Below, in pieces: positions 1 through 64,000 of a stretch of DNA of 64,000 bases. The notes below the pieces were generated by a model. The model searched no databases and was not told where the DNA came from. It saw only the letters and a program-made list of their open reading frames with translations. Source of the stretch: Salinicoccus carnicancri Crm (GTDB taxonomy: Bacteria; Bacillota; Bacilli; Staphylococcales; Salinicoccaceae); assembly GCF_000330705.1 (NCBI RefSeq), contig NZ_ANAM01000008.1, positions 496,001-560,000 on the forward strand, given 5' to 3'. How positions within the stretch are numbered: the stretch's first letter is position 1; each line of letters begins with the position of its first letter. A program made the translations under genes and the position numbers.

Positions 1-318
1 CCCATAGACGGTGTCCACCAGATGGTTCTGATCCGACGTCAGCATCAGATGGCACCCCGACCCGCCTTCTTCCAGGCAGTCGTCGATGAACCTGAGTCCG
101 CCCGTTTCAAGATCGGCGATTTCGTACGTTGCCACGCCGCCTTTCGTCTTTCCTTTTTTGATCGCATAGACGCGGTCATTCTGAATGTCCAGGTAAGTCG
201 CATTCGGTGTTTGTGCCGCGACTTCGACAGATTTAAATTCCCCTTTTTCAGAATCCAGCTCATACCGGTATATCCCCTGGCCGTTCTCTTTGGTGTAGCT
301 TCCTATATATCCGATCAT
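1..318 (-). CDS. Lactonase-type seven-bladed beta-propeller protein (partial)
   Basis: The reading frame starts with ATG at 318 and runs off the left edge, so only the first 106 residues are visible. The start MIGYIGSYTKENGQGIYRYE is the opening typical of the 6-phosphogluconolactonase-like propeller family (PF10282, YkgB/Pgl type), followed by blade repeats ending 'TYLDIQNDRVYAI' and a 'GGSGCHLML' segment. A strong GGAGGAAG ribosome site sits just before the ATG. The family hydrolyses 6-phosphogluconolactone or related lactones in the cytoplasm; which substrate applies here cannot be read from this fragment. Confidence 0.8.
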   Translation of the reverse strand, partial: MIGYIGSYTKENGQGIYRYELDSEKGEFKSVEVAAQTPNATYLDIQNDRVYAIKKGKTKGGVATYEIADLETGGLRFIDDCLEEGGSGCHLMLTSDQNHLVDTVYG

Positions 319-401
319 TTATACTTCCTCCTAATTCCACTTTCTAATAATCTTAGCATACACATCCCCATTCCCTAAATGAACAGATTCATAACTGCCC
401 G

Positions 402-430
402 TTGAAAAATAGAACATATGTTCGTATAAT
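402..430 (+). promoter_or_regulatory. Sigma-A promoter with LexA (SOS) box in the spacer
   Basis: A -35 TTGAAA (402-407) and -10 TATAAT (425-430) are separated by exactly 17 bp. The spacer contains GAACATATGTTC at 412-423, followed by G, which matches the Gram-positive LexA box CGAACN4GTTCG in all but the first outer base. LexA bound here would block RNA polymerase, so the downstream yolD gene should be induced by DNA damage. Confidence 0.85.
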
Positions 431-464
431 AGGGGCAAAGTTTATGAAAGAAGAGGCGATGCAG

Positions 465-848
465 ATGGATTATCGGGATATACCCACGGAAAAACTGGAC
501 TCCAATATTCCACAGGGCAGAGGGATGATCAAATGGGCTCCTTTTGCCACGATGCCTGAACAATTCGAAACCGTCGAACGGTTGGTCGGAGACCAGACAA
601 AGATCAGCCGCCCGGAACTCTCCGATGACCGGCTGGAGGAGATGGACCGCATACTGAAAAGAGCGCGGCAGGATAAACGGCGGATAAAAGTCGAATACTA
701 CTATGACGGCAGGCGTTTTTACATCACGATAGACATTATGACGATAGACACATGGAGCATGATGCTGATCGGACAGAATGCAGACAGTCCGGCAGACGGC
801 ATGGTTTTCATCTCCTTCATGGACATACTCGATATAGTGATGCTGTAA
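465..848 (+). CDS. yolD: YolD-like protein, SOS-regulated
   Basis: The 127-residue protein opens MDYRDIPTEKLDSN and carries the family hallmark 'RGMIKWAPFATMPEQF' (PF08863, YolD-like). In Bacillus and relatives YolD proteins are encoded beside Y-family (UvrX/DinB type) DNA polymerases and are thought to act with them or to modulate them. I chose the ATG at 465 because an AAGAGG ribosome site lies 8 nt upstream; in-frame upstream ATGs (402, 444, 459) would start in or too close to the promoter or ribosome site. Here no polymerase gene is adjacent: the next gene, folD, is convergent. Confidence 0.8.
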   Translation: MDYRDIPTEKLDSNIPQGRGMIKWAPFATMPEQFETVERLVGDQTKISRPELSDDRLEEMDRILKRARQDKRRIKVEYYYDGRRFYITIDIMTIDTWSMMLIGQNADSPADGMVFISFMDILDIVML

Positions 849-861
849 AAAAATGCGAATT

Positions 862-888
862 CAAAAAAGCCGGGGGAGAGCCCCCGGC
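862..888 (-). terminator. Terminator of folD
   Basis: Perfect 8-bp stem GCCGGGGG (869-876) / CCCCCGGC (881-888) with loop AGAG. Read on the minus strand it is followed by six T, 14 nt after the folD stop codon. Confidence 0.85.
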
Positions 889-901
889 AGGTCCACGCCG
901 G

Positions 902-1774
902 TCAGTCCTCGAGGAACAGCACCGGCTCTTTTTGGAAATCTGTCGCCATCATCAGATGATAGGCGAGCACGGTCGTAGTGATTGCGCCCACACCACCCGG
1001 CACAGGGGTGATATATGATGTCTTGTCCTTGACCGCTTCGTAGTCCACATCACCGACCATCCTCCCTTCCTCGGTGAAGTTGATGCCGACATCGATGACG
1101 ACTGCGCCCTTTTTGACATGCGCGTCGCCGATCAGGTTTCTGGCACCGGCTGCGCTGATGATCACATCCGCGTTCCTGCATTTGTCGACAAGATCATCGG
1201 TATAGAGGTTGCAGGTGGTCACCGTTGCTTCCTTGTTAATCAATGACAGGGTAAGCGGTTTTCCGACAACCGCGCTCGCGCCGACCACTGTGACATTCCT
1301 GCCCTTGAGGCCGATTTCATAAAATTTCAGGATTTCCATGACCGCAGCGGGAGTGCATGGTTCAAGCCGGTCCGGCTCTCCCGTCAACACCTTCCCCATA
1401 TTGATCGGGGTCATGCCGTCGATGTCCTTGATCGGATTCATCAGCTCCACGACCCGCTTCATGTCGATATGCTTCGGCACCGGCTGCAGCAGCAGGATAC
1501 CATTGACCGAGTAGTCCTCATTGATCTCCCTGAATTTCGTCAGGAATGCCTTCGCGGAAACATCCCCCGCAAAGTGATACTGCTCCGTCTCTATGCCGAG
1601 CTTTTCAAAACGTTTCACTGCCGCATTTTCATAGGAGACCGCATCCGTCAGCTCGCCGATCCTGACAAAGGCCACCTTCGGATTGATCCCGTGCTTACGG
1701 GATTCCGCGAGTGCATCCGCGATCTCTCCGGAAAGATAGGCAGCAACTTTCTTACCTTCCATAATCGTCGTCAT
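902..1774 (-). CDS. folD: FolD-like methylene-THF dehydrogenase, catalytic lysine replaced
   Basis: Cytoplasmic enzyme of one-carbon metabolism; FolD interconverts methylene-, methenyl- and formyl-tetrahydrofolate. Family motifs are present: 'DIDGMTPINMG', 'PCTPA', the NAD(P) loop 'VVGASAVVGKP', 'GAVVIDVGIN' and 'ITPVPGGVGAITT'. I use ATG 1774 because GGAGGAG lies 9 nt before it; an upstream ATG at 1792 overlaps that site. Odd points: the substrate motif that is normally Y-x-x-x-K reads YENAAVK, putting alanine where the cyclohydrolase lysine should be, and the usual 'QLPLP' reads 'LQPVP'. The enzyme may therefore be dehydrogenase-only (compare yeast MTD1) or act on another substrate. It is clearly of the FolD fold; the exact activity is uncertain. 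Confidence 0.8.
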   Translation of the reverse strand: MTTIMEGKKVAAYLSGEIADALAESRKHGINPKVAFVRIGELTDAVSYENAAVKRFEKLGIETEQYHFAGDVSAKAFLTKFREINEDYSVNGILLLQPVPKHIDMKRVVELMNPIKDIDGMTPINMGKVLTGEPDRLEPCTPAAVMEILKFYEIGLKGRNVTVVGASAVVGKPLTLSLINKEATVTTCNLYTDDLVDKCRNADVIISAAGARNLIGDAHVKKGAVVIDVGINFTEEGRMVGDVDYEAVKDKTSYITPVPGGVGAITTTVLAYHLMMATDFQKEPVLFLED

Positions 1775-1874
1775 TAGCAAGTTCTCCTCCATGGTTTTTT
1801 ATGAGATCAAACGTACTCCTTCCTTTCAATCATAGCAGAATAAACACGGGAACTTCCACTAATCATATATGTGC

Positions 1875-1904
1875 ATAAAAAAGACCGCCTGTAACCAGGC
1901 GGCC
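1875..1904 (-). terminator. Terminator of rpmG
   Basis: Stem CCGCCTG (1885-1891) / CAGGCGG (1896-1902), followed on the minus strand by a run of T. It lies 13 nt beyond the rpmG stop and separates rpmG from folD. Confidence 0.8.
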
Positions 1905-1916
1905 GGAAAGCGACAC

Positions 1917-2066
1917 TTACTTCGTTTCACGGTGAAGTGTGTAGCTGTTTGATCTAGGGCAGTATTTTTTCATTTCAATACGCTCAGGATTGTTTTTTTT
2001 GTTTTTAGTCGTAATGTAGTTACGATCTCCACAGTCAGTGCAAGCCAAAGTTACATTTACTCTCAT
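1917..2066 (-). CDS. rpmG: 50S ribosomal protein L33
   Basis: A 49-residue protein opening [20 protein letters not shown] and ending 'TLHRETK', an unmistakable L33. The first zinc knuckle pair CxxC (C9, C12) is present, but the second pair is reduced to one cysteine in '[10 protein letters not shown]', the form seen in staphylococcal L33 paralogues. Its size is normal for the family. It stands alone, with its own terminator; firmicutes usually carry several L33 copies and switch between zinc-binding and zinc-free forms. The Zur-controlled zinc-uptake gene close by is suggestive, but no Zur-like site is obvious in front of this gene. Confidence 0.92.
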
Positions 2067-2337
2067 CAGTTCCGCCTCCTTTGCTATACGTGTTTCTAGT
2101 TCGATTTGCGGTGATGGATCTGCAAAATTGGAACAATATTAATATTATACCATGTCAGACAGCACTCTGAAAGTACTGCCGGGCTACTTTTCAACTGGCC
2201 AGTTGATCATCCCCCATGTGGGATGAAACGATTGCTGTACAATATCAGCCAGATCCCCGTATTCATTAAACCGCCTTAACCATTTTAAGCGTTCCTGGTG
2301 TTTTTTTCAATACTTTTATAAAAATAACGATTCTCCC
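2067..2337. other. Intergenic region between rpmG and the zinc-binding lipoprotein
   Basis: No gene seen. It holds the rpmG leader, a short inverted repeat ATCCC/GGGAT near 2208-2223, and at 2319-2333 the sequence AAATAACGATTCTCC, which resembles a weak Fur-type box (compare the better one at 51532-51546). Confidence 0.4.
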
Positions 2338-2388
2338 TTGTGCAATCGTAACCGTTACGATATAATTTTAAATCGTAATCATTCCGCT
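2338..2388 (+). promoter_or_regulatory. Promoter with one perfect and one degenerate Zur operator
   Basis: The -35 TTGTGC (2338-2343) and -10 TATAAT (2361-2366) have a 17-bp spacer. The perfect palindrome ATCGTAACCGTTACGAT (2345-2361) fills the spacer and reaches the -10. A second copy, ATCGTAATCATTCCGCT (2372-2388), covers the likely transcript start. Both match the Zur box core seen in Bacillus/Staphylococcus (ATCGTAAT-N-ATTACGAT). Zinc-loaded Zur should repress the lipoprotein gene. Confidence 0.8.
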
Positions 2389-2414
2389 ATGCCAAATAAA
2401 AGGAGCATACATAC

Positions 2415-3368
2415 ATGAAAAAATTGATGACAGCCATATATACGACTCTGCTGGTACTCACACTTGCCGCCTGCGGAAACGGCGGGGACGGTGGCGGTGA
2501 AAATGAGGCATTCCAGATCTATACCACCGTCTTCCCCCTGAAAAGTTTCGCCGAACAGATCGGCGGAGATACGGTTGATGTCGAAACCATCTATCCGAAC
2601 GGCGTCGACGTCCACTCCTATGAACCTACACAAAAAGAGATGATCGGCTTCGCCGGCGGGGACCTGTTCCTCTACACTACCGATGAATTCGACCCCGTCG
2701 CTGAAAAGATCAAAAATGCAGTCGGAGACCACAGCAAATTCTACGCCGCGGGTGCCGGCATTTCAGAAGACGATTTCATAGCAATGCATGAAGGGCATGA
2801 CCACGGAGAAGAAGGGCATGACCACGATGAGGAGGAACACGAACATGGCTCGGAAGATCCTCACATATGGCTCGATCCGATCTTTTCCCTTCAGATGGCC
2901 GAGTCCGTAAAGGACAGGCTGGTGGAGATGAATCCGGAGCAGGAAGCGCTCTATACTGAAAACTTCGAGACTCTCGCGGATGATATCAAAGACATCGATG
3001 CAGAATTCAAGTCCATAACAAAAGCGCCTGTGCGCGACACCATATACATTTCACACGAATCCCTCGGTTATCTCGCAGGCCGGTACCATTTCAACCAGGT
3101 CGGAATCACCGGTATGAACAATCAGGAACCTTCCCAGCAGGAACTCGTCGAAATCATAGAAAACGTCGAAGCACATGAGGCTCCCTATATACTTTATGAA
3201 CAGAACCTCACTTCCAAGATTGCCGACACCATAAGGCGGGAAACAAATACCGAACCGCTGGAATTCCACAATCTCTCCGTCCTGACCGACAGAGATCCAA
3301 ACGATGCGACCTATCAGTCGCTCATGCGTGAAAATGTCCGGGTGATCGACAGAGCGTTGAATGAATAG
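2415..3368 (+). CDS. znuA: Zinc ABC transporter substrate-binding lipoprotein
   Basis: Cluster A-I metal-binding lipoprotein that captures Zn2+ outside the membrane and hands it to a ZnuBC/AdcBC permease. A signal peptide ends in the lipobox LTLAAC (Cys20). The mature part has the conserved ligand region 'GVDVHSYEPTQ', a histidine/acid-rich loop around residues 125-145 (HEGHDHGEEGHDHDEEEHEH), 'PHIWLDP' and 'ISHESLGYLAGRY', all typical of ZnuA/AdcA. Length 317 is normal; it lacks the C-terminal ZinT domain of full AdcA. The ribosome site AAAGGAG precedes the ATG. Zur boxes lie in the promoter. No permease or ATPase gene follows: a terminator comes immediately, so its partners must be elsewhere. 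Confidence 0.92.
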   Translation: MKKLMTAIYTTLLVLTLAACGNGGDGGGENEAFQIYTTVFPLKSFAEQIGGDTVDVETIYPNGVDVHSYEPTQKEMIGFAGGDLFLYTTDEFDPVAEKIKNAVGDHSKFYAAGAGISEDDFIAMHEGHDHGEEGHDHDEEEHEHGSEDPHIWLDPIFSLQMAESVKDRLVEMNPEQEALYTENFETLADDIKDIDAEFKSITKAPVRDTIYISHESLGYLAGRYHFNQVGITGMNNQEPSQQELVEIIENVEAHEAPYILYEQNLTSKIADTIRRETNTEPLEFHNLSVLTDRDPNDATYQSLMRENVRVIDRALNE

Positions 3369-3384
3369 GCCCGGATTAGCAGAG

Positions 3385-3406
3385 CGCCCCTTCGGGGGCG
3401 TTTTTT
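3385..3406 (+). terminator. Terminator of znuA
   Basis: CGCCCC-TTCG-GGGGCG hairpin (3385-3400) followed by TTTTTT, 16 nt after the stop codon. The UUCG tetraloop makes it very stable. Confidence 0.92.
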
Positions 3407-3470
3407 GGTGAAGGTGTCATTACCGTTATCCACGGGACGATGAGATGCAAGAACCTGCCGGTGCACCGTG

Positions 3471-3828
3471 CTTATTGTCGATCCAGTTTCGAAGATAAGA
3501 GAACAGCTCCGCTTATCATTGATTTTATTTCGATGATAAGAGGTCCCCGGCTCTTATTATCGATCCAGTTTCGAAGATAAGAGAACAGCTCCGCTTATCA
3601 TTGATTTTATTTCGATGATAAGAGGTCCCCGGCTCTTATTGTCGATCCGGTTTCGAAAATAAGAGAACAGCTCCGCTTATCATTGATTTTATTTCGATGA
3701 TAAGAGGTCCCACGGCTCTTATTATCGATCTCCGATCGAAGACAAGCCGGCCGTTTCTCTTATTATCGACCGGCAATCCATGATAAGAGCCCTGCCTCTC
3801 TTGTCTTTAATTCCATTCCGATAATGCC
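3471..3828. repeat. Array of nine 29-bp palindromes with 12-bp spacers (41-bp period)
   Basis: Palindromes start at 3471, 3512, 3553, 3594, 3635, 3676, 3718, 3759 and 3800. Two palindrome types alternate in the first six units: one opens CTTATTRTCGATCC and closes TTTCGAAGATAAG, the other opens CTTATCATTGAT and closes TTTCGATGATAAG. Spacers AGAACAGCTCCG and AGGTCCCCGGCT alternate too, giving an 82-bp higher unit present three times. Units 7-9 diverge but keep length and spacing, and one or two further decayed copies follow to about 3900. No cas gene is nearby and the spacers repeat, so it is not CRISPR. The same element occurs at 39541-39652. Confidence 0.9.
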
Positions 3829-3913
3829 CCGACCTCACATTATCGAAACCAAGCCGTTAAGGCGCCCCCCCTCACATCAACGAATCGGGAATAATGAGGT
3901 GAGCCGGCCAGAA

Positions 3914-3940
3914 CAAAACGGGGCACCCTGAGTGTCCCGC
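3914..3940 (-). terminator. Terminator of the small membrane protein gene
   Basis: Stem CGGGGCAC (3919-3926) / GTGTCCCG (3932-3939); on the minus strand it is followed by TTTTG. It lies 14 nt after the stop at 3954. Confidence 0.6.
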
Positions 3941-3953
3941 TTCACAAAACAGT

Positions 3954-4124
3954 CTATTCACCTTCCGTGTTGGTTTCCCGTTTCAGATTCTCCGTGAACT
4001 CCTTGATTTCATCCACATCTTTTTTCAGGAAGAATGCCAGAACGGCAATTCCCGCTGCTGCCACGACGAGCAGCACAATGAACAACTTAAAAAGAAATAC
4101 AAATAATGATCTGATGAATTCCAT
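3954..4124 (-). CDS. Small single-span membrane protein of unknown function
   Basis: A 56-residue protein beginning MEFIRSLFVFLFKLFIVLL. One hydrophobic helix covers roughly residues 5-32, followed by a charged tail with 'KKDVDEIKEFTENLKRE'. The ATG at 4124 is preceded by GGAGG at a 5-nt distance; a TTG at 4136 is in frame but lies upstream of that site. The tail suggests a short amphipathic cytoplasmic or outside helix. I recognise no family. It is a lone gene with a plausible terminator. Confidence 0.7.
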   Translation of the reverse strand: MEFIRSLFVFLFKLFIVLLVVAAAGIAVLAFFLKKDVDEIKEFTENLKRETNTEGE

Positions 4125-4197
4125 AACTGCCTCCAATACCCTTTTGATATCATTTACCCAATACCGGAAAAATAAATCGGAAAAATGAAATAAGCCC

Positions 4198-4318
4198 TTG
4201 AAATTAATCTGAAAATTCTGTATTATGAAGTTAGTTAATTAACATTAACTACAACCTATTCCATTTTCTTAATAAAAATTTCTCCTATTTTTCCTGCACT
4301 CACCCGGTGCAGGTTTTT
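4198..4318 (+). ncRNA. Candidate small RNA with own promoter and terminator
   Basis: A consensus-like promoter (-35 TTGAAA 4198-4203, 17-bp spacer, -10 TATTAT 4221-4226) is followed about 85 nt later by an intrinsic terminator: CCTGCAC (4293-4299), loop, GTGCAGG (4307-4313), TTTTT (4314-4318). No open frame of any size lies between. The transcript would carry an unpaired 'AAAUUUCUCCUAUUUUUCC' tract able to pair with ribosome sites. That resembles the C-rich seed of the firmicute RsaE/RoxS family, but I cannot confirm membership. Confidence 0.5.
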
Positions 4319-4337
4319 CTATGTCTGCGCGGATCAA

Positions 4338-4612
4338 TTATCCTTTGACCACTTTAACATAGACGGTTCTCCTCCGCGGGCCATCAAACTCTGCGAAGTA
4401 TGTGCTCTGCCATGTGCCATAGATCACTTCGCCATTTTCCACAATCAGCGTCTCACTCGCGCCCACGAGCGATGATTTCATATGGGAGTCTGAATTACCT
4501 TCGGCGTGCCGGTACGCCTCTTTGTTGTCGAAAGTGTCATTCATTCCGTGGACCAGGTCCCGCACGACATCCGGATCTGCATTCTCATTGATTGTGATGC
4601 CAGCAGTGGTAT
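4338..4612 (-). pseudogene. yjbQ: yjbQ, 3' part, cut off by the mobile element
   Basis: This encodes the last ~90 residues of a YjbQ/UPF0047 protein (secondary thiamine-phosphate synthase family): 'TTAGITINENADPDVVR', then 'HAEGNSDSHMKSSLVG' with the metal-binding histidines, 'GTWQ' and the terminal 'RTVYVKVVKG'. The first 43 residues lie 12.9 kb away at 17529-17653. In the present state the fragment has no promoter or ribosome site of its own; a GTG at 4565 could be misread as a start. A TGA lies just upstream in the element. Confidence 0.9.
4609..4612. other. Left attachment junction
   Basis: Host side CCAGCAGTG then GTAT then element side CAGATGATCA. With the right junction it predicts an empty site whose coding strand reads CCGCATACCACTGCTGG, keeping the yjbQ frame as TPHTTAG. 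The 2-bp crossover lies within this 4-bp identity; which two bases cannot be told from one copy. Confidence 0.85.
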
Positions 4613-4654
4613 CAGATGATCACAAATACAGTCAATATAAAACACTAAAAAAGA

Positions 4655-4686
4655 GGAGCAAATGTCTCTACAGCTTTGCCCCCTCC
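4655..4686 (-). terminator. Terminator at the left end of the element
   Basis: Read on the minus strand, GGAGGGGGCAAA pairs with TTTGCTCC, followed by TCTTTTTT. It ends transcription of the gene at 4704 before the yjbQ remnant. Confidence 0.6.
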
Positions 4687-4703
4687 ACTTATCTACAACA
4701 TAT

Positions 4704-5678
4704 TCAATATCCCCTAATGACTTGTAGCCTCTGCCTGACTAGCCCAGTTGATATATTATGCTTGTCAGCTATCTCCTCAGTAGAAAAACCTGCAGTAGCA
4801 TCTGCTAAGATTTCCCTGCTTGTAACACCTATATTAGTCTTACCTGACAACCCTATCTGTTTGAGTCTGCTGTAAATTGAGTCCCTACTACACTTGTAAT
4901 AGATACAGATTTCTCTAGTGCTCATTCCTGACTCCTTAAGATCTTTTAACTCCTGCAGATCAATATCTAGTACTTTCTTAGGTCTCTTATCAGTCTCATC
5001 CTCCTCAGTAATGCCCTTTAACTCTTTAGCCTCCTCATTAAACTCATCTTGCAACTCTTTATGTAATGCCTGCTCCTCAGCAGTAAGATCAGCTACATCT
5101 GTAAGCTCCTCAGCTACATCAGTATTATCACTGTCTAACAATGTATTAACTCTATTATATGCAGTTCTGCAGACCTTAGCTATATCTGTCTTGCTGTAGC
5201 CTTTGTTAAACATATCATTAACTAGATCATACTGCTCCTCAGTCTCTAAATGCCTAAAATCATTTATCAGTTCTTTCTGCTCCCAGTGATTGAATAAGTA
5301 GGATGGTAAAAGATAGTTTCTATTAGTGAAGTATTTAACCCCAGTCACTTCTCCATCTACAATAATAGGCTGTGGGTAAAGCCTGCAGATCTTATTATCT
5401 TTGTTGATACCTATTTTCTGTGGTCTCTTAATAATGTTAAAAACCTGATCCAGTTGCTGATCTAACTGCTCCTGCTTGTGCTCATTATATTCTCTCTTAA
5501 TTATCCTCATACACTTTTTAAATGCCTTTTGATCAGTAATTTCATAATCTTTAGAAATGAATCTCCCCACAAGCTCAATAGTCCATGTTTTCTTTATTAA
5601 CAATTTCATCAAATATCTATCTGCAATCTTGGTATAGGTGCTATTGGTCAACTTTTGTTTTTCTCCCTTTTTCCTCAT
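4704..5678 (-). CDS. Protein with three helix-turn-helix motifs, unknown function
   Basis: A 324-residue protein. I see three HTH-like segments: 'KGYSKTDIAKVCRTAYNRV' near residue 175, 'SGMSTREICIYYKCSRDSIY' near 255, and 'AGFSTEEIADKHNISTGLV' near 295. An acidic linker rich in E and D (residues 190-240) joins the first to the others. The N-terminal half is basic and helical, without a recognised domain. Multiple HTH units suggest binding to a repeated DNA site, for example a replication origin or partition site, but this is inference. It is the last of four minus-strand genes that run away from the helicase-like gene. Confidence 0.75.
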   Translation of the reverse strand: MRKKGEKQKLTNSTYTKIADRYLMKLLIKKTWTIELVGRFISKDYEITDQKAFKKCMRIIKREYNEHKQEQLDQQLDQVFNIIKRPQKIGINKDNKICRLYPQPIIVDGEVTGVKYFTNRNYLLPSYLFNHWEQKELINDFRHLETEEQYDLVNDMFNKGYSKTDIAKVCRTAYNRVNTLLDSDNTDVAEELTDVADLTAEEQALHKELQDEFNEEAKELKGITEEDETDKRPKKVLDIDLQELKDLKESGMSTREICIYYKCSRDSIYSRLKQIGLSGKTNIGVTSREILADATAGFSTEEIADKHNISTGLVRQRLQVIRGY

Positions 5679-5737
5679 AGGTAACTCTCCCTTTCCCTTT
5701 GTCTTTTATGTTATCTCCCTACAGCTCTCTACTGTGT

Positions 5738-5929
5738 TTATAAGTTCTCCCTGTGCTCTGCCTTTGTCATGAACTCATTGAATATATTGGGTCTGATCTG
5801 CCCTGTAATAATGCCATTGATCAATAAAGGAGGTAGCTCCTCATACTCTGCACATATTTCTTTAAAGTCAGTACCTACAAAATAGAAACTGTACAAAATC
5901 TCTTTAACAGTGTAATCAGTCATTAACAT
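5738..5929 (-). CDS. Small unknown protein of the element
   Basis: A 63-residue soluble protein, 'MLMTDYTVKEILYSFYFVG...'. An AAAGGGATGG stretch upstream can serve as ribosome site. It has no cysteine pair, membrane segment or motif I recognise. It lies between two larger genes on the same strand, 59 bp before the HTH gene, with a terminator-like hairpin upstream at 5961-5980, so it probably has its own promoter or is coupled to the gene at 4704. Confidence 0.55.
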   Translation of the reverse strand: MLMTDYTVKEILYSFYFVGTDFKEICAEYEELPPLLINGIITGQIRPNIFNEFMTKAEHRENL

Positions 5930-5954
5930 TCATAACCATCCCTTTAGATAATAG

Positions 5955-5980
5955 AAAAAACAGAGGTACTAATGCCCCTG
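5955..5980 (-). terminator. Terminator of the coiled-coil gene
   Basis: CAGAGG (5961-5966) / CCCCTG (5975-5980), followed on the minus strand by TTTTTT. The loop sequence resembles that of the hairpin at 11288-11309. Confidence 0.65.
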
Positions 5981-6021
5981 CCTTTTATGTGAAATCTATA
6001 TAAACAGCGATATGTCAAAGT

Positions 6022-6633
6022 TTAGATAAATACTTTATGATCCCTTAAAATCTGCTGATCAAATATTTCTTTTAGATGAGGGTACAGCCCTCTCTTGCCT
6101 AAGTGATAAGATTTGTACCTAGGCTCTCCCTGTTTTACAATCTTGTAATCAAGCAAGATATTGTTACAGTAGCCAAATGCTTGATTTATTGTAGTAGCAT
6201 GATCCTTTAAATATTTACTGTCCTCTACTACTGTTGAGATTGAAACAGTTTTAGTAACTGCCTGCTCAGTTTCATTAAATACTTTTGTAGCCTCTTTATG
6301 CTTTTCAAATACTTTTGTAACTACATCCTCTATCTGCTTAATGCCTTTTGCTTTAAGTGTCTTACTCAACTCCTCAGCAAGTTTAAGATCTTGCTTAAGC
6401 TCCTCCTGATTCTTTGTGAGTTCCTTTAGAGCATCCATGCTTGTTACATCTGCCTTATTAGCCTCTACAGCCTCAATCTGTTCTGTAAGTGTTTCTAGCT
6501 CCTTATTATGCTCATCATTAATCTGTTCTACCTTTTCAATTACATTGTTTACCTCAGCTTTTACCTCTTTTAGGTCTTCTACTTTCTCATCTAATGCTAC
6601 CTTAGCCATTTCTACACTTGTTACTTTCTCCAT
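6022..6633 (-). CDS. Coiled-coil protein of the element
   Basis: A 203-residue protein whose residues ~10-125 form a long heptad-rich, highly charged coiled coil ('DEKVEDLKEVKAEVNNVIEK', 'LKQDLKLAEELSKTLKAKG'). The C-terminal 70 residues look globular and basic, ending 'LYPHLKEIFDQQILRDHKVF'. AAAGGAG lies 11 nt before the ATG. It starts 20 bp after the stop of the gene at 6654, so the two are probably one operon. I do not recognise a family; structural, partner-binding or DNA-organising roles are all possible. Confidence 0.7.
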   Translation of the reverse strand: MEKVTSVEMAKVALDEKVEDLKEVKAEVNNVIEKVEQINDEHNKELETLTEQIEAVEANKADVTSMDALKELTKNQEELKQDLKLAEELSKTLKAKGIKQIEDVVTKVFEKHKEATKVFNETEQAVTKTVSISTVVEDSKYLKDHATTINQAFGYCNNILLDYKIVKQGEPRYKSYHLGKRGLYPHLKEIFDQQILRDHKVFI

Positions 6634-6653
6634 TTAGTCATTTCTCCTTTTAT

Positions 6654-7658
6654 TTAGTCTTTGCTATTAGTCTCTGCTAACAACATTTTGCTTATTTCTT
6701 CTTGTGTATCTAGTATTACCTGCAGTTCTTTATCATGCTTGCTAACTCCTGCCTTAACCTCTACTGGATCAACCTCAGGTGTAGCAGTGGGCTTTAGTGC
6801 TGTGCCTCTATTTTTAACTATCTCTTTAGCCTCTTTTTTATCAAATACAACAGAAAGTTTCTTTACTAGCTCTGCATCTGATAGCTTAAGTCTTTCCTTT
6901 TTCTGTACATTCTTGCCCTTTGCATACAATCTAACTTCTCTTTTATTTAATGGTCTAGCTGTTCCTCTTTCTATCCTGTCCAATCTTAATGCCTCCTGCA
7001 TTAGCTTTAGATCCGGATGCTCTACCTGATTATATAAACTCATAAACAACATGCCATAATAAAGAGCCTCAAGCTTTAACCCCTCATCTGATATGGTTGT
7101 ATCTACAAACTTCTGTCTACTTCCCTTTGTTTCTACAGTACCTAAATCTAGCAGGGTACTTTCATTTAACATTACGCCTAGATCTCTTGTATCTAAGTAC
7201 TTGCTGATACTGCCTAACTCATTTTTAATAAACCATCTCAGAGATCTCTGTTTCATTGCTTGCAGATTCATAACCTCATTAGAGGACATCCCTGTAAAAT
7301 CTATGAGTAACTGCTGTTGTCTGACAGATGCATCAGGTCTAATCGCCTGCTCTATCAGATTCTGCACAAACTTATCAAGTTGCTCCTCAGTCATTGATCT
7401 GTTTAGACTTGTAGGATCATACTCAGGTGCTTTAATCTCCTCCTGTGTCTTTAACTCCTGATCATACAACTCTCTATGCTCTGATATGTATGTTCTTAAA
7501 AGTCTACTGGAGAAACCAAGCTCCTTGCTGTATGCCTCCTGTGTAGTGCCAAAATGCACCTTACAATAGGCATGTAAAAGAGCAGTCTGCTCTGATCCAG
7601 TGGGTTTATTTTCTTCTATAAACTCCTGAAACTCTGTTTTCTGTGTTTCCTCTGCCAT
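6654..7658 (-). CDS. Unknown protein with an N-terminal helix-turn-helix
   Basis: A 334-residue soluble protein. Residues ~30-60, 'HFGTTQEAYSKELGFSSRLL', read like a helix-turn-helix; the middle (90-230) is helical and the C-terminal part is lysine-rich ('GKNVQKKERLKLSDAEL') before an acidic tail. GAGGGGAAAG lies before the ATG at 7658. It is the first gene of the minus-strand cluster and faces away from the helicase-like gene, with a 306-bp shared control region. A role in replication or its control is plausible but unproven. Confidence 0.7.
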   Translation of the reverse strand: MAEETQKTEFQEFIEENKPTGSEQTALLHAYCKVHFGTTQEAYSKELGFSSRLLRTYISEHRELYDQELKTQEEIKAPEYDPTSLNRSMTEEQLDKFVQNLIEQAIRPDASVRQQQLLIDFTGMSSNEVMNLQAMKQRSLRWFIKNELGSISKYLDTRDLGVMLNESTLLDLGTVETKGSRQKFVDTTISDEGLKLEALYYGMLFMSLYNQVEHPDLKLMQEALRLDRIERGTARPLNKREVRLYAKGKNVQKKERLKLSDAELVKKLSVVFDKKEAKEIVKNRGTALKPTATPEVDPVEVKAGVSKHDKELQVILDTQEEISKMLLAETNSKD

Positions 7659-7964
7659 ACTATTACTTTCCCCTCTCTTAATCTCTGTATTATTCTCATT
7701 AATTGCCCCTGTTGCTACCTATTTCATTTCTCTACTATATAGGGCTACTAGATGAGGCTTATCCCAGTAGTTACTTAGGATAATATTACACTAACCTCTG
7801 TAGACTCTCTATTGATATCCTGATTAACTTCTGTCATATAAATCTCCTCCCTTTAGCTCTATATTTAGAAATGCTGTTTTAACTGTGACTGCCCTCATGT
7901 CACAGCTTTAAAAAGTCTCCTAACAATAATAATGAAAGATATTATATTTTAAGGAGACTACACA
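7659..7964. promoter_or_regulatory. Divergent control region inside the element
   Basis: This 306-bp gap separates two diverging transcription units. It is A+T-rich with several TATAAT-like and TTAACT-like words (for example ATTATATTTT just before the AAGGAG of the helicase gene). I see no convincing operator repeat and no small gene. Promoters for both directions must lie here. Confidence 0.5.
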
Positions 7965-9248
7965 TTGGAAAATAGAAATTTAAAGGTAAAAGTAATTGAT
8001 AGTATTATGGGATCAGGTAAAACTAGTTGGGCTATCCAGTATATGAATGGGTCTCATGAATCTGAGAAATTTATTTACATTACTCCATTTCTTAATGAGG
8101 TTGAAAGAGTCAAAAGAGAGGTAACAAATAAGGAGTTTGTAGAGCCTGAGAAATTTAAAGGCAAGAATAAGAGAGAACATTTTAAAACTCTACTTTCACA
8201 GGGCAAAAACATCTGTAGTACTCACGCTTTATTTAAAAAAGCAGATGAGGCTCTTATAGATTTAATTCAAGTTCAGGGCTATACCTTAATACTAGATGAG
8301 GTCATGAATGTAATTGAACAGGAGCCTATTACTAAAGAGGATTTACAGCACCTGACACAACCTAATCATAATGGGGAGCCATTACTGTATGTAAAACCTG
8401 ATGGTACTTGTAGATGGACTAAAAAGGACTATAAGGGTAGGTTTGAAAGCATCAAGGAGTTAGCAGAGAGCAATAATTTAATGATTCATAATAACACAGC
8501 TCTGTACTGGACTATGCCTGTAAGAGCATTTAGAGCTTTTGAGCAGGTTATTGTAATGACTTATATGTTTGATGGTCAGCTACAGAAATACTACTATGAC
8601 ATGCATGATGTGGATTACTACTACAAAGCTATTAAATTAGATCCTGAGGATAACAGATATAAACTAATCAATTATGTAGATCACACTGCAGAGGACAGGG
8701 AGCACCTGAGGGAGCTTATTAATATCCATTATTCAAAGTTAAATGATATTGGTAAAGGATACCACGCTTTCAGCTCTACTAAGTTAGATAAGTATGCTAA
8801 TGATTCTGCTTTTATTGAGCTTAAAGAGAGAGTTAAGAAAGATGCTTACAATTTTTACAGAAACAAAATAAAGGCATCTGCTAAAGATGTTATGTGGACT
8901 ACTATAAAGGGAGAGAATGATAGCATTAAAAAAGCTTTGGCACCTCATGGACTCACTAGAGAATACAATGAACAGCCTAATAAATTTGTGGAGGTCACAG
9001 CTAGGGCTACTAATGACTACAAGAATAAGACCACTTGCATTTATTTAGCTAACAGATACCTTAATCCAATGTTAAAGCAATTTGTAGAAGATGGAGGGGC
9101 TAAGGTAGATCAAGATAAATTTGCATTGTCTGAGTTATTACAATGGATTTTCAGGTCTAGAATTAGAGTAAATCAGCCCATTGATATTTATATTCCCTCT
9201 AGTAGAATGAGGAGACTGTTAGAGCAATATCTTAATAATGAAATATAA
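7965..9248 (+). CDS. SF2 helicase-like / origin-binding-type P-loop ATPase
   Basis: A 427-residue protein with a Walker A motif at the N-terminus, 'DSIMGSGKTSWAIQ' (residues 12-25), then 'YITPFLNEVERVK' (motif Ia-like), 'STHALF', and a Walker B/DExx-like 'LILDEVMNVIEQ' near residue 107. The C-terminal half has 'VTARATNDYKN' and 'LLQWIFRSRIR', compatible with helicase motifs V and VI. This layout resembles phage and plasmid origin-binding or DEAD-like helicases. The start is TTG at 7965, 8 nt after AAGGAG. It is the only large plus-strand gene in the element and is followed by 2.2 kb without genes, which could be its target. Replication is an inference. Confidence 0.75.
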   Translation: MENRNLKVKVIDSIMGSGKTSWAIQYMNGSHESEKFIYITPFLNEVERVKREVTNKEFVEPEKFKGKNKREHFKTLLSQGKNICSTHALFKKADEALIDLIQVQGYTLILDEVMNVIEQEPITKEDLQHLTQPNHNGEPLLYVKPDGTCRWTKKDYKGRFESIKELAESNNLMIHNNTALYWTMPVRAFRAFEQVIVMTYMFDGQLQKYYYDMHDVDYYYKAIKLDPEDNRYKLINYVDHTAEDREHLRELINIHYSKLNDIGKGYHAFSSTKLDKYANDSAFIELKERVKKDAYNFYRNKIKASAKDVMWTTIKGENDSIKKALAPHGLTREYNEQPNKFVEVTARATNDYKNKTTCIYLANRYLNPMLKQFVEDGGAKVDQDKFALSELLQWIFRSRIRVNQPIDIYIPSSRMRRLLEQYLNNEI

Positions 9249-11446
9249 ATGGATTATAATTAATATGATGCCTCTGCTGTGCACTACAGTAGGGGTATTA
9301 TTACAAATAGCTGAAACCCTTGATATAGCTGACTTACTCACTCCACTGAGTAAAACCTTTACAAAACCCTATAGTGGCGGGTCTTCAGACCCCCCTCCCT
9401 TATAATAACAGTATACAGACTGAGTAACTTTTTAGCAGTAAAGACAGCTATATATTCCAGTCGCTAAAGCTCCTTACATAGCTCAGGCATTACCTGCCCT
9501 CGCCCTACCCTCTTAATTAACTGCTGTAATATCTTCTACAATATAGGCAGGTTTATATTTAGGTGGGGGCATGAGCTTTAGCTCAGGCTAGGTTTTAGAT
9601 GCTCTTAGGTCTTTGCACTATAACAGTACCTCAGCAAATACTTTAATATCAGGTAGCTACTTAGCCTTAGAAGTATAATCCTTTATGCTATGTTTTTTGT
9701 GGTCTACTATGTAGACTGTTCTTTCTTCTTTTTTGTGTCACTACCTGTTATTTACTGCTTAGCTCTCAGTAATAGCAGGTACTTTTTTTATGTCTTCTAC
9801 TCCATACTGTAGTAAAGATCTGCTACTGTATTTTACATATAATTTAATATACTTATCTCCCTGTTAGTGCTGTTAATTCAGTTACTGGCAGGTTATTTTT
9901 GTATACTCTGTGAGGTTAGATATTACTACTACAGGTACTGCTAGTTACACAGGGGTTACTGAAATAAGGGGAGGGGGAGGTATATAACTGTAGGGCGATT
10001 GTGAGGAGCATTAGCTTACACAGTAGGTTACATTAGATTACATGGTAAACAGCCCAAGAAACATCAGGAGGGTCTGCCACTGCCATTAGTGAAATATTTC
10101 ATAGGTGTAGCTATTATGTAAAGAGTAAACGCTTGACACAATAATATTTATAGCATATTCCTGCCCCTGCTCCTGCAGTTTCCTTAAAGGAATACATAAG
10201 CCTGATATGATCTACAATATCATTCTGAGTCAGGTACAGTACTACTAATTAAAACCTAAGAGATATAAGGGCTGTAAGTGTTAGGGTATTATTTTGAAAA
10301 TAAAATGGCTGTAAGTACTGTTGTAGAGCCTTTTCTCATTTTGATATATAGGGCTATTAATTAAGGGGGAGGGGGCTAGGTAGGTACTGAGCAAGTACTG
10401 AGCAATCTCTTACTCTACAGCTAAGACACAAGGAGAGGGCTTATATATTGTGGGGCTACAGCAGGGACTGTAACTAACAGCAGGGCTAAGCTCCTGATAC
10501 ATCAGGCAGGTACTGGACTCACTGCAGAGCACTGTAGCTAACAGCAGGAGCTACTACTGTACTAATGAGAGGGCTAAAGCTATAGAAGTGTGTAGATATA
10601 TATATAGATATGAGCACTGCAATATACATAGATATTGTAGCTACCATTTTGAAACTAACTAATGAGACTTTACTAAGCTGATAGAATCAAGGCAGTAACT
10701 TAACTATCAATAACATTACTTATTGAGACAGTAAGAGTTCTGTACTAATCCAGTAACAGTAACAATAAAAATAATGATGATAAGTTAAGTTAGCTAAATG
10801 TAATAGTCTTTGCTCAGCTCTCTACTGATCTGCTAATACTTTTAATTAATTGATTGTAGACTAACAGAAATAATACTTGTGCAAGCTAATATAAGCTATT
10901 CTGACAAACTTTAATATAAATCTAACGCCTTTATATTAATCACTTTCAGATGCTCTAAATTAGCCTCACAGAACAGCCTCATATTGATACAGTTATAGTT
11001 ATCAGAGTAAAGATAGCATAATCTATCTAGCATGGGGGTATGGGAGGGGGCAGACCCTATATATAGGAGCATCTTGTGCTGAAATTATTTCTTTTCCATT
11101 TTTTACAGCTCCTGAGGAAACTAGAGCACCATAGAGCAAGTACTATAGACTAAGTAGCACTACAGAGCCTCACTAATATTATTGTAGATACACAGACCAC
11201 ATAGTGAGCCCCCCTTACTTAAACAGCCTTACTATAAAAAATATTTCTAAGTCCTAAAATTACAGATCAGCAGACAACATAAAAAAAGCAGAGACTATAA
11301 TGTCCCTGCTCTGATACTAAACTTATTCTAATTATTACATGTAAAATCTTATTATCTAATTTTTGGTATTACCAATGAAAATAGTGTGACTTCTATTAGA
11401 GTAGACACTTTAATAAGTATATTTCTATAATTCCTTAACAAAATTT
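9249..11446. other. 2.2-kb gene-free block of the element
   Basis: No credible reading frame on either strand; stops, especially TAG, are dense in all frames. Contents seen: hairpin GGGTCT/AGACCC (9379-9392), GTCTAC/GTAGAC near 9702-9716, TTCCTT/AAGGAA near 10180; plus-strand G-rich tracts at 9968-9980, 10365-10384 and 11034-11050; a tandem 11-mer GTACTGAGCAA (10384-10405); a repeat ACTGTARCTAACAGCAGG at 10467-10484 and 10531-10548; and a TA-rich stretch at 10594-10612. CG is nearly absent here too. Candidates: replication origin, a large structured RNA, or a decayed gene region. I cannot decide. Confidence 0.7.
11281..11309 (-). terminator. Terminator beyond the PIN gene
   Basis: GCAGAGAC (11288-11295) / GTCCCTGC (11302-11309), followed on the minus strand by seven T. 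It lies about 140 nt after the stop of the PIN gene. Confidence 0.7.
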
Positions 11447-11449
11447 ACT

Positions 11450-12802
11450 TTAAAATGGTAATCCATTATTTTTATAATAAATTTCCATTTCATTTATTAA
11501 CTCTAAAAGAATAATTGCTCTTTTAACTATATCTTCAGGTAATGAATTTAATTTTTCTAAGAATTTATTTGCTAAGTCAACATAACCCTCTATAGCAATG
11601 TCTGCAGACAAATCTTTAGCTGTTAGTTCTAGGTAAGGCATTACTCTATCAATAATCTGTAAAACTGCCTCATTATAATGATATATTTCATCATTATTAG
11701 CATGTAAAGCATTCTTTATTAGTACTTTACTTTGTTCTCTTTCATTTATTGGTAAAAACTCTAGTATTTCTTTTAATGATATATTTGACTTATCAATAAT
11801 ATTTCTATAATTTATATTGTCTAGATTTTTATACGCCTTGTTTTTAACAATCTTTTTATTATCTGCTTTTGTCTCTTCTGCTGTTCTAATGCTTTCTAAT
11901 TCAGCAGATACCTCGCTGAGCTGTGTCGCATTAAAATCTATACCTAAATATTTACTCGCATATTCTATAAAGCGTACTGTCTTATACATATGAAAATTTT
12001 GACCTGTTTCATTAAAAAATTCTTGAATTAGGTTAGGGTGAGGTCCTTTAGTCTCCCCTTTCTTAATATGCCACCAGTCCTCTTTATTATCTTCTGTAAT
12101 AAATATCACTGGTTTAGCATTTTCACACGCTTTAACTTTATCAATTATTTGTTTCCATACTATTAAATCGCCATATTGGAGTTGATACTTGATACCATCA
12201 TAAGACCTATACTCTTTTTTATCAGTTTTATCTTTAAAACCAGGAGGGACTTTAAGAGGATACCTTTCTCTCCCATCTTCCTCAATTTTATTTATCTCAT
12301 CTTGATTATATGACTCTCCAACATTATTATTCAATAATTCTAATATCCTGTCATGTATTTCATTTGAGTTAGGTAAATCATTTATTTCTTCTTCTACTTT
12401 TTCTTCTAACTCTTTATTAGATTCATCTAAATTTTTAATAAAAAAATTAAAATCCTCAGTCCTAATAAAAGGATTATCATCTTGAGCATTTTGTAAAAAA
12501 GATTTCGCCTCATCTATTAGACCTTTCAAATTTTTTTCTATTTTTTCATATCCCTCTTTTTGATTATACATGTTATCCTCATAGTTAAAGAAATACTCTA
12601 GGGCAACTTGATGCGGTATCCATAATCTATTTTTTTCTTTGAATTTTTGTAAAATTTCTAATAGTCGCCCTGCACTCTGTTTTGAGGGATATTTATAAAA
12701 ATATAATAAAATATTTGTATCCACCACTATAATTGATTCATCCAACAAGTCCTCATATTCTTTTTTTGTATATTTAATAAATCCTTTAAATTGTTCTAAC
12801 AT
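11450..12802 (-). CDS. PIN-like domain protein (PIN_8/DUF4935 type), putative defence effector
   Basis: A 450-residue protein with an N-terminal PIN-like nuclease domain: 'SIIVVDTNILLYFYKYP' carries the first catalytic aspartate, an all-helical insert follows, and 'PVIFITEDNKEDWWHIKKG' (residues ~215-235) supplies the late acidic residues. The C-terminal ~180 residues are helical and unassigned. ATG 12802 is preceded by AGGGGG; an in-frame ATG at 12820 overlaps nothing useful. PIN domains cut RNA, and this large type is found in phage-defence islands. It starts 20 bp after the DUF4145 gene ends, so the two are one operon. The pair is more A+T-rich yet richer in CG than the rest of the element. 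Confidence 0.8.
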   Translation of the reverse strand: MLEQFKGFIKYTKKEYEDLLDESIIVVDTNILLYFYKYPSKQSAGRLLEILQKFKEKNRLWIPHQVALEYFFNYEDNMYNQKEGYEKIEKNLKGLIDEAKSFLQNAQDDNPFIRTEDFNFFIKNLDESNKELEEKVEEEINDLPNSNEIHDRILELLNNNVGESYNQDEINKIEEDGRERYPLKVPPGFKDKTDKKEYRSYDGIKYQLQYGDLIVWKQIIDKVKACENAKPVIFITEDNKEDWWHIKKGETKGPHPNLIQEFFNETGQNFHMYKTVRFIEYASKYLGIDFNATQLSEVSAELESIRTAEETKADNKKIVKNKAYKNLDNINYRNIIDKSNISLKEILEFLPINEREQSKVLIKNALHANNDEIYHYNEAVLQIIDRVMPYLELTAKDLSADIAIEGYVDLANKFLEKLNSLPEDIVKRAIILLELINEMEIYYKNNGLPF

Positions 12803-12822
12803 TTTAAGCCCCCTAAACATTT

Positions 12823-13497
12823 TTAATTTTTCATTTCATCTCTATATTTCTGTGATTTTATTTTCATAGCAATAAAATAGACAGTAAGATCTATCAGATT
12901 TTTTAGATCATTAATGTCTGTCCCCTCCCATTTTCTTGTATAATGAGTTTCATCATTCCCCAACCATGTAGCTCTTTCTGCCATTTGTTGTATATCTGAA
13001 TCACTTATATAATCATTTATACATTTTTGAATTGAATGAATTGCTTTAACAGTTTCTGCATCCTCAGGATGTTCACTTATTATGTAATCTTTTAATAAAA
13101 ATTCTAGAGATTTCCTATAAGCACCTCCACAAATAAGATTAAGTTCCGCTTGTTCTGCATTAAATGCTTGATTATATATCTTTATAAATTCTGGAGATAA
13201 CTCATTAATTTCTTTAGGAAATTCTTCATAACTTTTACTCTGGGGGTAAAGATATGATAATTTAAATTTATTAGTATCGCCTGGTTGTCTTATGGTACTC
13301 ATAGTATACACAGCAAAAAATAGTGATTCACATTCTCCATTTGGACATTTACATAAAAGCTCATGAAATCTATACTGTTTTTCATGTATAAGAATATATT
13401 TAGGTATTATTAAATTCTTACACAAGGGGCATTTATCAGGTTTTTTTTCCAAGTAATTTAAATTTTTACTATCCTCAATCTGTCTAATGTATCCCAT
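12823..13497 (-). CDS. DUF4145-type protein with zinc ribbon, putative partner of the PIN protein
   Basis: A 224-residue protein. The N-terminus has paired cysteines 'CPLCKNL' and 'CKCPNGEC', a likely zinc ribbon. The C-terminal ~120 residues match the DUF4145 pattern: 'AEQAELNLICGGAYRKSLEF', 'AIHSIQKCINDYI', then 'ATWLGNDETHYTRKW' and a final helix 'DLTVYFIAMKIK'. DUF4145 proteins are common in restriction and abortive-infection loci and are related to HEPN-like helical folds. It is the first gene of the two-gene operon with the PIN protein and has its own promoter region at 13498-13560. A sensor or RNA-binding role is inference. Confidence 0.75.
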   Translation of the reverse strand: MGYIRQIEDSKNLNYLEKKPDKCPLCKNLIIPKYILIHEKQYRFHELLCKCPNGECESLFFAVYTMSTIRQPGDTNKFKLSYLYPQSKSYEEFPKEINELSPEFIKIYNQAFNAEQAELNLICGGAYRKSLEFLLKDYIISEHPEDAETVKAIHSIQKCINDYISDSDIQQMAERATWLGNDETHYTRKWEGTDINDLKNLIDLTVYFIAMKIKSQKYRDEMKN

Positions 13498-13560
13498 TTA
13501 ATAGCACATATCCTTTCATTCACAAAATCAGAATCATCATACAAATTATACCATATAAAA

Positions 13561-13587
13561 AAGAGCAGTATTCTGTTACCTGCTCTT
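13561..13587 (-). terminator. Terminator between the unknown genes and the DUF4145/PIN operon
   Basis: AAGAGCAG (13561-13568) / CTGCTCTT (13580-13587), followed on the minus strand by TTTT. It ends the transcript of the genes at 13650-14570. Confidence 0.7.
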
Positions 13588-13649
13588 AATTAACTAAACA
13601 ATTATAAGTATTTTCAGTAAATCTAACAATAATATTTCAATTGCATCAC

Positions 13650-14033
13650 TTAATATCTTTGATATAAGTAACTGTGCACGCTGTATAATACTGGTTTAAC
13701 CCTTGATTTTTCATTCTTAAATTGTATACTTTGCTTATAATATTCATTGTAAAAAGTTGATTCAGTATTAGCTACATCCATGACAAAATACATCTCAATA
13801 GGCTCTAGCTCAAAAGCATCTGATATTTTCAGCCCATTTCTTAAAGCTCTTTGATAACTATTTTTATCTATATTCCCTGATAAGCCATTAAAAATATCTC
13901 CATCTAACTTTAAATAAGAGCCTTTAATCAAACTACTTTTAAGTGTATTCCTAAACTCTGTGAAATCATTACCTGATTTAAGAGAATCAGTTTTAAACCT
14001 ATAGCCCTGTAATTTCAAATTTTTCATTGCCAT
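13650..14033 (-). CDS. Unknown 127-residue protein of the element
   Basis: A basic, soluble protein, 'MAMKNLKLQGYRFKTDSLKS...', with a middle segment 'YQRALRNGLKISDAFELEPI' that may be a helix-turn-helix-like turn, and a C-terminus rich in tyrosine ('VLYSVHSYLYQRY'). AGAGGGG lies before the ATG. It follows the gene at 14095 by 61 bp on the same strand and precedes a terminator, so these are probably cotranscribed. I recognise no family. Confidence 0.6.
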   Translation of the reverse strand: MAMKNLKLQGYRFKTDSLKSGNDFTEFRNTLKSSLIKGSYLKLDGDIFNGLSGNIDKNSYQRALRNGLKISDAFELEPIEMYFVMDVANTESTFYNEYYKQSIQFKNEKSRVKPVLYSVHSYLYQRY

Positions 14034-14094
14034 GTATCCCCTCTACTTTTTTCAATAACTAAATGTAATTCTTTGATCTAGTCATTTAACAATA

Positions 14095-14466
14095 TTATAC
14101 CTCTACTGCTCCAAATAAATTTAAATTTTTTTGTAACTCTCTCCCCCACTTATGCCAATCTACAAACTGTTCTAATTCATATACAAGTTCTAGGCTAAAA
14201 CTCCCCATATCAGCAACAGCTCCATCTTTCTGATCTTTGTAATACTGATAAGCTACTTCTGATAATTCAGTAATTCCTTGATATAGAATAAACTGATCAT
14301 TTGTTACAATTTCTAATGTCTCACTAATTTTATAGTTACCACTATCAAGAATAGCATTAATAAACAATAATTCATGATCTGTAAACTCTTTACTTCTAAA
14401 CTTTCTAACTTTAGAATTAGCTATTTCTTTTTTCAGTTCAGTGTAATCTGTTTTGTTATTAGTCAT
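14095..14466 (-). CDS. Unknown 123-residue acidic protein of the element
   Basis: An acidic helical protein, 'MTNNKTDYTELKKEIANSKV...', with 'ELEQFVDWHKWGRELQKNL' near the C-terminus. Its start codon lies 2 nt after the stop of the 33-residue membrane peptide, with AAAGGGAG before it, so translation is probably coupled. No motif is recognised. Part of the small-gene cluster downstream of the resolvase. Confidence 0.6.
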   Translation of the reverse strand: MTNNKTDYTELKKEIANSKVRKFRSKEFTDHELLFINAILDSGNYKISETLEIVTNDQFILYQGITELSEVAYQYYKDQKDGAVADMGSFSLELVYELEQFVDWHKWGRELQKNLNLFGAVEV

Positions 14467-14468
14467 GT

Positions 14469-14570
14469 TTAAATTCTCCCTTTAATAAATGTACTTTCTA
14501 ATAGGTTCATAAGTATTAAAGCAGGTGCTGAGGCTATGAATGTAAGTATTACAAGATTATCTATATCCAT
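14469..14570 (-). CDS. 33-residue hydrophobic peptide overlapping the resolvase end
   Basis: The frame encodes MDIDNLVILTFIASAPALIL and then 'MNLLESTFIKGRI', one clear membrane helix (residues 5-24). A very strong AGGGGGGAGG ribosome site sits 8 nt before its ATG, inside the last codons of the resolvase gene. Stop and next start are 2 nt apart. The size and layout recall small toxic or regulatory membrane peptides, but no antitoxin is evident. Confidence 0.5.
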   Translation of the reverse strand: MDIDNLVILTFIASAPALILMNLLESTFIKGRI

Positions 14571-15141
14571 TTAAACAGCCTCCCCCCTCAGTCTTTAGCT
14601 TTCTGTATATGGTAGCCCTTGAAATTCCAGTAATATCTGAGATCTGTTTTACTGTATGCTCTCCCTTGCTGTACAGTTCCAAAGCATGAGCCACTTTATT
14701 ACTATTAGCTCTAGGTCTGCCAAACTGCACTCCTTTAGACTGAGCTACAGCTACACCCTCCTTAACTCTCTGATGTATCTGTTTTCTCTCCATCTCAGCA
14801 AGTGCTCCCATAACTGTAAGTAGAAAATCTGACATTATGCTCTCTCCTGAAATATCTAACCATGAATCAGAGAGAGACTTAAGGGAGGCATCTTTATTCT
14901 TAATGATCTCCACTATCTCTAGCAAGTCCTTTGTAGATCTACTGAGCCTATCAATGCTAACAATATATACAGTGTCTCCCTCTTGTAGCTGATCTAGTAG
15001 CTCATTGAGCTGAGGTCTATCCCTCTTACTACCTGAGATCCTGTCTCTGTAAATGTAATCACAGTGCTCTAGTTGTTGCTCCTGCCTATCAAACTTTTGC
15101 GACTCATTGAGGGTACTGATTCTCATGTAGCCATAGTTCAT
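14557..15141 (-). CDS. Small serine recombinase (resolvase/invertase family)
   Basis: A 194-residue recombinase of the Tn3-resolvase/Hin family. The catalytic serine is in 'MNYGYMRIST' (Ser9); 'VSIDRLSRSTKDL' holds the conserved arginines; 'GALAEMERKQIHQRVKEGV' is the long E helix; the C-terminal 'HTVKQISDITGISRATIYR' is the DNA-binding HTH. Full length. It is the second serine recombinase of the element and is too small to be the integrase. Likely roles are dimer resolution, or inversion of a segment, but no pair of inverted sites was spotted. Confidence 0.92.
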   Translation of the reverse strand: MNYGYMRISTLNESQKFDRQEQQLEHCDYIYRDRISGSKRDRPQLNELLDQLQEGDTVYIVSIDRLSRSTKDLLEIVEIIKNKDASLKSLSDSWLDISGESIMSDFLLTVMGALAEMERKQIHQRVKEGVAVAQSKGVQFGRPRANSNKVAHALELYSKGEHTVKQISDITGISRATIYRKLKTEGGGCLNGYR

Positions 15142-15269
15142 ATTTTGTTATCTCCTTTCATTAGTAGTATCATTTTGATACCTGTATAAGTAATATACCA
15201 CTGTGAAATACTGGTATCAATATAATACCACTATATATTTTGGAGATTTTACACTTTGGTAAAAAATAA

Positions 15270-15296
15270 AAAAGACAGGGCTGTTTAGCCCTGCCT
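15270..15296 (-). terminator. Terminator of the winged-helix gene
   Basis: AGACAGGGCT / AGCCCTGCCT with loop GTTT (15273-15296), followed on the minus strand by TTTTTT. Confidence 0.8.
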
Positions 15297-15315
15297 AATC
15301 TACAATAACTATATA

Positions 15316-15591
15316 TTAATATCTATTATCTTTTCTAAACTCATCAGGTATATTCAACCTATACTCAGATGGTAAGCCCTTGTTTAGTTTAATCTCTAGT
15401 ATTCCTAATTTTTCTAGTTCTTGCATCCCTCTACTTGTGGTAGTCTTAGCCATTCCTAGCCTGTCCTTTAAGTCATTAAATGAGGTCTGTACTTCTCCTG
15501 TATCCTCTGAAAGGCTGTACATTCCTAAGAATAGCCTTAGTGTAGATGGTTTCAATTTTATCAGTAAATTATATAAGGTTACTTTGTCCAT
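15316..15591 (-). CDS. Winged-helix DNA-binding protein
   Basis: A 91-residue protein of winged-helix type: 'LRLFLGMYSLSEDTGEVQTS', recognition helix 'DRLGMAKTTTSRGMQELEKL', then a wing 'GILEIKLNKGLPSEYRLNIP'. This resembles the small MarR/RepL-like regulators of phages and plasmids. It lies between the two recombinase genes on the same strand, with its own terminator. Possible roles are repressor of the element or recombination directionality factor for the integrase; the latter is worth testing because no other candidate sits next to the integrase. Confidence 0.7.
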   Translation of the reverse strand: MDKVTLYNLLIKLKPSTLRLFLGMYSLSEDTGEVQTSFNDLKDRLGMAKTTTSRGMQELEKLGILEIKLNKGLPSEYRLNIPDEFRKDNRY

Positions 15592-15906
15592 TCCCTACAT
15601 ACCTCTCCCATGTCTCTCTACATCATTCTCATTTATTAAATCAACATAATTATATCACAGATTAAAAAGAGGCTACAGCCTTAGCCATAGCCTCAAATGA
15701 GAATAAATAAACTATCATTAGAGAGGAAAAGTATTAAAGTATGATGCTGTTGTAGGTGTATCTAGTACTATAGTTAGAATAACAACCCTAACTGTGACAG
15801 AGGCTGTTAGATACTGTTTAGATGCTGTGAGTGCCATTTAAAGAGGAGTTAACTACTTGATATGAGTGACTTACCCAGTTATAACTCTCTATGTGTCTCT
15901 GTGTAG
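15592..15906. other. Gap downstream of the integrase gene
   Basis: 315 bp without a gene. It contains the integrase terminator (15664-15694) and presumably the promoter of the winged-helix gene. Nothing else stands out. Confidence 0.5.
15664..15694 (-). terminator. Terminator of the integrase gene
   Basis: GAGGCTA / TAGCCTC stem (15669-15694), followed on the minus strand by TTTTT. Confidence 0.7.
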
Positions 15907-17433
15907 CTACTCAGCCCATGTTATTGTCAGTGTAGGCTTTACTTTCTGCCCTTGCTCATCTTTCTGATACTCTACTTTAGATATAATGCTCTTTAGGAAG
16001 TTATTTATATTTGTGACCAACTCTTTTTTATCCTTATCTGTTAAATCAGCATCCTCTTTAATCTGTTTAGATGTTCTAATATTTTTGATGTTATCTACAA
16101 GGTATTTAATTCTCTGTTCATAAGTGGAGGTATCTAAGTTTATAAGACTCTCCTTATAACTCTCTACTACATCTTTTAAGTGATCTTTCTCCTCTTCTAT
16201 ACCCTGCTGTCTCTCCTTAAAGGTGTTTTTATCTATCAATCCATCTACAGCCAAAGAAAGTAGATTTTCCTTTTTATCCTCTAGCTTTGCTAAAGATTTC
16301 TCAGCATCTTTAATTTTATCATGATACTTTTTAACAATAGTTGTATTGTCATGGGTCTTTATCTTAGACAGTTCTTTCTCTACTTCCACACTGTACTTCT
16401 TAATTTCTTCTAGTATAGCCTTTTCTAATTTTTCCAAAGAGTGCCCATAGTTTTTACAACTTTTATTAGTACATTTCTTTAATATATTCGCTACCCTGTA
16501 CTCTCCTGTCTCTTTGTAATTCTTATACTTAGGGTTAGCTGTAGAATTAACTAGCATCCTATTACTGCATTTAGTACATATAAATAGCCCTGAGGTTATA
16601 AAGCTAGTAGTAGATCTAGTTCTATTGTAACTCTTAGTCCTCTGCTGTACTAAATCTGAGATAAGCTGATACTCTGATACCTTAATTAGAGGCTCATGAG
16701 CATCCTTAACCTCTACAGATCCCTGTGCATTTTTGTAGTTAAGGATGCCCCTATACACAGGATTATTAATCATTCTAGAAACTGAGTTCATTCTAAAGAG
16801 CCTGTGATCTCTAGTCCTGTAGCCCTCTGCATTTAATTTCTTGCAAGCTGATGGATAGCTCATGCCTTGTAGCATCAAATCTACAGCATACCTATACACC
16901 TTGCTCTCCTCCTCATCAGGAGTAAGCCTGCCCTCTGAGTCTCTGATGTACCCATAAGGTGTAGGATTGCCTTGCCACTTACCTGCTCTAGCACTATTTA
17001 ACTTTCCTACTAATAATCTCTTTCTGATCTGCCTGTACTCAGCATCTGCAATAACTGAGCCAAAGGAAAATAACAGCTTATTGTTATCCTCTCTCAGATC
17101 ATACTCTGCAGTAGGAGTAATGAATATAGGGCAGTGCATCTCTAAGGTCTCTGCCAATGCCATTAAAGTAGCTCCTGACCTACTGAGCCTATCAATATCA
17201 TGAGCAAATACTGCATCATACTCTCCTGCTTTAATATCCTTAAGCATAATATTGTACTGCTCTCTATCTGAGTCCATTGAGGATGCTATGCCATCACTGT
17301 ATATCACATAGCTATAGCCCTGACTTTCAGCGATTCCCATTAAAGTAGTCCTGTGATTACTTAAGCTATCCTCATCCTCCCCTTTCTCTCTACTGAGCCT
17401 CAGATAAATACATGCTTTTTTACTGTTATCCAC
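15907..17433 (-). CDS. Large serine recombinase, integrase of the element
   Basis: A 508-residue phage/ICE-type large serine integrase. Resolvase domain: 'ACIYLRLSREKGEDEDS' with catalytic Ser14, 'FAHDIDRLSRSGATLM', 'SFGSVIADAEYRQIRKRL'. Recombinase domain: 'PYGYIRDSEGRLTPDEEE' and 'RMNSVSRMINNPVYRGI'. A zinc ribbon has 'CTKCSNRM' and 'KKCTNKSCKNYGH', and a long coiled coil follows (residues ~365-470). The start is GTG at 17433, 7 nt after GGAGG; the ATG at 17466 lies upstream of that ribosome site. It ends at the right side of the element, next to the attachment site in yjbQ, and explains the insertion. Confidence 0.95.
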   Translation of the reverse strand: MDNSKKACIYLRLSREKGEDEDSLSNHRTTLMGIAESQGYSYVIYSDGIASSMDSDREQYNIMLKDIKAGEYDAVFAHDIDRLSRSGATLMALAETLEMHCPIFITPTAEYDLREDNNKLLFSFGSVIADAEYRQIRKRLLVGKLNSARAGKWQGNPTPYGYIRDSEGRLTPDEEESKVYRYAVDLMLQGMSYPSACKKLNAEGYRTRDHRLFRMNSVSRMINNPVYRGILNYKNAQGSVEVKDAHEPLIKVSEYQLISDLVQQRTKSYNRTRSTTSFITSGLFICTKCSNRMLVNSTANPKYKNYKETGEYRVANILKKCTNKSCKNYGHSLEKLEKAILEEIKKYSVEVEKELSKIKTHDNTTIVKKYHDKIKDAEKSLAKLEDKKENLLSLAVDGLIDKNTFKERQQGIEEEKDHLKDVVESYKESLINLDTSTYEQRIKYLVDNIKNIRTSKQIKEDADLTDKDKKELVTNINNFLKSIISKVEYQKDEQGQKVKPTLTITWAE

Positions 17434-17509
17434 TCTGCAAACCTCCAATAATAGTACTCTAAACACAGCTACCTCTAGTGCTCAGTACTATCATTAGAGA
17501 TAACTGTAT

Positions 17510-17653
17510 TTATGTGACTACTACTGTATGCGGTGTGAAGACAACCACCACACCGCCTTTCAGCTTGGATTCCGCGAGCGCTTCCCGCACAAGTGAATCG
17601 ATGTTGACGAAAGTCTCCCGCCGGTCGGTTTCCACTTCATACTTGAATAGCAT
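17510..17653 (-). pseudogene. yjbQ: yjbQ, 5' part, cut off by the mobile element
   Basis: Starts with ATG at 17653 behind an AAAGGTGA ribosome site and encodes MLFKYEVETDRRETFVNIDS through '...VVVVFTPHT' (43 residues), then four residues from the element (VVVT) and a TAA. The intact family is about 130-140 residues; adding the ~90 residues at 4338-4612 gives ~132. The promoter remains here, so a short dead-end peptide is expected while the element is present. Confidence 0.9.
17526..17529. other. Right attachment junction
   Basis: Element side GACTACTACT then GTAT then host GCGGTGTGAAG. Joining the element sides predicts a circular attP core of GACTACTACTGTATCAGATG on the plus strand. The integrase gene begins about 90 bp away. 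Confidence 0.85.
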
Positions 17654-17721
17654 TTTATCACCTTTAATCTTCAGTATTGTGGGTACTATACTACTAGAGA
17701 TTGATGAAAGGAGATATCGGA

Positions 17722-18138
17722 ATGCCTTATACAACGAATGATTATCCGGATTCACTGAAAAACATGGAAAAGCTGGAACGGAGAAAGGCGATTGATATCA
17801 TCAATGCACTGCTCGAAGAAGGATATGACGATAACCGGGCCATCCCGATTGGGATCGAACAGGCCGAAGATTGGTATAAAGGTGCAACAGCTGAAGAATT
17901 AAAGGAACTTGAGCGTAAAGATATCACACAGCATGAAAACGATCCGGGTACCCAGGGCGGCAGGATAGCTGATAACGACGTCGAAGTCTTCTACGAAGAT
18001 GACGAATGGAAAGTACAGACAAAAGGGGCGAAACGCCCGAGCAGCACGTACGCCACGAAGGATGATGCCGTGAAGCGGGCAAAAGAGATTGCCGACAATC
18101 GCGGCGCGGAAGTCATCACCCATAAAAAGGATGACTAG
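17722..18138 (+). CDS. DUF2188-type (YdaT-like) protein
   Basis: A 138-residue acidic soluble protein. The N-terminal half ('MPYTTNDYPDSLKNMEKLER', 'EEGYDDNRAIPIGIEQAEDW') resembles ChaB-like/YdaT N-terminal regions. The C-terminal half ('VEVFYEDDEWKVQTKGAKRP', 'TYATKDDAVKRAKEIADNRG', 'ITHKKDD') is a DUF2188 domain. AAAGGAG lies 8 nt before ATG 17722; an upstream in-frame ATG at 17701 overlaps the ribosome site. Proteins of this type are stress-associated in bacilli but their biochemical role is unknown. Divergent from yjbQ and convergent with mutT. Confidence 0.75.
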   Translation: MPYTTNDYPDSLKNMEKLERRKAIDIINALLEEGYDDNRAIPIGIEQAEDWYKGATAEELKELERKDITQHENDPGTQGGRIADNDVEVFYEDDEWKVQTKGAKRPSSTYATKDDAVKRAKEIADNRGAEVITHKKDD

Positions 18139-18142
18139 CTGA

Positions 18143-18173
18143 ATTGCCCCGATCAGATGATCGGGGCAATTTT
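18143..18173. terminator. Terminator shared by the DUF2188 gene and mutT
   Basis: ATTGCCCCGATC / GATCGGGGCAAT (18143-18170), T-rich after it on the plus strand and A-rich before it. It can serve both directions, though it best suits the plus strand. Confidence 0.85.
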
Positions 18174-18225
18174 CATACCTGTGTATTCAATTGCAGAAGG
18201 AACAGCGCCCCTTCACATGTAGATA

Positions 18226-18618
18226 CTATCCTTTTTTAATCAGTTCAATCGCCGGTATGTCGGCAGGTGCCCATTCCAGCTCATCGATGACTCCCCTTTT
18301 GAGCCATTTCATATCGACGTGTTCGAGCAGCTGGATTTCACCGGATATCACTTTGGAGTAGTAGGTCGTCAACTCGACTACCCCGAAATCATATTCATGG
18401 ACAGTCGTGGTGATCTTGTCCCCGACTTCGATCCGGCAGCCCATTTCCTCTTCCAATTCACGCATCAGGGCATCCAGCGGTTCCTCCCCCTCCTCGATTT
18501 TACCGCCGGGGAATTCCCACATCAGCTCAAGACTTTTCCCTTCGGGACGCTGTGCACATAGAATTTCATCATTTTCATTTACGATGACAGCCCCGACCAC
18601 TCTTATGTATTTTTTCAT
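18226..18618 (-). CDS. mutT: MutT-like Nudix hydrolase
   Basis: A 130-residue Nudix protein with a complete box Gx5Ex7REUxEExGU in 'GKIEEGEEPLDALMRELEEE' followed by MG. The flanking 'VVGAVIVNENDEILCAQRPE' and 'MWEFPGG' are as in MutT, which cleans 8-oxo-dGTP from the nucleotide pool; the closest relatives also include CTP pyrophosphohydrolases. GGAGG lies 5 nt before ATG 18618; a frame extension to 18645 begins upstream of that site and is not used. Cytoplasmic, single gene. Confidence 0.88.
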   Translation of the reverse strand: MKKYIRVVGAVIVNENDEILCAQRPEGKSLELMWEFPGGKIEEGEEPLDALMRELEEEMGCRIEVGDKITTTVHEYDFGVVELTTYYSKVISGEIQLLEHVDMKWLKRGVIDELEWAPADIPAIELIKKG

Positions 18619-18794
18619 GTCTTCCTCCGAAATCTTTTTCCCCAATTATAACAAACTGCTTCAATAATGAAATTAAATCGTATCAAATGTATAATTATGA
18701 TAAATAAATTTAATTTGGACATTAAAGTATTTAAAATCTGGGTATGTTAATATGAAAACAAAATAATTTATATACAGCCTGCATATTTCGGCCA

Positions 18795-18851
18795 TAAAAA
18801 AAGCCCCTGCCTGAAATTATTAAGAGGTCGGGTGCATTTCTTAGGCAGGGG
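18795..18851 (-). terminator. Long-loop terminator of the secreted peptide gene
   Basis: CCCCTGCCT (18804-18812) / AGGCAGGGG (18843-18851) enclosing 30 nt, followed on the minus strand by seven T. Confidence 0.75.
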
Positions 18852-18896
18852 TAAATCCAATTAAGGGTAAGGAAAAAATGAACTTACTATAAGTTG

Positions 18897-19073
18897 CTAA
18901 TAAACATCGATGGGGCGGAGTCTACCATCAGACATGTAAGGACCGCCGCTGGTAACAGTAAAGACCGGCTCATCCGACTTAACAGTACTCGCTTCTACTG
19001 TTTCCGGACTGCTGAAAGTCACTGCACCGAAAAGCATCAGGCCCAAAATCATTACGCTGACAAGTTTTTTCAT
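18897..19073 (-). CDS. Small secreted peptide precursor, candidate signal of the adjacent regulator
   Basis: A 58-residue precursor: MKKLVSVMILGLMLFGAVTF is a signal peptide with a probable cut after 'VEA' (near residue 28). The exported part is about 30 residues and ends 'YMSDGRLRPIDVY'. A GGTGGTG ribosome site precedes ATG 19073. It is divergent from a PlcR/Rgg-like regulator 103 bp away. That is the usual layout of peptide/RRNPP signalling pairs (PlcR-PapR, NprR-NprX), where a C-terminal piece is re-imported and bound by the TPR domain. That the peptide is the ligand is inference from position, size and secretion signal. Confidence 0.65.
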   Translation of the reverse strand: MKKLVSVMILGLMLFGAVTFSSPETVEASTVKSDEPVFTVTSGGPYMSDGRLRPIDVY

Positions 19074-19095
19074 CCCATTCACCACCAATCAATGT

Positions 19096-19159
19096 CTATA
19101 ATCACATTATGTAGTATTCTAAATATTTAATCAATATTCACATATGCAAAAATTGTGAA
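19096..19159. promoter_or_regulatory. Divergent control region of the peptide/regulator pair
   Basis: On the minus strand TTGATT (revcomp of 19127-19132), 17 bp and CATAAT form a plausible promoter for the peptide gene. The inverted repeat TTCACA (19137-19142)-N11-TGTGAA (19154-19159) lies upstream of both genes, just before the regulator's ribosome site, and is a likely operator. The centre TATGCAAAAAT half-matches a PlcR box. Confidence 0.55.
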
Positions 19160-19176
19160 CAAACTGGAGGATATTT

Positions 19177-20076
19177 ATGGAGTATTATGAGCAATTCAAG
19201 AAAATACGGCAGCTGAAAGGATTAACCCATAAAGATCTTGCTGAAGGCATATGTGGCATGACGACAATCTACCGCTTCGAGCGTGGCGATACTGCCATCA
19301 CTGCTGAAGTACTGTATCAGTTATGCCAGCGGCTCGGCATCAGCATGCAGACTTTATTCGTCGATGAGGATTCAGAATATGCCTTCATTGACTATTATTT
19401 GGAGAAACTGCGTGAATACGTCTACTTCCGGCACCCCGATATGCTGAAGATGACTTTAAAAGATGCAGAAGAGACGATAAACAATAATCCGTCTTTTGAT
19501 TTGAAATATAATAATTTCGACAGGCTTTTCAGAACATACTCCGCCATCGTATTAAAAAATGAAGAACGGTATGATCAGGCAGAGAAGATCCTGGTTGAAC
19601 TGATGAAAAATAAGAAAAACAAGTCGGATCTCGAGCTTGAAATCATCAATACGCTCGGTGACCTGTACATCACCCAGGACAAATATGGGGAAGCACTTGA
19701 ACTGTACACACGCCACAGGACACGCATTCTGGCACATGAAGACAGCCATTATTTTGACCATTATATGCTGATCCAGCTGTATTATGGTTACGCAAACAGT
19801 CTTTACAGCAATTTCAGGGATGTCCAGGCTCTCGATATCTGCTTTAAGCTGCTCATCCGGATTCAGGAACACAATACGATGTACTATCTGGGGAAGACGC
19901 ATTATCTCATGTGCCTTATTTATCTTGCTTTAAATGATGGTGAAAACGCTGAGGAACATTTTAAAAAAGCGGAATCCGCTTTTCATCTCGAGGAAATCAG
20001 AGACAGAATGGAAGATCATCTCACTGCAGCAAAAAGAGAAATAAAGTCGTTAAAGAAAAGCGAAAACAGCCTGTAA
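19177..20076 (+). CDS. RRNPP-type HTH/TPR peptide-sensing regulator
   Basis: A 299-residue cytoplasmic regulator. The N-terminal XRE-type HTH covers residues ~5-62 ('IRQLKGLTHKDLAEGICGMT', 'IYRFERGDTAITAEVLYQLC'). The rest is a run of tetratricopeptide-like helices ('YDQAEKILVELMKN', 'TLGDLYITQDKYGEALELY', 'YLMCLIYLALNDGENAEEHF'). Domain order and size match PlcR, NprR and Rgg. CTGGAGG sits 7 nt before the ATG. The divergent gene encodes a small secreted peptide, the probable ligand. An ordered hairpin at the stop ends transcription. Confidence 0.85.
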   Translation: MEYYEQFKKIRQLKGLTHKDLAEGICGMTTIYRFERGDTAITAEVLYQLCQRLGISMQTLFVDEDSEYAFIDYYLEKLREYVYFRHPDMLKMTLKDAEETINNNPSFDLKYNNFDRLFRTYSAIVLKNEERYDQAEKILVELMKNKKNKSDLELEIINTLGDLYITQDKYGEALELYTRHRTRILAHEDSHYFDHYMLIQLYYGYANSLYSNFRDVQALDICFKLLIRIQEHNTMYYLGKTHYLMCLIYLALNDGENAEEHFKKAESAFHLEEIRDRMEDHLTAAKREIKSLKKSENSL

Positions 20077-20098
20077 CCAGACAGGCTGTTTATAATTT
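20065..20098. terminator. Bidirectional terminator overlapping two gene ends
   Basis: AACAGCCTG (20065-20073) / CAGGCTGTT (20082-20090), T-rich after it on the plus strand and AAAA before it. It overlaps the end of the regulator gene and reaches the last base of the acetyltransferase gene. Confidence 0.75.
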
Positions 20099-20584
20099 TC
20101 TCCTGAATCGGTGGGATACCTGCACCTCTCCGGTTGCGGTCTTCGTCTTCTTGTCATGCTGGTATACGAAACCCCTCGCTTCGTAAAACGGCAGGCCGTA
20201 TCCATTTCCTTCCTGCACGGAGACCCATTGACAGACTGCGCCCCGCTTCCTGTGGCTCTCTGTAATTTTTGCGAGCAGTTCTTTACCAATGCCCCGAAAG
20301 CGATACTTCCGGTCTACATAGAAGACGAATATTTCGGATGTATCAAGTGCCGTCATGCCCCCGCCGATGACGCCTGCGACTACACCATCCACCTCGGCAA
20401 CATAGCTGTAGCTGCCATGCCTGATATCACCGGCCACCTTTTCCTCTGTGTACCAGAAGGAAACAATGCTCCGCTGGAAGGGTTCGGACATCGTCCCTTC
20501 CACCGTCTGGCGCCAGCCTTCACTGCATATTACGGCGACCTTCAGTGCATCAGAAATTACCGGTCTCCTGATTACAAGCTTCAT
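20090..20584 (-). CDS. GNAT family N-acetyltransferase
   Basis: A 164-residue acetyl-CoA-dependent acyltransferase. The acetyl-CoA loop is 'YRFRGIGKELLAKITESHRK' (Q/R-x-x-G-x-G/A pattern), preceded by beta strands 'GSYSYVAEVDGVVAGVIGG' and 'EIFVFYVDRK', and followed by 'GNGYGLPFYEARGFVYQHD'. I chose ATG 20584 because GGAGGTG lies 8 nt upstream; the frame opens further up at 20656 without such a site and would overlap the neighbour. The substrate is unknown. Confidence 0.85.
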   Translation of the reverse strand: MKLVIRRPVISDALKVAVICSEGWRQTVEGTMSEPFQRSIVSFWYTEEKVAGDIRHGSYSYVAEVDGVVAGVIGGGMTALDTSEIFVFYVDRKYRFRGIGKELLAKITESHRKRGAVCQWVSVQEGNGYGLPFYEARGFVYQHDKKTKTATGEVQVSHRFRRKL

Positions 20585-20603
20585 CCGCACGCACCTCCGG
20601 TCC

Positions 20604-20834
20604 CTATTCATCCCGTCCTTCTTCCGGGGTTGAAACTTCTTTATCCTCTTCGACATATTTCACATTTTCATGCGCCTTCAGTTCAGCCACCTGGTTTTCA
20701 TTGAGGGTGATCAGGTACATATGCATAATCCAGTATTCATGTTTTATGTCATCCGCGGCGATGTTCAACACCTCAAACTCCTTTAAGGTGAAAGGTGCTT
20801 TGACACTCACCAGATAATCTTTTTTCTCTTCCAT
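20604..20834 (-). CDS. Inhibitor I9/propeptide-like small protein, possibly a lipoprotein with a non-AUG start
   Basis: From ATG 20834 the frame gives 76 residues, 'MEEKKDYLVSVKAPFTLKEF...', ending in 'VKYVEEDKEVSTPEEG', which resembles the subtilisin propeptide/inhibitor I9 fold ('VAYVEEDH'). Reading upstream in the same frame gives FLFSAGVHAALTLLAGCGC directly before that Met: a signal peptide with a perfect lipobox LLAGC. Yet no ATG, GTG or TTG exists between there and the stop codon of the alcohol dehydrogenase gene (20907-20909), which is in the same frame. A CTG at 20888 could serve. Either the start codon is unusual, or it was lost by mutation. Confidence 0.55.
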   Translation of the reverse strand: MEEKKDYLVSVKAPFTLKEFEVLNIAADDIKHEYWIMHMYLITLNENQVAELKAHENVKYVEEDKEVSTPEEGRDE

Positions 20835-20906
20835 ACAGCCACACCCCGCAAGTAGAGTCAGCGCAGCATGAACCCCTGCCGAAAACAGGAATTCCCTGGA
20901 TAAAGA

Positions 20907-22019
20907 TCACCCCTCTTTTCGTTCAAGCAGCTGCACTATTTCATATTTGCCCAATTGTGCTATGTTGTTTTTCATGTTCGCCTGCTTCAGTGTCTCCTCT
21001 GCGATATCTTCCACCGCTTCCCGGTCGATGCCAAGTTCTTTCAAGGTCAGCCTCAGTCTTACTTTACCCTTCAGTTCATTGAACCCGCGGGCGAGGTCCC
21101 CGGCATCTTCGAATCCTATGTCCTTTGCATGCTGATTCAGCCGGGGGTCCGCCTCGGCGTTGATGACGAACCATTCCTCCAGTGAAAAGGCGCACGCCTC
21201 CCCGTGGGGGATGTTGAAATGGGAAGTCAGATAGTAGCTCATTGCATGTGATGCCGTCGTACCGGTCTGGCTGAAGGCCACACCGGCAAGCATGCTGCCG
21301 AGCGACATGTTCCTGCGTGCTTCCCTGTTCTCCGGCTCAAGAAATGCCGTCTCCAGATTTCGGAACGCAAGTCCCGCCGCACGGACAGCAAGCGCATCGG
21401 ATATTGGATTGCTTTTGACCGAGCCGAGGCAGTCAAGCGCATGGCAGATGACATCGATGCCCGAGACGGCCGTAACATTGGGCGGACATGTAAATGTAAG
21501 CTCCGGATCCACAACCGCAAGCTTCGGATAGAGGCCTTTTCCTGCCAAAGGCACTTTCAAACCGTTTTCCTTATCACTGATGACACTTGTCGGCGTCACT
21601 TCCGAAGCGGAGCCGCTCGTAGACGGGATTGCGATGATCGGCAGTGCTTCTGTGAAATCTGTATGCCCGAACAGTTCACCGGCACCGATGCCCTGCATAT
21701 ACGATGCCGCAGCTGCTTTTGCTGCATCCATCACCGAGCCGCCGCCCGTTGCAATCACGGCATGAGCATCATGCTCATACATTGCGCTGGCAATCGATTC
21801 GACATTCGCGAGCGTCGGATTCGCTTCGATTCCCGTGACCACCTCACACACCTTGCTCCCGAGCAATGATTCGATCAGTTCCACGACACCATTCTTCACC
21901 TGGGATCCTGATGCCGCCACGACAATCCGTTCAAAGCCAAAGTCTTCAACAAATTCATTCAGCCGGGTGAAGATACCTTCCCCGAACTTTATCTCTACTG
22001 GGTTATTGAATGAGAACAT
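20907..22019 (-). CDS. Iron-containing alcohol dehydrogenase
   Basis: A 370-residue group III alcohol dehydrogenase (Fe-ADH). The nucleotide loop 'VIATGGGSVMDAAKA' lies near residue 95; metal ligands are in 'SGIDVICHALDCLG' (Asp, His) and 'TTASHAMSYYLTSHFNIPHG' (His, His). It reduces an aldehyde or oxidises an alcohol with NAD(P). Some relatives act on phosphonoacetaldehyde or lactaldehyde, but no neighbouring pathway gene tells which. It follows a terminator after nagE, so it is a separate unit, probably cotranscribed with the small gene downstream. Confidence 0.88.
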   Translation of the reverse strand: MFSFNNPVEIKFGEGIFTRLNEFVEDFGFERIVVAASGSQVKNGVVELIESLLGSKVCEVVTGIEANPTLANVESIASAMYEHDAHAVIATGGGSVMDAAKAAAASYMQGIGAGELFGHTDFTEALPIIAIPSTSGSASEVTPTSVISDKENGLKVPLAGKGLYPKLAVVDPELTFTCPPNVTAVSGIDVICHALDCLGSVKSNPISDALAVRAAGLAFRNLETAFLEPENREARRNMSLGSMLAGVAFSQTGTTASHAMSYYLTSHFNIPHGEACAFSLEEWFVINAEADPRLNQHAKDIGFEDAGDLARGFNELKGKVRLRLTLKELGIDREAVEDIAEETLKQANMKNNIAQLGKYEIVQLLERKEG

Positions 22020-22066
22020 GATTCCCCTCCTTTGCCGCCATTATATAATAAAATTCCCGCCATCAC

Positions 22067-22096
22067 TAAAAAAAGCATTCCGGTAATCCGGAATGC
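22067..22096 (-). terminator. Terminator of nagE
   Basis: GCATTCCGG (22075-22083) / CCGGAATGC (22088-22096), followed on the minus strand by eight T. Confidence 0.9.
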
Positions 22097-22107
22097 CTTG
22101 AAAAACT

Positions 22108-23586
22108 TTAGAGCATGCGTTTCATTTCTTCAGCCACATGTTCAACTTCCGTACCTACAACAACCTGAACGTTGTTTTTGCCCGGCTTGACCACACCATG
22201 GGCACCTGAAGTCTTAATCTGGCCTTCGTCGATCTTAGAGTCATCGTGGACATTTATCCTCAGCCTTGTCGTGCAGTAATCCACCGTGTCGATGTTCTCC
22301 TTGCCGCCGAGTCCGATGAGGATCTTGTCAGCCTGCTGTGAATACCTGTCGTCGGGCTTACCGTCTGAGATGCTTTCAGATGCGCTGTCATCAGAAACGG
22401 TGGAGGCACCGTCTTCAGCCAGTACAGACGCGTCACGCCCCGGTGTCTTGAGGTCGAGCATCGTGATGATCGCCCTGAAAATCACATAGTACAGGACGAA
22501 GAACACAAGCCCCTGCACGATGAGCATGTACGGCTGATTAGCGATCGGCACCTGCGTGCTCAGCACAAAGTCTATCAGACCGGCGCTGAAACCGAAACCT
22601 GCCGTCCATTCGAACAATGCTGCAACGAACATGGACAGTCCTGTCAGGAATGCATGGACAATATAGAGCAGCGGAGCGAGGAACATGAATGAGAATTCCA
22701 TCGGCTCGGTCACACCCGTAAGGAATGCTGTCAGGGCAGTTGCCAGAAGGACCGATCCTGCCGCTTTCTTATATTTCGTTTTTGCTGTGTGATACATTGC
22801 AAGTGCCGCACCCGGCAGACCGAACATCATGATTGGGAAGAAACCGGCCTGATAGCGTCCGGTTATGCCCTGCTCACCTTCGCTTGCCCAGAAGTTTCCG
22901 ATATCATTGATCCCAACAGTATCGAACCAGAACACTGAGTTGAGTGCATGGTGCAGTCCCGTCGGAATGAGGAGCCTGTTGAAAAATCCGTAGATGCCGG
23001 CACCGACCGCCCCGAGGCCGCTGATCCACTCACCGAAGTTGAAGAGCAGATTATACAGCAGCGGCCAGGCGACATAGAGGATGCCTGTGACCGCAAGCAT
23101 GACGAATACCGCAATGATTGGCACTGCGCGCCTGCCGCTGAAGAAAGCAAGGTACGGCGGCAGTTTCGTTTCACTGAACCGGTTGTAGAGTGCAGCACTT
23201 ATCAGACCGGTGACGATACCGATCAGAACGTTGTTTTCGATGACGCCGAATGCCTCACCGACCTCTTCGGCCGGCACTCCCTGCAGAAGTGCCACAGATT
23301 CCGCATTCAGAAGATTTGTGACTACCAGGAATGAGACCAGCCCTGTAATTGCCGCGGCGCCGTTCTTATCCTTGGACATGCCGAAGGCAAGCCCCACTGA
23401 AAAGATGATTGCAAGATGGTCGAATATGGATCTGCCGGCATTGATGAAGAATCCGGCGATGACACTCTCGCCGCCCCATCCAGTCGGGTCGATGGCATAT
23501 CCGATACCGAGCAGCAGTGCTGCGGCCGGCAGCACCGACACAGGGAGCATGAATGATCTCCCCATATTTTGAACATAGCGTAACAT
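22108..23586 (-). CDS. nagE: PTS N-acetylglucosamine (glucose-family) transporter EIICB
   Basis: A 492-residue membrane permease that phosphorylates the sugar during uptake. The EIIC domain (residues ~1-390) has the glucose-family membrane segments with 'NRLLIPTGLHHALNSVFWFD', 'GFFPIMMFGLPGAALAMYH' and the substrate motif 'LTGVTEPMEFSFMFLAP'. A low-complexity linker follows, then an EIIB domain with the phosphocysteine in 'VDYCTTRLRINV'. There is no EIIA domain, so a separate EIIA is needed. The divergent neighbour is nagA and a CRE site lies between them, which favours N-acetylglucosamine over glucose. Confidence 0.88.
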   Translation of the reverse strand: MLRYVQNMGRSFMLPVSVLPAAALLLGIGYAIDPTGWGGESVIAGFFINAGRSIFDHLAIIFSVGLAFGMSKDKNGAAAITGLVSFLVVTNLLNAESVALLQGVPAEEVGEAFGVIENNVLIGIVTGLISAALYNRFSETKLPPYLAFFSGRRAVPIIAVFVMLAVTGILYVAWPLLYNLLFNFGEWISGLGAVGAGIYGFFNRLLIPTGLHHALNSVFWFDTVGINDIGNFWASEGEQGITGRYQAGFFPIMMFGLPGAALAMYHTAKTKYKKAAGSVLLATALTAFLTGVTEPMEFSFMFLAPLLYIVHAFLTGLSMFVAALFEWTAGFGFSAGLIDFVLSTQVPIANQPYMLIVQGLVFFVLYYVIFRAIITMLDLKTPGRDASVLAEDGASTVSDDSASESISDGKPDDRYSQQADKILIGLGGKENIDTVDYCTTRLRINVHDDSKIDEGQIKTSGAHGVVKPGKNNVQVVVGTEVEHVAEEMKRML

Positions 23587-23617
23587 ATTTTTTCCTCCCT
23601 TTTTACCCTTTAATATA

Positions 23618-23631
23618 TGTTATCGCTTACA
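23618..23631. promoter_or_regulatory. Catabolite-responsive element (CcpA site)
   Basis: TGTTATCGCTTACA fits the CRE consensus TGWNANCGNTNWCA at every position. It lies 31 bp upstream of nagE on the minus strand and about 90 bp before nagA, so CcpA could repress both. Confidence 0.85.
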
Positions 23632-23723
23632 ATATAGCATATTTTGTCATATCTTTGATATACTATTTTTACCCACGCTTAAAGTTTTATGATAAATTAT
23701 ATTTTTTACAAGGAAGCGATCTG

Positions 23724-24863
23724 ATGAAATTACTTATAAAAAATGCGCATATTGTCACCCATGAGAAAGTTCATGAGAATCATTGGCTGCTTACAGAAAA
23801 CGGAAAAATCCATTCTTTCGGACCGATGGAAAACTGCCCGGAAGCTGACAACACAATAGATGCTGAACACAGCTACCTCCTGCCCGGCGCCATCGAGATG
23901 CATATCCACGGTGCAGACGGCGTTGATGCGATGGATGCAGACATGGAATATATCGAGAAGATTTCCGCCCACCTGCCGAAGACCGGATCCACATCGTTCC
24001 TTGCGACGACTATGACATCAACGATCGAGGATGTCGAACGGTCGCTCATGAACCTTGCGGATTACACCTATCAGTCCGGTGCCGAAATGCTCGGCATCCA
24101 CCAGGAGGGCCCCTTCATATCCAAAAAGCACCCCGGCGCGCAGCATCCGGACCATATCATTACACCTGATGCAAAGATGATCCGCCGTCTCCAGGATATT
24201 TCCGGCAACAGGATCCGGCAGATCACGTTCGCACCGGAGGAGGATGAAAACGGCATATTCCTCGAGACTCTCAAGGAACTCGGCATCATTGCGTCCGCCG
24301 GCCACACCGATGCGCTGTATGAAACACTCACTGAGGCTGAAAAAAATGGCGTGAGCCATGTCACCCACCTGTATAACGGCATGCGCGGCCTCCACCACCG
24401 TGAGCCCGGCGTCGTCGGGTTCGCCTATATGTCCGATGCCTTCGTTGAAATCATCTCCGACGGCATCCATTCACGTCCCGCAATGGTGAAACTTGCCTAC
24501 GACAACATCACTTCCGACCGGATGATCATGATCACCGATGCGATGCGTGCCCAGGGCCTGCCCGACGGCCGATATGACCTCGGCGGCCAGGAAGTCATTG
24601 TAGTGGGCAATGAAGCCCGTCTTGCCGACGGAACGCTTGCCGGCAGTGTGCTGACAATGGATCAGGCAGTGAGGAATATGTTCGCCTTCACCGGCTGCAG
24701 CTGGCCGGATATCGTGAAGATGTCATCCTACAATCCGGCAAGGGAACTCGGCATCACTGATCAGAAAGGCGTCATAAAAGAGGGCGCGGATGCGGATCTC
24801 GTCCTGTACGACGGGGAAGCCGACCTGATGCTTACAATCGTCAGAGGCAAAGTATTTTCATAG
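23724..24863 (+). CDS. nagA: N-acetylglucosamine-6-phosphate deacetylase
   Basis: A 379-residue cytoplasmic amidohydrolase that removes acetate from GlcNAc-6-phosphate made by the EIICB transporter. Seen: 'GAIEMHIHGADGVDAMD' (metal histidines), 'GIHQEGPFISKKHPGAQ', 'ASAGHTDALYETL', 'VTHLYNGMRGLHHREPG' and the catalytic aspartate in 'MIMITDAMRAQG'. Start ATG 23724 behind AAGGAAG; the open frame extends much further upstream into nagE but without a start site. NagB, the next enzyme, is at 39736-40458. Confidence 0.95.
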   Translation: MKLLIKNAHIVTHEKVHENHWLLTENGKIHSFGPMENCPEADNTIDAEHSYLLPGAIEMHIHGADGVDAMDADMEYIEKISAHLPKTGSTSFLATTMTSTIEDVERSLMNLADYTYQSGAEMLGIHQEGPFISKKHPGAQHPDHIITPDAKMIRRLQDISGNRIRQITFAPEEDENGIFLETLKELGIIASAGHTDALYETLTEAEKNGVSHVTHLYNGMRGLHHREPGVVGFAYMSDAFVEIISDGIHSRPAMVKLAYDNITSDRMIMITDAMRAQGLPDGRYDLGGQEVIVVGNEARLADGTLAGSVLTMDQAVRNMFAFTGCSWPDIVKMSSYNPARELGITDQKGVIKEGADADLVLYDGEADLMLTIVRGKVFS

Positions 24864-24903
24864 ATGAACGGGAGGCTGGGACTAAACTATTCCAGTCATA
24901 AAT

Positions 24904-24988
24904 AAGACGGACGTTGGCTTTTCCGGGGCATCGCGTGAGCCTGTAGTCTCACGCGATGCTATTCCCCCGGAAGTCTGACGTCCGTCTT
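24904..24988. repeat. 85-nt imperfect inverted repeat between nagA and a convergent gene
   Basis: Outer arms AAGACGGACGT / ACGTCCGTCTT and inner arms CATCGCGTGAG / CTCACGCGATG are exact, with TTCCGGGG/CCCCCGGAA between, and a TTTT run after it on the plus strand. The lead-in GGAGGCTGGGACTAAA resembles intergenic repeats known from staphylococci. It can act as terminator of nagA; its size suggests a mobile or RNA-level repeat. Confidence 0.8.
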
Positions 24989-25050
24989 TTAAAGTATAAT
25001 CGATTATTTATATATATCCAGGGCTTATGCCCCATCTCCATTCATGTGCA

Positions 25051-25578
25051 TCACCGGGGCTCGGGCAGGCTGACCTGGGCGATTTTCCCGATCTCATTGC
25101 AGAATATATCCCAGCCGCCCGGAAAACCATTGTTACCCGAACGTATCAGTTCACCCGCTGCCCTCTTCAACACGATTTCCCATTGTGTGCCTTCCAGCAC
25201 GAACGGATTGTCATAACTTCGTTTCCAATTCAGTATATCCACCTCCCGAAGCATCTCCATAAGTTCCGTCAATTCCTTGTCCCCGAGCGTCGCTACGGTC
25301 TTTTCAACCCTGCCGCGCGTGGATCCCAGCCGGACTCCTCCGGTTTTCAGATCGATTTCTATTTCATTGAATCCCCGGTTGAAGCCGCCATAGGATATTT
25401 TCACACCATTTATTTCTCTGTAGGCAGCTTCAAAGGCTTCCGCTCTGTCCCATGCCCGGCCGCATTCACTGCAGACATATTCATCCATGTTCAACTCTTC
25501 TGTTTTGCGCGAGCCGCAGTCCACGCATTTCCTGTACATGATCACTGCACTCATCCTTTCAAAATACTGTGCATCCAT
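25051..25578 (-). CDS. Unknown protein with N-terminal zinc ribbon
   Basis: Up to 175 residues. A zinc ribbon is formed by 'YRKCVDCGSRKTEELN' and 'EYVCSECGRAW'. The rest is a beta-rich domain: 'GVKISYGGFNRGFNEIEIDL', 'LTELMEMLREVDILNWKRSY', 'QWEIVLKRAAGELIRSGNNG' and a final '...IGKIAQVSLPE'. The start is unsure: ATGs at 25578, 25554 and 25539 are in frame, and AAAGGATGAG sits between the last two. I do not recognise the C-terminal domain. Convergent with nagA and downstream of the BCCT gene's terminator. Confidence 0.65.
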   Translation of the reverse strand: MDAQYFERMSAVIMYRKCVDCGSRKTEELNMDEYVCSECGRAWDRAEAFEAAYREINGVKISYGGFNRGFNEIEIDLKTGGVRLGSTRGRVEKTVATLGDKELTELMEMLREVDILNWKRSYDNPFVLEGTQWEIVLKRAAGELIRSGNNGFPGGWDIFCNEIGKIAQVSLPEPR

Positions 25579-25624
25579 TGTCTCACTAAAGATGTTTTTG
25601 TGCCCGGACTGGGTTTATCACATT

Positions 25625-25656
25625 AAAAAACACCTCCCGGAACCAACCGGGAAGTG
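25625..25656 (-). terminator. Terminator of the BCCT transporter gene
   Basis: CACCTCCCGG / CCGGGAAGTG stem (25631-25656), followed on the minus strand by TTTTTT. Confidence 0.8.
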
Positions 25657-25670
25657 CTCTTTCCGAAAGA

Positions 25671-27287
25671 CTATTCCCACCATCTATCACGCTTGGCGTA
25701 TGTGATGGAAAGTGTCTTCCGCTCTCTTTCTTTGTATGCGTTATGCCTTGCTTCAAGTTTGACCCTGTCTTCGCTGAGCGTACGGATGAAGGACACCATA
25801 AGCATGATGAAAATGGCTATCAGCGGTACCCCTGCAACGATGGAAGTCGTCTGAAGCAGACCCAATGAATCTTCCCCGCCGACCACAAGCAGTGAAAACG
25901 GCAGGAGGGATAATGCGAATGCCCAGAACAGCCTGTTCCACCTGTACGGTTCACCATCAACCTTGGTCTGCGTCGTACCGGCAAGTATATAGGAGCCTGA
26001 ATCGAATGTCGTCGCCAGGTAAATCAGTGCAGTCACCAGAAACAGTACAGTGATGACCTCTCCCATCGGCAGCTGGGCGATGATTGCCATGATGGCATCT
26101 TCACCGCTGTGGTTCTGCAGGACCCCGGTAACCGAGTATGTGCCTGAAAGTTCAAGCCACAGGCCGTAATTGCCAAGTATCCCGAAAAATAGTACAGATC
26201 CAAGCGTTCCGTATACGAGCGTACCCAGTACAATTTCCTTCAGGCGTCTGCCTTTGGATATGCGTGCGATGAACAATCCGACAAACGGCGCATACACAAG
26301 CCACCATGCCCAGTAGAACACTGTCCAGTCCTGCGGGAATGACGTTTCCGGGATGCTACCTTGTCCGCCGAATGGTTCAAGCCATGTTGCCATGCGGAAG
26401 AAATCTCTGAACATCAGTCCAATACTCGATACCGTCGTCTCCATGATGAAAATTGTCGGTCCGACAAGGAATACAAAGGCAAGCAGTATGAACGTCAGCC
26501 ATATATTGATGTCGCTGAGGAACTTTATACCGCGCTTCAGGCCGGAATACGAACTGAAGGCAAAAATCAATGTTGCAGCCACCAGTATGCCAAGCCGCAG
26601 CATCAGGTTTTGCCCGTCAACTCCGGATAATGATTCGATGCCTGCGGCAATCATCGGTGTGGCAAGGCCGAGTGTCGTCCCCGCCCCGCCGAGCAGTCCG
26701 AATATGAACAGGATGTCGATGAGTTTGCCCGGCCATCTTTCCGTGTACTTCCCGAGCACCTTTTCACACGCCAGACTGATTTTCAGTATAGGCGTCTTTT
26801 TCACATACAGCGAATAGGCGATCGGCAGCGCCGGGAGGACATATATTGCCCAGGCAATCGGTCCCCAGTGGAACATGCCGTAAGTGCTGGCATAGTTGAT
26901 TGCTTCCTCGCTTTTCGGTTCCAGATGGAATGGCGGCGCCTCATAATAGTACACCCATTCGATGACCCCCCAGTAGAGGATGCTTGAGCCGATACCCGCA
27001 CAGAACAGCATGGCCGCCCAGCTGAGTGTCTTGAACTCCGGCTCGTCATTTGCCTCTCCGAGAGTCACCTGGCCGTATTTGCCGAATGCTATATAGAGTA
27101 CGAAAGCAAGCACGGCACCCCCAAGTGCAAGGTACACAGCACCAAGGCCCGTCGTCACAATGTTATTCAGAGCAAGTATGATCATATTGCTCGCTTCAGG
27201 AAACACCATGAGTGGTATGACAACAGAAAGCAGTATCAAAAGTGACACGACAAATGTCGGCCAGTCCATCAATCTGTATTTTTTCAT
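25671..27287 (-). CDS. BCCT family betaine/choline/carnitine transporter
   Basis: A 538-residue protein with about 12 membrane helices. The family tryptophan segment is 'VFYWAWWLVYAPFVGLFIAR', followed by 'ISKGR'. The glycine stretch in helix 3 reads 'CAGIGSSILYWGVIEWVYYY' instead of the sodium-coupling 'GMGIG' type, which points towards the exchanger-like (CaiT-type) branch or altered coupling. It imports or exchanges trimethylammonium compounds used as osmolytes. A carnitine-degradation operon lies at 59-61 kb, so carnitine is a reasonable substrate; this is inference. Confidence 0.88.
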   Translation of the reverse strand: MKKYRLMDWPTFVVSLLILLSVVIPLMVFPEASNMIILALNNIVTTGLGAVYLALGGAVLAFVLYIAFGKYGQVTLGEANDEPEFKTLSWAAMLFCAGIGSSILYWGVIEWVYYYEAPPFHLEPKSEEAINYASTYGMFHWGPIAWAIYVLPALPIAYSLYVKKTPILKISLACEKVLGKYTERWPGKLIDILFIFGLLGGAGTTLGLATPMIAAGIESLSGVDGQNLMLRLGILVAATLIFAFSSYSGLKRGIKFLSDINIWLTFILLAFVFLVGPTIFIMETTVSSIGLMFRDFFRMATWLEPFGGQGSIPETSFPQDWTVFYWAWWLVYAPFVGLFIARISKGRRLKEIVLGTLVYGTLGSVLFFGILGNYGLWLELSGTYSVTGVLQNHSGEDAIMAIIAQLPMGEVITVLFLVTALIYLATTFDSGSYILAGTTQTKVDGEPYRWNRLFWAFALSLLPFSLLVVGGEDSLGLLQTTSIVAGVPLIAIFIMLMVSFIRTLSEDRVKLEARHNAYKERERKTLSITYAKRDRWWE

Positions 27288-27395
27288 TTTTCCCCACCTC
27301 TTGTAAGTTTCTGATACGTTGGATAAAGCAACTTATTCATCTTAACACAGTGAGACATTAAATCAACTGTCCAGACGGTAAAGTTTAGTATCCGT

Positions 27396-27698
27396 TCATT
27401 TATAGCGGTATTTTTTGAACCTGACGGTAAACGGCAGAAAGACAACCAGATAGATTACCAGCAGGGCGATGCTCATCAGAATGGATATGCCGGCCGGCAG
27501 CTGCATGACGGGCACCAGCAGGAACACCATCAGCGCCACACCAAGGATGGCAATATAATCATAAATGATCGCAAGTGTCGAAGGCTCTAAATACTCCCGG
27601 CATCCCGGACACCTTATACGGGTCCTCGGTTTTATTGCATAGCCCAGCAGTTTCTCTTTATAAGTCCAAACGTGATTGCAATACGGGCATTCACCCAT
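27396..27698 (-). CDS. TIGR04104-type (cxxc_20_cxxc) small membrane protein
   Basis: A 100-residue protein. Two CxxC pairs spaced about 20 residues apart, 'MGECPYCNHVWTYKEK' and 'RIRCPGCREYLEP', match the cxxc_20_cxxc family. Two membrane helices follow (residues ~42-62 and ~68-90), then a basic tail. ATG 27698 sits behind GAGGGGGTG; an upstream in-frame start at 27743 would precede that site. Function unknown in the family; it is often small and scattered in bacilli. Confidence 0.75.
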   Translation of the reverse strand: MGECPYCNHVWTYKEKLLGYAIKPRTRIRCPGCREYLEPSTLAIIYDYIAILGVALMVFLLVPVMQLPAGISILMSIALLVIYLVVFLPFTVRFKKYRYK

Positions 27699-27838
27699 AT
27701 TTTCACCCCCTCTTTTTATCATTCCATTATAAGGTAAATCCACTCTTCAACCAAGAAGTTTTCAGAAAGTATGAAAACCTTTACAAAATGCTGAGTATTC
27801 AGATAAAATTAACGTATAACTGTTAGGAGGTAAGGTAG

Positions 27839-29359
27839 ATGGTATATGAATTTCCGCACAAAGAGAATGCACAGTACAAGGTCAAAGCACAATATGAGAA
27901 CTATATCGGGGGCGAATGGGTGCCGCCTGCAGGCGGACAGTATTTTGATAATGAATCACCGGTGATCGGCAAGGCCGTGTCCAAAGTCCCGCGTTCCACG
28001 AAGGAGGATGTCGACAGGGCGATTGAAGCGGCCCATGAGGCGCAGAAGTCATGGGGGCAGACTTCCCCGACCGAGCGCAGCAACATCCTTCTCAAGATTG
28101 CCGACCGTATCGAGGAAAACCTCGAGGAACTCGCGGTGCTTGAAACATTCGAGAACGGCAAGGCTGTCCGTGAGACTCTGAATGCCGACCTGCCTCTTGT
28201 GGTCGATCATTACAGATATTTCGCCGGCGCCATCCGCGCTCAGGAAGGCGGCATTTCCCAGATTGACAATGATACAGTGGCCTACCACTATCATGAGCCG
28301 CTCGGTGTCGTCGGCCAGATCATCCCATGGAACTTCCCGCTGCTCATGGCGACGTGGAAGCTCGCTCCGGCGCTTGCGGCGGGCAACTCCGTCGTACTGA
28401 AACCTGCGGAACAGACACCATCGACCATCCTGCATCTGATGGAACTTGTCGGCGACCTCATTCCGAAAGGTGTCGTGAACATTGTCAACGGTTTCGGTTC
28501 AGAAGCCGGACAGTCACTCGCCACCCACGACAAGATCAACAAGATCGCGTTCACCGGTGAGACGACTACGGGACGCATTATCATGCAGAACGCCAGCCAG
28601 AACATCATCCCCGTCACACTGGAACTCGGCGGCAAATCTCCGAACATCTTCGCCAAAGACGTAATGGATGCAGATGATGATTACCTGGACAAGGCTATTG
28701 AAGGACTCGTAATGTTCGCCCTGAATCAGGGTGAAGTATGTACTTGCCCATCACGTGCACTGATCCACGAGGATATTTATGATGAATTCATCAAACGTGT
28801 TATCGAACGTGTCGAAAAGATCCAGGTAGGCAACCCGTTCGATGAAAATACGATGATGGGTGCCCAGACTTCAAAAGAGCAGAAAGAGAAGATCAGCTCC
28901 TATCTTGAAATCGGGCGGAAGGAAGGTGCGGAAATACTGACGGGCGGTAGTATCAAGGAAGTGGATGGAGATATCGAAGGTGGATACTATTTCGAGCCGA
29001 CCATCTTCAAAGGCGACAACACGATGCGCATCTTCCAGGAGGAGATCTTCGGACCGGTGCTCGCTGTCGCGACATACAAGGACGATGACGAAGCCATTGC
29101 AATCGCCAATGATACACTGTACGGTCTCGGTGCCGGTGTATGGACCCGCTCGCAGAATAAAGCCTACAGATTCGGACGTTCAATCCAGGCCGGCCGTGTA
29201 TGGGTGAACACATATCACGATTACCCTGCCCATGCTGCATTCGGCGGCTATAAGATGAGTGGTATCGGCCGCGAAAACCACCTCATGATGCTCAGCCATT
29301 ACCAGCAGACCAAGAACCTGCTGGTCAGCTACAGCGAATCCCCAAAAGGATTCTTCTAA
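27839..29359 (+). CDS. aldA: NAD-dependent aldehyde dehydrogenase
   Basis: A 506-residue cytoplasmic aldehyde dehydrogenase. Seen: '[20 protein letters not shown]', '[13 protein letters not shown]', general base in '[13 protein letters not shown]', and catalytic cysteine in '[16 protein letters not shown]'; the C-terminus '[19 protein letters not shown]' is typical of acetaldehyde/ExaC-AldA types. AGGAGGTAAGG precedes the ATG. The DUF779 gene starts 2 bp after its stop, a pairing seen with this ALDH type in many bacteria. Ethanol- or aldehyde-derived acetate formation is likely; substrate not certain. Confidence 0.92.
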
Positions 29360-29361
29360 AA

Positions 29362-29700
29362 ATGGAAACGCTGAACAGTATTGATGCAACAGAAGCTGCC
29401 AGATCCCTGATCAGGGATCTGAAAGAAGAGCATGGTCCACTCATATTCCATCAGTCCGGCGGATGCTGCGACGGATCGAGTCCGATGTGCTTCCGGGAAG
29501 GTACGATGATCATCGGGGATGCCGATGTCAAACTCGGCGAAGTCGAAGGCGTGCCGTTCTATATGCACCACAGGCAGTACGAATACTGGAAACATACGCG
29601 GCTCACACTGGATGTCGTGGAAGGCATCGGAGGCATGTTCAGCATAGAAGGTCCACGCGGGGTCAGATTCCATATCCGTTCGGAACCGATAGAAGGATAG
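29362..29700 (+). CDS. DUF779 protein, partner of the aldehyde dehydrogenase
   Basis: A 112-residue protein with the family signature 'IFHQSGGCCDGSSPMCFREG', an unusual cluster of three cysteines, then 'GVPFYMHHRQYEYWKHTRLT' and 'GMFSIEGPRGVRFHIRSE'. DUF779 genes (PF05610) are usually next to aldehyde dehydrogenase genes, as here with a 2-bp gap. The cysteine/histidine cluster suggests metal binding or redox chemistry. No function is established to my knowledge. Confidence 0.88.
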   Translation: METLNSIDATEAARSLIRDLKEEHGPLIFHQSGGCCDGSSPMCFREGTMIIGDADVKLGEVEGVPFYMHHRQYEYWKHTRLTLDVVEGIGGMFSIEGPRGVRFHIRSEPIEG

Positions 29701-29711
29701 ATTTCGACAGA

Positions 29712-29736
29712 AACCGGGGATACCCGGTTTTTTTTA
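29712..29736 (+). terminator. Terminator of the aldA-DUF779 unit
   Basis: AACCGGG (29712-29718) / CCCGGTT (29723-29729), followed by a T run. Confidence 0.85.
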
Positions 29737-29826
29737 TGGCTTTTTGCGGGCAATGGGCGGAGTGCTATGTACACGTTGTCCTTTTTATGCCTGCTCCCCG
29801 GAATCCATCTGATGGCACAGGCGCGC

Positions 29827-29854
29827 AAAAAGCCCGGGACAATCGTCCCGGGCT
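29827..29854 (-). terminator. Terminator of the thiamine-binding protein gene
   Basis: AGCCCGGGAC (29831-29840) / GTCCCGGGCT (29845-29854), followed on the minus strand by TTTT. Confidence 0.85.
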
Positions 29855-29872
29855 CCCCGCTCGCGTCCAGAC

Positions 29873-30178
29873 CTACTCATCTTCGTCGAACTCGTAGTAA
29901 TCGGCAAGTATGTCTTTGATTTTAATTGGTTTTTCAGACTGGATGAGTTTGATGTTGGAAGTCACCTGATCGCACCCCTCATTTTCAAGATGACGGTTCA
30001 GTTTCTTCACAAGGTTCATCAGTTCATCAATTGATCCTTCGACTGTCGTTTCCATCGGACCGACAAAATGGGTCAGTCCGCTTTCTTCGATGATCTCAAT
30101 CGCACTGTTGACGTGCGATTGATAATCACTCGTTTTGGGATGATGGGGCACCAGCTGGATAGCCATAATGTAGTTCAT
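29873..30178 (-). CDS. Thiamine-binding / MTH1187-YkoF family protein
   Basis: A 101-residue soluble protein of the DUF77/PF01910 family: 'MNYIMAIQLVPHHPKTSDYQ', 'IIEESGLTHFVGPMETTVEG', then 'LNRHLENEGCDQVTSNIKL'. Members bind thiamine or related ligands as small ferredoxin-fold oligomers. Lone gene with its own terminator. No thiamine gene is adjacent, but the split yjbQ lies in the same window; any link is speculative. Confidence 0.8.
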   Translation of the reverse strand: MNYIMAIQLVPHHPKTSDYQSHVNSAIEIIEESGLTHFVGPMETTVEGSIDELMNLVKKLNRHLENEGCDQVTSNIKLIQSEKPIKIKDILADYYEFDEDE

Positions 30179-30292
30179 ATTCTATTCCTCCCTGATAAAT
30201 GTGCTTCTGATTGTCAATTTTATGATAACATTGCCGTAAATGCTTTTAAAGTAAACGCACTGATCATAATCATTTTCACAAGGAGTGTTCAC

Positions 30293-30478
30293 ATGAATTT
30301 CAAAGGGATGAAGTGGCTGAATTTCACACTTACCATCATCGCACTGTTTGCCATCTACATATTCCTCAGCAGCCGGGTGAATCCTGCGCTCTCCAATATC
30401 CTCGCCGTCGTCCTCATCATCATCGGACTCTTATCCCTGATACCGGTGCTGAAGAAACCCAAAGATGGCAATGGATGA
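30293..30478 (+). CDS. Small two-helix membrane protein
   Basis: A 61-residue protein, 'MNFKGMKWLNFTLTIIALFA...', with two membrane helices (residues ~9-25 and ~33-51) and a short basic tail 'KKPKDGNG'. The AAGGAG ribosome site 7 nt upstream decides ATG 30293, although the open frame extends far upstream. No family recognised. It lies between two minus-strand genes. Confidence 0.7.
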   Translation: MNFKGMKWLNFTLTIIALFAIYIFLSSRVNPALSNILAVVLIIIGLLSLIPVLKKPKDGNG

Positions 30479-30515
30479 TGGAGGCTGCGGAAGCCGGTAA
30501 AGGCTATGCAGTCTT

Positions 30516-31658
30516 TTATTCCATGTAGTCGACTATTTCCACCTCGTCGGAATACTCCGTCATATGGGAAGTGACATCTTCATAAACCGATGCCGCATCG
30601 GATAAACCATATTCTCCGGCATCAGCAAGCGGTACAAGCCGGAAATTGTCATATTCCTCACTCGCCACATATGTCGGCATGAATTCGACATCATCCACAC
30701 TGGTCTCCCCGCCGGTTTTCGTCACATCGAAGCCGATGATGCCTCCGAGCTTCGTTTCAAGTGACTGCTGGGCGCTGAAGAAGTTCCCGAGAGAATAGGC
30801 GATGACCGCATCCCTGCCATCCGCCGTCTCATTTATCTCTATCGGCTGGAGCACGTGCGGGTGATGGCCCAGAACGATGTCAGCCCCGCGTTCTGTCATC
30901 TCAATCATCTGCTGCCTGTCATTCTCCCGCGGATACTCTTCATATTCCACCCCCTGGTGCATGCTGACGATGAGCAGATCGACCTTCTCATCAAGTGCCT
31001 CGATATCCTGGTTGATCGGACTGCCGTCGATCAGATTGACCAGATAGTCCTTGCCTTCAGGTACCGGCATCCCGTTTGTTCCGTATGTATATCCCAGGAA
31101 GCCGACTTTGATGCCGTTCAACTCAAGTATCCTGTCGCGCTCTGCATCCTCTGCACTCTTGTTGGCACCGACGTACTCAATCCCTTTATCTTCGAACAGA
31201 TTGATGGTCCGGAGTATGCCCTCCTCCTTCTTGTCGAGGGTATGGTTGTTCGCATTCGACACGATATCCGCACCGAACTCCAGCAGCAGATCGCCCGCTT
31301 CAACCGGCGAGTTGAAGTTCGGATAGCCGCTCAGGCCGAGTGCCTCCCCCCCAATCGGTGTTTCCTGATTCAGGAAAGTAAGGTCTTTGTCATTCAAGTA
31401 AGGCGCCACTTCAGACACACGCGAAGCAAAATCATAGCCATCCGCCGTCTCCACATCTTCATACAGGTGATCGTGGATCAGCACATCACCCGCCCCCGCA
31501 AATGAGAAACTCTGCGAAAAATTCTGCGCAATGATGGATGACACATCCGCCGCCTCCACAGGCTCCAGTTCCTTCTCGAATGTCCCATTTGGCTCCGCAT
31601 CCGCACCGCCCCCTCCGAAAAGGCCCAGAAATAACAATACCGGCAATAAAAATTTCAT
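30516..31658 (-). CDS. CapA-type metallophosphatase-fold protein, exported
   Basis: A 380-residue protein of the PgsA/CapA family (PF09587). The start MKFLLPVLLFLGLFGGGG is a signal/anchor. The calcineurin-like core has 'FAGAGDVLIHDHL', 'FLNQETPIGG', 'DIVSNANNHTLDKKEEGILR' and 'GADIVLGHHPHVLQPIEI'. GGGGG lies 7 nt before ATG 31658; further upstream ATGs lie before it. Family members take part in poly-gamma-glutamate capsule export or are of unknown function; no pgsBC genes are next to it, so a capsule role is not supported here. Confidence 0.85.
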   Translation of the reverse strand: MKFLLPVLLFLGLFGGGGADAEPNGTFEKELEPVEAADVSSIIAQNFSQSFSFAGAGDVLIHDHLYEDVETADGYDFASRVSEVAPYLNDKDLTFLNQETPIGGEALGLSGYPNFNSPVEAGDLLLEFGADIVSNANNHTLDKKEEGILRTINLFEDKGIEYVGANKSAEDAERDRILELNGIKVGFLGYTYGTNGMPVPEGKDYLVNLIDGSPINQDIEALDEKVDLLIVSMHQGVEYEEYPRENDRQQMIEMTERGADIVLGHHPHVLQPIEINETADGRDAVIAYSLGNFFSAQQSLETKLGGIIGFDVTKTGGETSVDDVEFMPTYVASEEYDNFRLVPLADAGEYGLSDAASVYEDVTSHMTEYSDEVEIVDYME

Positions 31659-31677
31659 ATCCATCCCCCATTTATTT

Positions 31678-32553
31678 TTATCCAAGTACGCGCCACATAT
31701 AGAGTGTCGCATATGCACCGAATTGCCCCCACCAGCTGATGATGTCCTCTATGTACTCGGCACCGGGCTTCCCATCCAGGCCATCTGTGATTTTGAGCGC
31801 ATTCCGGAGACCGGCATCCCCGACGGGCACCGCATGTCTGAACTTGACCGTTCGCATCAGCACAACATTGGCGCTCCACGGACCGATGCCCCGCACTCCG
31901 GTCAGATGCGTTTTTGCCCCGCTGTAACTGTCAAAACTCTGCAGATATTCCTTCGACAGACTGCCGTTCTCCACCCCTTCGGCACAATTCAGTATATACT
32001 CCGCCTTCCGTCTTGAAATCTGCATCTCCCGCATATCTTCCACTGTGAGCGTAAGCAGTTCCCCGGCACTCGGCATGATCCAGTATTTTTCACCTTCGTA
32101 CTCGATGAAATGGCCAAAATATTCCACGAGCCGCCTCTTCAGCTCAAAGGCGAATTTCATGTTGATCTGCTGTCCGATGATCGACCAGACCAGCACATCG
32201 GTTACATTGACATAAGCGAGCATGCGGAACCCGTAATACTCGCCGGTCACCGCCTCAAACCGCCCATCCCTGCGCGCAAAGGCGTAAAAACGCTCCAGAT
32301 CATAATCCAGATCGAACCAGTCTGCCACATATTCACTGACCACGCACTCCCCTGCACCCTCATCATGTAAAATCTCAACCTCGAGTCCATCCGGCTCCGC
32401 CGACTCCGACACTTCGAATAAAACCCGCCTGCCGCCAAATATTTCCGCGCGACGCACTTTTCCACCCCTGGTCTGATACAGGCAGTCGTCCTGACGCTCC
32501 ATGAAATCATACATCACTCCGAAATCGAAGGGACCATTGGCCCGCAGGATCAT
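31678..32553 (-). CDS. alkA: DNA-3-methyladenine glycosylase, AlkA/HhH-GPD type
   Basis: A 291-residue base-excision repair enzyme. The helix-hairpin-helix and catalytic loop read 'LTGVRGIGPWSANVVLMR' then 'AVPVGDAGLRNALK', with the catalytic Asp in 'VGDAGL'. 'VLVWSIIGQQINMKFAFELK' is the usual helix before it. The N-terminal ~100 residues form the AlkA-type beta domain. Its ATG overlaps the stop of the upstream M23 peptidase gene by 4 bp, so the pair is translationally coupled. Confidence 0.9.
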   Translation of the reverse strand: MILRANGPFDFGVMYDFMERQDDCLYQTRGGKVRRAEIFGGRRVLFEVSESAEPDGLEVEILHDEGAGECVVSEYVADWFDLDYDLERFYAFARRDGRFEAVTGEYYGFRMLAYVNVTDVLVWSIIGQQINMKFAFELKRRLVEYFGHFIEYEGEKYWIMPSAGELLTLTVEDMREMQISRRKAEYILNCAEGVENGSLSKEYLQSFDSYSGAKTHLTGVRGIGPWSANVVLMRTVKFRHAVPVGDAGLRNALKITDGLDGKPGAEYIEDIISWWGQFGAYATLYMWRVLG

Positions 32554-33425
32554 ATTCTTCTTTGTCCTTTCACAATGTCTCCCTGCCTCGGTTCGCGCCC
32601 TTCGGCGAACTGTATCCTGATGGATTCCGACTCATATGGATGGGAACCGTTCATCACATGGAAGTGAAGGTGTGGAGTATCCGAAGCACCGCTGTTTCCG
32701 CACTGTGCCAGCTTTTGGCCCGACTCAACCTCATCACCGACTGCCACCGTGATGGAATGCTCCCGGAGATGCGCAAGCATCGTATATTCATCATAGCCGT
32801 GTTCCAGGATGATGCAGTTGCCTTCCGGCGATACCATGCTCATACGGTGCGGTGCATTATCCTCCACATCCTTGATGACATGGATGACTTTGCCCGCCCT
32901 CGGCGCCACAACTTCCTCACCATATGCATGATAGGACAGCAGCTCACCCGGATCCCCGGAAAATGCCCTGCCGTCCACTTTTTTGATGAAGTCATAGGCG
33001 TATCTCTGGTGCATATGGGAATAGTGGTAGTTCAGAAAGCTGTCCGTGCCGCCCCAGAGGACGAACCATTCCCCTGTAAACGGTACGCGGTAGCTGTTGA
33101 TCGTCGATTCCCTGTCAGTATCGAACTTCTCGTAAATATCAAACTGTATGCCCATGATTTCCCCTTCATTGTTGAAGGCGGTAACAATCATGCGGCCGCT
33201 TTCCTCCGCCACCCACTGATAGCGTTTGATACCCGGCTCCAGCTGATTTGTCCGCTTCAGGGAGAACCGTCCGGCGCCATCGTTGAACTCCGCTGCGGCT
33301 GCGGTAAATTCATCCTCCCCCATGCTCAGCCGGAAATCTCTGATCGTCTGATTGTATATGCGCTTGAAGTTCCCCTCCGAGAAATGATATCCAAACTCTT
33401 CCGGAAATACTCTGTCCTTCGCCAT
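32550..33425 (-). CDS. M23-family (LytM-like) metallopeptidase without signal peptide
   Basis: A 291-residue protein. The C-terminal peptidase domain has zinc ligands in 'YSHMHQRYAYDF' (H-x-x-x-D pattern), 'GEEVVAPRAGKVIHV', 'HGYDEYTMLAHLREHSI' and 'DTPHLHFHVMNG' (HxH). The N-terminal ~110 residues are a separate helical/beta domain of unknown role. No signal peptide is seen, unusual for an enzyme family that cuts peptidoglycan cross-bridges. The gene is the first of a two-gene unit with alkA, so the substrate may be cytoplasmic or export may be unconventional. Confidence 0.85.
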   Translation of the reverse strand: MAKDRVFPEEFGYHFSEGNFKRIYNQTIRDFRLSMGEDEFTAAAAEFNDGAGRFSLKRTNQLEPGIKRYQWVAEESGRMIVTAFNNEGEIMGIQFDIYEKFDTDRESTINSYRVPFTGEWFVLWGGTDSFLNYHYSHMHQRYAYDFIKKVDGRAFSGDPGELLSYHAYGEEVVAPRAGKVIHVIKDVEDNAPHRMSMVSPEGNCIILEHGYDEYTMLAHLREHSITVAVGDEVESGQKLAQCGNSGASDTPHLHFHVMNGSHPYESESIRIQFAEGREPRQGDIVKGQRRI

Positions 33426-33494
33426 CTGATCATCTCCATACGTCGTTTTACTACCTTAATCATACCGGAAACAGTCATACCCGTCACGGCACGC

Positions 33495-34415
33495 CTACTC
33501 TATCTTCTCGATGATTTCCTCTGTCTGCTTCTCGACCGATATCAGATCGTTGAGCCTGTAGGTGCCATAATCGAGCAGGATGACATTCTCACGAGGCACA
33601 CCGAGAGTCTCCGACACCTCTTCCCCGACATCCTCCTGTCCGCCTTCCCTGACGCTCACAAATACATAATCCGTCTCCACCCCTTCCAGATCTCTGAGTG
33701 TTTCAGGACCCGATCCCCGCTCTTCGAACTCGGCCTCAAGCGTCTCGTCAATACCGAATTTCAAAACATCATAGACCGCCTCCGTCCCGAAACCTGCATA
33801 TTCCTCGTACAGGAAATATCCGTCCTCCTCCTTTGACAGGACCATGGCTGTATTGCCCGCCACAATATCCGCAGCCTCGCGCTGCAGGCGGGTCGCCTCC
33901 TCAAGCCATTCATCACCGATCGCTTCGGCCTTCTCCTCTCTGTTCAGTATGACACCGAGGTTGAACAGATGCGTCAGATACAGACGCTCCTTGAAAGGAC
34001 TGAATGTGGAGGTGCTATAGTTCACCTGCACTGTCGGCGCTATTTCCTGGTAATCAAACAGATATTCATCCGTCGTATACGTCACAATCAGGTCCGGATC
34101 GATCCCTTTCAGTGACTGAAGGTCCCCATGCTCAAGATACACCGCATCACCGCCCGTAAGTTCCCGGGCATACCGGCTGTCCTCAACGATGCCTGTCACA
34201 GCCCGGGTATCGCTGCCGAGAAGTTCCGCATTCCCTGCATCAATTGCGCGGAACAGGACGACACGTTCTGGATTGGAGGGCAGTTCAATCTCCTCACTGT
34301 GTTCGGTCATAATCTGTCTGATTTCACCATCGTCGGAAACCCCTGTTTCTCTGAAACTGCTGCAGGCAGGCAGCAATAGCGCCGACAGAATCACTATCAT
34401 CAATCTCATTTTCAT
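33495..34415 (-). CDS. Iron-siderophore-type ABC substrate-binding lipoprotein
   Basis: A 306-residue class III binding protein. Lipobox LLLPACSS (Cys18); then 'IELPSNPERVVLFRAIDAGN', 'DLQSLKGIDPDLIVTYTTDE' and 'VEKQTEEIIEKIE', the pattern of FhuD/FecB-like proteins. It would bring a ferric siderophore or heme-like ligand to a permease. No permease or ATPase gene adjoins, and I see no clear Fur box in front. A terminator-like hairpin separates it from the gene at 34528. Confidence 0.88.
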   Translation of the reverse strand: MKMRLMIVILSALLLPACSSFRETGVSDDGEIRQIMTEHSEEIELPSNPERVVLFRAIDAGNAELLGSDTRAVTGIVEDSRYARELTGGDAVYLEHGDLQSLKGIDPDLIVTYTTDEYLFDYQEIAPTVQVNYSTSTFSPFKERLYLTHLFNLGVILNREEKAEAIGDEWLEEATRLQREAADIVAGNTAMVLSKEEDGYFLYEEYAGFGTEAVYDVLKFGIDETLEAEFEERGSGPETLRDLEGVETDYVFVSVREGGQEDVGEEVSETLGVPRENVILLDYGTYRLNDLISVEKQTEEIIEKIE

Positions 34416-34483
34416 TTTTGCATATCCCCTATGTTCAGATCAGTTTCCATTATACACCAAACACTACCCGGTTAAAATGACAC

Positions 34484-34514
34484 AAAAAGAGACCGGGGGA
34501 CCCCGGTCTCTTTT
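34484..34514. terminator. Bidirectional terminator
   Basis: AAAAAGAGACCGGGG (34484-34498) / CCCCGGTCTCTTTT (34501-34514). It lies between the binding-protein gene start and the end of the gene at 34528 and serves the latter. Confidence 0.85.
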
Positions 34515-34527
34515 GCGTCATATTCTT

Positions 34528-34920
34528 TTATCCTGCGTTTCTGTTTGGTTCCATTTCCAGATGGAGTTCCCGTGTCCTGTATTTATAGAGGAACTCGAGC
34601 GTCCGGTCTATGTCACCATCCGACACGCTTTTCAGACTGACTCCGATATGTCCCCCTACCCAGAAGTGAATCACTGTACCAAGCATCAGCAGTTTCTCCT
34701 CACTGATCCCTGTGATGTCCTCATAGAGCACACCCCTGCTCTCGATCTCCCTTTCATTGATGTAGATCCTTATAAACAGGCGATGGGTTGTCGGAATGAT
34801 GGCGCCGTAAAATTCATGTCGGCCATCCTGTTCATACTCGATGGTCCCGACAAGCGCTGGACCGACCACTTCATTCTCAAAAAGCTCTATGCTTCCCATG
34901 TCCTTCAAACGTTTGTACAT
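34528..34920 (-). CDS. Bacterial PH-like domain protein (YokE-type), unsure
   Basis: A 130-residue soluble protein with alternating beta strands and one C-terminal helix: 'ALVGTIEYEQDGRHEFYGAI', 'THRLFIRIYINEREIESRGV', 'YEDITGISEEKL', 'DGDIDRTLEFLYKYRTREL'. This pattern is like the short bacterial PH/YokE domains that measure or bind unknown ligands. The family call rests on pattern only. It lies 12 bp after the VanZ gene and is probably cotranscribed with it. Confidence 0.5.
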   Translation of the reverse strand: MYKRLKDMGSIELFENEVVGPALVGTIEYEQDGRHEFYGAIIPTTHRLFIRIYINEREIESRGVLYEDITGISEEKLLMLGTVIHFWVGGHIGVSLKSVSDGDIDRTLEFLYKYRTRELHLEMEPNRNAG

Positions 34921-34932
34921 CTTCCATCCCCC

Positions 34933-35496
34933 TTAATGTTTGTCGTTATCATTACCCCCACTCTTAATATAATAAACAATTCCAAATTTTGCAAATATTA
35001 AACCGCTTATCATTCCCACACATCCGCCGATAATGTTGAGTATTACATCATCCACATTCGAAATCCTGCCGATCGGCAGGATATACTGGAGGAATTCAAT
35101 CGACACCGACGTGAGAAACGTGAGAAACACTGTCCAGAACGCCCGCCTTAAAAGCAGGTATACGAAAAAGCCGAAAGGGACGAAAAGTACGATGTTCATC
35201 AAGAGTGAGTTGATGATTGCCCTTGTCGTTGCATATTCCCACGTGTCGATGATGCTCAGAAACGGAATGAATGATGTGACTTTTTCAGGATTATTGCTTG
35301 GCAGCATCGTCACAAGCGCCATGCCGATCAGAGTCATCAAAAGCCCGACATACGTCAGATAGCTCACGATCTTCTTTCTGTTGTCCAGTTTGTATCCGCT
35401 GCGGCTGTTTATCAGGAGTGTGATGAATACCACCGCAAAGAACAATATGATAAAAACCGGGATGACCGGTTCAAAAGCGTTGTAAAGTTCGTACAT
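34933..35496 (-). CDS. VanZ-like membrane protein
   Basis: A 187-residue protein with five or six membrane helices. The family core is 'IINSLLMNIVLFVPFGFFVY' followed by 'SVSIEFLQYILPIGRISNVD' and 'DVILNIIGGCVGMISGLIF'. VanZ proteins give low-level teicoplanin resistance in enterococci; chromosomal members are of unknown role. It starts 19 bp after the ABC exporter gene ends and may be in one unit with it. Confidence 0.88.
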   Translation of the reverse strand: MYELYNAFEPVIPVFIILFFAVVFITLLINSRSGYKLDNRKKIVSYLTYVGLLMTLIGMALVTMLPSNNPEKVTSFIPFLSIIDTWEYATTRAIINSLLMNIVLFVPFGFFVYLLLRRAFWTVFLTFLTSVSIEFLQYILPIGRISNVDDVILNIIGGCVGMISGLIFAKFGIVYYIKSGGNDNDKH

Positions 35497-35515
35497 TTTC
35501 CATTCCTCTTATCTG

Positions 35516-37264
35516 TCAGCCAAATTGCTGTTCTGTAAATATCCTGTACATTTCATGAGTTTTCATAAGTTCCCGGTGCGTTCCGCTCCCCGTCAGATAC
35601 CCGTTATCTATGAAGAATATTTTATCTGAGTTTACAACAGTGGAGAGCCTGTGTGCAATCACTAACACAGTCCGCCCCTCCATCAGTTCATCCAGCGCTT
35701 CCTGGACGTAGCGTTCCGAGCGTGAATCGAGACTTGCCGTCGCTTCATCCAGCATGAGCAGTTTCGGATTTTTCAGGAAGGCACGGGCAATGCCGATCCG
35801 CTGCCTCTGTCCGCCCGAGAGTTTCACCCCGCGCTCGCCGACCTCCGTATCGAGGCCGTCCTCAAGCGCATCGATGAACTCTTTCGCATATGACTTCACC
35901 ACCGCCGACTCCACGTCTTCATGTGTGTAGTCCGATTCTTCAAGGCCGTATGTGATGTTCTCAAGTATGGTTCCTGAAATGATGGCACTCTCCTGGGCAA
36001 CGTAGCCGATATTTCTGCGCAGCGAACCGAGCGGAATGCCGCGGATATCCATGCCGTCGATTTCAATAGCGCCCGAAAGGACGTCATAATACCTTTCAAT
36101 GAGTGCGAAAATCGTTGACTTCCCACCTCCGCTCGGTCCGACGAACGCCACTTTCCGGTTATGTTCCGCCCTGAAATCTATGCCGTGCAGAACGGGCTTA
36201 TCTTCACCGTAGCCGAAATGGACATCCTTGAATTCAATCGTTCTGAACTGCAGGTCCCGCTCTGCAGCCATTTTTGCCGCGTCCGCTTCTTCATCGCGAT
36301 CAAGTATGCCGATGATCCTGTCGGTGGCACCGAGGGCCTTATTATACTCGGTGAAAAACATGGCGAACATCGTCATCGGCATGATAATCTGGAACAGGTA
36401 GAGCAGAAACGCCACCATCGTGCCCACAGACAGCGTCCCTTCTGCGACACGCAGTCCGCCGTAGCCGATGATCAGTATGATGACAAACATCATCACTGTA
36501 CCCATGATCGGCGACAGGAATGCATTGATCTTCGCCTCACGCATGCCGTAGTTATACAGCCTTCTGATGCCGGATCGCCCTTTCTGCCGTTCATATGCTT
36601 CGCCGTTGAAGGATTTCATGAGGCGGATCTCACTCAGCGTCTCCTGGACACTGCCGGTGAATTTCGCCGTCTCATCCTGAAGTGCCCTGGAAATCCTGCT
36701 CATTTTCCGGCCGAGCGGCATGATGACGAGTATCGAGACCGGCACGGAGATGAACATTATGAGCGACATGCGCCAGTCCAGGACGAAAAGGATGACGACC
36801 GAACCCGCCACCGACATGATGCCGCCGATGAGCTGCGGGAAATGGCTGGTGATCAGATCTTTTATGATGGCAGTATCATTGACCACCCTGCTGACGGACT
36901 CCCCGCTCTTGGTCCGGTCGAAATAGCTGACGGGAAGCATGAGGAATTTATCCCACACAATCTCGCGGAGCCGTGAAATGATTGTCTGGCCGACACGTGC
37001 GAGTATATAGTATGAGACTCCGTCAAGTATGGCACTGAGCAGGAACACCGAGATGATGAGGACTATGATGCCGGAGGAGAACATGTCGGTATCAAAACCG
37101 TCGATGAACCGCTGTGTGAGAAGCGGTACGATGAGGCTGCCGACCGTGCCGAATAAAGTGAGTACGATTGCGAATATAAAGAGCCCCTTACTGATTCGTG
37201 TGCACCGCAGCAGCTGCATGAAATCCGGGAATGATGCGGACTTTTCCTGTAATTTTTCTTCCAT
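35516..37264 (-). CDS. Half-size ABC exporter (BmrA/LmrA-like)
   Basis: A 582-residue protein with six N-terminal membrane helices (residues ~25-310) fused to an ATPase. Walker A 'VGPSGGGKST', Q-loop 'IGYVAQES', signature 'GVKLSGGQRQRIGIARAFLK', Walker B 'LLMLDEATASLD', and H-loop 'VIAHRLST' are all intact. It should work as a homodimer that exports hydrophobic drugs or lipids. Terminates shortly before the VanZ gene; divergent from the yhaQP-like pair. Confidence 0.93.
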   Translation of the reverse strand: MEEKLQEKSASFPDFMQLLRCTRISKGLFIFAIVLTLFGTVGSLIVPLLTQRFIDGFDTDMFSSGIIVLIISVFLLSAILDGVSYYILARVGQTIISRLREIVWDKFLMLPVSYFDRTKSGESVSRVVNDTAIIKDLITSHFPQLIGGIMSVAGSVVILFVLDWRMSLIMFISVPVSILVIMPLGRKMSRISRALQDETAKFTGSVQETLSEIRLMKSFNGEAYERQKGRSGIRRLYNYGMREAKINAFLSPIMGTVMMFVIILIIGYGGLRVAEGTLSVGTMVAFLLYLFQIIMPMTMFAMFFTEYNKALGATDRIIGILDRDEEADAAKMAAERDLQFRTIEFKDVHFGYGEDKPVLHGIDFRAEHNRKVAFVGPSGGGKSTIFALIERYYDVLSGAIEIDGMDIRGIPLGSLRRNIGYVAQESAIISGTILENITYGLEESDYTHEDVESAVVKSYAKEFIDALEDGLDTEVGERGVKLSGGQRQRIGIARAFLKNPKLLMLDEATASLDSRSERYVQEALDELMEGRTVLVIAHRLSTVVNSDKIFFIDNGYLTGSGTHRELMKTHEMYRIFTEQQFG

Positions 37265-37362
37265 GGGTTATGACCTCATTTTCTGATCGAGTATTATCCA
37301 TTATATAGTAACAGCAGGCTTTTCACTATGGTAAAATCGATGTAAGAGAAGGAGGTAATCCC

Positions 37363-38262
37363 ATGTCACTTGAACTGAACCAGCTTACCAAGAAATTCAA
37401 CGAAAACACTGCAGTTGATGACATCAACCTCACTGTGCCCACCGGCAGCATGTACGGCTTCCTCGGTGGAAACGGTGCGGGCAAGACGACGACATTCCGG
37501 ATGATTCTGGGCCTTCTGAAACAGACGGAAGGCACGATCACCTACAACGGGAAGCCCATCGACTACAGCGTCACAAACCGTATCGGCTATCTGCCGGAGG
37601 AACGCGGGCTGCATCCGAAGCTGAAAGTCGAAGAGCAGATACGCTATCTCGCCCAGCTTAAAGGAATGTCGAAAAAGGATATCGATGTAAAACTCGATGA
37701 GTGGCTCGAGCGGTTTGAAGTTCCGGAAAACCGGGACAAACGCATCGAGAAACTGTCCAAGGGGAACCAGCAGAAGATCCAGCTGATTGCATCGATCATC
37801 CATGAGCCGGACCTCATCATACTGGATGAACCGTTCAGCGGACTCGACCCCGTAAATGTGGAGATACTTAAGAAATCGGTGAAGGAACTCAACAGCAGCG
37901 GTGCGACGATCATCTTCAGCACGCACCGCATGGAGCATGTCGAGGAAATGTGCGAGGAACTCTGCATCCTCAACCACGGCAGCCAGGTCGTCAGCGGCAA
38001 TATCGACCAGATCAAAAGCGACTTCGGACAGAAGGAGATAATCATCGAAGGGGATCATGACATTTCATTCCTTGAAGAAATGCCGGGTGTCCTCGACATG
38101 AAACAGGTCAGGAAGAAGACGACGCTGAAGATTTCAGACGAACAGTATGCCGAGCCGATTTTCAAGGAAATCATCAAACTCGGATATTTCAAACGATTCC
38201 AGGTGAATGAACCTTCGCTGAACGATATCTTTATTTCGAAAGTGGGTCGTAAATATGAATAA
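37363..38262 (+). CDS. yhaQ: ABC transporter ATPase, YhaQ/NatA-like
   Basis: A 299-residue ATPase: Walker A 'GGNGAGKTTTFRM', signature 'IEKLSKGNQQKIQLIASII', Walker B 'LIILDEPFSGLDP', H-loop 'IIFSTHRME', and a C-terminal accessory region of ~80 residues as in YhaQ/NatA. The signature reads LSKGN instead of LSGGQ, as is usual in this subfamily. GAAGGAGG precedes the ATG. Its end overlaps the permease gene by 8 bp. The Bacillus homologues export sodium or bacteriocin-like compounds; exact cargo unknown. Confidence 0.9.
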   Translation: MSLELNQLTKKFNENTAVDDINLTVPTGSMYGFLGGNGAGKTTTFRMILGLLKQTEGTITYNGKPIDYSVTNRIGYLPEERGLHPKLKVEEQIRYLAQLKGMSKKDIDVKLDEWLERFEVPENRDKRIEKLSKGNQQKIQLIASIIHEPDLIILDEPFSGLDPVNVEILKKSVKELNSSGATIIFSTHRMEHVEEMCEELCILNHGSQVVSGNIDQIKSDFGQKEIIIEGDHDISFLEEMPGVLDMKQVRKKTTLKISDEQYAEPIFKEIIKLGYFKRFQVNEPSLNDIFISKVGRKYE

Positions 38263-39475
38263 ATTCATGACGACGTTCCTGCAGACATATGTTTCCAAAG
38301 TACGCGCGAAGTCATTCATCATCAGTACGCTCATCATCATCCTCCTGATATTCCTTGCCGCGAATATCGACAGGATCATCGAACTTTTCGATTCGAGCGA
38401 AGAGGTGACCACGCTTCAGGTCGATGCGGAAGAAGCGCAGTACGGGGCGATTGAATCAATGTTCGCATCCATGGATGCGGAATTCGAAATAGAGCCGTAC
38501 GAAGGCGGCGACGCGCCGGCGGGCGGTGCAGTGCTGTCCCTCGAGGAAACAGATCCGATGGCGTTTACCATTTCGGCTGAAAACGATCTTCCCGATGAAC
38601 AGAAGACGGAAATCGAGACAGCCCTCGCTGAAGTGCAGAGAATGAACACGATACAGGCGCTCAACCTGACACCTGAAGAAACAGCCAGCCTCGGCGAGTC
38701 GCCTGACATCACTTATGACATCGCTGCAGACGATGGGGAAGCGGAGGACGAAGGCTCGGCCGCCGACATGAACCCGCTCAACAGCATCATCTTCTATGTC
38801 ACAGTGATCATCATGTTCTTCATCATCATCAACTACGCCAGCCAGATCGGTACAGAGATCGCCATGGAGAAGACATCCCGCGTCATAGAAATGATCGTAT
38901 CAAGCGTTCCGCCGGTGACCCATCTGCTGGCGAAGATATCCGCGATGATCTCGGTCAGCCTGACCCAGCTCATCGTCTTCGTTCTGGCAGTCATTGCCGC
39001 GATACAGATGTTCGATTTCAACAACCTGATCTCCGAATTCGGTTTGGAGTCGAACGACCGGACAGTCACGCTCGCTGTCTACTCACTGATCTACCTGATA
39101 CTCGGGCTGGTGCTATACCTGTCGATTTCCGCCCTGCTTGGCTCATTCATCAGCCGCATGGAAGACCTTCAACAGGCACTCCTGCCCGTGACGATGTTTT
39201 CACTGATCGGTTTCTATATCGCAATCTTCAACATCTGGACGAGCGAAAACATGCTCGTCATCATCTCGAGCTACATTCCCCCGTTCACGCCGTTCGTCAT
39301 GCCACTCCGGGCGATGCATGAAACCACAGGCCAGGTCGAACTGCTGCTCGGAATCGCAATACTGATTGTGACCATCGCTGCTGTCATCTGGCTTGCCGCA
39401 AGCATCTACAGAAACAGTGTCCTGTCGACGGACAAAGGCATACTGAAAAACCTCAAACGCATCAGAAGAGAATAG
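38255..39475 (+). CDS. yhaP: ABC-2 type permease, YhaP/NatB-like
   Basis: A 406-residue permease. One N-terminal helix (residues ~20-42), a large outside loop of about 120 residues with many acidic residues, then six helices ('SIIFYVTVIIMFFIIINYAS', 'LIVFVLAVIAAIQMF', 'SLIYLILGLVLYLSISALLG'). The architecture is that of NatB/YhaP. Works with the preceding ATPase, with which it overlaps by 8 bp. A strong terminator follows. Confidence 0.9.
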   Translation: MNKFMTTFLQTYVSKVRAKSFIISTLIIILLIFLAANIDRIIELFDSSEEVTTLQVDAEEAQYGAIESMFASMDAEFEIEPYEGGDAPAGGAVLSLEETDPMAFTISAENDLPDEQKTEIETALAEVQRMNTIQALNLTPEETASLGESPDITYDIAADDGEAEDEGSAADMNPLNSIIFYVTVIIMFFIIINYASQIGTEIAMEKTSRVIEMIVSSVPPVTHLLAKISAMISVSLTQLIVFVLAVIAAIQMFDFNNLISEFGLESNDRTVTLAVYSLIYLILGLVLYLSISALLGSFISRMEDLQQALLPVTMFSLIGFYIAIFNIWTSENMLVIISSYIPPFTPFVMPLRAMHETTGQVELLLGIAILIVTIAAVIWLAASIYRNSVLSTDKGILKNLKRIRRE

Positions 39476-39485
39476 TCGTGCTGTT

Positions 39486-39511
39486 GGAAGGACTCCGGTC
39501 CTTCCTTTTTT
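39486..39511 (+). terminator. Terminator of the yhaQP-like unit
   Basis: GGAAGGAC (39486-39493) / GTCCTTCC (39498-39505), followed by TTTTTT. Confidence 0.9.
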
Positions 39512-39540
39512 GTGATGAGCGGATGGCGGTTTTGACCGCT

Positions 39541-39652
39541 TTCCTCATCGATTGGAAAACGATGACAAGGCAGACCCCCTGCCTTATTGTCGATTCCGAA
39601 ACGAAGGCAGGACAACGCCTTTACTTATCATCGATTGGAAAACGATGACAAG
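39541..39652. repeat. Three more copies of the 29-bp palindromic repeat
   Basis: Units at 39541, 39582 and 39624, each 29 bp, spaced by 12-13 bp, as in the array at 3471-3828. The best copy opens CTTATCATCGATTGG and closes AAAACGATGACAAG. Core CTTATC..TCGAT..TCGAT..ATAAG symmetry is shared, but loops and spacers differ, so this is a family, not a recent copy. It lies between a terminator and the convergent nagB terminator. Confidence 0.85.
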
Positions 39653-39679
39653 ACAGACGGGGGTCTCCCCCCGGATCGC

Positions 39680-39719
39680 TCCAAACACAAATGGCCCTCC
39701 GCATGTGTGCGGAAGGCCA
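39680..39719 (-). terminator. Terminator of nagB
   Basis: TGGCCCTCCGCA (39692-39703) / TGCGGAAGGCCA (39708-39719) with one mismatch, T-rich after it on the minus strand. Confidence 0.7.
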
Positions 39720-39735
39720 AATCGAATCCCGTATC

Positions 39736-40458
39736 TTATAATTCTATATCCGCAACGTCGGTGATGACTTTTACGTCGTGGTGGCGCTGCAGTATTGATG
39801 CCGGAACTTCTTCAGTTATTTCACCGTGGATCATGTTTTTGAGCGCCTGCCTCTTACCCTCACCTGAAGCCATAAGCAGGATGCTCTTGGCGTTCATGAT
39901 CGTTCCGAGCCCCATGGATACTGCCTTGACCGGAACGTCTTCTATTTTGTCGAAGAATCTTGCGTTATCCTGGATTGTACTTTCTGTCAGATCGACGACG
40001 TGGGTGCCGGATTCGAACGAAGTTCCGGGCTCATTGAAGGCAATGTGTGCATTTCTGCCGATGCCGAGAATCTGCAGATCGACACCGCCGAGCTCATCTA
40101 TCATTTCATCATACTCCCTGGTCTCCCGGGCAAGGTCTTGAGCCACACCATTTGGAAGCTTCGTATTCTCAAGTGGGAGGGCCACCTTGTCAAAGAAGAT
40201 CTCCCTCATGTAATAATGATAGCTCTGCTCATCTTCCGGCGAAAGGCCGACATACTCGTCCAGGTTCACCGTATAAACGTGGGAGAGATCGACTTTGTTC
40301 TTATTCAGCATTTCCGCAAGATACTCATACATCTTCTCCGGTGTGGAACCTGTCGCAAGCCCCAGCACGAGCCTGTTCGAGTCCACTATCTTCTGAAATA
40401 CGATCTTAGCTGCTTCCATGCTCATTTCATCATAATTTTTCACTTTGCTTAATTCCAT
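39736..40458 (-). CDS. nagB: Glucosamine-6-phosphate deaminase
   Basis: A 240-residue cytoplasmic enzyme that turns glucosamine-6-phosphate into fructose-6-phosphate and ammonia, after NagE and NagA. Seen: 'LGLATGSTPEKMYEYL' (phosphate loop), 'VNLDEYVGL' with the catalytic aspartate, and 'ILGIGRNAHIAFNEPGTSFE' with the catalytic histidine and glutamate. In most NagB proteins the residue before that histidine is glycine; here it is alanine. It is far from nagE-nagA and has its own terminator. Confidence 0.93.
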   Translation of the reverse strand: MELSKVKNYDEMSMEAAKIVFQKIVDSNRLVLGLATGSTPEKMYEYLAEMLNKNKVDLSHVYTVNLDEYVGLSPEDEQSYHYYMREIFFDKVALPLENTKLPNGVAQDLARETREYDEMIDELGGVDLQILGIGRNAHIAFNEPGTSFESGTHVVDLTESTIQDNARFFDKIEDVPVKAVSMGLGTIMNAKSILLMASGEGKRQALKNMIHGEITEEVPASILQRHHDVKVITDVADIEL

Positions 40459-40603
40459 AAAGTGCCTCCATGTTCTATTCCAATAAAGGATATGTATTCC
40501 GGAATATCCAGATGAAGGAAATTCCGGATCATTTAAAATTATAATATCACGAAAAATGTTGAAAAACTAGAAAAATTGCTAGTTAATTCACATGATTCCC
40601 CTT

Positions 40604-41200
40604 TTACAGATTTTCTATGATGGTGCGTACTGCATGGGTGATATCTCCCTGGGACCAGCTCGGAATATCCAGTTCCGTCCCGATTTCGTGATGCGCCGGC
40701 ACATGGATGAACCCGGCAGGTGTATCGAGCCCTTTATCCTGTATATGATTCAGCGCAGAATACATCACATTATTGCACAGGTAAGTGCCGGCCGTGTTGG
40801 ATATGGAGGCCGGAATCGCCTTTTTCCTGAGTGCCGCTTCCAGCTTTTTCACAGGCAGAGTGGAGAATAGCCCGTCCGGACCCGCACCGTCTATCTTCTC
40901 ACCGTCGGGATTGAATCCGGCATTATCCGTTCTGCCGTCTATGCAGTTGATCGCAATCCGCTCGATATGGATTGTATGGCGGCCGCCGGCAAGCCCCAGG
41001 CATACGACTGCATCCGGGTGTTCGGCTTCCATGTCCCCTGTGATCCGTTCACCGATTCCATCAAAGACGACAGGATATATTTTCCCGGTCACGCTGTACT
41101 CCCCGATTACAAGACCATCAAGCTCGCGCACCGCAGCTTCTGTCGGATTCGACCTGAAACTCAAAAACGGTTCGAATCCTGTCAGCAGTAATTTCTTCAT
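40604..41200 (-). CDS. pcp: Pyroglutamyl-peptidase I
   Basis: A 198-residue cysteine peptidase (C15) that releases N-terminal pyroglutamate from peptides. The start 'MKKLLLTGFEPFLSFRSNPT' is diagnostic; Glu in 'HIERIAINCIDGR', Cys in 'SNTAGTYLCNNVMY', His in 'FIHVPAHHE' complete the triad. It stands beside a peptide-binding lipoprotein and the pxp operon on the same strand, so its product can be turned into glutamate there. Confidence 0.95.
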   Translation of the reverse strand: MKKLLLTGFEPFLSFRSNPTEAAVRELDGLVIGEYSVTGKIYPVVFDGIGERITGDMEAEHPDAVVCLGLAGGRHTIHIERIAINCIDGRTDNAGFNPDGEKIDGAGPDGLFSTLPVKKLEAALRKKAIPASISNTAGTYLCNNVMYSALNHIQDKGLDTPAGFIHVPAHHEIGTELDIPSWSQGDITHAVRTIIENL

Positions 41201-41252
41201 CGTTTTCCCACCTCACATAATCATGTCACTTCCAATGTATCAGACTGTGAAG

Positions 41253-41279
41253 AAAAAAGCTCCCATATTAAATGGGAGC
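41253..41279 (-). terminator. Terminator of the peptide-binding lipoprotein gene
   Basis: GCTCCCAT (41259-41266) / ATGGGAGC (41272-41279), followed on the minus strand by TTTTTT. Confidence 0.9.
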
Positions 41280-41289
41280 CCTCCGTCGA

Positions 41290-42867
41290 TCAATCCAGGT
41301 CTTTCAAATACGGGAAACTGCTCGGATACTGATAATACCCTTCCAGTTCATCGTCTATACCTGCAAGCAGTACAGAATGATAAATCGGTACGAGCGGAGA
41401 TTCATCCAGGATGATCTGCTGCGCACTGGCGTACTGCTCCATGCGCGCCGCCCGATCAGTCTCGGTCCGCGCCTGGTCTAGCAGCTGGTCCACTTCTCTA
41501 TTCGCATATCTCGTGCGATTGCCCGGCGCGCCATGGTTGTCCGAATGGAACATCGGATAAAGCCCATAATCTGCATCAAGCGTCACCGTGCCCCAGCTGC
41601 CCATGAACATTTCATGTTCACCGTTGGCCGTGAATTCCTGGTAGGCGCCGGACTCCATCTGACGGATCTCCAAATTGATATTCAGATCCTTCAGCTCTTC
41701 CTGTATGAATGTGGCTATATCCGCAGTCGTCCGGTCGTTTACGACAATTTCAGCTGTGAATCCATCACCGTGTCCACTCTCCTCAAGGAGTTCTTCTGCC
41801 GCTTCCTTATCGAAAGGCACCGGCTCAAGATTCTCACTATAGCCTGTCACAGTCGGATTGAGCGGAGTATCGGCAACAGCCGGGATGCCTTCCAGCATTT
41901 CATTGATGATGGCCTTCTTGTCGATGGACATTGCGATTGCACGTCTCACATCCGGATCATCGAACGGTTCTTTCTCAACATTGAACCCCATGTAGGACAT
42001 GCTGGCACTCTTGTTCTGTGCCACACGCGAGCCTTCTGTCCCGTCAATCCGCGCGACATCACTCGGATTGACCGGGTAGATCAGGTCAGCATCGCCAGTT
42101 GACAGTTCTGCAATCCGCGTACCATCTTCCGGCACTGCCTTGAATGTTACGGACTTGGGCTTTGCAGGCTCTCCCCAATAGTCTTCGTTGCGCACAAGGG
42201 TCACATGATCACCTTCCGCAATCTCCTCAAACTTGAAGAACCCGGTACCAACCGGATTTGCATTGACTTCCGTCAGTGGATTGCCGCCTTCTTCCATTCC
42301 TGCGTAGTCTGCATCGATCACTTCCTTGCTTATCATGTGCCCGCCCGGATGGGCCAGGTGTGCCGGCAGTGCAGCAAACGGCCTTTCGGTATGTACACGG
42401 ACAGTGTAATCATCAACAATCTCCACATCATCTATCTCTGTGAATAGGAACTCGAGGGGGGCCCCGACTTCCGGATCTCTCACGCGGTCAAGGTTCGCTT
42501 TTACAACTTCGGCGTTGAATGCACTGCCATCATGGAAAGTGATGCCTTCACGCAGTTTGAATTCCCATGTCGTATCATCCAGCTGCTCGTAGGATTCGGC
42601 CAGTCCGGGTTCGAGTTCGAGATCCTGGTTCATTTTCACCAGTGTTTCATATATGTTGGTCATCACATAGAGTGAATATCCGTCATTTGCCGCATGCGGA
42701 TCAAGGGAACTCGGCATGGCAAGCAGGCTGAAATTGATATCCCTTCCCGCCGCATTCTCCTCGCTGCCGTCTGATTCAGCAGCTTCATCCACCCCGCTGT
42801 CATCCGTGCATGCTGCAAGCACGAATATCAGGGACACAATCAGAAAACACCATTTTTTCATTTTCAT
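41290..42867 (-). CDS. Peptide ABC substrate-binding lipoprotein (family 5)
   Basis: A 525-residue OppA/DppA/GsiB-type lipoprotein. Lipobox 'FVLAACTDDSG' (Cys20); then 'PSSLDPHAANDGYSLYVMTN', 'WEFKLREGITFHDGSAFNAE' and 'VRRAIAMSIDKKAIINEML', the classic family pattern. It captures peptides or glutathione-like molecules outside the cell. No permease or ATPase genes are adjacent, so it must use a shared transporter. Position between pcp and the pxp operon suggests pyroglutamyl peptides as ligand, an inference. Confidence 0.9.
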   Translation of the reverse strand: MKMKKWCFLIVSLIFVLAACTDDSGVDEAAESDGSEENAAGRDINFSLLAMPSSLDPHAANDGYSLYVMTNIYETLVKMNQDLELEPGLAESYEQLDDTTWEFKLREGITFHDGSAFNAEVVKANLDRVRDPEVGAPLEFLFTEIDDVEIVDDYTVRVHTERPFAALPAHLAHPGGHMISKEVIDADYAGMEEGGNPLTEVNANPVGTGFFKFEEIAEGDHVTLVRNEDYWGEPAKPKSVTFKAVPEDGTRIAELSTGDADLIYPVNPSDVARIDGTEGSRVAQNKSASMSYMGFNVEKEPFDDPDVRRAIAMSIDKKAIINEMLEGIPAVADTPLNPTVTGYSENLEPVPFDKEAAEELLEESGHGDGFTAEIVVNDRTTADIATFIQEELKDLNINLEIRQMESGAYQEFTANGEHEMFMGSWGTVTLDADYGLYPMFHSDNHGAPGNRTRYANREVDQLLDQARTETDRAARMEQYASAQQIILDESPLVPIYHSVLLAGIDDELEGYYQYPSSFPYLKDLD

Positions 42868-42979
42868 TTCCTCCCATTACTCATTCACTTATTATACCTA
42901 TAATAATACTATGGATTAAGGGGTAAAAGAAGCGGAAATGTATACAATTACTGCACATTTCCGCCTATTAGTTACTTTT

Positions 42980-43753
42980 TCAATTATTTTTCCTGTAATC
43001 CTCGTTCTCAAGGTCGGTCACGAACATGTGACCCGGCGCGTGGGTGATCATGATGGAAGGCTTCGCATTCAATGCCGCATTCTGTGGTGTGACACCACAT
43101 GCCCAGAAAACCGGCATTTCCCTTTCCCCGATTTCAACCGCCTCGCCATATTCAGGGCAGGCGATATCTCTGATGCCGATCTCGTGCGGGCTGCCGTAAT
43201 GGACAGGTCCGCCGTGCATTTCGGGGAACTGCCCTGTTACACGTGTGACGGTCTCCACTTCACTTTCATCAAACGGCCGCATTGAGACGACCAGTTCGCC
43301 GCTGAACACACCCGCCGGATCGGTCGCGATGTTTGTCTTGTACATGGCAACGTTCCGCCTCTCATCAATATGCCTGATTGAAAGTCCCTCATCCAGTAGC
43401 GCCTGCTCAAACGTAAAGCTGCAGCCGATAAGGAATGTGACGAAGTCATCCCGCCAATATCCTCTGATGTCATCCGTCGTCTCGCGGAGCACGCCGTCCT
43501 CATATATATTATACTTAGGCACGTCTGTCCGGATGTCGGAGCCGTCCGCAAACCGGCTTTTTGTCTGTCCGTCTTCGATGACCTCAATCACGGGCACCGC
43601 CTTCTTATTGCGCATGGCATACAGCAGGAAGTCAAATGCGTAAACCTTCGGCAGGATGACCAGGTTCGCCTGGACTTTATGGCCCGCGGCACCTGAGGTC
43701 GTTCCGGTGAATTCACCATTCCTGATCGCTTCTCTCAATTCTTTAGAATCCAC
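42980..43753 (-). CDS. ycsI: YcsI/DUF1445 putative hydro-lyase (D-glutamate cyclase family)
   Basis: A 257-residue protein: 'DSKELREAIRNGEFTGTTSG', 'GHKVQANLVILPKVYAFDFL', 'VTFLIGCSFTFEQALL', 'RNVAMYKTNI', 'VFWACGVTPQNAALNAKPSI' and 'ITHAPGHMFVTDL'. These are family motifs of DUF1445/YcsI. The start is GTG at 43753 behind GGAGG. Last gene of the pxp operon, as in Bacillus subtilis ycsF-ycsG-ycsI-kip. Mammalian relatives convert 5-oxo-D-proline to D-glutamate, which fits the operon theme. Confidence 0.88.
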   Translation of the reverse strand: MDSKELREAIRNGEFTGTTSGAAGHKVQANLVILPKVYAFDFLLYAMRNKKAVPVIEVIEDGQTKSRFADGSDIRTDVPKYNIYEDGVLRETTDDIRGYWRDDFVTFLIGCSFTFEQALLDEGLSIRHIDERRNVAMYKTNIATDPAGVFSGELVVSMRPFDESEVETVTRVTGQFPEMHGGPVHYGSPHEIGIRDIACPEYGEAVEIGEREMPVFWACGVTPQNAALNAKPSIMITHAPGHMFVTDLENEDYRKNN

Positions 43754-43764
43754 TTCGTATCCTC

Positions 43765-44976
43765 CTATCTATTCCATAGATCTGCCAGGCCTTCAAGTGA
43801 CATGATCCCGGCAATGAGTGTGATGATTACAGCGACGGCACCGAAAATGATCATCCACGCGGGATGGCGGTAATCACCGACGATTTTCTTCCTTCTGGAG
43901 GCGATAAGTATCGCACCAAGAGTGACCGGCAGGATGAGACCGTTGAAGGCGCCTGCCAGGATGAGCAGCGCCACGGGGCGTCCGACGAAAGTGAATATCA
44001 CCGTCGACACGACGATGAACACGACGATCACCGTATTGTTGTGTTCATCAAAAAACCTGTGTATAGATCTCAGGAAAGACGCGCTGGTATAGGCTGAACC
44101 GATGACGGATGACAATGCTGCCGCAACGAGCACGACACCGAACACCTGCATGCCGATGTCACCGAGTGCGATCTGGAACACGGAAGCCGGCGGGTTATCC
44201 GGATCGAGCGTCGCACCCGTCGCCACCACACCGAGCACAGCGAGGAATAGAAGCACGCGCATGACGCCCGTTGTCAGGATGCCATAATTCGCCGCCTTGC
44301 TGACGAAATTCAGGTTCTCCTGCCCCGTCATACCGGCTTCGATCAGTCTGTGTGCACCGGCGAATGTAATGTAGCCACCCACTGTGCCGCCGACCAATGT
44401 GATGATCGGCACCACAAGGGATCCAGGCTCTTCAGGGGCCACCGCCCGGAGCGCCGCCTCCCCATATGGCGGGTTGGACCGGATCATGACAAAGGCGGTG
44501 ATGAGAATCATCAGCACACCAAGAGACTGTGTGACAACGTCCATTACAGCACGGCCGTTCTTGACAAGGAAGACGAAGATGGCGAATGCACCGGTCAGTG
44601 CTGCACCAACGCGCACATCCCATCCGAATATCGCGTTGAAGCCGAGGCCCGCTCCAGCGACGTTGCCGATGTTGAATGCAAAGCCGCCGAGGACGATGAG
44701 CAGTGCCACAGCATGGCCGAGCCCCGGGGCAACATCGTTTGCGACATCCTGTCCCCGTTTGCCTGAGACACTGAGCACGCGCCAGATGTTCAGCTGTGCA
44801 CCGATATCAATGATGATTGAAGCAAGGATGGCAAAAGCAAAGCTTGCCAGAAACTGTTCGGTAAACACCGCGGTCTGCGTCAGGAACGCCGGACCGATTG
44901 ATGAGGTGGCCATCAGGAATATGGCGCCAAAGAGCAGGCGCCGCTGTGCTGCGGTCAATTTCGGTTTTTCATTCAT
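43765..44976 (-). CDS. ycsG: NRAMP-related membrane transporter (YcsG)
   Basis: A 403-residue protein with 11 membrane helices. The first helix, 'GAIFLMATSSIGPAFLTQTA', keeps the NRAMP-like unwound region but lacks the D-P-G-N metal motif, reading 'TSSIGPAF'. The later 'LVGGTVGGYITFAGAHRL' is typical of the YcsG branch. It lies inside the pxp operon, 20 bp after pxpA, so it may import 5-oxoproline or a related acid rather than a metal; this is inference from context and the missing metal motif. Confidence 0.85.
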   Translation of the reverse strand: MNEKPKLTAAQRRLLFGAIFLMATSSIGPAFLTQTAVFTEQFLASFAFAILASIIIDIGAQLNIWRVLSVSGKRGQDVANDVAPGLGHAVALLIVLGGFAFNIGNVAGAGLGFNAIFGWDVRVGAALTGAFAIFVFLVKNGRAVMDVVTQSLGVLMILITAFVMIRSNPPYGEAALRAVAPEEPGSLVVPIITLVGGTVGGYITFAGAHRLIEAGMTGQENLNFVSKAANYGILTTGVMRVLLFLAVLGVVATGATLDPDNPPASVFQIALGDIGMQVFGVVLVAAALSSVIGSAYTSASFLRSIHRFFDEHNNTVIVVFIVVSTVIFTFVGRPVALLILAGAFNGLILPVTLGAILIASRRKKIVGDYRHPAWMIIFGAVAVIITLIAGIMSLEGLADLWNR

Positions 44977-44996
44977 TTTTCCACACCCCTTCCAAT

Positions 44997-45761
44997 CTAC
45001 ATCATTTTAATCTCTATCCCGTTCTCACCGAGCTGCCGTCTGATCTCTCTGACAAATTCCAGAGCCTTCGGGCCATCGCCATGCACGCATATGCTGTCTG
45101 CCTGGATATCGATGTCATGCCCGCCTATGGATTCGACCCTGCCCTCTTGGACCATGCGGATGACGCGCCCGACCGCAATATCCGTGTCCGTGATCATCGC
45201 GCCTTCCTTGCGCCTTGAGACAAGCGTACCGTCATCCTCATAGGCGCGGTCGGCGAAGACTTCGTGCCTGACTTCAAGGCCAGCCTCCTCACCGGCTTTC
45301 ACAAGGTTCTGATTGGAGAGTCCCAGCAGCTTGAGTCCGGGATTGTAATCGCGCACCGCTTCGGCAATCGTCCTGGCGAGTTCCTTATCCTTGAACGTGG
45401 CATTATACAGTGCGCCGTGCGGCTTGACATGGTTCAACTCGACACCCCCGACTCTGCAGAACCCATCCAGGGCGCCGAGCTGATAGAACATCAGGGCTCT
45501 GACTTCCTGCATGGAAAGTTCCATATACCTTCTGCCGAATCCCATCAGGTCGGGGTACGCCGGATGCGCTCCGATGCCGGTGCTTCCGCTTTCCCTGATC
45601 AGTCGGACGGTCTTCAGCATGACCGACGGATCGCCCGCATGGAAGCCGCAGGCGACGTTCGCCGATGAAATCAGCGGAATGATTTCATCATCGTTACCTA
45701 TCGTATAGTTGCCGTAGCTCTCACCGAGGTCTGCATTCAGATCAACTGTCAACATGTCCAT
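44997..45761 (-). CDS. pxpA: 5-oxoprolinase subunit PxpA (LamB/YcsF)
   Basis: A 254-residue protein: 'VDLNADLGESYGNYTIGNDD', 'SSANVACGFHAGDPSVM', 'HPAYPDLMGFGRRYM', 'LNHVKPHGALYN' and 'ICVHGDGPKALEFV' are the LamB/YcsF hallmarks. With PxpB and PxpC it forms the ATP-dependent bacterial 5-oxoprolinase that opens pyroglutamate to glutamate. It sits 9 bp downstream of accC. Confidence 0.95.
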   Translation of the reverse strand: MDMLTVDLNADLGESYGNYTIGNDDEIIPLISSANVACGFHAGDPSVMLKTVRLIRESGSTGIGAHPAYPDLMGFGRRYMELSMQEVRALMFYQLGALDGFCRVGGVELNHVKPHGALYNATFKDKELARTIAEAVRDYNPGLKLLGLSNQNLVKAGEEAGLEVRHEVFADRAYEDDGTLVSRRKEGAMITDTDIAVGRVIRMVQEGRVESIGGHDIDIQADSICVHGDGPKALEFVREIRRQLGENGIEIKMM

Positions 45762-45770
45762 ACTCCCTTT

Positions 45771-47117
45771 CTATTCTATGATTTCATTGTTTTCCAGAAA
45801 CTTGATGTCCACGGTATTGTCCATATATTTCGGGTGGTTCATCAGATAATGCTGGAAATCGAGTGTCGTATCAATCGGAGAGATCACCGTCTCTCCGAGC
45901 ACATGACGCATCTTTCGTATGGCTTTTTCGCGGTCCGGGGCATGCGCAATGATCTTGGCGATCATCGAGTCGTAATCCGGCGGGATCTGATAGCCCCGAA
46001 ACACATGGGTGTCGACACGCACACCGTTGCCGAGGCCGAAGTGCAGCCGGTCGATGCTGCCCGGGGACGGCATGAAATTTTTGGCAGGGTTCTCTGCATT
46101 GATACGGCATTCGATGGCAAAACCTTTCATCTCTATATCTTCCTGCCGGATATCGAACTGGCCGAACAATGCCACCTCGAGCTGCAGACGGATGATGTCA
46201 ATTCCGGTGATCATCTCGGAAATCGTATGCTCCACCTGTACCCTCGTGTTCATCTCCATGAAGTAGAATGCATCCTCTTCCTCCACATACAAATACTCGA
46301 CGGTGCCCGCACCGGCATATTCAAGCCGCCCTATGGCAGCCGCCGTCCGCTCCGTAATATCCGCACGCGTCGCATCAGCGAGGACTGCTGCCGGCGCTTC
46401 CTCTATCAGCTTCTGATTATTGCGCTGGATCGAGCAGTCCCGTTCGAAAAGATGCACAGCGTCCCCTTTGCTGTCACCGACAATCTGCACTTCGATATGC
46501 CGCGCTTTCGGAATGTATTTCTCTACATAGATCCGGTCGTCGCCGAACGCATTCTTCGCCTCTTTCCTGGCGTCTTTGTACTGTTTCCCGAGTGACTGCT
46601 CATCATGCACGAAGCGCATCCCCTTTCCACCGCCGCCGGAGACGGCCTTGATGACGATCGGAAAGCCTATATCCGCAGCCACCTCCTTCACTTCATCGAT
46701 GCTTTCCACAACGCCTTCGCTGCCCGGGATGACCGGGATGCCCGCAGCTTTCACAGTCCGTCTCGCCTCCGCCTTGTCCCCCATCTTTTTCATGATGGCG
46801 GAATCCGGGCCGACGAAGATGATGCCCGCTTCCTCGCAGCGCCGTGCAAACTCCGGGGTTTCCGACAGGAATCCGTATCCGGGATGGATGGCATCCGCGC
46901 CCGAGACTTCCGCCGCCTGGAGCATGCGCTCGATGTCAAGATAGCTGTCGGTGCTTTTGGGCGGACCGATGCAGATGGCTTCATCCGCTATCGTGACATG
47001 CAGGCTGTCCCGGTCCGCTGTGGAATAGACGGCCACGCTCCCGAGACCCATCTCCCTGAGCGTCCGTACAATGCGGACGGCAATTTCACCGCGGTTGGCA
47101 ATCAATACTTTCTTCAT
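45771..47117 (-). CDS. accC: Biotin carboxylase subunit (AccC-like) in the pxp operon
   Basis: A 448-residue ATP-grasp enzyme. 'KKVLIANRGEIAVRIVRTLR', 'DAIHPGYGFLSETPEFARRC', the ATP lid 'VIKAVSGGGGKGMRFVHDE', 'LFERDCSIQRNNQKLIEEAP' and 'FYFMEMNTRVQVEHTISEMI' are complete. It carboxylates biotin on its partner BCCP with bicarbonate and ATP. ATG 47117 is preceded by GGAGG. It is coupled to accB and placed between pxpC and pxpA, so it probably serves this pathway rather than fatty-acid synthesis. Confidence 0.93.
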   Translation of the reverse strand: MKKVLIANRGEIAVRIVRTLREMGLGSVAVYSTADRDSLHVTIADEAICIGPPKSTDSYLDIERMLQAAEVSGADAIHPGYGFLSETPEFARRCEEAGIIFVGPDSAIMKKMGDKAEARRTVKAAGIPVIPGSEGVVESIDEVKEVAADIGFPIVIKAVSGGGGKGMRFVHDEQSLGKQYKDARKEAKNAFGDDRIYVEKYIPKARHIEVQIVGDSKGDAVHLFERDCSIQRNNQKLIEEAPAAVLADATRADITERTAAAIGRLEYAGAGTVEYLYVEEEDAFYFMEMNTRVQVEHTISEMITGIDIIRLQLEVALFGQFDIRQEDIEMKGFAIECRINAENPAKNFMPSPGSIDRLHFGLGNGVRVDTHVFRGYQIPPDYDSMIAKIIAHAPDREKAIRKMRHVLGETVISPIDTTLDFQHYLMNHPKYMDNTVDIKFLENNEIIE

Positions 47118-47122
47118 ACTGT

Positions 47123-47548
47123 CTAGTCCTCCTTCGGCCTGAGCGTCACAAGCGGCTGATCGTATTCGACCGTTTCCCCGTTCCCGACGAGTACCTCCTC
47201 AACCACTCCATCGGCATCGGCCAGCACATCATTGAACACTTTCATCGCTTCGATCATGCCAATCTGATCACCGCTTGCCACTTTGTCACCCGCTTCGACG
47301 AAATTTTCCGTGCTGTTTTCCTCTTTATGCGTATAGAACGTACCCACCTGCGCCGCCTTAACTGTATGCAGTCCGTTATGCCCGCCGTCCGCAGAAGACT
47401 TGTCTTTACCACCATGCTCCGTCACGACAGTGTCACCGCTGCCTTTTGTTTCTATGTGCACCTCCGTATCCATATCTCCGACGCGGAGCACTTTAAGGTC
47501 TTCCTCTTTCGCAAGTTTTATCAGTTCCCTGATTTTTTCCACATCCAT
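47123..47548 (-). CDS. accB: Biotin carboxyl carrier protein (AccB-like)
   Basis: A 141-residue carrier. The biotinylation site is in 'DQIGMIEAMKVFNDVLADAD' (EAMK lysine), inside the usual C-terminal hammerhead domain; the first ~60 residues are a flexible acidic linker. AGAGGTG precedes ATG 47548; a GTG at 47557 overlaps the pxpC stop and is less likely. Moves carboxybiotin between AccC and a carboxyltransferase; here the only carboxyltransferase-like proteins nearby are PxpB and PxpC. Confidence 0.9.
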   Translation of the reverse strand: MDVEKIRELIKLAKEEDLKVLRVGDMDTEVHIETKGSGDTVVTEHGGKDKSSADGGHNGLHTVKAAQVGTFYTHKEENSTENFVEAGDKVASGDQIGMIEAMKVFNDVLADADGVVEEVLVGNGETVEYDQPLVTLRPKED

Positions 47549-47553
47549 AGTCG

Positions 47554-48543
47554 TCACCTCTTCATGATACTTTCAATTTTTCCAGCCAGCGGCCGTCTGT
47601 GGGACCTGAAATCATTGTCGATTCCAAAATATCCATCTGATCGGACCTTCCCTATTTCATCCTTATAAAGTTCCACTGCCCTGTCCACACTGATTTCCTC
47701 AAACCGGATCGTGTCACCCTGCCGCTTCTGCACAAGCTTCGGTATGTCACAGAGTGCCACTGTGGCAATGCGGGCGTATCCGCCGGCGGTCTGTCGGTCG
47801 TTCAGCAGGATGATCGGTTTGCCGTTTTTCGGAATCTGGATGCTGCCGAGCTGCGTCGGCTCACTGAGTATATCATGTCCACCCACGGCTTCGATCACTT
47901 CCCCGTCAAGCCTGAATCCCATGCGGTCACAGTCCTTGGTAAGTGTATACCCGGAACCGTAAAACTTATCCAGGTTGTCTTTGAATCTGTCGTACTGCTG
48001 ACCGGGGATCACACGGATGACATCATCGTCATCATCAAAAACCCTGATCCGCCCCATTCCGGCGGCACCATTTCCACCGGCCGCTTTCAGACTGTCACCG
48101 GATTTCAGTGTCCTGCCGCCGAGTCCGCCAATGCCGCTGCGTGTATGCGTCGAGGCGCTGCCGAACACTTCAGGGACAGCGAAACCACCGGTCACAGCGA
48201 GATATGTTCGTGCACCGCGTTCTGCGCCGCCAAAAGATACCTGTTCCCCTTTCATCAGCGGGATTACCGTACCGGTCTTCATTTCCAGTCCATCGACAGC
48301 CACCGGCATTTCCGCACCGGCTGTTGAGATTGTCACTTCCTCTGTCACTTCAAAGGAGGCGCCCTGCAGTGTCATCTCAAGCACTGCTGCACCTTCATCA
48401 TTGCCGAGCAGCCGGTTTGAGAGCATCATCGCCCGCCAGTCCATCGCACCGGCCGGGGAAAAGCCTTCGGCCTGATGGCCGTATCTTCCCATATCCTGGA
48501 CTGTCGTGAAAAGCCCCGGATCCATCACCTTCAATGCCATCAT
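47554..48543 (-). CDS. pxpC: 5-oxoprolinase subunit PxpC (KipA; biotin-dependent carboxyltransferase fold)
   Basis: A 329-residue protein: 'ALKVMDPGLFTTVQDMGRYG', 'GFSPAGAMDWRAMMLSNRLL', 'SRSGIGGLGG'-like segment ('HTRSGIGGLGGRTLKSGD'), 'RMGFRLDGEVIEAVGGHDIL' and 'ILLNDRQTAGGYARIATV' are typical of KipA. The family is homologous to the carboxyltransferase half of urea carboxylase. Its ATG overlaps the pxpB stop (ATGA), and accB overlaps or adjoins its own end. Confidence 0.93.
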   Translation of the reverse strand: MMALKVMDPGLFTTVQDMGRYGHQAEGFSPAGAMDWRAMMLSNRLLGNDEGAAVLEMTLQGASFEVTEEVTISTAGAEMPVAVDGLEMKTGTVIPLMKGEQVSFGGAERGARTYLAVTGGFAVPEVFGSASTHTRSGIGGLGGRTLKSGDSLKAAGGNGAAGMGRIRVFDDDDDVIRVIPGQQYDRFKDNLDKFYGSGYTLTKDCDRMGFRLDGEVIEAVGGHDILSEPTQLGSIQIPKNGKPIILLNDRQTAGGYARIATVALCDIPKLVQKRQGDTIRFEEISVDRAVELYKDEIGKVRSDGYFGIDNDFRSHRRPLAGKIESIMKR

Positions 48544-49259
48544 CCATCACTCCCTGACTCAATTTTCACTTCATACCGGCCGGCTTCGACCGCGTCCTTT
48601 ATATCATCATACTCTTTTTCATCTACGGCACGGTAAACAACCCGATCCCCCGCCTGGTAGAGTATCGGTTCCGCACGCCCCGGGTCGAATAAAGGGACCG
48701 GTGTCCGCCCGAGAAGATTCCATCCGCCCGGGGATTCGAACGGATACATGCCGGTCTGTTTCCCGCCGATGCCTACCGATCCGGCGGGAATCCGTACCCG
48801 CGGTGTCCCAAGCCTCGCCTTGTGCAATTTTTCATCGAGCCCGCCGAGATACGGGAAGCCCGGCATGAAGCCGAGCATATATACCAGATATTCCTTCCCG
48901 CTGTGCATGTCGATCACTTCAGCAGCAGAAAGTCCATTTTCCTCAAAGTTTTCAATATCCGGGCCGTATTTCCCGCCGTAGCAGACCGGGATCTCCACTA
49001 CCCGGTATTCAAATTCACCCTCAAGCAGCGCATCCGTATCGAGCCCCCCGATCTCTCCCTCAATCGTTTCAGCATCCGTTTCGAAAATATCGAAATAGAT
49101 GATGAGACTCGTGTATGAGATGACGATTTCCCCAATTCCGGCGATATCGAGCGATTCTATTTTCTTCTTCAGTTCAACCAGCCGCCGGTTCACCTTCTCA
49201 TCAATGTCATCTCCCATGTATATCGTAAGCGCGTTTTCCGCATACTGCCTGACTTCCAT
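48540..49259 (-). CDS. pxpB: 5-oxoprolinase subunit PxpB (KipI)
   Basis: A 239-residue protein: 'IPVCYGGKYGPDIENFEENG', 'YMLGFMPGFPYLGGLDEKLH', 'PRVRIPAGSVGIGGKQTGMY' and 'PGGWNLLGRTPVPLFDPGRA' are KipI hallmarks. First gene of the operon; AAGGTG precedes the ATG. It pairs with PxpC, and together with AccB and AccC gives all the parts of a split urea-carboxylase-like enzyme. No kipR regulator gene was found beside it. Confidence 0.93.
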   Translation of the reverse strand: MEVRQYAENALTIYMGDDIDEKVNRRLVELKKKIESLDIAGIGEIVISYTSLIIYFDIFETDAETIEGEIGGLDTDALLEGEFEYRVVEIPVCYGGKYGPDIENFEENGLSAAEVIDMHSGKEYLVYMLGFMPGFPYLGGLDEKLHKARLGTPRVRIPAGSVGIGGKQTGMYPFESPGGWNLLGRTPVPLFDPGRAEPILYQAGDRVVYRAVDEKEYDDIKDAVEAGRYEVKIESGSDG

Positions 49260-49465
49260 TTTTTCACCTTCTTTTCTTTATTCGTCACTTGAAGTATAAC
49301 CTACAACGATAAAAATTAAATATTAGAATAATTCAATTCTATCAGACGCCTCTGATATGTTATAGTTGATTTTAAATTATTGGGAAAATACAACATGAAG
49401 ATATCCAATGCTGTAAAAACGGAAAGAACGAATGATTCTCACAATATATCAGGAGTGATCTGCCA

Positions 49466-50731
49466 ATGAACACTTTTCTTGAAAAGATGAAAGCGGAGAT
49501 GCCGGATGACAAAACTTCCGAGAGACTGCACGCACGGATCCTTGAAATATCCGAAATCGGCCGGACCGGAGATGAAGGCTCAAAACGCATGGGCTACTCC
49601 GGCTTGGAAATTGAGGCAAAGGAGAAAGTCACCGGATGGATGGAGGATATCGGAATGAGTGTCCGCACTGACGGGGCCGGCAATGTATTCGGAAGATACC
49701 AGGGCCATGATGATTCTGAGGTATTGATGGCGGGCTCCCACCTGGACTCTGTACCGAACGGGGGCCATTTCGATGGCGCGGCGGGTGTGCTGTCGGCGCT
49801 CGAGATCGCAGAACTGTGGCATGAATCCGGGTATACACCGAGGCATTCCTACGAAGTCGCCATCTTCTCTGATGAGGAAGGCAGCCGCTTCAACAGCGGG
49901 CTTACAGGAAGCCGGGCATTCATGGGACTGATTGATGAAGATGAACTGGATAAATACCGTGATTACAAAGGTCAGACGATCGATGATGTACTGGGGAATA
50001 TCAATTCGGACCGCAGACGGTTCCTCTCATCAAGAGGCCGGGACTGCAACATAAGGATGTACGGGGAAATCCATATCGAGCAGGCGAAACAGCTGGAGGA
50101 AAAAGACCTTCCTGTCGGCATTGTGAGCGGCATTGCAGGAGCGACGCGGACTAATGTTACATTCAGAGGCGAAGCCGGGCATGCGGGATCTACACCTATG
50201 CATCAGAGGAATGATGCGCTTGTCCAGGCATCGGAATTCATCCGCACACTGCCGGAAGTCGCGGCATCAGTGAGCCCGACCGCGGTGGCCACCGTGGGCA
50301 AGATGGAAGTCAGCCCGAACGGCGTCAATGTCATCCCGGGCGAAGTCGAACTCGTCGTGGATGCAAGGGACATCAATGAAGACCGGCAGACGGAGCTCAT
50401 CAAAGGTGTGAGGAGACATGCTGAAAGCATAGCTGAACAATCCGACGTCACGGCACGGATAGATCTCACCACACGCATCATGCCGGTACCGATCCGGAGT
50501 GAAGTGATTGCCGGCATGGAGGAATCCTTCAGACGGCAGGGACAGACCCCTTTCCATCTGCCGAGCGGCGCCGGCCATGATGCGATGAGCATCGGTACAA
50601 AGTATCCGGTCACCATGCTTTTCGTCCGCAGCATCGGAGGTATCAGCCACACACCGGAGGAATTCAGCCATGTCAGTGACATCAGGGATGCCGTCCTCAT
50701 ACTCAAGGACTTCTTCGAAAATCTCGAATGA
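49466..50731 (+). CDS. M20-type amidohydrolase (allantoate / N-carbamoyl amino acid hydrolase family)
   Basis: A 421-residue zinc enzyme. Metal-binding and catalytic segments: 'VLMAGSHLDSVPNGGHFDGA', 'IFSDEEGSRFNSGLTGSRAF', 'FRGEAGHAGSTPMHQRNDAL' and 'PSGAGHDAMSI'. These match the AllC/HyuC branch, which splits ureido or carbamoyl groups from amino acids or allantoate. AGGAGTG precedes the ATG. It is divergent from the pxp operon; a role with carbamoylated or cyclic amino-acid derivatives fits but is not proven. Confidence 0.9.
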   Translation: MNTFLEKMKAEMPDDKTSERLHARILEISEIGRTGDEGSKRMGYSGLEIEAKEKVTGWMEDIGMSVRTDGAGNVFGRYQGHDDSEVLMAGSHLDSVPNGGHFDGAAGVLSALEIAELWHESGYTPRHSYEVAIFSDEEGSRFNSGLTGSRAFMGLIDEDELDKYRDYKGQTIDDVLGNINSDRRRFLSSRGRDCNIRMYGEIHIEQAKQLEEKDLPVGIVSGIAGATRTNVTFRGEAGHAGSTPMHQRNDALVQASEFIRTLPEVAASVSPTAVATVGKMEVSPNGVNVIPGEVELVVDARDINEDRQTELIKGVRRHAESIAEQSDVTARIDLTTRIMPVPIRSEVIAGMEESFRRQGQTPFHLPSGAGHDAMSIGTKYPVTMLFVRSIGGISHTPEEFSHVSDIRDAVLILKDFFENLE

Positions 50732-50738
50732 CGCAAAA

Positions 50739-50770
50739 AAGGTTCAGATCTATTTGATCTGAACCTTTTT
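50739..50770. terminator. Bidirectional terminator
   Basis: GGTTCAGATC (50741-50750) / GATCTGAACC (50756-50765) with A run before and T run after; serves the convergent genes on both sides. Confidence 0.92.
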
Positions 50771-50773
50771 CAC

Positions 50774-51475
50774 TCATCCGAGGAACTCCTGCACCATATG
50801 TTCACGCTTATCCAGCATGATCTGCTCTGCCTTTATACCCAATCCGCGCAGCAATGCAATGTTCTCTATCAGAAACGCATCGCTTCCCACTACGTAGAAC
50901 AGGCCATCTTTATCTTCAGCAAGGTTTCTCACATGCTGATAATATTCATCCCGGTCATCCACGAACTTTGAGGTGAACCCTTTTTTTGGTGCCGATTCGA
51001 AAATACCGGGGAAAAGATGATCTTTTGAAGAATCGATGTTCAGTGAATACAGGCTCCTCACCTCATCCGGGCGGTTCATGTATTCCCGCACAAGCGGCCG
51101 GAACGTCGCCAGTCCGACGCCAGCGGAAAGGAGATAGACATTTTTCCCCTCCCTTTTCAGCGGCACATTGGAATGTGTCTTGAATATTGCCACAGGACTG
51201 CCGGCATCGAGGCCCTCCAGCATATCCTTGAATTCAGAGCGCTGCTTCCGGATGCGTGTCGTAATCCCTATGGATGCCTCATCCGGCAGTGTCGAGATGG
51301 ACATATGGCGGACCAGCCCTTTATCAGGCTTCTCACCCGCGTTGAACCCTTCAAGCCCGAGATGCGTGTGCGAACCTTCCTCCCAGGTGAACCCATCCGG
51401 ACAGTCCAGCATATACGTCCTTATCTCCGGCGTTTCCTGAATCACCCTGTTTATCTTCGTCCAATGGATTTGCAT
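50774..51475 (-). CDS. FAD/NAD-binding oxidoreductase (ferredoxin-reductase type), Fur-regulated
   Basis: A 233-residue soluble flavoprotein-like reductase. FAD domain: 'EGSHTHLGLEGF' and 'LVRHMSISTLPDEASIGITT' (the R-x-x-S motif). NAD domain: 'KNVYLLSAGVGLATFRPLVR' and 'FYVVGSDAFLIENIALLRGL'. There is no iron-sulfur domain. A Fur box lies in its promoter, so a role in reducing ferric iron from siderophores or in iron-poor metabolism is likely. Convergent with the M20 enzyme gene. Confidence 0.85.
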   Translation of the reverse strand: MQIHWTKINRVIQETPEIRTYMLDCPDGFTWEEGSHTHLGLEGFNAGEKPDKGLVRHMSISTLPDEASIGITTRIRKQRSEFKDMLEGLDAGSPVAIFKTHSNVPLKREGKNVYLLSAGVGLATFRPLVREYMNRPDEVRSLYSLNIDSSKDHLFPGIFESAPKKGFTSKFVDDRDEYYQHVRNLAEDKDGLFYVVGSDAFLIENIALLRGLGIKAEQIMLDKREHMVQEFLG

Positions 51476-51518
51476 ATATTAAACAGTCTCCCGTCATCAT
51501 TTTATCAATACAAGTATA

Positions 51519-51547
51519 AGTATATAACAAGTGATAACGATTCTCAA
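51519..51547 (-). promoter_or_regulatory. Promoter with Fur box
   Basis: On the minus strand TTGAGA (51547-51542), 17 bp, TATACT (51524-51519). TGATAACGATTCTCA (51532-51546, plus strand) matches the 15-bp Fur core TGATAATNATTATCA at 11 of its 14 fixed positions and covers the -35 and spacer. Confidence 0.75.
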
Positions 51548-51596
51548 TTAAATGATTCCAAAGATACAATACCGGCAACCAAATACCCGACGGCTT

Positions 51597-52502
51597 TTAC
51601 TGATCCTCCACACCCAGTTCTTTCCTGGCCATCTTTTCATATTCGTCCATGCCGGATTCCATCGCAAATTCTGCAATATCTACTGAAAATGAGGACATGA
51701 GTTCCATCATGTGCTCTTTCATGCCCGGCCAGCAGTAGCCGCCGGCCGCCTTATAGGCTGCTATCAGATTATCGAGTCCATCTTCGCCAAACACTCTGTA
51801 GTGGCCCATGAAATCTTTCGATATATCCGAAACTTTCGCCTCGGTCCAGTCGATGAGACCTGTGACATTGGATTCACTATCCACCATGATATGACCGGGA
51901 TGCAGATCCCCGTGAATCAGGCCTGTCTCTTTCGGCCACATTTCCTCTGCTTCAATCCATCCCATCCACCGGTCCCACAACGCATCGGAAACACCGAAAT
52001 GGTTCCTGACCTTTATCATGCGTTCTTTCATATTTTTCCTCAGACCACCGGGACCGATGGTTTCTATCCCTGCCTCCCGGGCTTCAGCAAGAGGGATGCT
52101 ATGCAGATCCGCCATCGTTTCTGCAAGCGTCCTTGTAAAGTTTTCAGGCAGATTCTGATTATCAATTTCGAATATATAGTTCTGGATTTCCGGATCGATC
52201 GTCCCCGACGGCACACCGCCAAGACTCTGATAGGCGATCAGATCCTCTTCATATATCTCCCATACAGGCACTTCAAAATCTACGTTCCGCGCAATTAATT
52301 CCAGTGCCTTCTTTTCAGGCTTCGTCCGGACAAATACATCCTCCCTTCTCGGTATTCTCAACACCCAGTTCCTATTCTTCTTGTCCGATCCGAAAACAAC
52401 CTGGAAATCGAGTCCTGAATTATTTTCCACCAAATTTTTTCGGTTCAGTTCCAAGCCATGCGATTCGGCCAGTAGTGCGATTTCGTCCATCGTTCTTCCC
52501 AT
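51597..52502 (-). CDS. mph: Macrolide 2'-phosphotransferase-like kinase
   Basis: A 301-residue aminoglycoside/macrolide kinase-fold protein. The N-terminal 'NNSGLDFQVVFGSDKKNRNW' and 'VLRIPRREDVFVRTKPEKKA' are very like Mph proteins; the catalytic loop is 'TGLIHGDLHPGHIMVDSESN', followed by 'VTGLIDWTEAKVSDISKDF' with the metal aspartate. Start ATG 52502 behind AAGGAG. Mph enzymes inactivate macrolides with GTP. Whether this chromosomal member confers resistance cannot be seen. There are no mobile elements around it and base composition fits the host. Confidence 0.85.
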   Translation of the reverse strand: MGRTMDEIALLAESHGLELNRKNLVENNSGLDFQVVFGSDKKNRNWVLRIPRREDVFVRTKPEKKALELIARNVDFEVPVWEIYEEDLIAYQSLGGVPSGTIDPEIQNYIFEIDNQNLPENFTRTLAETMADLHSIPLAEAREAGIETIGPGGLRKNMKERMIKVRNHFGVSDALWDRWMGWIEAEEMWPKETGLIHGDLHPGHIMVDSESNVTGLIDWTEAKVSDISKDFMGHYRVFGEDGLDNLIAAYKAAGGYCWPGMKEHMMELMSSFSVDIAEFAMESGMDEYEKMARKELGVEDQ

Positions 52503-52584
52503 GAAACCACTCCTTAAAATTCATTACATAACCTTACCCTCATGAGGGTAAAGTGAAAACAGTTTATTTCAGGAGAGTGATCCC

Positions 52585-53433
52585 ATGGACCACAACCCAA
52601 AAATACAGCCACCCGCCATCATCATCTATGCAGTCCTGGCCGCAGCATTTCTCTTCGTCTCCGGTGAAACCGGCAGTTATCTTTTGGAAAATACAAATCT
52701 GCCGTTGAATCTCGTCCGTTTCCTGCAGGGTGTCCTGTTTGCCGTTCTTACTCTGGTTATCCTCTTCTTCGTGCGGCGTAAAGACAGGAGAATCATACGA
52801 AAGATCAAGCTTGGCGGACCCGATAGCCCGGGCAGGATGAAAACAGCCATACTGATTCCTTTCATCCTCATCTCTCTTGGAATACTCAGCGCAGATCTCT
52901 TCGGGCTCATTGAAAATACCTCGTTGAATCTGACGAGGACCGTCATGACGGCGCTGCTGCTCAATACGGTTACAGCATTCCTGTATGAGGCGTTTCCCGA
53001 AGAGCTGTTTTTACGCGGCCTCATATATGAACAGCTGAGGCGGAAATTCAGCTTTCCCGTCTCTCTATTCTCCCAGACCGTGATTTTTCTTTTTGTTGCG
53101 GTATCAAGCTTCCTGCTGCAGTCTGCCCTGTTCGGCGAACCCGTATCCATCACACCGGACTACGTCATACTGATATTCTTTTTTGGTCTCGTTCTCCAGC
53201 TGGTCAAGGAATACACAGGCACACTCTGGATGAGCATCATATTCCATCTCATCTATCTTGAGGCGGCACGGTTCATCTCCGGCGCATCAAATACACAGGG
53301 AGAAGGACTGATTGTATACGACGAGCTGTTCCCGGGCGCAATGGTCATCTACCTCTCATTCCTGTGCGTAGTATTGGGGAGCCTCGCCTGCTTTTCCATA
53401 CTGGTCTTCAGGCTTAAAAAGCATAATATATGA
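52585..53433 (+). CDS. CPBP-family intramembrane protease
   Basis: A 282-residue protein with about eight membrane helices. The catalytic EExxxR motif lies in 'EAFPEELFLRGLIYEQLRRK' and the second motif in 'TLWMSIIFHLIYLEAARF' (FxxxH). Family members are CAAX-type or bacteriocin-immunity/processing proteases (Abi, PF02517). AGGAGAG precedes the ATG. A lone gene; no peptide gene was noticed next to it. Confidence 0.85.
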   Translation: MDHNPKIQPPAIIIYAVLAAAFLFVSGETGSYLLENTNLPLNLVRFLQGVLFAVLTLVILFFVRRKDRRIIRKIKLGGPDSPGRMKTAILIPFILISLGILSADLFGLIENTSLNLTRTVMTALLLNTVTAFLYEAFPEELFLRGLIYEQLRRKFSFPVSLFSQTVIFLFVAVSSFLLQSALFGEPVSITPDYVILIFFFGLVLQLVKEYTGTLWMSIIFHLIYLEAARFISGASNTQGEGLIVYDELFPGAMVIYLSFLCVVLGSLACFSILVFRLKKHNI

Positions 53434-53448
53434 AAGTAATATTGTCTG

Positions 53449-54186
53449 TCAGGCATTTTTCACCGGCACCACCATAAACCCGTCTTCAGTGTTGCCGAAC
53501 ATCATGCCTTCTGCCCTGCCATGATAGATGCTGTACATGCCGTAGGCGCACAAAAAAGCATCGATCTTATCTTCTGTGTGTTTATGCTCTTTGCGTGTGA
53601 GGGAAGTCACGTCTAAAGTGAGCTTTGAACTAAGTCCGCTGACATGCCCCTCGGCTGTTTCTATTCTTCCAAACCGATTGAGCAGTATTTCCATCTGCCG
53701 GCATGTCTCGTCAAAAGGGACTTTGGGTTTCCGTTTATACTTCACCGGGTAAATTTCCGGGAACAGACCGCAGCAGATGCCGGTAGGGAATGTCTCGATG
53801 ATATTGGATTTTGATTCGGTGAAGCCGACCTCTGTATCAGGAAATTCCCCTTGTATCATCTTCATCAGCGTTTCACCCCGTATATCTCCGAAAACCTTCA
53901 TGAAATAGCTCCTGTTTGAATTGAAGGCGGACAGTCGGTGCCCGTGGATCCTCGTCCGCATCAGTGCGCCTTCCGCCCCTCTCGAACCGGTCTCGTTGTT
54001 TACGATCAGCGGTGCGTCGATGGCGATGCACATGTCATCCCCGCTGTAGTTCCTGATGATCTCCAGTATTTCTTCATTCGTGTAAATGCCGGCATCAAGA
54101 AATTTCACCTCTCCACTTCCAATGATTACACAGATTCCCGACTCATTTTTATAAGTCCAGGCCAGATCGATTCCTATGAACAGCAT
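53449..54186 (-). CDS. DUF429 protein (RNase H-like fold nuclease family)
   Basis: A 245-residue protein beginning MLFIGIDLAWTYKNESGICV, the characteristic DUF429 start with the first acidic residue in 'GIDLAW'. Then 'DDMCIAIDAPLIVNNETGSR', 'GFTESKSNIIETFPTGICC' and 'HTEDKIDAFLCAYGMYSIYH' carry the other acidic residues, as in RNase H-like folds. The frame is open far upstream, but the ribosome site GGAAAAGGG fixes the start at 54186. Biochemical role in the family is not established. Confidence 0.82.
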   Translation of the reverse strand: MLFIGIDLAWTYKNESGICVIIGSGEVKFLDAGIYTNEEILEIIRNYSGDDMCIAIDAPLIVNNETGSRGAEGALMRTRIHGHRLSAFNSNRSYFMKVFGDIRGETLMKMIQGEFPDTEVGFTESKSNIIETFPTGICCGLFPEIYPVKYKRKPKVPFDETCRQMEILLNRFGRIETAEGHVSGLSSKLTLDVTSLTRKEHKHTEDKIDAFLCAYGMYSIYHGRAEGMMFGNTEDGFMVVPVKNA

Positions 54187-54306
54187 ACATCTACGCCCTT
54201 TTCCTGTAATATTGTATCTATGATACCATCCGACATAATCCGGATGGAAATTATCGAGAGTTTTCTCCTGCCGCTCTCTACAATAAAGATTGGAAAGGAC
54301 GGGGAA

Positions 54307-55179
54307 ATGATGCTTAAAACATTGAATGATGTGATCGACTTCATAGAGGACAATCTCGCGTACGATATCAGAATCGAGGATGTTGCAAAATACATCGGTG
54401 AGTCGGACTACCACTTCAGGAAGATATTCCAGTACATCAGCGGCATGCCGCTCAGTGAATATATCAAAAAGAGGAAGCTGGCCAAAGCAAATCGCGATCT
54501 GGTGGACGGACAAAGCGTGACGGATACGGCATTCAAATACGGCTATCAGTCCATCGACGGTTTTACCAGGGCGTTCAAATCCTGGAGCGGCTATCTGCCC
54601 TCTGAAGTCTACAGGGATAAGATCATCGTTTCTTTTCCGAAACTTTCATTCTATATCGACGTCAGAGGAGGAGAAAATATGGAAGTACAGATTAAAGAGC
54701 TGCCGGCGTTCACGATCGCCGGCGTCAAACGGAGGGTGCCGATGCAGTTTGAAGGTGTAAATGATGAAATTGTCAAACTGGCTGAAAGCATCACCGGGGA
54801 ACAGAGGACGAAGATGCATGAATTGATGAATATGGAGCCCGCCCAGATTGTCAATGCGTCATATGATGCAGACGAAAAGTTTTTGAAGGATGAAGGCGGT
54901 CTGACCCATGTAATCGGTGTACCGACTACAGAAACGGATATCAGTCCGCTGCTTGACACAGTGGAAATCGCTGCCCACACATGGGCGGTCTTCCCGAATG
55001 CGGGCCCCTTCCCGGAAACACTCCAGAATACGATGGCACGCACCTATTCCGAATGGCTGCCGTCATCCGGGTATGAAGTCATCGATGTTCCGTCATTCTC
55101 GTTCACCAACATGGATGAGGATAAGGAGAACCATGCTTACAGCGAAGTATGGATACCGGTGAGACCAAGTCACAGTTGA
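54307..55179 (+). CDS. AraC-type regulator with GyrI-like ligand domain
   Basis: A 290-residue transcription factor. Residues ~1-105 hold the two HTH units of AraC/XylS ('NLAYDIRIEDVAKYIGESDY', 'QSVTDTAFKYGYQSIDGFTR', 'FKSWSGYLPSEVYR'). Residues ~125-285 are an effector-binding (GyrI/BmrR-like) domain: 'VQIKELPAFTIAGVKRRVPM', 'WAVFPNAGPFPETLQNT', 'NHAYSEVWIPVRP'. This fusion is common for drug or peptide sensors. GGAAAGGACGGGG precedes ATG 54307; a longer frame overlaps the divergent gene and is not used. Confidence 0.88.
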   Translation: MMLKTLNDVIDFIEDNLAYDIRIEDVAKYIGESDYHFRKIFQYISGMPLSEYIKKRKLAKANRDLVDGQSVTDTAFKYGYQSIDGFTRAFKSWSGYLPSEVYRDKIIVSFPKLSFYIDVRGGENMEVQIKELPAFTIAGVKRRVPMQFEGVNDEIVKLAESITGEQRTKMHELMNMEPAQIVNASYDADEKFLKDEGGLTHVIGVPTTETDISPLLDTVEIAAHTWAVFPNAGPFPETLQNTMARTYSEWLPSSGYEVIDVPSFSFTNMDEDKENHAYSEVWIPVRPSHS

Positions 55180-55289
55180 TAGAAACGGAAGACAGGAATT
55201 CCCTTTATATACTTCCTCATATTATAGTAATATTAGATGGACACTATCACACCCCGGCACATGCCGGTATGGAACAGGGGAAAATTTTG

Positions 55290-56171
55290 ATGAAGAAGAA
55301 ATCGAATGAAAAGAAAGCCGGATGGATCGTCCGGGAGCCGGAGGAACTGCTGAAGTTCCTGTTTGAAATGATGCCGTCAGAAAGCAGAAAGGCAGTTAAA
55401 GGCATGCTCAGCCGCGGACAGGTCACTGTAAATGACACTGTAACGACACAGTTCAATGAGACACTGACACCCGGCGACCGTATCACCATCCTTTCCCAGG
55501 GTGCCAATCCCAAAGTGAAAGTCAGGGGGATTGAAATCCTGTATGAAGATGATGATCTTATCGTAATCGACAAGGAAGCCGGTCTGCTGACGATCGCCTC
55601 GGATAAGGAAAAGCAGGCGACCGCATACCGGCAGCTGTCGGATTATGTAAAAAGCGGCAATCCGAAAGGCCGTATTTTCATTGTGCACCGGCTGGACCGT
55701 GACACTTCGGGCGTCATGCTGTTTGCAAAAAGCAAACAGACCCAGCAGCGTCTGCAGAATGCCTGGAAGTCCAGCGTGCGGGAGCGGACGTACATTGCAC
55801 TCGTTGAGGGCACCGTCAAGGAAAATGGCACAGTCACTTCCTGGCTGACGGAGGATAAGACGCTTACGATGCGTTCAAGCTCCAGGCCGAACAAAGGTCA
55901 GAAAGCTGTGACCCGCTATAAGGTATTAAAAGCAGGCCGGGAATCATCCTTATTGCAGGTGAACCTGGAGACAGGCCGCAAGAATCAGATCCGTGTCCAC
56001 ATGCAGGACATCGGCCATCCGATTATCGGGGACAAAAAGTACGGTTCCCGTAAAAATATCATCGGCCGTCTTGGGTTGCATGCAAGTGCACTCCAGTTCA
56101 AACATCCTGCAACCGGCGAAATCATGCGTTTCGAATCGAAAACCCCTGCAGCATTCACACGCAAAATCTGA
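55290..56171 (+). CDS. RluA-family 23S rRNA/tRNA pseudouridine synthase
   Basis: A 293-residue enzyme. An N-terminal S4-like RNA-binding part ('SRKAVKGMLSRGQVTVNDTV') precedes the catalytic domain with the RluA signature 'FIVHRLDRDTSGVMLFAKSK' (catalytic Asp), then 'RERTYIALVEGTVKENG', 'LLQVNLETGRKNQIRVHMQD' and 'PIIGDKKYGS'. Start ATG 55290 behind AGGGGAAAA; an in-frame start at 55149 overlaps the upstream gene. The exact uridine is not predictable from here. Confidence 0.92.
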   Translation: MKKKSNEKKAGWIVREPEELLKFLFEMMPSESRKAVKGMLSRGQVTVNDTVTTQFNETLTPGDRITILSQGANPKVKVRGIEILYEDDDLIVIDKEAGLLTIASDKEKQATAYRQLSDYVKSGNPKGRIFIVHRLDRDTSGVMLFAKSKQTQQRLQNAWKSSVRERTYIALVEGTVKENGTVTSWLTEDKTLTMRSSSRPNKGQKAVTRYKVLKAGRESSLLQVNLETGRKNQIRVHMQDIGHPIIGDKKYGSRKNIIGRLGLHASALQFKHPATGEIMRFESKTPAAFTRKI

Positions 56172-56197
56172 AGCAAAGTCAGACACAACTATGCACG

Positions 56198-56232
56198 AAA
56201 AAGGCAAAGCCCGGGAGGCTTTGCCTTTTTCC
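56198..56232. terminator. Bidirectional terminator
   Basis: AAGGCAAAGCC (56201-56211) / GGCTTTGCCTT (56217-56227), A-rich before and T-rich after; it serves the pseudouridine synthase and the convergent lipoprotein gene. Confidence 0.92.
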
Positions 56233-56238
56233 ATGAAG

Positions 56239-57057
56239 CTAATCTCTCTGTGTAAGCGTGATGGACGGATAATTCCGCAGTATGACAATGTCACCCTCTT
56301 CAAAAGAAGTGACAAATGACGACATGCCGCCGTACTCTGAATCACCCAGGGAGAAGCGTGCCTTCACACTGTCCGGATGTGTGTATGTTTCAAGAGTGCC
56401 GAACTGCCCTTCATCTTCTGCCGTGATTTCATATACACCTGCGGGGAAATCCTCACCCACAACCCACATGCCTGTGAACAGCTCGGATACTTCCTCCGTT
56501 TCATACGGCGTAAAACTCACATTTTCCAGACCATTGATTTCAATCGACTGTCCCTCTTCCAGAAAAGCGAGCACCTCGCCTGAACCATAATCCTGCGCTT
56601 CCTCTTCACCATTGAGCGTCGTGCTTAAAATCGTCCGGTCCGAATCATCGCTGATGAACAGGTTGCCTATGCCGGTATCGGCAGCAATCACATACCTGCC
56701 GGCAGGAATATCATTTCCGACTGCATGCGTGCCGGATTCAAGAGTCGTCTCCTCCCCTTCGCCCAACAGGCCGCTGTAGTCCTTCGGCTGGACTTCAGTT
56801 TCTTCAGAATCACTGTCCGTCCCTTCAGACTGACCTTCGTCGGATGTTTCCGTATCAGCCGTCCCGGCTGTATCCTCCGATGTTTGTCCTTCAGCTGCAT
56901 CCTCTTCCGTCGGCTCCTCCTCGGCAGAATCATCGCTGTTCACCCAGCTGTTGATTTCATCCGCCAGGGAATTGAACGGATTACTGCAGGCACCGAGGAA
57001 CAGAGTACTCCCCAGTATCACTGTGGCAAATTTTAATGATGCACTCCTGTTTTTCAT
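56239..57057 (-). CDS. Lipoprotein with acidic linker and two repeated beta domains
   Basis: A 272-residue lipoprotein: lipobox 'STLFLGACSNPF', a ~70-residue linker dominated by D, E, S and T, then two similar beta-rich halves, 'ESGTHAVGNDIPAGRYVIAA' and 'FTGMWVVGEDFPAGVYEITA'. The repeated 'VG-D-PAGRY' pattern suggests duplication of one small beta domain of about 60-70 residues, seen in exported firmicute proteins. Acidic composition fits a salty outside. Start ATG 57057 behind GGGG. Function unknown. Confidence 0.8.
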   Translation of the reverse strand: MKNRSASLKFATVILGSTLFLGACSNPFNSLADEINSWVNSDDSAEEEPTEEDAAEGQTSEDTAGTADTETSDEGQSEGTDSDSEETEVQPKDYSGLLGEGEETTLESGTHAVGNDIPAGRYVIAADTGIGNLFISDDSDRTILSTTLNGEEEAQDYGSGEVLAFLEEGQSIEINGLENVSFTPYETEEVSELFTGMWVVGEDFPAGVYEITAEDEGQFGTLETYTHPDSVKARFSLGDSEYGGMSSFVTSFEEGDIVILRNYPSITLTQRD

Positions 57058-57221
57058 AGTAATAACCCCATTCACAAGTTTGTAACAATTCAACTTAATT
57101 ATAGGGCTGTGCTGGAGAGCGGTCAAATCGGATTGGGGACATCAGCTACTCCGCTTTTCCAGGGTTCTATACAGCTGTGCCGAAAGCCAGGTGGTATCTT
57201 GGGCATGTCCCTCTTTGTCCC

Positions 57222-58037
57222 TCAGCCTTTTGCAATTAATTCCTCCTGCTCTTCTGACATTTTACCAAACAATTTGTCGAGTTCCCCGTCCTCCGCCTTT
57301 TCAGCATAGTTTTCCAGCAGACGGCGGTTCGTCCCGGCATCTGTTATCTTTCCTAATTCATCCTGGATCCGTTTTGCGTTTTTGGCGATTTTCCTGTGCC
57401 TGACGGATGACAGCTTTCCAAAATATTTTGCAGAAAAGCGTACCTTTTTGGCCCGCTTTCTAGTCTCATGGACTTTCTCAAAGTCATCCAGGTCGACATT
57501 TTCATACTCATCACCCAGTCTTTTATACTTTTTAATGAGATGCTTTTTGATATAGGCGTCCCAGTCATCCCTCTCTTTCAGTGTAAGGTGCCTGATTCCA
57601 GTCTCTGCCGTCTCTATGGCAGACTCTGCAGTTTTTACATTGGTCTTGTTGAATGTCCGGCGCATTTCCCTGCGCCGTTTTTTTCCGAGATAGTTGAACA
57701 GTGCCCTGTACCGATCGCTCAAGCCGGGCTTTTGACGCGCAATTTCGGCACACCACTCCGTCAGTATATCCACTTCGCGCACCGGACCGTAAATCAGAGC
57801 CAGTTTCCTCAGCTCCCCGTTCAGCTTCTGATACTCTTCGCCATCCATCACCTTCTTAAGAAAGCTCAGCATGCTGCGGAGCTTCCTGCTGTCCGTGCGG
57901 ATCCGATGGGCCGCCTCTTTGTCGAATGGATTATTCTGATAGTCGGTATATGATTTCTTCAACTTGTCCATACGTCTGCCCAGTCTTTTCTGTATCTGTT
58001 CCATGATCTCCTGAGTCACCTTTCGATTCCACCTCAT
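57222..58037 (-). CDS. CHAD domain protein
   Basis: A 271-residue, very basic helical protein. The CHAD pattern of conserved histidines and basic residues is visible: 'FDKEAAHRIRTDSRKLRSML', 'IYGPVREVDILTEWC', 'FEKVHETRKRAKKVRFSAKY' and 'RIQDELGKITDAGTNRRLL'. CHAD domains bind polyphosphate. The start is not certain: ATG 58037 has only a weak site, and ATG 58004 has AGGAG 3 nt upstream. No polyphosphate kinase or CYTH gene is adjacent. Confidence 0.88.
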   Translation of the reverse strand: MRWNRKVTQEIMEQIQKRLGRRMDKLKKSYTDYQNNPFDKEAAHRIRTDSRKLRSMLSFLKKVMDGEEYQKLNGELRKLALIYGPVREVDILTEWCAEIARQKPGLSDRYRALFNYLGKKRRREMRRTFNKTNVKTAESAIETAETGIRHLTLKERDDWDAYIKKHLIKKYKRLGDEYENVDLDDFEKVHETRKRAKKVRFSAKYFGKLSSVRHRKIAKNAKRIQDELGKITDAGTNRRLLENYAEKAEDGELDKLFGKMSEEQEELIAKG

Positions 58038-58080
58038 ATATTTACGGTATGCTTCCCCGTTGCGGCAGAAATTATGACGG

Positions 58081-58935
58081 TTATTCGTTTAAAATATCCT
58101 GCATCGCTCCATGGACACTTGTTTTATAGATTTCTCCAAACTTTGCAAGGTGGACCATCAGAAGGTACAGGCGATAGAAACGAATCCGTTCCCAGGCACC
58201 TTCCGCTAGCGGATATTCAGCTTCATAGGCATCATAGAAGTCTCCCGAGAAGCCGCCGAACACTGTGGTTGCCCCGAGATCGAATTCCCGGTCGCCGTAC
58301 AGCGGGGACGGGTCGAAGAGTGCCGGCCTGCCGTCGGAAAGGAACATGTAATTACCCGCCCACAGATCTCCATGCAGGAGTGACGGATCGCTTGAATGTT
58401 CTGCCAGTTCTGCTGTCATGACATCCCGCACTTTCATGTAAGTTTCCGACTCCTCTGTTGTCCACAGCCCTTTATCCATGATTCTTTCCTTCAATACATC
58501 CATCCGCCGGGCGATGAAAAGTTCACTCCATGAATCTGTCCATCCGTTGTCGAATGAAATATTACCGCCTTCATGCGGCTGATCGAACCCGAAAATCCCG
58601 GCATTCTGATGTGTCTGATGCATCTTCGCCACCATCCGCCCCAGGTCTTTCTGGCTGCCTGCCCCTTCCTTCAGATAGGTCAGCAGCAGCCAGGCACCGT
58701 CGTCAAACTCTCCACTGCCTATGACTCTCGGAGCAGTGATGCCTGCCTCTTCAAATGCTTCGAGACCGGCGATTTCCGCGGCATAGAACGCTTCAGACTG
58801 CCCCGGCTGGACAAGGAGGAACTTCGGCTCATCGTCCGTTTCGACCCGGTAGGCATCGTTGACGTCTCCTCCTGCGACCGGGATGATATTCCTGATGCCG
58901 TCCAAAGGCAGTTTTTCAATCCATTCCTGATTCAA
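58081..58935 (-). CDS. Fructosamine-kinase family protein
   Basis: A 284-residue kinase of the FN3K family (PF03881). Seen: 'IIPVAGGDVNDAYRVETDDE' (nucleotide loop), 'KFLLVQPGQ', catalytic 'PSLLHGDLWAGNYMFLSDGR' and 'ALFDPSPLYGDREFDLGATT'. It phosphorylates ketoamine adducts (fructosamine or ribulosamine) and so helps repair glycated protein. Cytoplasmic, single gene. Confidence 0.9.
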   Translation of the reverse strand: MNQEWIEKLPLDGIRNIIPVAGGDVNDAYRVETDDEPKFLLVQPGQSEAFYAAEIAGLEAFEEAGITAPRVIGSGEFDDGAWLLLTYLKEGAGSQKDLGRMVAKMHQTHQNAGIFGFDQPHEGGNISFDNGWTDSWSELFIARRMDVLKERIMDKGLWTTEESETYMKVRDVMTAELAEHSSDPSLLHGDLWAGNYMFLSDGRPALFDPSPLYGDREFDLGATTVFGGFSGDFYDAYEAEYPLAEGAWERIRFYRLYLLMVHLAKFGEIYKTSVHGAMQDILNE

Positions 58936-58993
58936 TATATCCTCTCCTTACAATGGAATCTCATATGAATACTCTTCCCTTTTACCGCCAGAT

Positions 58994-59027
58994 TAAAAAG
59001 CGGCAGCCGGAATCCGGCTGCCGCTTT
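58994..59027. terminator. Terminator of the carnitine operon
   Basis: AAGCGGCAGCCGGA / TCCGGCTGCCGCTT perfect 14-bp arms (58997-59025), A run before and T run after; works in both directions. Confidence 0.92.
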
Positions 59028-59033
59028 TCAACA

Positions 59034-59504
59034 TCATCTTCTGATTCCTATTGTGCGTCCCATCTCTTTGATGTCGACGTCATTATCCTGCATGCTGTAG
59101 TAATCTGCGACCGTCCGTGCGAAAAATTCCGGAAACGGTGCCGGACGTCCCGTCTGCCTGTCCATCCCCATATACATGACTTCATATGCTGCACACTGGT
59201 CACCGTGTGGATCATGCAGTGTCATGAAGACATGCAGGCGTTTGGCGTCATAATCATGGATTCTGATCCGGACGGTGATCTCATCCCCGCCGAAGACTTC
59301 CTTCTGATAAACAATGTGATTCTCGAGTGTGAAGATTGTATAGGAAATCTCCTCGATCTTCTCCGTATCCAGTCCCATCTGTGCCAGCCATACCATGCCG
59401 GCATCACTGAACGCACGGCCGTATTCACCGTCGTTCATGTGGCCGTTGTGATCGACCCAGCCCATCGGGACGGTCGTTTTGTACTCATACGCTTTTACTG
59501 TCAT
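59034..59504 (-). CDS. cdhB: Hotdog thioesterase of the carnitine operon (betainyl-CoA thioesterase)
   Basis: A 156-residue 4-hydroxybenzoyl-CoA-type thioesterase: 'PMGWVDHNGHMNDGEYGRAF' has the catalytic region (D-H-N-G-H-M-N), followed by 'YTIFTLENHIVYQKEVFGGD' and 'HVFMTLHDPHGDQCAAYEVM'. In carnitine degradation this step frees glycine betaine from betainyl-CoA. Its start overlaps the stop of the carnitine dehydrogenase gene by 4 bp (ATGA), so it is translationally coupled. Function assigned mainly from operon context. Confidence 0.85.
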   Translation of the reverse strand: MTVKAYEYKTTVPMGWVDHNGHMNDGEYGRAFSDAGMVWLAQMGLDTEKIEEISYTIFTLENHIVYQKEVFGGDEITVRIRIHDYDAKRLHVFMTLHDPHGDQCAAYEVMYMGMDRQTGRPAPFPEFFARTVADYYSMQDNDVDIKEMGRTIGIRR

Positions 59505-60469
59505 AACTGAGCCGCCTTTTCATTTTTTCTCATCGCTTCAGTCTGAGTCAGCCAGTATTCTTCCGCCAGCTGTTTCACCTTAACCAGGAATTCATTGCGG
59601 TTCTGGTCGAGCTCGGACATCGTATAATCATTTGAAGAAGATTCACAACCGCTTACAACACTATCATACAGATTTTGTGTGAGTTCGGGGGCTTCAAGCT
59701 TCGTCCACGGCTTTTTGAGCGCCGGGCCGAACTGCTTCAGCATGTGGCGCATGCCGCCTTCACCGCCTGCCAGATGGAATGTCATGAACGGTCCGTGCTG
59801 GGCGTATCTCAGCCCCGCTCCGTGTGTGAATGCCTTGTCCACTTCCTCGGTCGTTGCAATGCCGTCATTGACGATATGGAGGGCCTCTCTCCACAGTGCC
59901 TCCATCAGGCGGTCTGCGATATGGCCCTCGATTTCCCTGCGTACATGAAGAACATCCATGCCGATACTTTCATATACCAGTTCCGCCTTTTTCACGTTCT
60001 CTTCGCTCGTCTTCCCGCCCGGAACGATTTCGACAAGCGGGAGTATATAGACCGGGTGGAACGGATGTGCCACGACAAAGCGTTCCGGATGGTTCAGGTT
60101 CTGCTGAAGTTCGGACGGCATGATGCCGGATGTACTTGAGCCGATCAGCGCCCCGGGGGGTGCATATGCATCGATTTGACGCAGCACAGTATCCTTGATG
60201 GATTCCACTTCAGGCACATTCTCCTGGATGACATCCGCGTCCTTCACCGCCTCCCCGAGGTTCGGTGTGAACGTCAGACGGTCGATGGATGCACCCGGTG
60301 CGAGCCCCAGCTGCTCGGCATACGGCCAGTTCTGCTCCACCTGCTTCATCATTGATTCATATGCACCATCAGCAAGGTCTGTTGCCACCACATCATGCCC
60401 ATGTGCGAGTATACGCGTAATCCAGCCGGAGCCGATGACGCCTGTTCCAACGATTGCGAACTTCATCAT
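59501..60469 (-). CDS. lcdH: L-carnitine 3-dehydrogenase
   Basis: A 322-residue member of the 3-hydroxyacyl-CoA dehydrogenase family. NAD-binding 'MMKFAIVGTGVIGSGWITRI'; catalytic region 'VQ/SSTSGIMPSELQ' ('LIGSSTSGIMPSELQQNLNH') and 'FVVAHPFHPVYILPLVEIVP' with the active histidine; C-terminal helical domain 'AFTHGAGLRYAQHGPFMTFH'. These are features of carnitine dehydrogenase (CdhA), which makes 3-dehydrocarnitine. Overlaps both neighbours by 4 bp. Confidence 0.9.
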   Translation of the reverse strand: MMKFAIVGTGVIGSGWITRILAHGHDVVATDLADGAYESMMKQVEQNWPYAEQLGLAPGASIDRLTFTPNLGEAVKDADVIQENVPEVESIKDTVLRQIDAYAPPGALIGSSTSGIMPSELQQNLNHPERFVVAHPFHPVYILPLVEIVPGGKTSEENVKKAELVYESIGMDVLHVRREIEGHIADRLMEALWREALHIVNDGIATTEEVDKAFTHGAGLRYAQHGPFMTFHLAGGEGGMRHMLKQFGPALKKPWTKLEAPELTQNLYDSVVSGCESSSNDYTMSELDQNRNEFLVKVKQLAEEYWLTQTEAMRKNEKAAQL

Positions 60470-61356
60470 TGGCCCCCTTTCGGATTCCTGAGATTATAGA
60501 ATTCGCGTGCTTCCTGTGGTGTCATCGGTTCCACGCCCTGTTCCTTCAGGATTTCCACAGCTTTCTCAACCAATGACTCATTCGTCGCCTTGACACCTTT
60601 GGCCATATATATATTATCTTCCAGCCCGACGCGCACATTGCCGCCGCGTTTTGCAGCTTCCTCGACTGTCGGCAGCTGCATGCGGCCGATGCCGAATGCA
60701 GACCAGTGGGCGTTTTCCGGAAGGCGTGTCTTGAAATATTCTATTGTTTCCGCATCATTTTCAGCCCCCCATGGAATACCGAGGCAGAATTGGAATAGGG
60801 GTTCGCCTTCAATGAGACCTTCTTTGATGAGCTGCTTGGCAAAAGCGATATGTCCGGTATCGAAGCATTCCAGCTCAGGCTTCACACCCGCATCCTTGAC
60901 GAGCTTCGCCTGCTGCCTCAGCCAGTCCGAAGGGCTCAGGTATACCGCATCACCGAAATTGACACTGCCGCAGTCGAGCGTACACATTTCCGGCAGCAGT
61001 GCACCGATTGGCTCGTGCCGCTCCTTGGGCGTCTGCATATCGGAACCCTCCCCGGCCTGGTACGGGTTGTCCATGTCCGGGATGAAGTCTCCGCCGCCGC
61101 CGGATGTCAGATTGATAACGACATCCTGGTCGGATTCACGGATCAGGCGGACCGCTTCACGGAACAGTTCAGTATCATGGCTGATGCCTCCTGTCTCAGG
61201 GTCACGCACATGCAGGTGGGCGACCGTCGCGCCGGCTTTCGCCGCCCTGATGGCAGAATCCGCTATCTCCTGTGGTGTCACCGGTACGTTTTCGTTCTTT
61301 TCCACTGTATCCCCAGCACCCGTAATCGCTGCGGTCAACATTACTTTTCTAGCCAA
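60466..61356 (-). CDS. cdhC: BKACE-family 3-dehydrocarnitine cleavage enzyme
   Basis: A 296-residue zinc TIM-barrel enzyme of the BKACE family (PF05853). Seen: 'VMLTAAITGAGDTVEKNENV', metal ligands in 'GATVAHLHVRDPETGGISHD', 'VVINLTSGGGGDFIPDMDNP', and 'GGNVRVGLEDNIYMAKGVKA'. It transfers the betaine part of 3-dehydrocarnitine to CoA, releasing acetoacetate. The start is TTG at 61356, 8 nt after GGAGG. First gene of the operon. Confidence 0.9.
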   Translation of the reverse strand: MARKVMLTAAITGAGDTVEKNENVPVTPQEIADSAIRAAKAGATVAHLHVRDPETGGISHDTELFREAVRLIRESDQDVVINLTSGGGGDFIPDMDNPYQAGEGSDMQTPKERHEPIGALLPEMCTLDCGSVNFGDAVYLSPSDWLRQQAKLVKDAGVKPELECFDTGHIAFAKQLIKEGLIEGEPLFQFCLGIPWGAENDAETIEYFKTRLPENAHWSAFGIGRMQLPTVEEAAKRGGNVRVGLEDNIYMAKGVKATNESLVEKAVEILKEQGVEPMTPQEAREFYNLRNPKGGQ

Positions 61357-61397
61357 AACAACTACCTCCGCTATTATTATTTTTTAACACGTCGGAT

Positions 61398-61426
61398 AGT
61401 ATACCAACCAGTCGGTATTTTTTCAA
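61398..61426 (-). promoter_or_regulatory. Carnitine operon promoter with TetR-type operator
   Basis: On the minus strand TTGAAA (61426-61421), a 17-bp spacer and TATACT (61403-61398). The spacer holds the imperfect palindrome ATACCAACCAGTCGGTAT (61401-61418, plus strand). The TetR gene lies just upstream on the same strand, and this position would give tight repression. Confidence 0.82.
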
Positions 61427-61445
61427 TGGTTCAGATGCTCTTTTT

Positions 61446-61982
61446 TTATTTTTCCGTATAGCTGCTCAGACGATCGAGCACCTTCCTGCGCATATCTTCA
61501 TCTATCGCATCCAGCCCGAACACCTCTGACAACCACAGGCCGTCCACTGCGAGGCGGATGATGGTGGCATCCACATTGTCGATTCCGTCCTGCTCTATCT
61601 TTTCCTGCCATCCGCTGTAAGTTTCCTGCAGTGGCGCAAGCAGTTCGCGGTTGATGCCCTGGGCGGCGAGCATGCCTGATGTGATGTTTGCATTATCCGC
61701 CCTGATCTGCCGTGTCGCTTCGATGAAAGCGCGCAGCCACCTGCCGTTGGATCCATCATCCGCAGCAAAATGGCTGTCCACATTATCACGGTACATCTGA
61801 TCGGCGTGCTCAACAAGACCGCGGATCAGTGCATCCTTGTTCCTGAAATGATAGATCAATCCGCCCTTGCTTACCCCTGCCCTTTCAGCGACGGCATCCA
61901 GCGTAAGAAAATCGCTGCCCTGTTCATTTACAATCCCTGCTGCCGCCTCCAGCAGCTGCATCTTTTTAGAAACCCTTGCCAT
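61446..61982 (-). CDS. TetR-family repressor of the carnitine operon
   Basis: A 178-residue regulator: the HTH is 'TLDAVAERAGVSKGGLIYHF' followed by 'RNKDALIRGLVEHADQMY'; the C-terminal helices form the ligand domain ('TRQIRADNANITSGMLAAQG', 'AVDGLWLSEVFGLD'). AGG and GGAAGG lie before ATG 61982 (61988 is an alternative start). It is on the same strand, immediately upstream of the carnitine genes, whose promoter has a palindromic operator. Carnitine or a dehydro derivative is the likely inducer, an inference. Confidence 0.88.
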   Translation of the reverse strand: MARVSKKMQLLEAAAGIVNEQGSDFLTLDAVAERAGVSKGGLIYHFRNKDALIRGLVEHADQMYRDNVDSHFAADDGSNGRWLRAFIEATRQIRADNANITSGMLAAQGINRELLAPLQETYSGWQEKIEQDGIDNVDATIIRLAVDGLWLSEVFGLDAIDEDMRRKVLDRLSSYTEK

Positions 61983-62178
61983 AATCATCCTGCCTTCCAA
62001 TACTGTTATTTGCATATATATTATAATAACCGAAAGTGACCTTGATATTAAACATGACGAATCATTCCATATACCATTTCTGATTCATGATCCCGGATTC
62101 TGCGACAGGACCACGGATGACATTGTTTTCCGATAAGGAAGATAATTTTCAAATATATTTCCGGCATCCTTTTTTAAA

Positions 62179-62203
62179 GTTTTTTTAGACCAGTGAAGGG
62201 TAA
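62179..62203 (+). promoter_or_regulatory. Candidate sigma-B promoter of the universal stress gene
   Basis: GTTTTT (62179-62184), 13-bp spacer, GGGTAA (62198-62203) fits the sigma-B pattern GTTTAA-N12-14-GGGTAT with two mismatches. Several TATAAT-like words nearer the gene could add a vegetative promoter. Confidence 0.55.
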
Positions 62204-62261
62204 AATCAAGTATAATACTATATACTTATAATCATACAATACAAAAAGGATGTGTTATTAG

Positions 62262-62684
62262 ATGTACAAAAGTATTCTCCTTCCCTATGATTTCGGTAAC
62301 TCCTTCAGCAACGTCCCCGATGAGCTTGCCAAACTGACTGGGGGAAGCAAGGATTCCAGAGTCACAATCTTCAACGTAATTTCGGAGACAGAACAGGCGG
62401 ACAACGTAAAATACCACGGTAAGCACTTTGAGGATATCACAAAGGACAAGGTTGAAGATCTCAAGCCCTTCACGGATCAACTGGATGAACTGGGCATCAA
62501 ATACAGAACTTCGTTCAAGACCGGCCGTATCATTCCGGAACTTATGAATGAAGTGAACGAGAATGATTATGAAATCGTCGTAATGAGCAACAAACGGTCA
62601 AAACGCGATATCAAGCATGTGCTGGGACATGTTACGCATAAACTGGCAAAGCGTGTCAACATACCGGTCCTCATCATCAAGTAA
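62262..62684 (+). CDS. Universal stress protein (UspA family)
   Basis: A 140-residue UspA-fold protein: start 'MYKSILLPYDFGNSFSNVPD', middle 'GIKYRTSFKTGRIIPELMNE', and end 'VLGHVTHKLAKRVNIPVLII' with the G-x-V-x-x-x-L tail. The ATP-binding glycine motif is partly kept ('SNKRSKRDIKHVLGHVTHKL'). AAAGGATG precedes the ATG. A hairpin with ATACCCGCC / GGCGGGTAT arms ends the unit. Confidence 0.9.
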   Translation: MYKSILLPYDFGNSFSNVPDELAKLTGGSKDSRVTIFNVISETEQADNVKYHGKHFEDITKDKVEDLKPFTDQLDELGIKYRTSFKTGRIIPELMNEVNENDYEIVVMSNKRSKRDIKHVLGHVTHKLAKRVNIPVLIIK

Positions 62685-62698
62685 ACACCGCGATATCA

Positions 62699-62752
62699 AA
62701 TACCCGCCAGCCTGCAATTGAGGAGCACCTCAAGCCCGGACCGGCGGGTATC
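62699..62752 (+). terminator. Hairpin after the universal stress gene
   Basis: ATACCCGCC / GGCGGGTAT outer arms with an inner GAGG/CCTC stem, followed by CTTTTC. Probable terminator with a branched top. Confidence 0.65.
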
Positions 62753-62899
62753 TTTTCATGCGAGTTTTAAATTTGAACAGATGCCCCGGTGCCGGGGATA
62801 TACAGCTTTGAGTCTCTGGAAACCGATGTATGTTAACAGGGATCTGCCCCCCGGTCCATACCCGTGAGAATCACGAACTCACCCCTGAATGACTCAACA

Positions 62900-63451
62900 T
62901 CATTGCCGATCGGGAACAATCATATGATACAACAGCCCGGTCCGTTCAGCAATTGTGCGTGCATCCTCCGGCTGGTCGCTTGCGAGCCACCATTCAATTA
63001 TCCCAAGCACACCGTACGAGAAGAAACGGGCGGCAACTTCCCTGTCCCTTTCACCTTCTATGAAGTCCTCCATCTCCACTCTCGTGTCATCGAGTATCAA
63101 TTGGAGGAAACGCTTGCGGAAATGTTCAGTGCTGTTCCCGCCGAGCATACTGGAGAAAAATATGAAATGCTTCTCTATGTATTCGAACCACAGGAACTCA
63201 GACTCACTGTGCTCAAGGCCGACACCCAGTTCAGTCCGGTATTTCAACGCCCCGATGTGCTCATCAATGACTGAATCCAGCAGATCATATTTATCTGTGT
63301 AATGCAGGTAGAACGTCTTGCGGGCAACATTCGCGCATCGCGTGATCTCCATGACAGAAATCTCTTCAAAGCTCTTCTGCTCAAGGAGGCCTGTCAATGC
63401 ACTCTTGATTGCATCTATCGATTTCGCGACTCTTCTGTCCGTCTGCTTCAT
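62900..63451 (-). CDS. TetR/AcrR-family regulator
   Basis: A 183-residue regulator: 'TDRRVAKSIDAIKSALTGLL' then HTH 'SFEEISVMEITRCANVARKT' and 'FYLHYTDKYDLLDSVIDEHI', the pattern of the AcrR subgroup with a TetR_C_8-like ligand domain. It is divergent from the DUF6176 gene with about 190 bp between, so it may control that gene. Ligand unknown. Confidence 0.88.
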   Translation of the reverse strand: MKQTDRRVAKSIDAIKSALTGLLEQKSFEEISVMEITRCANVARKTFYLHYTDKYDLLDSVIDEHIGALKYRTELGVGLEHSESEFLWFEYIEKHFIFFSSMLGGNSTEHFRKRFLQLILDDTRVEMEDFIEGERDREVAARFFSYGVLGIIEWWLASDQPEDARTIAERTGLLYHMIVPDRQ

Positions 63452-63637
63452 AATCAGGAAATCCCCATTTCAAATTATTACTCATAAAAGGTCTGTGTGG
63501 GTATTAATTCACAGTTCCATCAAAACTGGTTATAGTATTACATGGAATCCATGGTATATATTATATACAAATGTGTGATTCGCAGGCAAATCTGTAAAGG
63601 GTGGACCATTCCTTTACACAGCCGGAAGGAGGCAATT

Positions 63638-63979
63638 ATGAGAGTAGAACTGACAAAGTTCAGAGTAAAACCGGGCAAAAGCGAATGTGTGGATGAGTGG
63701 TTCGAATATATGCACAACCACATGGATGATGTACTGCTCGGCCTCGAAGGTGAGAAAATGTATGTCGAGACGATTTTCCGTGAAAAATTCGACAACCGGG
63801 AATATCTGTACTGGTACAGTGTACAGGATGATAAAAACCCGGAAGCGATAGAAGACGCATACATCGACCAGAAGCACATCGAATTCATGGACGAATGCAT
63901 CGACAAGACATTCCGGCCGGATGACATGGAAGCGGAAGTCATGATGATGCCGGAAAAAGTACGCGAAGTGATGAAATAA
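63638..63979 (+). CDS. DUF6176 family protein
   Basis: A 113-residue soluble protein: 'MRVELTKFRVKPGKSECVDE', 'VETIFREKFDNREYLYWYSV' and 'IDQKHIEFMDECIDKTFRPD'. The pattern resembles dimeric alpha/beta-barrel monooxygenase-like folds collected as DUF6176. AAGGAGG lies 6 nt before ATG 63638; an in-frame start at 63542 is less likely. It is the last complete gene of the window and faces away from a TetR regulator. Confidence 0.8.
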   Translation: MRVELTKFRVKPGKSECVDEWFEYMHNHMDDVLLGLEGEKMYVETIFREKFDNREYLYWYSVQDDKNPEAIEDAYIDQKHIEFMDECIDKTFRPDDMEAEVMMMPEKVREVMK

Positions 63980-64000
63980 GCTTAACCACCTTGTCCCCCT

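Follow-up and report, generated by a model that had tools for sequence, protein, structure and literature searches.

Short DNA words missing from a 12.9-kb integrative element of Salinicoccus carnicancri suggest loss of target sites to restriction-type systems

A 12.9-kb element integrated in the genome of Salinicoccus carnicancri Crm lacks, or almost lacks, five families of short DNA words: HCGD, GAAGS, CCAGV, GGCC and GCWGC; GGTGA has probably been purged as well. The explanation that we favour, with slightly better than even confidence, is that these double-stranded words were selected against by several restriction-type systems, including a CG-directed one, that the element met in its earlier hosts. 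Discussions of site loss usually deal with one palindromic site at a time and chiefly with phages that are not temperate (PMC6286503). In this small integrated element, by comparison, five word families are simultaneously at zero or close to it, with sharp context rules and a two-base core. If selection was responsible, the missing words would read out the defence repertoire of unsampled hosts and predict an HCGD specificity that can be searched for.

The element and its genes are listed below. All positions refer to the window, that is, the whole 64,000-nucleotide stretch of DNA analysed.

4338..4565, minus strand: interrupted yjbQ-like gene (UPF0047), 3' part; Pfam PF01894, E 1.5e-21, profile positions 43-117
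4609..17529, no strand: whole integrated element, with GTAT at both ends as the likely crossover core
4704..5678, minus strand: 324-aa protein with several HTH motifs; PF02796, E 7e-9
5738..5929, minus strand: 63-aa ORF; no family match at E 0.01 in Pfam or PHROGs
6022..6633, minus strand: 203-aa coiled-coil protein; weak matches of coiled-coil type only
6654..7658, minus strand: 334-aa orphan protein; no relatives in the searches given below
7014..7015, no strand: the single HCGD of the element (CCGG), from context listing and count
7965..9248, plus strand: YonV-like helicase of SPbeta type; phrog_2467, E 1.9e-72; 38-42% identical to SPbeta-group Bacillus phages
9249..11446, no strand: ORF-free block of 2.2 kb, with no ORF of at least 60 aa; word avoidance as in the coding core
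11450..12820, minus strand: cargo gene with PIN_8 domain; PF18476, E 8e-52; phrog_9788; HCGD 0 against 17.7 expected from composition
12823..13497, minus strand: cargo gene, weakly DUF4145-like; PF13643, E 0.005, below cut-off; HCGD 0 against 9.6
13650..14033, minus strand: 127-aa protein; no Pfam or PHROGs family at E<=0.01
14095..14466, minus strand: 123-aa protein, possibly ArdA-like antirestriction (weak); PF07275 (ArdA), E 0.047, below cut-off
14557..15141, minus strand: small serine resolvase; PF00239, E 5e-34
15316..15591, minus strand: winged-helix protein, similar to phage replication initiators in their N-terminal region; phrog_391, E 2.5e-6; PF13730, E 1e-5
15907..17466, minus strand: large serine recombinase, presumed integrase; PF00239 and PF07508 above cut-off, zinc ribbon weak; phrog_95 (integrase), E 1.4e-87
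17510..17755, minus strand: interrupted yjbQ-like gene, 5' part, its ORF extending into the element end; PF01894 positions 1-27, weak, E 0.032 (below cut-off); site uninterrupted in sister genomes

The sequence GTAT is common to positions 4609-4612 and 17526-17529, and the boundaries first proposed for the element (4613-17525) are correct to within 4 bp. When joined, its flanks match the uninterrupted site of two sister genomes (97% over 88 nt in G008 and 92% over 87 nt in G011). With a recombinase gene at one end, a single insertion site and a short shared core, it is assigned to the large-serine-recombinase integrative elements; it interrupts the yjbQ-like host gene and encodes this recombinase, its presumed integrase, a small resolvase, a YonV-type helicase, a winged-helix replication-like protein and PIN_8 cargo. 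No methyltransferase was recognised among its genes, and a plasmid DNA search with the element gave no match.

Over 4613-17525, only 28 CG dinucleotides occur (observed/expected ratio, O/E, 0.08), and without the cargo block (11447-13500) the count falls to 16 (O/E 0.05). The initial annotation had counted 6 CG in 4613-9248, 6 in 9249-11446 and 4 in 13501-17525, about 16 in all; these figures proved exact (O/E 0.04, 0.08 and 0.04), while the cargo stretch holds 12 (O/E 0.33). Its accompanying statements were borne out as well: GC dinucleotides are common in the same DNA (O/E 1.27), the flanking host DNA is rich in CG (O/E 1.16 on the left and 1.06 on the right), and the arginine codons of the ten core genes are AGA (81) or AGG (43), with no CGN. 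The ratio of the element comes nowhere near 0.5, the value at which the annotation would have withdrawn its claim. Low CpG alone is not unique to the element, however: at two clostridial yonV loci, stretches of 3 kb go down to 0.07 (L060) and 0.11 (L005).

It is not CG as such that is avoided but HCGD: 27 of the 28 residual CGs overlap a GC, as CGC or GCG (P 5e-13 given the CG count), and a single HCGD is present where 252 would be expected. In this respect the original claim needed revision: the CG depletion is real, yet its word is a more specific one, HCGD is lacking from the cargo block as well, and the element is further devoid of GAAGS, GGCC, GCWGC and, outside the cargo, CCAGV. In the cargo, CGC/GCG is normal (12 against 9.5), whereas HCGD is absent against 27 expected from composition, or against 8.5 under shuffling confined to the cargo's own synonymous codons; the ORF-free block lacks it against 48 expected. 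In the host control, the lowest HCGD O/E among 432 windows of 2 kb was 0.48 (15 stretches retrieved, of which two all-N ones, L184 and L191, were left out). We know of no enzyme that matches such a context rule on a CG core. Core CGC/GCG is also low (15 against 108), which counts against the purge reading.

Cytosine methylation at CpG in a former host, followed by deamination of CG to TG or CA, had been offered as one cause, with raised TpG and CpA as its sign. CG is indeed the most depleted dinucleotide, and very low CpG is a trait shared with 5-methyl-CpG decay; however, neither product is raised (TpG 1.11, CpA 0.95; 1.01 and 1.03 in the HxxD context). At 64 sites with CG in homologues, TG plus CA has a share of 0.29 in the element against a homologue mean of 0.36 (sd 0.09), and at 16 stricter sites of 0.19 against 0.18. 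Furthermore, CGC/GCG is spared in the cargo and the other missing words contain no CG, which leaves decay very improbable.

Over the whole element, GAAGS (0 against 37), GGCC (0 against 11.3) and GCWGC (0 against 9.5) are absent from both strands, and none of 400 nulls that keep proteins and codon usage was as low; CCAGV is reduced to 4 against about 35. Type II avoidance is recognised by the loss of a site from both strands to a degree that neither composition nor codon usage explains, and GGCC, GCWGC and GAAGS show this pattern. By block, GAAGS is absent against 14.2, 5.2 (ORF-free block), 4.9 (cargo) and 9.7 expected, and CCAGV outside the cargo against 10.0, 5.7 (ORF-free block) and 8.4; in the cargo, CCAGV is normal (4 against 3.7). 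The context limits are sharp: AGAAGW is normal (25 against 26) while the remaining GAAG contexts number 8 against about 75, and CCAGT is retained (20 against 14). With only 0.1 to 3.9 copies of GGCC or GCWGC expected within single blocks, their zeros are convincing over the whole element only and uninformative in the cargo. All missing words were discovered and tested in one and the same sequence. A Type II site list (Biopython), with CG-containing sites left out of the ranking, holds GGCC, GCNGC/GCWGC, CCTTC and CCAGA.

Selection on RNA or translation, through codon usage or an RNA-cutting enzyme, might also have removed words, in line with the exclusive AGA/AGG usage of the core and its unusual choice of Glu and Gln codons. 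Against this, CG is scarce across codon junctions (5 against 69 expected), and the sense strand of the core genes is low in both GAAG (15 against 45.2) and CTTC (2 against 13.1). The ORF-free block is likewise without HCGD, GAAGS and CCAGV, in agreement with the first reading that the effect acts on DNA, not protein, and an origin in RNA or translation is accordingly given hardly any weight.

The main rival, which we regard as unlikely though to be taken seriously, is a donor accent: an unsampled donor poor in CpG, whether clostridium-like or not, would have left its own oligonucleotide usage on the element through mutation, repair and codon bias, with restriction playing no part. The three core parts (A, B and C; the element without cargo) share one trinucleotide accent (r 0.70-0.92), and among eleven chosen sequences, not all retrieved loci, the Clostridium celatum yonV locus L060 was nearest to parts A and C (r 0.61 and 0.69). 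In addition to their CpG-poor 3-kb windows, clostridial loci offer a low GGCC (O/E 0.09 in L060), and graded biases accompany the zeros in the core (CAG 484 against 351, GAA 334 against 464), an accent that site loss leaves unexplained. A bias would, however, be graded, whereas AGAAGW is normal while GAAGS is zero. L060 and L005 are not low in GAAG (1.56 and 1.52), GCWGC (1.72 and 1.65) or the HCGD share of CG (0.89 and 0.94), and the core genes choose GAG over GAA (157:65) and CAG over CAA (74:31), preferences that are not known to be clostridial. The cargo differs in accent (r 0.33-0.58) and is normal in CCAGV, yet has the same HCGD and GAAGS zeros, also against its own codon shuffling; a cargo of this kind offers a way to separate a purge from mutational bias.

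Comparison with related genes also bears on the purge by restriction-type systems. The yonV loci comprise the best 80 of 150 and the best 80 of 214 confirmed, plus some from further searches. Each of the 165 other yonV genes compared contains HCGD (lowest O/E 0.18) and at least one of GGCC, GCWGC, GAAGS and CCAGV, in a sample that is not independent, since many viral loci are near-identical Bacillus prophages, some share a contig (L093/L112, L006/L126) and L169 and L170 give identical values; two matches below 1100 bp were left out. A precedent exists in the same gene neighbourhood, where L028 is without both GGCC and GCWGC (the locus word table leaves out loci below 8 kb except L053, own-genome loci and loci after L171).

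Under the purge reading, every unprotected copy of a word that entered an earlier host would have made the DNA a target for cutting, and the element would have escaped by losing sites, because no methyltransferase is recognised in it. Orthodox Type II restriction may account for GGCC and GCWGC, further putative systems for the GAAG- and CCAG-type words, and a putative system that does not cut where GC overlaps CG for the CG core. HCGD and GAAGS are absent alike from coding core, ORF-free block and cargo, and the cargo would have joined late, after the CCAG pressure and still under that against HCGD and GAAG; entry into the present host would be recent enough for the signature to persist. Of the three causes first suggested, escape from CG-containing restriction sites fits best. 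The present host appears less likely as the agent (PF00145 matches 0, PF01555 matches 1); its DNA is rich in these words, which is not decisive because a host would methylate its own sites.

Published cases provide partial parallels. According to part of the text of PMC6286503, roughly one viral genome in ten has lost sites completely or almost so, and the consulted part of PMC10359461 describes small broad-host-range plasmids that adapted by site loss rather than by carrying methyltransferases. In these phages and small plasmids, as here, short words are lost from both strands of mobile DNA; the element differs in its several simultaneous zeros, its 13-kb integrated form, its asymmetric words and the HCGD context rule. 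Published avoidance concerns mostly orthodox Type II sites and is weaker in temperate phages (PMC6286503, same part), so the asymmetric GAAGS and CCAGV count against a purge. It also counts against it that no enzyme of HCGD specificity was identified and that a two-base core would be unusual.

Type IV, modification-dependent enzymes might instead have killed copies that a donor methyltransferase had methylated at CG, GCNGC or GGCC, with loss of the methylation sites. Both a GCWGC/GCSGC methyltransferase and an enzyme cutting methylated GCNGC are described for Bacillus in parts of PMC8936443 and PMC4926085. Such a scheme would require a methyltransferase of HCGD specificity, of which none was identified, and the Type IV avoidance reported in PMC6286503, as far as its consulted part goes, is only weak; we consider it improbable.

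More speculatively, and with considerable doubt on our side, the donor lineage may have possessed an undescribed DNA-cutting defence that requires no more than a symmetric CG core (CGD on both strands) and is silent where GC overlaps CG. The element would then be a fossil record of this defence and of further systems against GAAG- and CCAG-type words, and the list of missing words could be used to find them. Among literature titles and abstract openings, neither avoidance of HCGD nor a nuclease that acts on unmodified CG was noticed, and the word HCGD appeared there only for a protein family and in animal DNA methylation.

Methyltransferases of the H2I and SPbeta groups have specificities that include GGCC and GDGCHC. 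Against the SPbeta multispecific set, GGCC and GCWGC agree, CCWGG is partly low (2 against 8.9) and GDGCHC fails, being not depleted (14 against 10.3); a match to this set was therefore rejected, and the normal GDGCHC also weighs against the purge reading. The element avoids GCWGC, the target of M.BatI, one of the multispecific C5-methyltransferases of Bacillus phages with M.H2I and kin (PMC8936443, in part); it differs from their carriers in that no such enzyme was found. SPbeta-group phages (Spbetavirus) resemble it in the YonV homologue and a large serine recombinase, the latter only about 27% identical; they differ from this 13-kb element, in which no structural or packaging gene was recognised, and in CpG (O/E 0.69 over a 45-kb SPbeta stretch). 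A PHROGs scan of 10 of the 12 ORFs for head, tail and packaging genes gave two weak structural-kind matches only, a minor head protein (E 0.002, coiled-coil protein) and a tape measure (E 0.002, recombinase); the resolvase was covered by the Pfam scan only and the DUF4145-like protein by Pfam and NCBIfam only. Among the matches of these general family scans, no arbitrium gene (aimR/aimP) came up.

No close relative of the recombinase was found in genome and contig searches, the contig scans reaching close relatives only; its other matches at E<=1e-40 among 398 class genomes are 28-33% identical. The 324-aa protein had no other match at E 1e-10 in the same genomes and none in a contig scan of that reach. 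For the 334-aa protein, there was no match in phages or the order's other 156 genomes, nor in a pattern search of genome and viral contigs, again reaching close relatives only. The 123-aa protein matched no solved structure by sequence, its model (pLDDT 49) was too poor for a structure search, and its sole plasmid match (E 0.5, 25% identity) is annotated ArdA. Rfam gave no hit above a family's gathering score; of two L20-leader matches far below that score, one falls inside the ORF-free block (11274-11356) and the other outside it. Recoding TAG as Gln opened frames of at most 98 aa in this block. The YonV model (pLDDT 92) has a fold like that of XPD/DinG helicases (best Z 17.6, rmsd 4.7 A, 341 aligned), and the Foldseek and VIA rows likewise point to a helicase. 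In three other loci, relatives of the PIN_8 and DUF4145-like proteins are encoded no more than 8 kb from yonV, and the DUF4145-like protein shares 45% identity across 213 aa with translated DNA of yonV locus L034.

The 12.9-kb integrated mobile element at 4609-17529 is nearly devoid of CG dinucleotides. With all dinucleotides in the window counted, the interval 4613-17525 holds 28 CGs, an observed/expected ratio (O/E) of 0.08, and 16 (O/E 0.05) when 11447-13500 is left aside, compared with 1.16 and 1.06 in the two flanks. These exact values bear out the near-lack of CG described in the initial annotation, whose sub-counts of 6, 6 and 4 were reproduced on recount. Its view that low G+C is not the cause also holds, since the GC dinucleotide has an O/E of 1.27 in the element (AG, 1.44; CT, 1.39). 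Nor does host DNA share the lack, as had been stated: in addition to the flank values, the lowest O/E of HCGD (CG without an overlapping GC) was 0.48 over 432 2-kb windows from a control sample for which 15 further genome stretches were fetched and two all-N stretches dropped. The features of the element are as follows.

4609-4612 and 17526-17529: GTAT, common to both ends
9249-11446: ORF-free block after yonV
11447-13500: cargo block (the remainder being the core)
Element gene content: large serine recombinase, small resolvase, PIN_8 gene and YonV homologue, from profile searches
Winged-helix protein: resembles phage replication initiators, from profile searches
DUF4145-like gene: weak match

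The avoided word is HCGD. Nearly all CGs of the element (27/28) lie in CGC or GCG, the sole exception being CCGG at 7014, and HCGD is thus present just once, where base composition alone would predict 252 copies; a count this low among 28 CGs has a probability of 5e-13. When non-coding bases are shuffled while the proteins and the codon usage of the element, itself CG-poor, are kept constant, the count is 1 versus ~126 (2 versus ~252 with both strands counted). Across the left core genes, ORF-free block, cargo and right core genes, HCGD numbers 1, 0, 0 and 0 against 26.8, 48.1, 8.5 and 18.9. CGC/GCG is also low in the core (15 vs 108). The best witness for HCGD avoidance is the cargo block, where CGC/GCG is found 12 times for 9.5 expected and HCGD not at all for 27.4 expected, or 8.5 when only the cargo's own synonymous codons are shuffled. 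Relatives of the cargo in other yonV loci contain ordinary numbers of HCGD (5, 13 and 11 vs 9.8, 14.8 and 14.7 expected).

Several other words are missing when the element is compared with 400 null sequences in which proteins, codon usage and non-coding dinucleotides are preserved. GAAGS (0 vs 37.2), GGCC (0 vs 11.3), GCWGC (0 vs 9.5) and CCAGC (0 vs 10.3) are absent, and CCAGA (2 vs 15.9), CCAGG (2 vs 8.9) and GGTGA (1 vs 10.5) are rare, while CCAGT (20 vs 16.4), GATC (48 vs 42.5) and AGCT (82 vs 82.6) are normal. The deficits depend on context: AGAAGW stands at 25 vs 26.0 and the remaining GAAG contexts together at 8 vs ~75, and CCAGT at 20 vs 14.3 and CCAGV at 4 vs 30.4. GAAGS is zero in all four blocks, left to right (14.2, 5.2, 4.9 and 9.7 expected), and CCAGV is zero in the three outside the cargo (10.0, 5.7 and 8.4) and normal within it (4 vs 3.7). 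GGCC and GCWGC are likewise missing from all four blocks; since expected numbers there are as low as 0.1 to 3.9, these zeros are meaningful for the whole element only and uninformative for the cargo. Because the words were found by scanning the same sequence, single P values are descriptive, and the evidence for word loss is the size of the deficits.

The word loss extends to both strands and to the ORF-free block, which places the selection on DNA and not on protein, in agreement with the initial annotation; in the sense strand of core genes, GAAG occurs 15 times against 45.2 and CTTC twice against 13.1. Decay of methylated CpG, one of the causes it had proposed, fared less well. Deamination is disfavoured, as TpG and CpA show no gain overall (O/E 1.11 and 0.95), in the HxxD context (1.01 and 1.03) or at homologous CG positions. 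At 64 positions with CG in at least 6 of 36 homologues, the element kept CG at one and has TG or CA at 29% of the rest (homologue mean 36%); at the 16 positions with CG in at least 12 of 36, the values are 19% and 18%.

A donor accent, namely an overall oligonucleotide bias of mutational or codon origin, is the less preferred alternative to a purge of the words. The core does have a graded accent (CAG 484 vs 351, GAA 334 vs 464, CCA 172 vs 222) that is common to its coding and non-coding parts (r 0.70-0.92) and shared less by the cargo (r 0.33-0.58). Two clostridial yonV loci, L060 and L005, reach CpG O/E values of 0.07 and 0.11 in 3-kb windows; L060 is GGCC-poor as well (0.09) and, among eleven sequences compared, comes closest in accent to the coding core (r 0.61 and 0.69). 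However, such an accent should be graded and go along with the overall bias, and the HCGD and GAAGS zeros do neither: the cargo shares less of the accent and its CCAGV is normal, yet both words are at zero there. Selection against the words is therefore favoured, at moderate confidence.

Comparison with yonV loci fetched from other genomes and viruses (the best 80 of 150 confirmed in genome_contigs and the best 80 of 214 in viral_contigs, plus phage and earlier-scan loci) sets the element apart. In 165 other yonV genes of 1100 bp or more, the median HCGD O/E is 0.72 and the lowest 0.18 (0 in the element's yonV), every gene has at least four GAAG (one in the element's), and none lacks GGCC, GCWGC, GAAGS and CCAGV together. 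Over 158 other loci, the lowest O/E is 0.82 for GAAG and 0.60 for GAAGS (0.31 and 0 in the element), and the fraction of CGs that are HCGD, scaled to its expected value, drops no further than 0.55 (L053; 0.05 in the element). GGCC is zero in 6/158 loci. One of these six, the Sporosarcina aquimarina locus L028, has neither GGCC nor GCWGC in 11.9 kb, where ~26 and ~14 sites are expected (53 and 28 with palindromes counted on both strands), and is a precedent for multi-site loss, a second and milder multi-site purge.

The words are gone from the element; a likely agent would be cleavage of unprotected DNA on entry into a host. GGCC and GCWGC are ordinary Type II targets, and SPbeta-group enzymes have further multispecific methyltransferase specificities besides GCWGC. 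Avoidance of HCGD would require symmetric recognition with a CG core, CGD being read on both strands, and a GC overlapping the CG on either strand would protect; no such enzyme was identified in the analysis or among the papers listed by literature searches. Complete or almost complete site loss has been reported in about a tenth of viral genomes, mostly for orthodox Type II sites and less in temperate phages (PMC6286503). Broad-host-range plasmids are described as adapting through site loss when small and through carried methyltransferases when large (PMC10359461), and a phage-borne methyltransferase of the GCWGC type has been described (PMC8936443).

The element's current host is less likely to be responsible, since it has no PF00145 match (9/33 genomes of its family have one) and a single PF01555 match. 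That its own DNA holds the missing words shows merely that element and host differ in composition. The element therefore appears to have arrived recently from a lineage that has not been sampled. Host DNA at 17756-64000 under-uses CTNAG (54 vs 122-129), GGNCC (103 vs ~181) and GACCC (35 vs 66-88), possibly a mark of the host's own restriction systems.

The element is flanked by two parts of a yjbQ-like gene (UPF0047), with a strong match for the 3' part and a weak one for the 5' part. When the flanks are joined, they match an uninterrupted site in two sister genomes (97% over 88 nt in G008, 92% over 87 nt in G011), with matches of 54-57 nt in four more; of the 12 genomes of the genus, counting that of the window, 5 have no match. 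The predicted YonV model (pLDDT 92) has an XPD/DinG-like helicase fold by comparison with known structures (best Foldseek E 4e-6; best Z 17.6, rmsd 4.7 A, 341 aligned); the protein shares 38-42% identity with its counterparts in SPbeta-group Bacillus phages and, by alignment, as much as 56% with a homologue from a bacillus (L012). In 398 genomes of the class, the recombinase has other matches at E 1e-40 with identities of 28-33%, and a 324-aa protein has no other match at E 1e-10. For a 334-aa protein, no relative was found in the order's 156 other genomes or in phages, nor in genome_contigs or viral_contigs by scans that reach close relatives. A protein of 123 aa bears a weak sequence likeness to ArdA (E 0.047; E 0.5 against a plasmid gene annotated ArdA), which serves as a lead only.

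An ORF-free block of 1.7-2.6 kb after yonV occurs in 3/163 loci, the window included (L135:9216-11766; L139:9222-10911), the median gap being 212 bp. The first 1000 nt of the window's block fold better than 20 shuffles (z -3.4; z -1.7 for the following 998 nt), and no Rfam family scored above threshold; an origin or a large RNA is possible. Resolvase relatives lie near yonV in many loci (30 tblastn matches, e.g., L014, L015, L018, L038 and L041), which suggests a recurrent association. Relatives of the PIN_8 gene (L013, L120) and of the DUF4145-like gene (L034) are found no more than 8 kb from yonV in other elements, so that cargo, perhaps defence genes, may be inserted at this spot repeatedly.

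Follow-up and report, generated by a model that had tools for sequence, protein, structure and literature searches.

A conserved peptide-regulator locus of Salinicoccus suggests a cell-to-cell signalling switch that acts partly through a regulatory RNA in Staphylococcus relatives in which agr was not found

The divergent gene pair analyzed here raises the question whether a small exported peptide and an HTH-TPR regulator form a signal-receptor system in Salinicoccus, and what such a system would control. The known quorum system of the staphylococcal order is agr. A search for AgrB that finds the protein in 97 of 157 genomes of the order detected it in none of the 12 Salinicoccus genomes, and the genus therefore appears to be without agr and to have this circuit instead. 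Most of the remaining genomes in the family are without AgrB as well, so that the loss of agr does not have to be cause or consequence of this circuit. The DNA under study is a stretch of 64,000 nt (the window) from the 2.67-Mb genome of Salinicoccus carnicancri Crm, and the comparison set comprised the 12 Salinicoccus genomes, including S. halodurans, S. sediminis and a stercoripullorum MAG, and 145 other genomes of the order.

The preliminary description had proposed a small gene, a regulator gene and a palindrome, and all of them are found in place: the gene of a 58-aa propeptide (18897..19073, minus strand, stop included), the gene of an HTH-TPR regulator (19177..20076, plus strand), and between them the predicted inverted repeat TTCACA-N11-TGTGAA at 19137-19159, a strandless putative operator (TTCACATATGCAAAAATTGTGAA). 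The two genes are present, adjacent and divergent in 12/12 Salinicoccus genomes, with about 100 bp between the peptide ORF and the regulator, and no orthologous regulator lacks its peptide gene, which means that the arrangement of peptide, regulator and palindrome is not due to chance. Throughout the genus, the locus is flanked by a Nudix gene on one side and an iron-type alcohol dehydrogenase (ADH) gene on the other, with a GNAT gene in most genomes, and this common neighborhood indicates that it belongs to the core chromosome and not to a mobile island. The locus thus is real, conserved and functionally coherent.

Two other regions of the window may be mentioned. At 4611-17524, an element of about 13 kb interrupts a yjbQ-type gene, whose ortholog in L002 is a single frame of 166 aa; here, residues 1-77 are encoded at 17755-17525 and residues 77-166 at 4610-4341. 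Besides several proteins that have no match in Pfam, the element encodes a large serine recombinase (15907-17466), a resolvase (14557-15141) and a PIN_8 protein (11453-12820); the seven proteins scanned with PADLOC gave marginal matches only. At 22108-24863, a PTS-type permease gene (22108-23586, minus strand) and a nagA-like deacetylase gene (23553-24863, plus strand) overlap in their start regions, with identities assigned from sequence only.

The small gene encodes MKKLVSVMILGLMLFGAVTFSSPETVEASTVKSDEPVFTVTSGGPYMSDGRLRPIDVY, for which a signal peptide and about 30 exported residues ending with GRLRPIDVY had been anticipated. Inspection agrees with this: residues 1-28 (18990..19073, minus strand) form a Sec-type leader with a predicted cleavage site between VEA and S, read by eye according to the AxA rule, which would leave 30 exported residues, and the signal-peptidase site [VAT]EA followed by S is, again by inspection, retained in 12/12 Salinicoccus genomes. 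With this leader, the peptide falls outside the leaderless communication peptide (LCP) class. Within the exported part, conservation is confined to the tail DGRLRPIDVY (18900..18929, minus strand), the candidate mature pheromone region and best-conserved part of the protein, with the consensus Y[ML][SP]DGR[PL][RA]PI[DGN]VY in the 12 genomes. Mean pairwise identity is 81% in the last 12 residues, 60% in the signal sequence and 47% in the middle of the propeptide, and conservation is hence not a matter of the signal sequence only. The peptide had also been regarded as unlike PapR, and it indeed ends with PI[DGN]VY in 12/12 genomes and not with LPFEF. In the codon alignment, identity amounts to 78% at second and 60% at third positions, which argues for selection at the protein level, and a GGTGG-type RBS precedes the ORF.

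The regulator, expected to be an HTH-TPR protein of PlcR/Rgg size, has 299 aa and contains TPR repeats and an HTH_3 domain, the latter at residues 8-59 (E 1e-10), and its closest relative by sequence and fold is PlcR, which makes it a PlcR-like receptor candidate. Among solved proteins, PlcR is the sole full-length match (phmmer E 7.9e-5, residues 6-275), and PlcR-PapR structures are the two top-ranked matches of the Foldseek search (E about 1e-5, TM about 0.55), with ComR and Rap structures also among the top fold matches. These fold ranks are supportive and not conclusive, since the AlphaFold model is helical and TPR-like with a moderate mean pLDDT of 68 and a poor HTH (below 50). In the alignment with PlcR, the invariant receptor residue N158 is matched with N159 of PlcR and G204 with N201, and we take both PlcR residues to be peptide-touching positions. 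PlcR binds its ligand through contacts with TPR helices 5 and 7 (PMC6568020). The Pfam model RNPP_C (PF18768), which serves detection and does not define the family, has no match in the own genome. The locus has the RRNPP(A) architecture, i.e. a receptor within the range of 250-500 aa that has its HTH at the N-terminus and its TPR repeats at the C-terminus, an adjacent small propeptide gene with leader, and sequence and fold similarity to a proven member. Orthologs with 59-85% identity exist in 12/12 Salinicoccus genomes, none of the 145 remaining genomes of the order has a match to the regulator at E <= 1e-10, and the regulators found in a plasmid and phage search are all distant. The own genome encodes a second HTH protein at C1:351652-352167 (L052; 324-aa open frame) with HTH-level similarity to the regulator; as similarly weak matches of comparable frame length span most of the family, this type of protein probably is a separate core regulator.

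The most conserved part of the transcription unit lies behind the peptide ORF. The 3' UTR has 85% identity and is thus more conserved than the coding sequence, the third codon positions of which have 60%; immediately behind the terminator, identity drops to 35%. Directly 3' of the stop codon, RNA element 1 (AGTAAGTTCATTTTTTCCTTACCCTTAATTGGA; 18856..18888, minus strand) is invariant over 33 nt in 12/12 Salinicoccus genomes except for a T5/T6 run, and it occurs once per genome. It is followed by an intrinsic terminator hairpin (18796..18851, minus strand; arms 18804-18812 and 18843-18851, then a U run; z-score -2.6), the loop of which contains RNA element 2 (AATGCACCCGACCTCTTAA; 18820..18838, minus strand). 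These 19 nt are identical in 12/12 genomes while the surrounding stem changes, and three stem pairs show two-sided compensatory changes over the 12 genomes (C-G/T-A twice, T-A/C-G once). A covariance model finds one match per Salinicoccus genome (12/12), only at this locus, and nothing convincing in the 145 other genomes, where two matches in another family, both near E = 1, do not exceed chance expectation. The Rfam search of the locus gave at best chance matches far below gathering scores, and no UTR match was found on plasmids. A coding role of the UTR is excluded on either strand, as the one-base T5/T6 indel and the changes in loop length break any frame; an MNLL-type mini-ORF on the plus strand is not kept among relatives. 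An sRNA on the plus strand was likewise rejected, as the U run follows the hairpin only on the minus strand in 12/12 genomes. From the position and the minus-strand terminator we infer that ORF and UTR are co-transcribed. A conserved ORF and a conserved RNA structure are thus combined as in dual-function RNAs, and the UTR has the appearance of a C-rich sRNA joined to the mRNA of the pheromone. C-rich unpaired blocks are typical of Gram-positive sRNAs that cover Shine-Dalgarno regions, and the reverse complement of element 1 resembles an idealized initiation region (AAGGGTAAGGAAAAAATG).

Candidate targets were sought with RNAduplex over 2702 called genes, with shuffled controls. For element 1, no target rises above these controls (422 below -16 kcal/mol versus 278-576 in shuffles); for element 2, the numbers (215 versus 33-160 in shuffles) amount to a general SD-like excess, as any anti-SD-like C-rich motif could give. 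The best contiguous pairing is seen with two leaders, that of an NRAMP-like transporter gene, an mntH candidate (AGGGGTGAGGAAGAAATG), and that of the first gene of oppDFBCA (GTAAGGAAAGAATGGGT), neither of which is clearly beyond the shuffle extremes. A complete oppDFBCA operon is located at C1:629093-635333 of the own genome, and oppD is conserved in 12/12 genomes. The 16-mer upstream of oppD is identical, at the orthologous position, in the two nearest relatives (G029 and G032), and no such site within one mismatch was found in the other nine Salinicoccus genomes. A match to a fumarase-like gene in five genomes was dropped, as it lies inside the coding sequence in the own genome. The predicted pairing of the oppDFBCA leader (GAGTAAGGAAAGAATG) involves the conserved RNA block in the mRNA of the pheromone. 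RNA targeting of the permease that would import the signal is attractive as an idea.

How does the conserved UTR relate to the peptide and regulator? We lean towards a composite mechanism, in which a PlcR/PapR-like loop would activate a dual-function pheromone-sRNA transcript. All evidence for the pair would hold equally for plain PlcR/PapR-like quorum sensing, with the 3' UTR being only a terminator, stability or processing element and no RNA acting in trans, and the lack of an element 1 target above shuffled controls is in line with this simpler explanation. We nevertheless consider it rather unlikely, because element 1 lies outside the terminator and has stayed invariant over its whole length when the third positions of the ORF have drifted, because a mere terminator needs neither this block nor an invariant loop on a stem that is re-paired, and because a receptor with one operator would have almost no output besides its own locus.

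This latter point is based on the distribution of the operator. The full 23-bp sequence occurs once in the own genome, even with up to 3 mismatches allowed; the one other exact pair of half-sites (C1:94055) falls within a coding gene, and two one-mismatch sites were checked for their genomic context. The regulator therefore probably controls little beyond the locus. The operator block CAATATTCACATATGCAAAAATTGTGAACA is identical in 11/12 genomes and has diverged only in G031. A near half-match to the PlcR box (TATGNAAN4TTNCATA) exists in the window. The operator was nevertheless not accepted as a PlcR box, since the TATG part is lost in G031, where a palindrome of the TTCACA/TGTGAA type is kept. 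On the peptide strand, the operator is followed by 2 bp, TTGATT, 17 bp, CATAAT and the RBS, and the hexamers with their spacing, kept in relatives with small changes, constitute the predicted promoter of the peptide and sRNA (19106..19134, minus strand). This prediction combines a consensus scan with conservation, the scan alone being not above chance.

The position of the palindrome bears on the sign of control. A divergent layout with a single shared operator is common for repressors, and a peptide-bound repressor would be conserved as well, so that the regulator might instead repress the peptide/sRNA promoter until relieved by the peptide, as in PrgX- or Rgg3-like systems. Such a circuit, which would differ from the activating loop solely in the sign of control, appears unlikely to us: the palindrome adjoins the conserved -35 of the peptide promoter on its upstream side and overlaps neither -35 nor -10, a placement next to and not over the promoter that fits an activator, and PlcR, the closest relative, is an activator.

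Whether the peptide is the ligand of the regulator can be judged from natural variation, and co-variation of the peptide tail with TPR residues had been named as a check beforehand. The result is positive and concerns receptor residues 141-220 of the TPR domain (19597..19836, plus strand), a putative peptide-specificity segment, in which receptor changes accumulate only in the two pairs of close relatives whose peptides switch between G and N at the third-last residue. The receptors of G030 and G028 are 95% identical, their peptides end with PIGVY and PINVY, and 12 of the 14 receptor differences are in 141-220 (Fisher p 5.6e-6). In G027 and G023, which show the same G/N switch in the peptide, 15 of 26 differences are in this segment and 11 outside (p 8e-4; 290 columns tested), and four pairs with the same peptide have no excess of receptor changes there. 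Eight changed columns are common to both switched pairs (hypergeometric p 3.8e-6), and columns 165, 166, 170, 207 and 212 split N-type from G-type receptors against the tree, compared with 0-2 separating columns for other non-tree pairings. These p-values overstate independence, as the co-variation may stem from one or two, possibly shared, exchange events. Synonymous sites in 141-220 are raised, too, and the peptide codon shows the same two-base change in both pairs. We read this as a local exchange of the specificity segment together with the peptide residue. The co-variation supports a cognate receptor-ligand relationship, and that the peptide and the regulator are a cognate signal-receptor pair is, all in all, highly probable. 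The two peptide types with the localized receptor exchange represent a natural experiment on pheromone specificity.

This leaves little room for an effector function, in which the exported peptide would be bacteriocin-like or an envelope peptide and the regulator would sense another cue. The peptide is small and single-copy, which an effector could be as well, and its binding to the receptor is deduced indirectly, so the idea deserves mention. It is nevertheless improbable, given that tail identity tracks the receptor segment in two pairs, that the tail is the only conserved exported part, and that no effector, immunity or export gene was found among the genes flanking the pair. That the ORF is spurious and the transcript an sRNA gene only is hardly credible: the UTR is the most conserved DNA of the locus, but the ORF is kept in 12/12 genomes with its codon structure, leader and cleavage site, RBS and conserved tail.

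For the composite mechanism, from secretion, import and binding of the peptide to activation (and not repression) and to the function and targets of the sRNA, we infer the following course. The propeptide would be exported by Sec and cut after VEA, and a C-terminal fragment within DGRLRPIDVY, probably of 5-10 residues, would be re-imported by an oligopeptide permease and bind to the divergent regulator in its TPR groove. With the peptide bound, the regulator would then bind the palindrome beside the -35 box of the peptide promoter and activate transcription, which would result in a positive loop, and it may repress its own gene, as the palindrome sits just upstream of the regulator RBS. The induced transcript would consist of the ORF, followed by the conserved 3' UTR with two C-rich single-stranded blocks and the structured terminator, and the 3' UTR would act on other mRNAs by base-pairing near ribosome-binding sites. 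Given that the genome has only this one operator, the main output likely is the RNA together with the peptide, which would follow the logic of agr-RNAIII.

The strongest version of this mechanism, in which a genus without detectable agr would use a single-operator receptor and a dual-function pheromone mRNA as signal source as well as main output, as an independent counterpart of agr-RNAIII with specificity segment and tail co-exchanged between species, is tentative, and as a whole we rate it at slightly less than an even chance. A core PlcR-like pair in a genus without detectable AgrB would show that the slot of peptide signalling has been refilled by a different receptor class, and the RNA domain on the pheromone mRNA, if true, links RRNPP signalling directly to riboregulation. 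We think that the conserved RNA 3' UTR and the absence of agr, both missed by the preliminary description, are the most interesting parts of the system.

How does the locus compare with known systems? The pair had been suggested to be new. RRNPP pairs as such are known, however, and it is for the regulatory-RNA domain on the pheromone mRNA that no precedent was found: our literature search gave no paper on such a combination, and we know of no RRNPP system with a conserved regulatory-RNA domain on its pheromone mRNA. In a census of RRNPPA systems, Staphylococcus contributes under 0.05% of the RRNPPA-encoding Bacilli genomes, though it represents 19% of Bacilli genomes (PMC9765709). The RRNPP_detector publication (PMC10075063) reports some Staphylococcaceae candidates, and the bare pair may have been listed earlier in its supplements. 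RRNPPA receptors with adjacent leaderless peptides of the SIP/RopB class have been reported in Staphylococcaceae (PMC10518010); unlike these, the Salinicoccus peptide has a leader.

Alkalihalophilus pseudofirmus and Niallia taxi have plasmid-borne PlcR-like regulators, which are 25-27% identical to the Salinicoccus regulator and likewise have a small leader-bearing ORF divergently upstream, and as even these distant Bacillaceae plasmid regulators have divergent leader peptides, this layout probably is wider. These ORFs (L210:1121-1234 and L211:1182-1310, both minus strand) end with LDLPYIHT and TLDLPNQH, respectively, tails that differ from the Salinicoccus tail and resemble the DLPFEF of PapR. 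The small ORF of Alkalihalophilus is near a gene annotated as TOMM leader-binding protein.

With PlcR-PapR itself, the Salinicoccus system has in common an HTH and TPR receptor with full-length sequence similarity and the best fold match, a propeptide of about 50 aa with a Sec leader, from the C-terminus of which the ligand would come, and close relatives with different tails (pherotypes). It differs in that the peptide gene is divergent from the receptor gene with one operator between them, the tail is RPI[DGN]VY instead of the LPFEF of PapR, the PlcR box is not the conserved part, a single operator stands against the broad regulon of PlcR, and the pheromone mRNA carries a conserved RNA element. 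As neither a conserved PlcR box nor a PapR tail was found, the system is not filed as PlcR.

The comparison with agr-RNAIII of Staphylococcus concerns the circuit as a whole, as both are peptide signal circuits and the output would in both cases be an RNA that also encodes a peptide. The Salinicoccus receptor is, however, a cytoplasmic TPR protein instead of the AgrCA two-component system, its peptide is linear and of Sec type instead of an AgrB-made thiolactone, and its RNA encodes the signal itself, whereas RNAIII encodes delta-haemolysin. Psm-mec RNA and other dual-function RNAs combine a short ORF and a regulatory RNA in one transcript (PMC9266662). Salinicoccus differs from these in that the product of the ORF is a putative pheromone and that a conserved 3' UTR, which ends in the terminator and has a candidate function, forms the RNA part. 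The Salinicoccus system thus would resemble PlcR-PapR in its receptor and, provided that the RNA arm exists, agr-RNAIII in its output.
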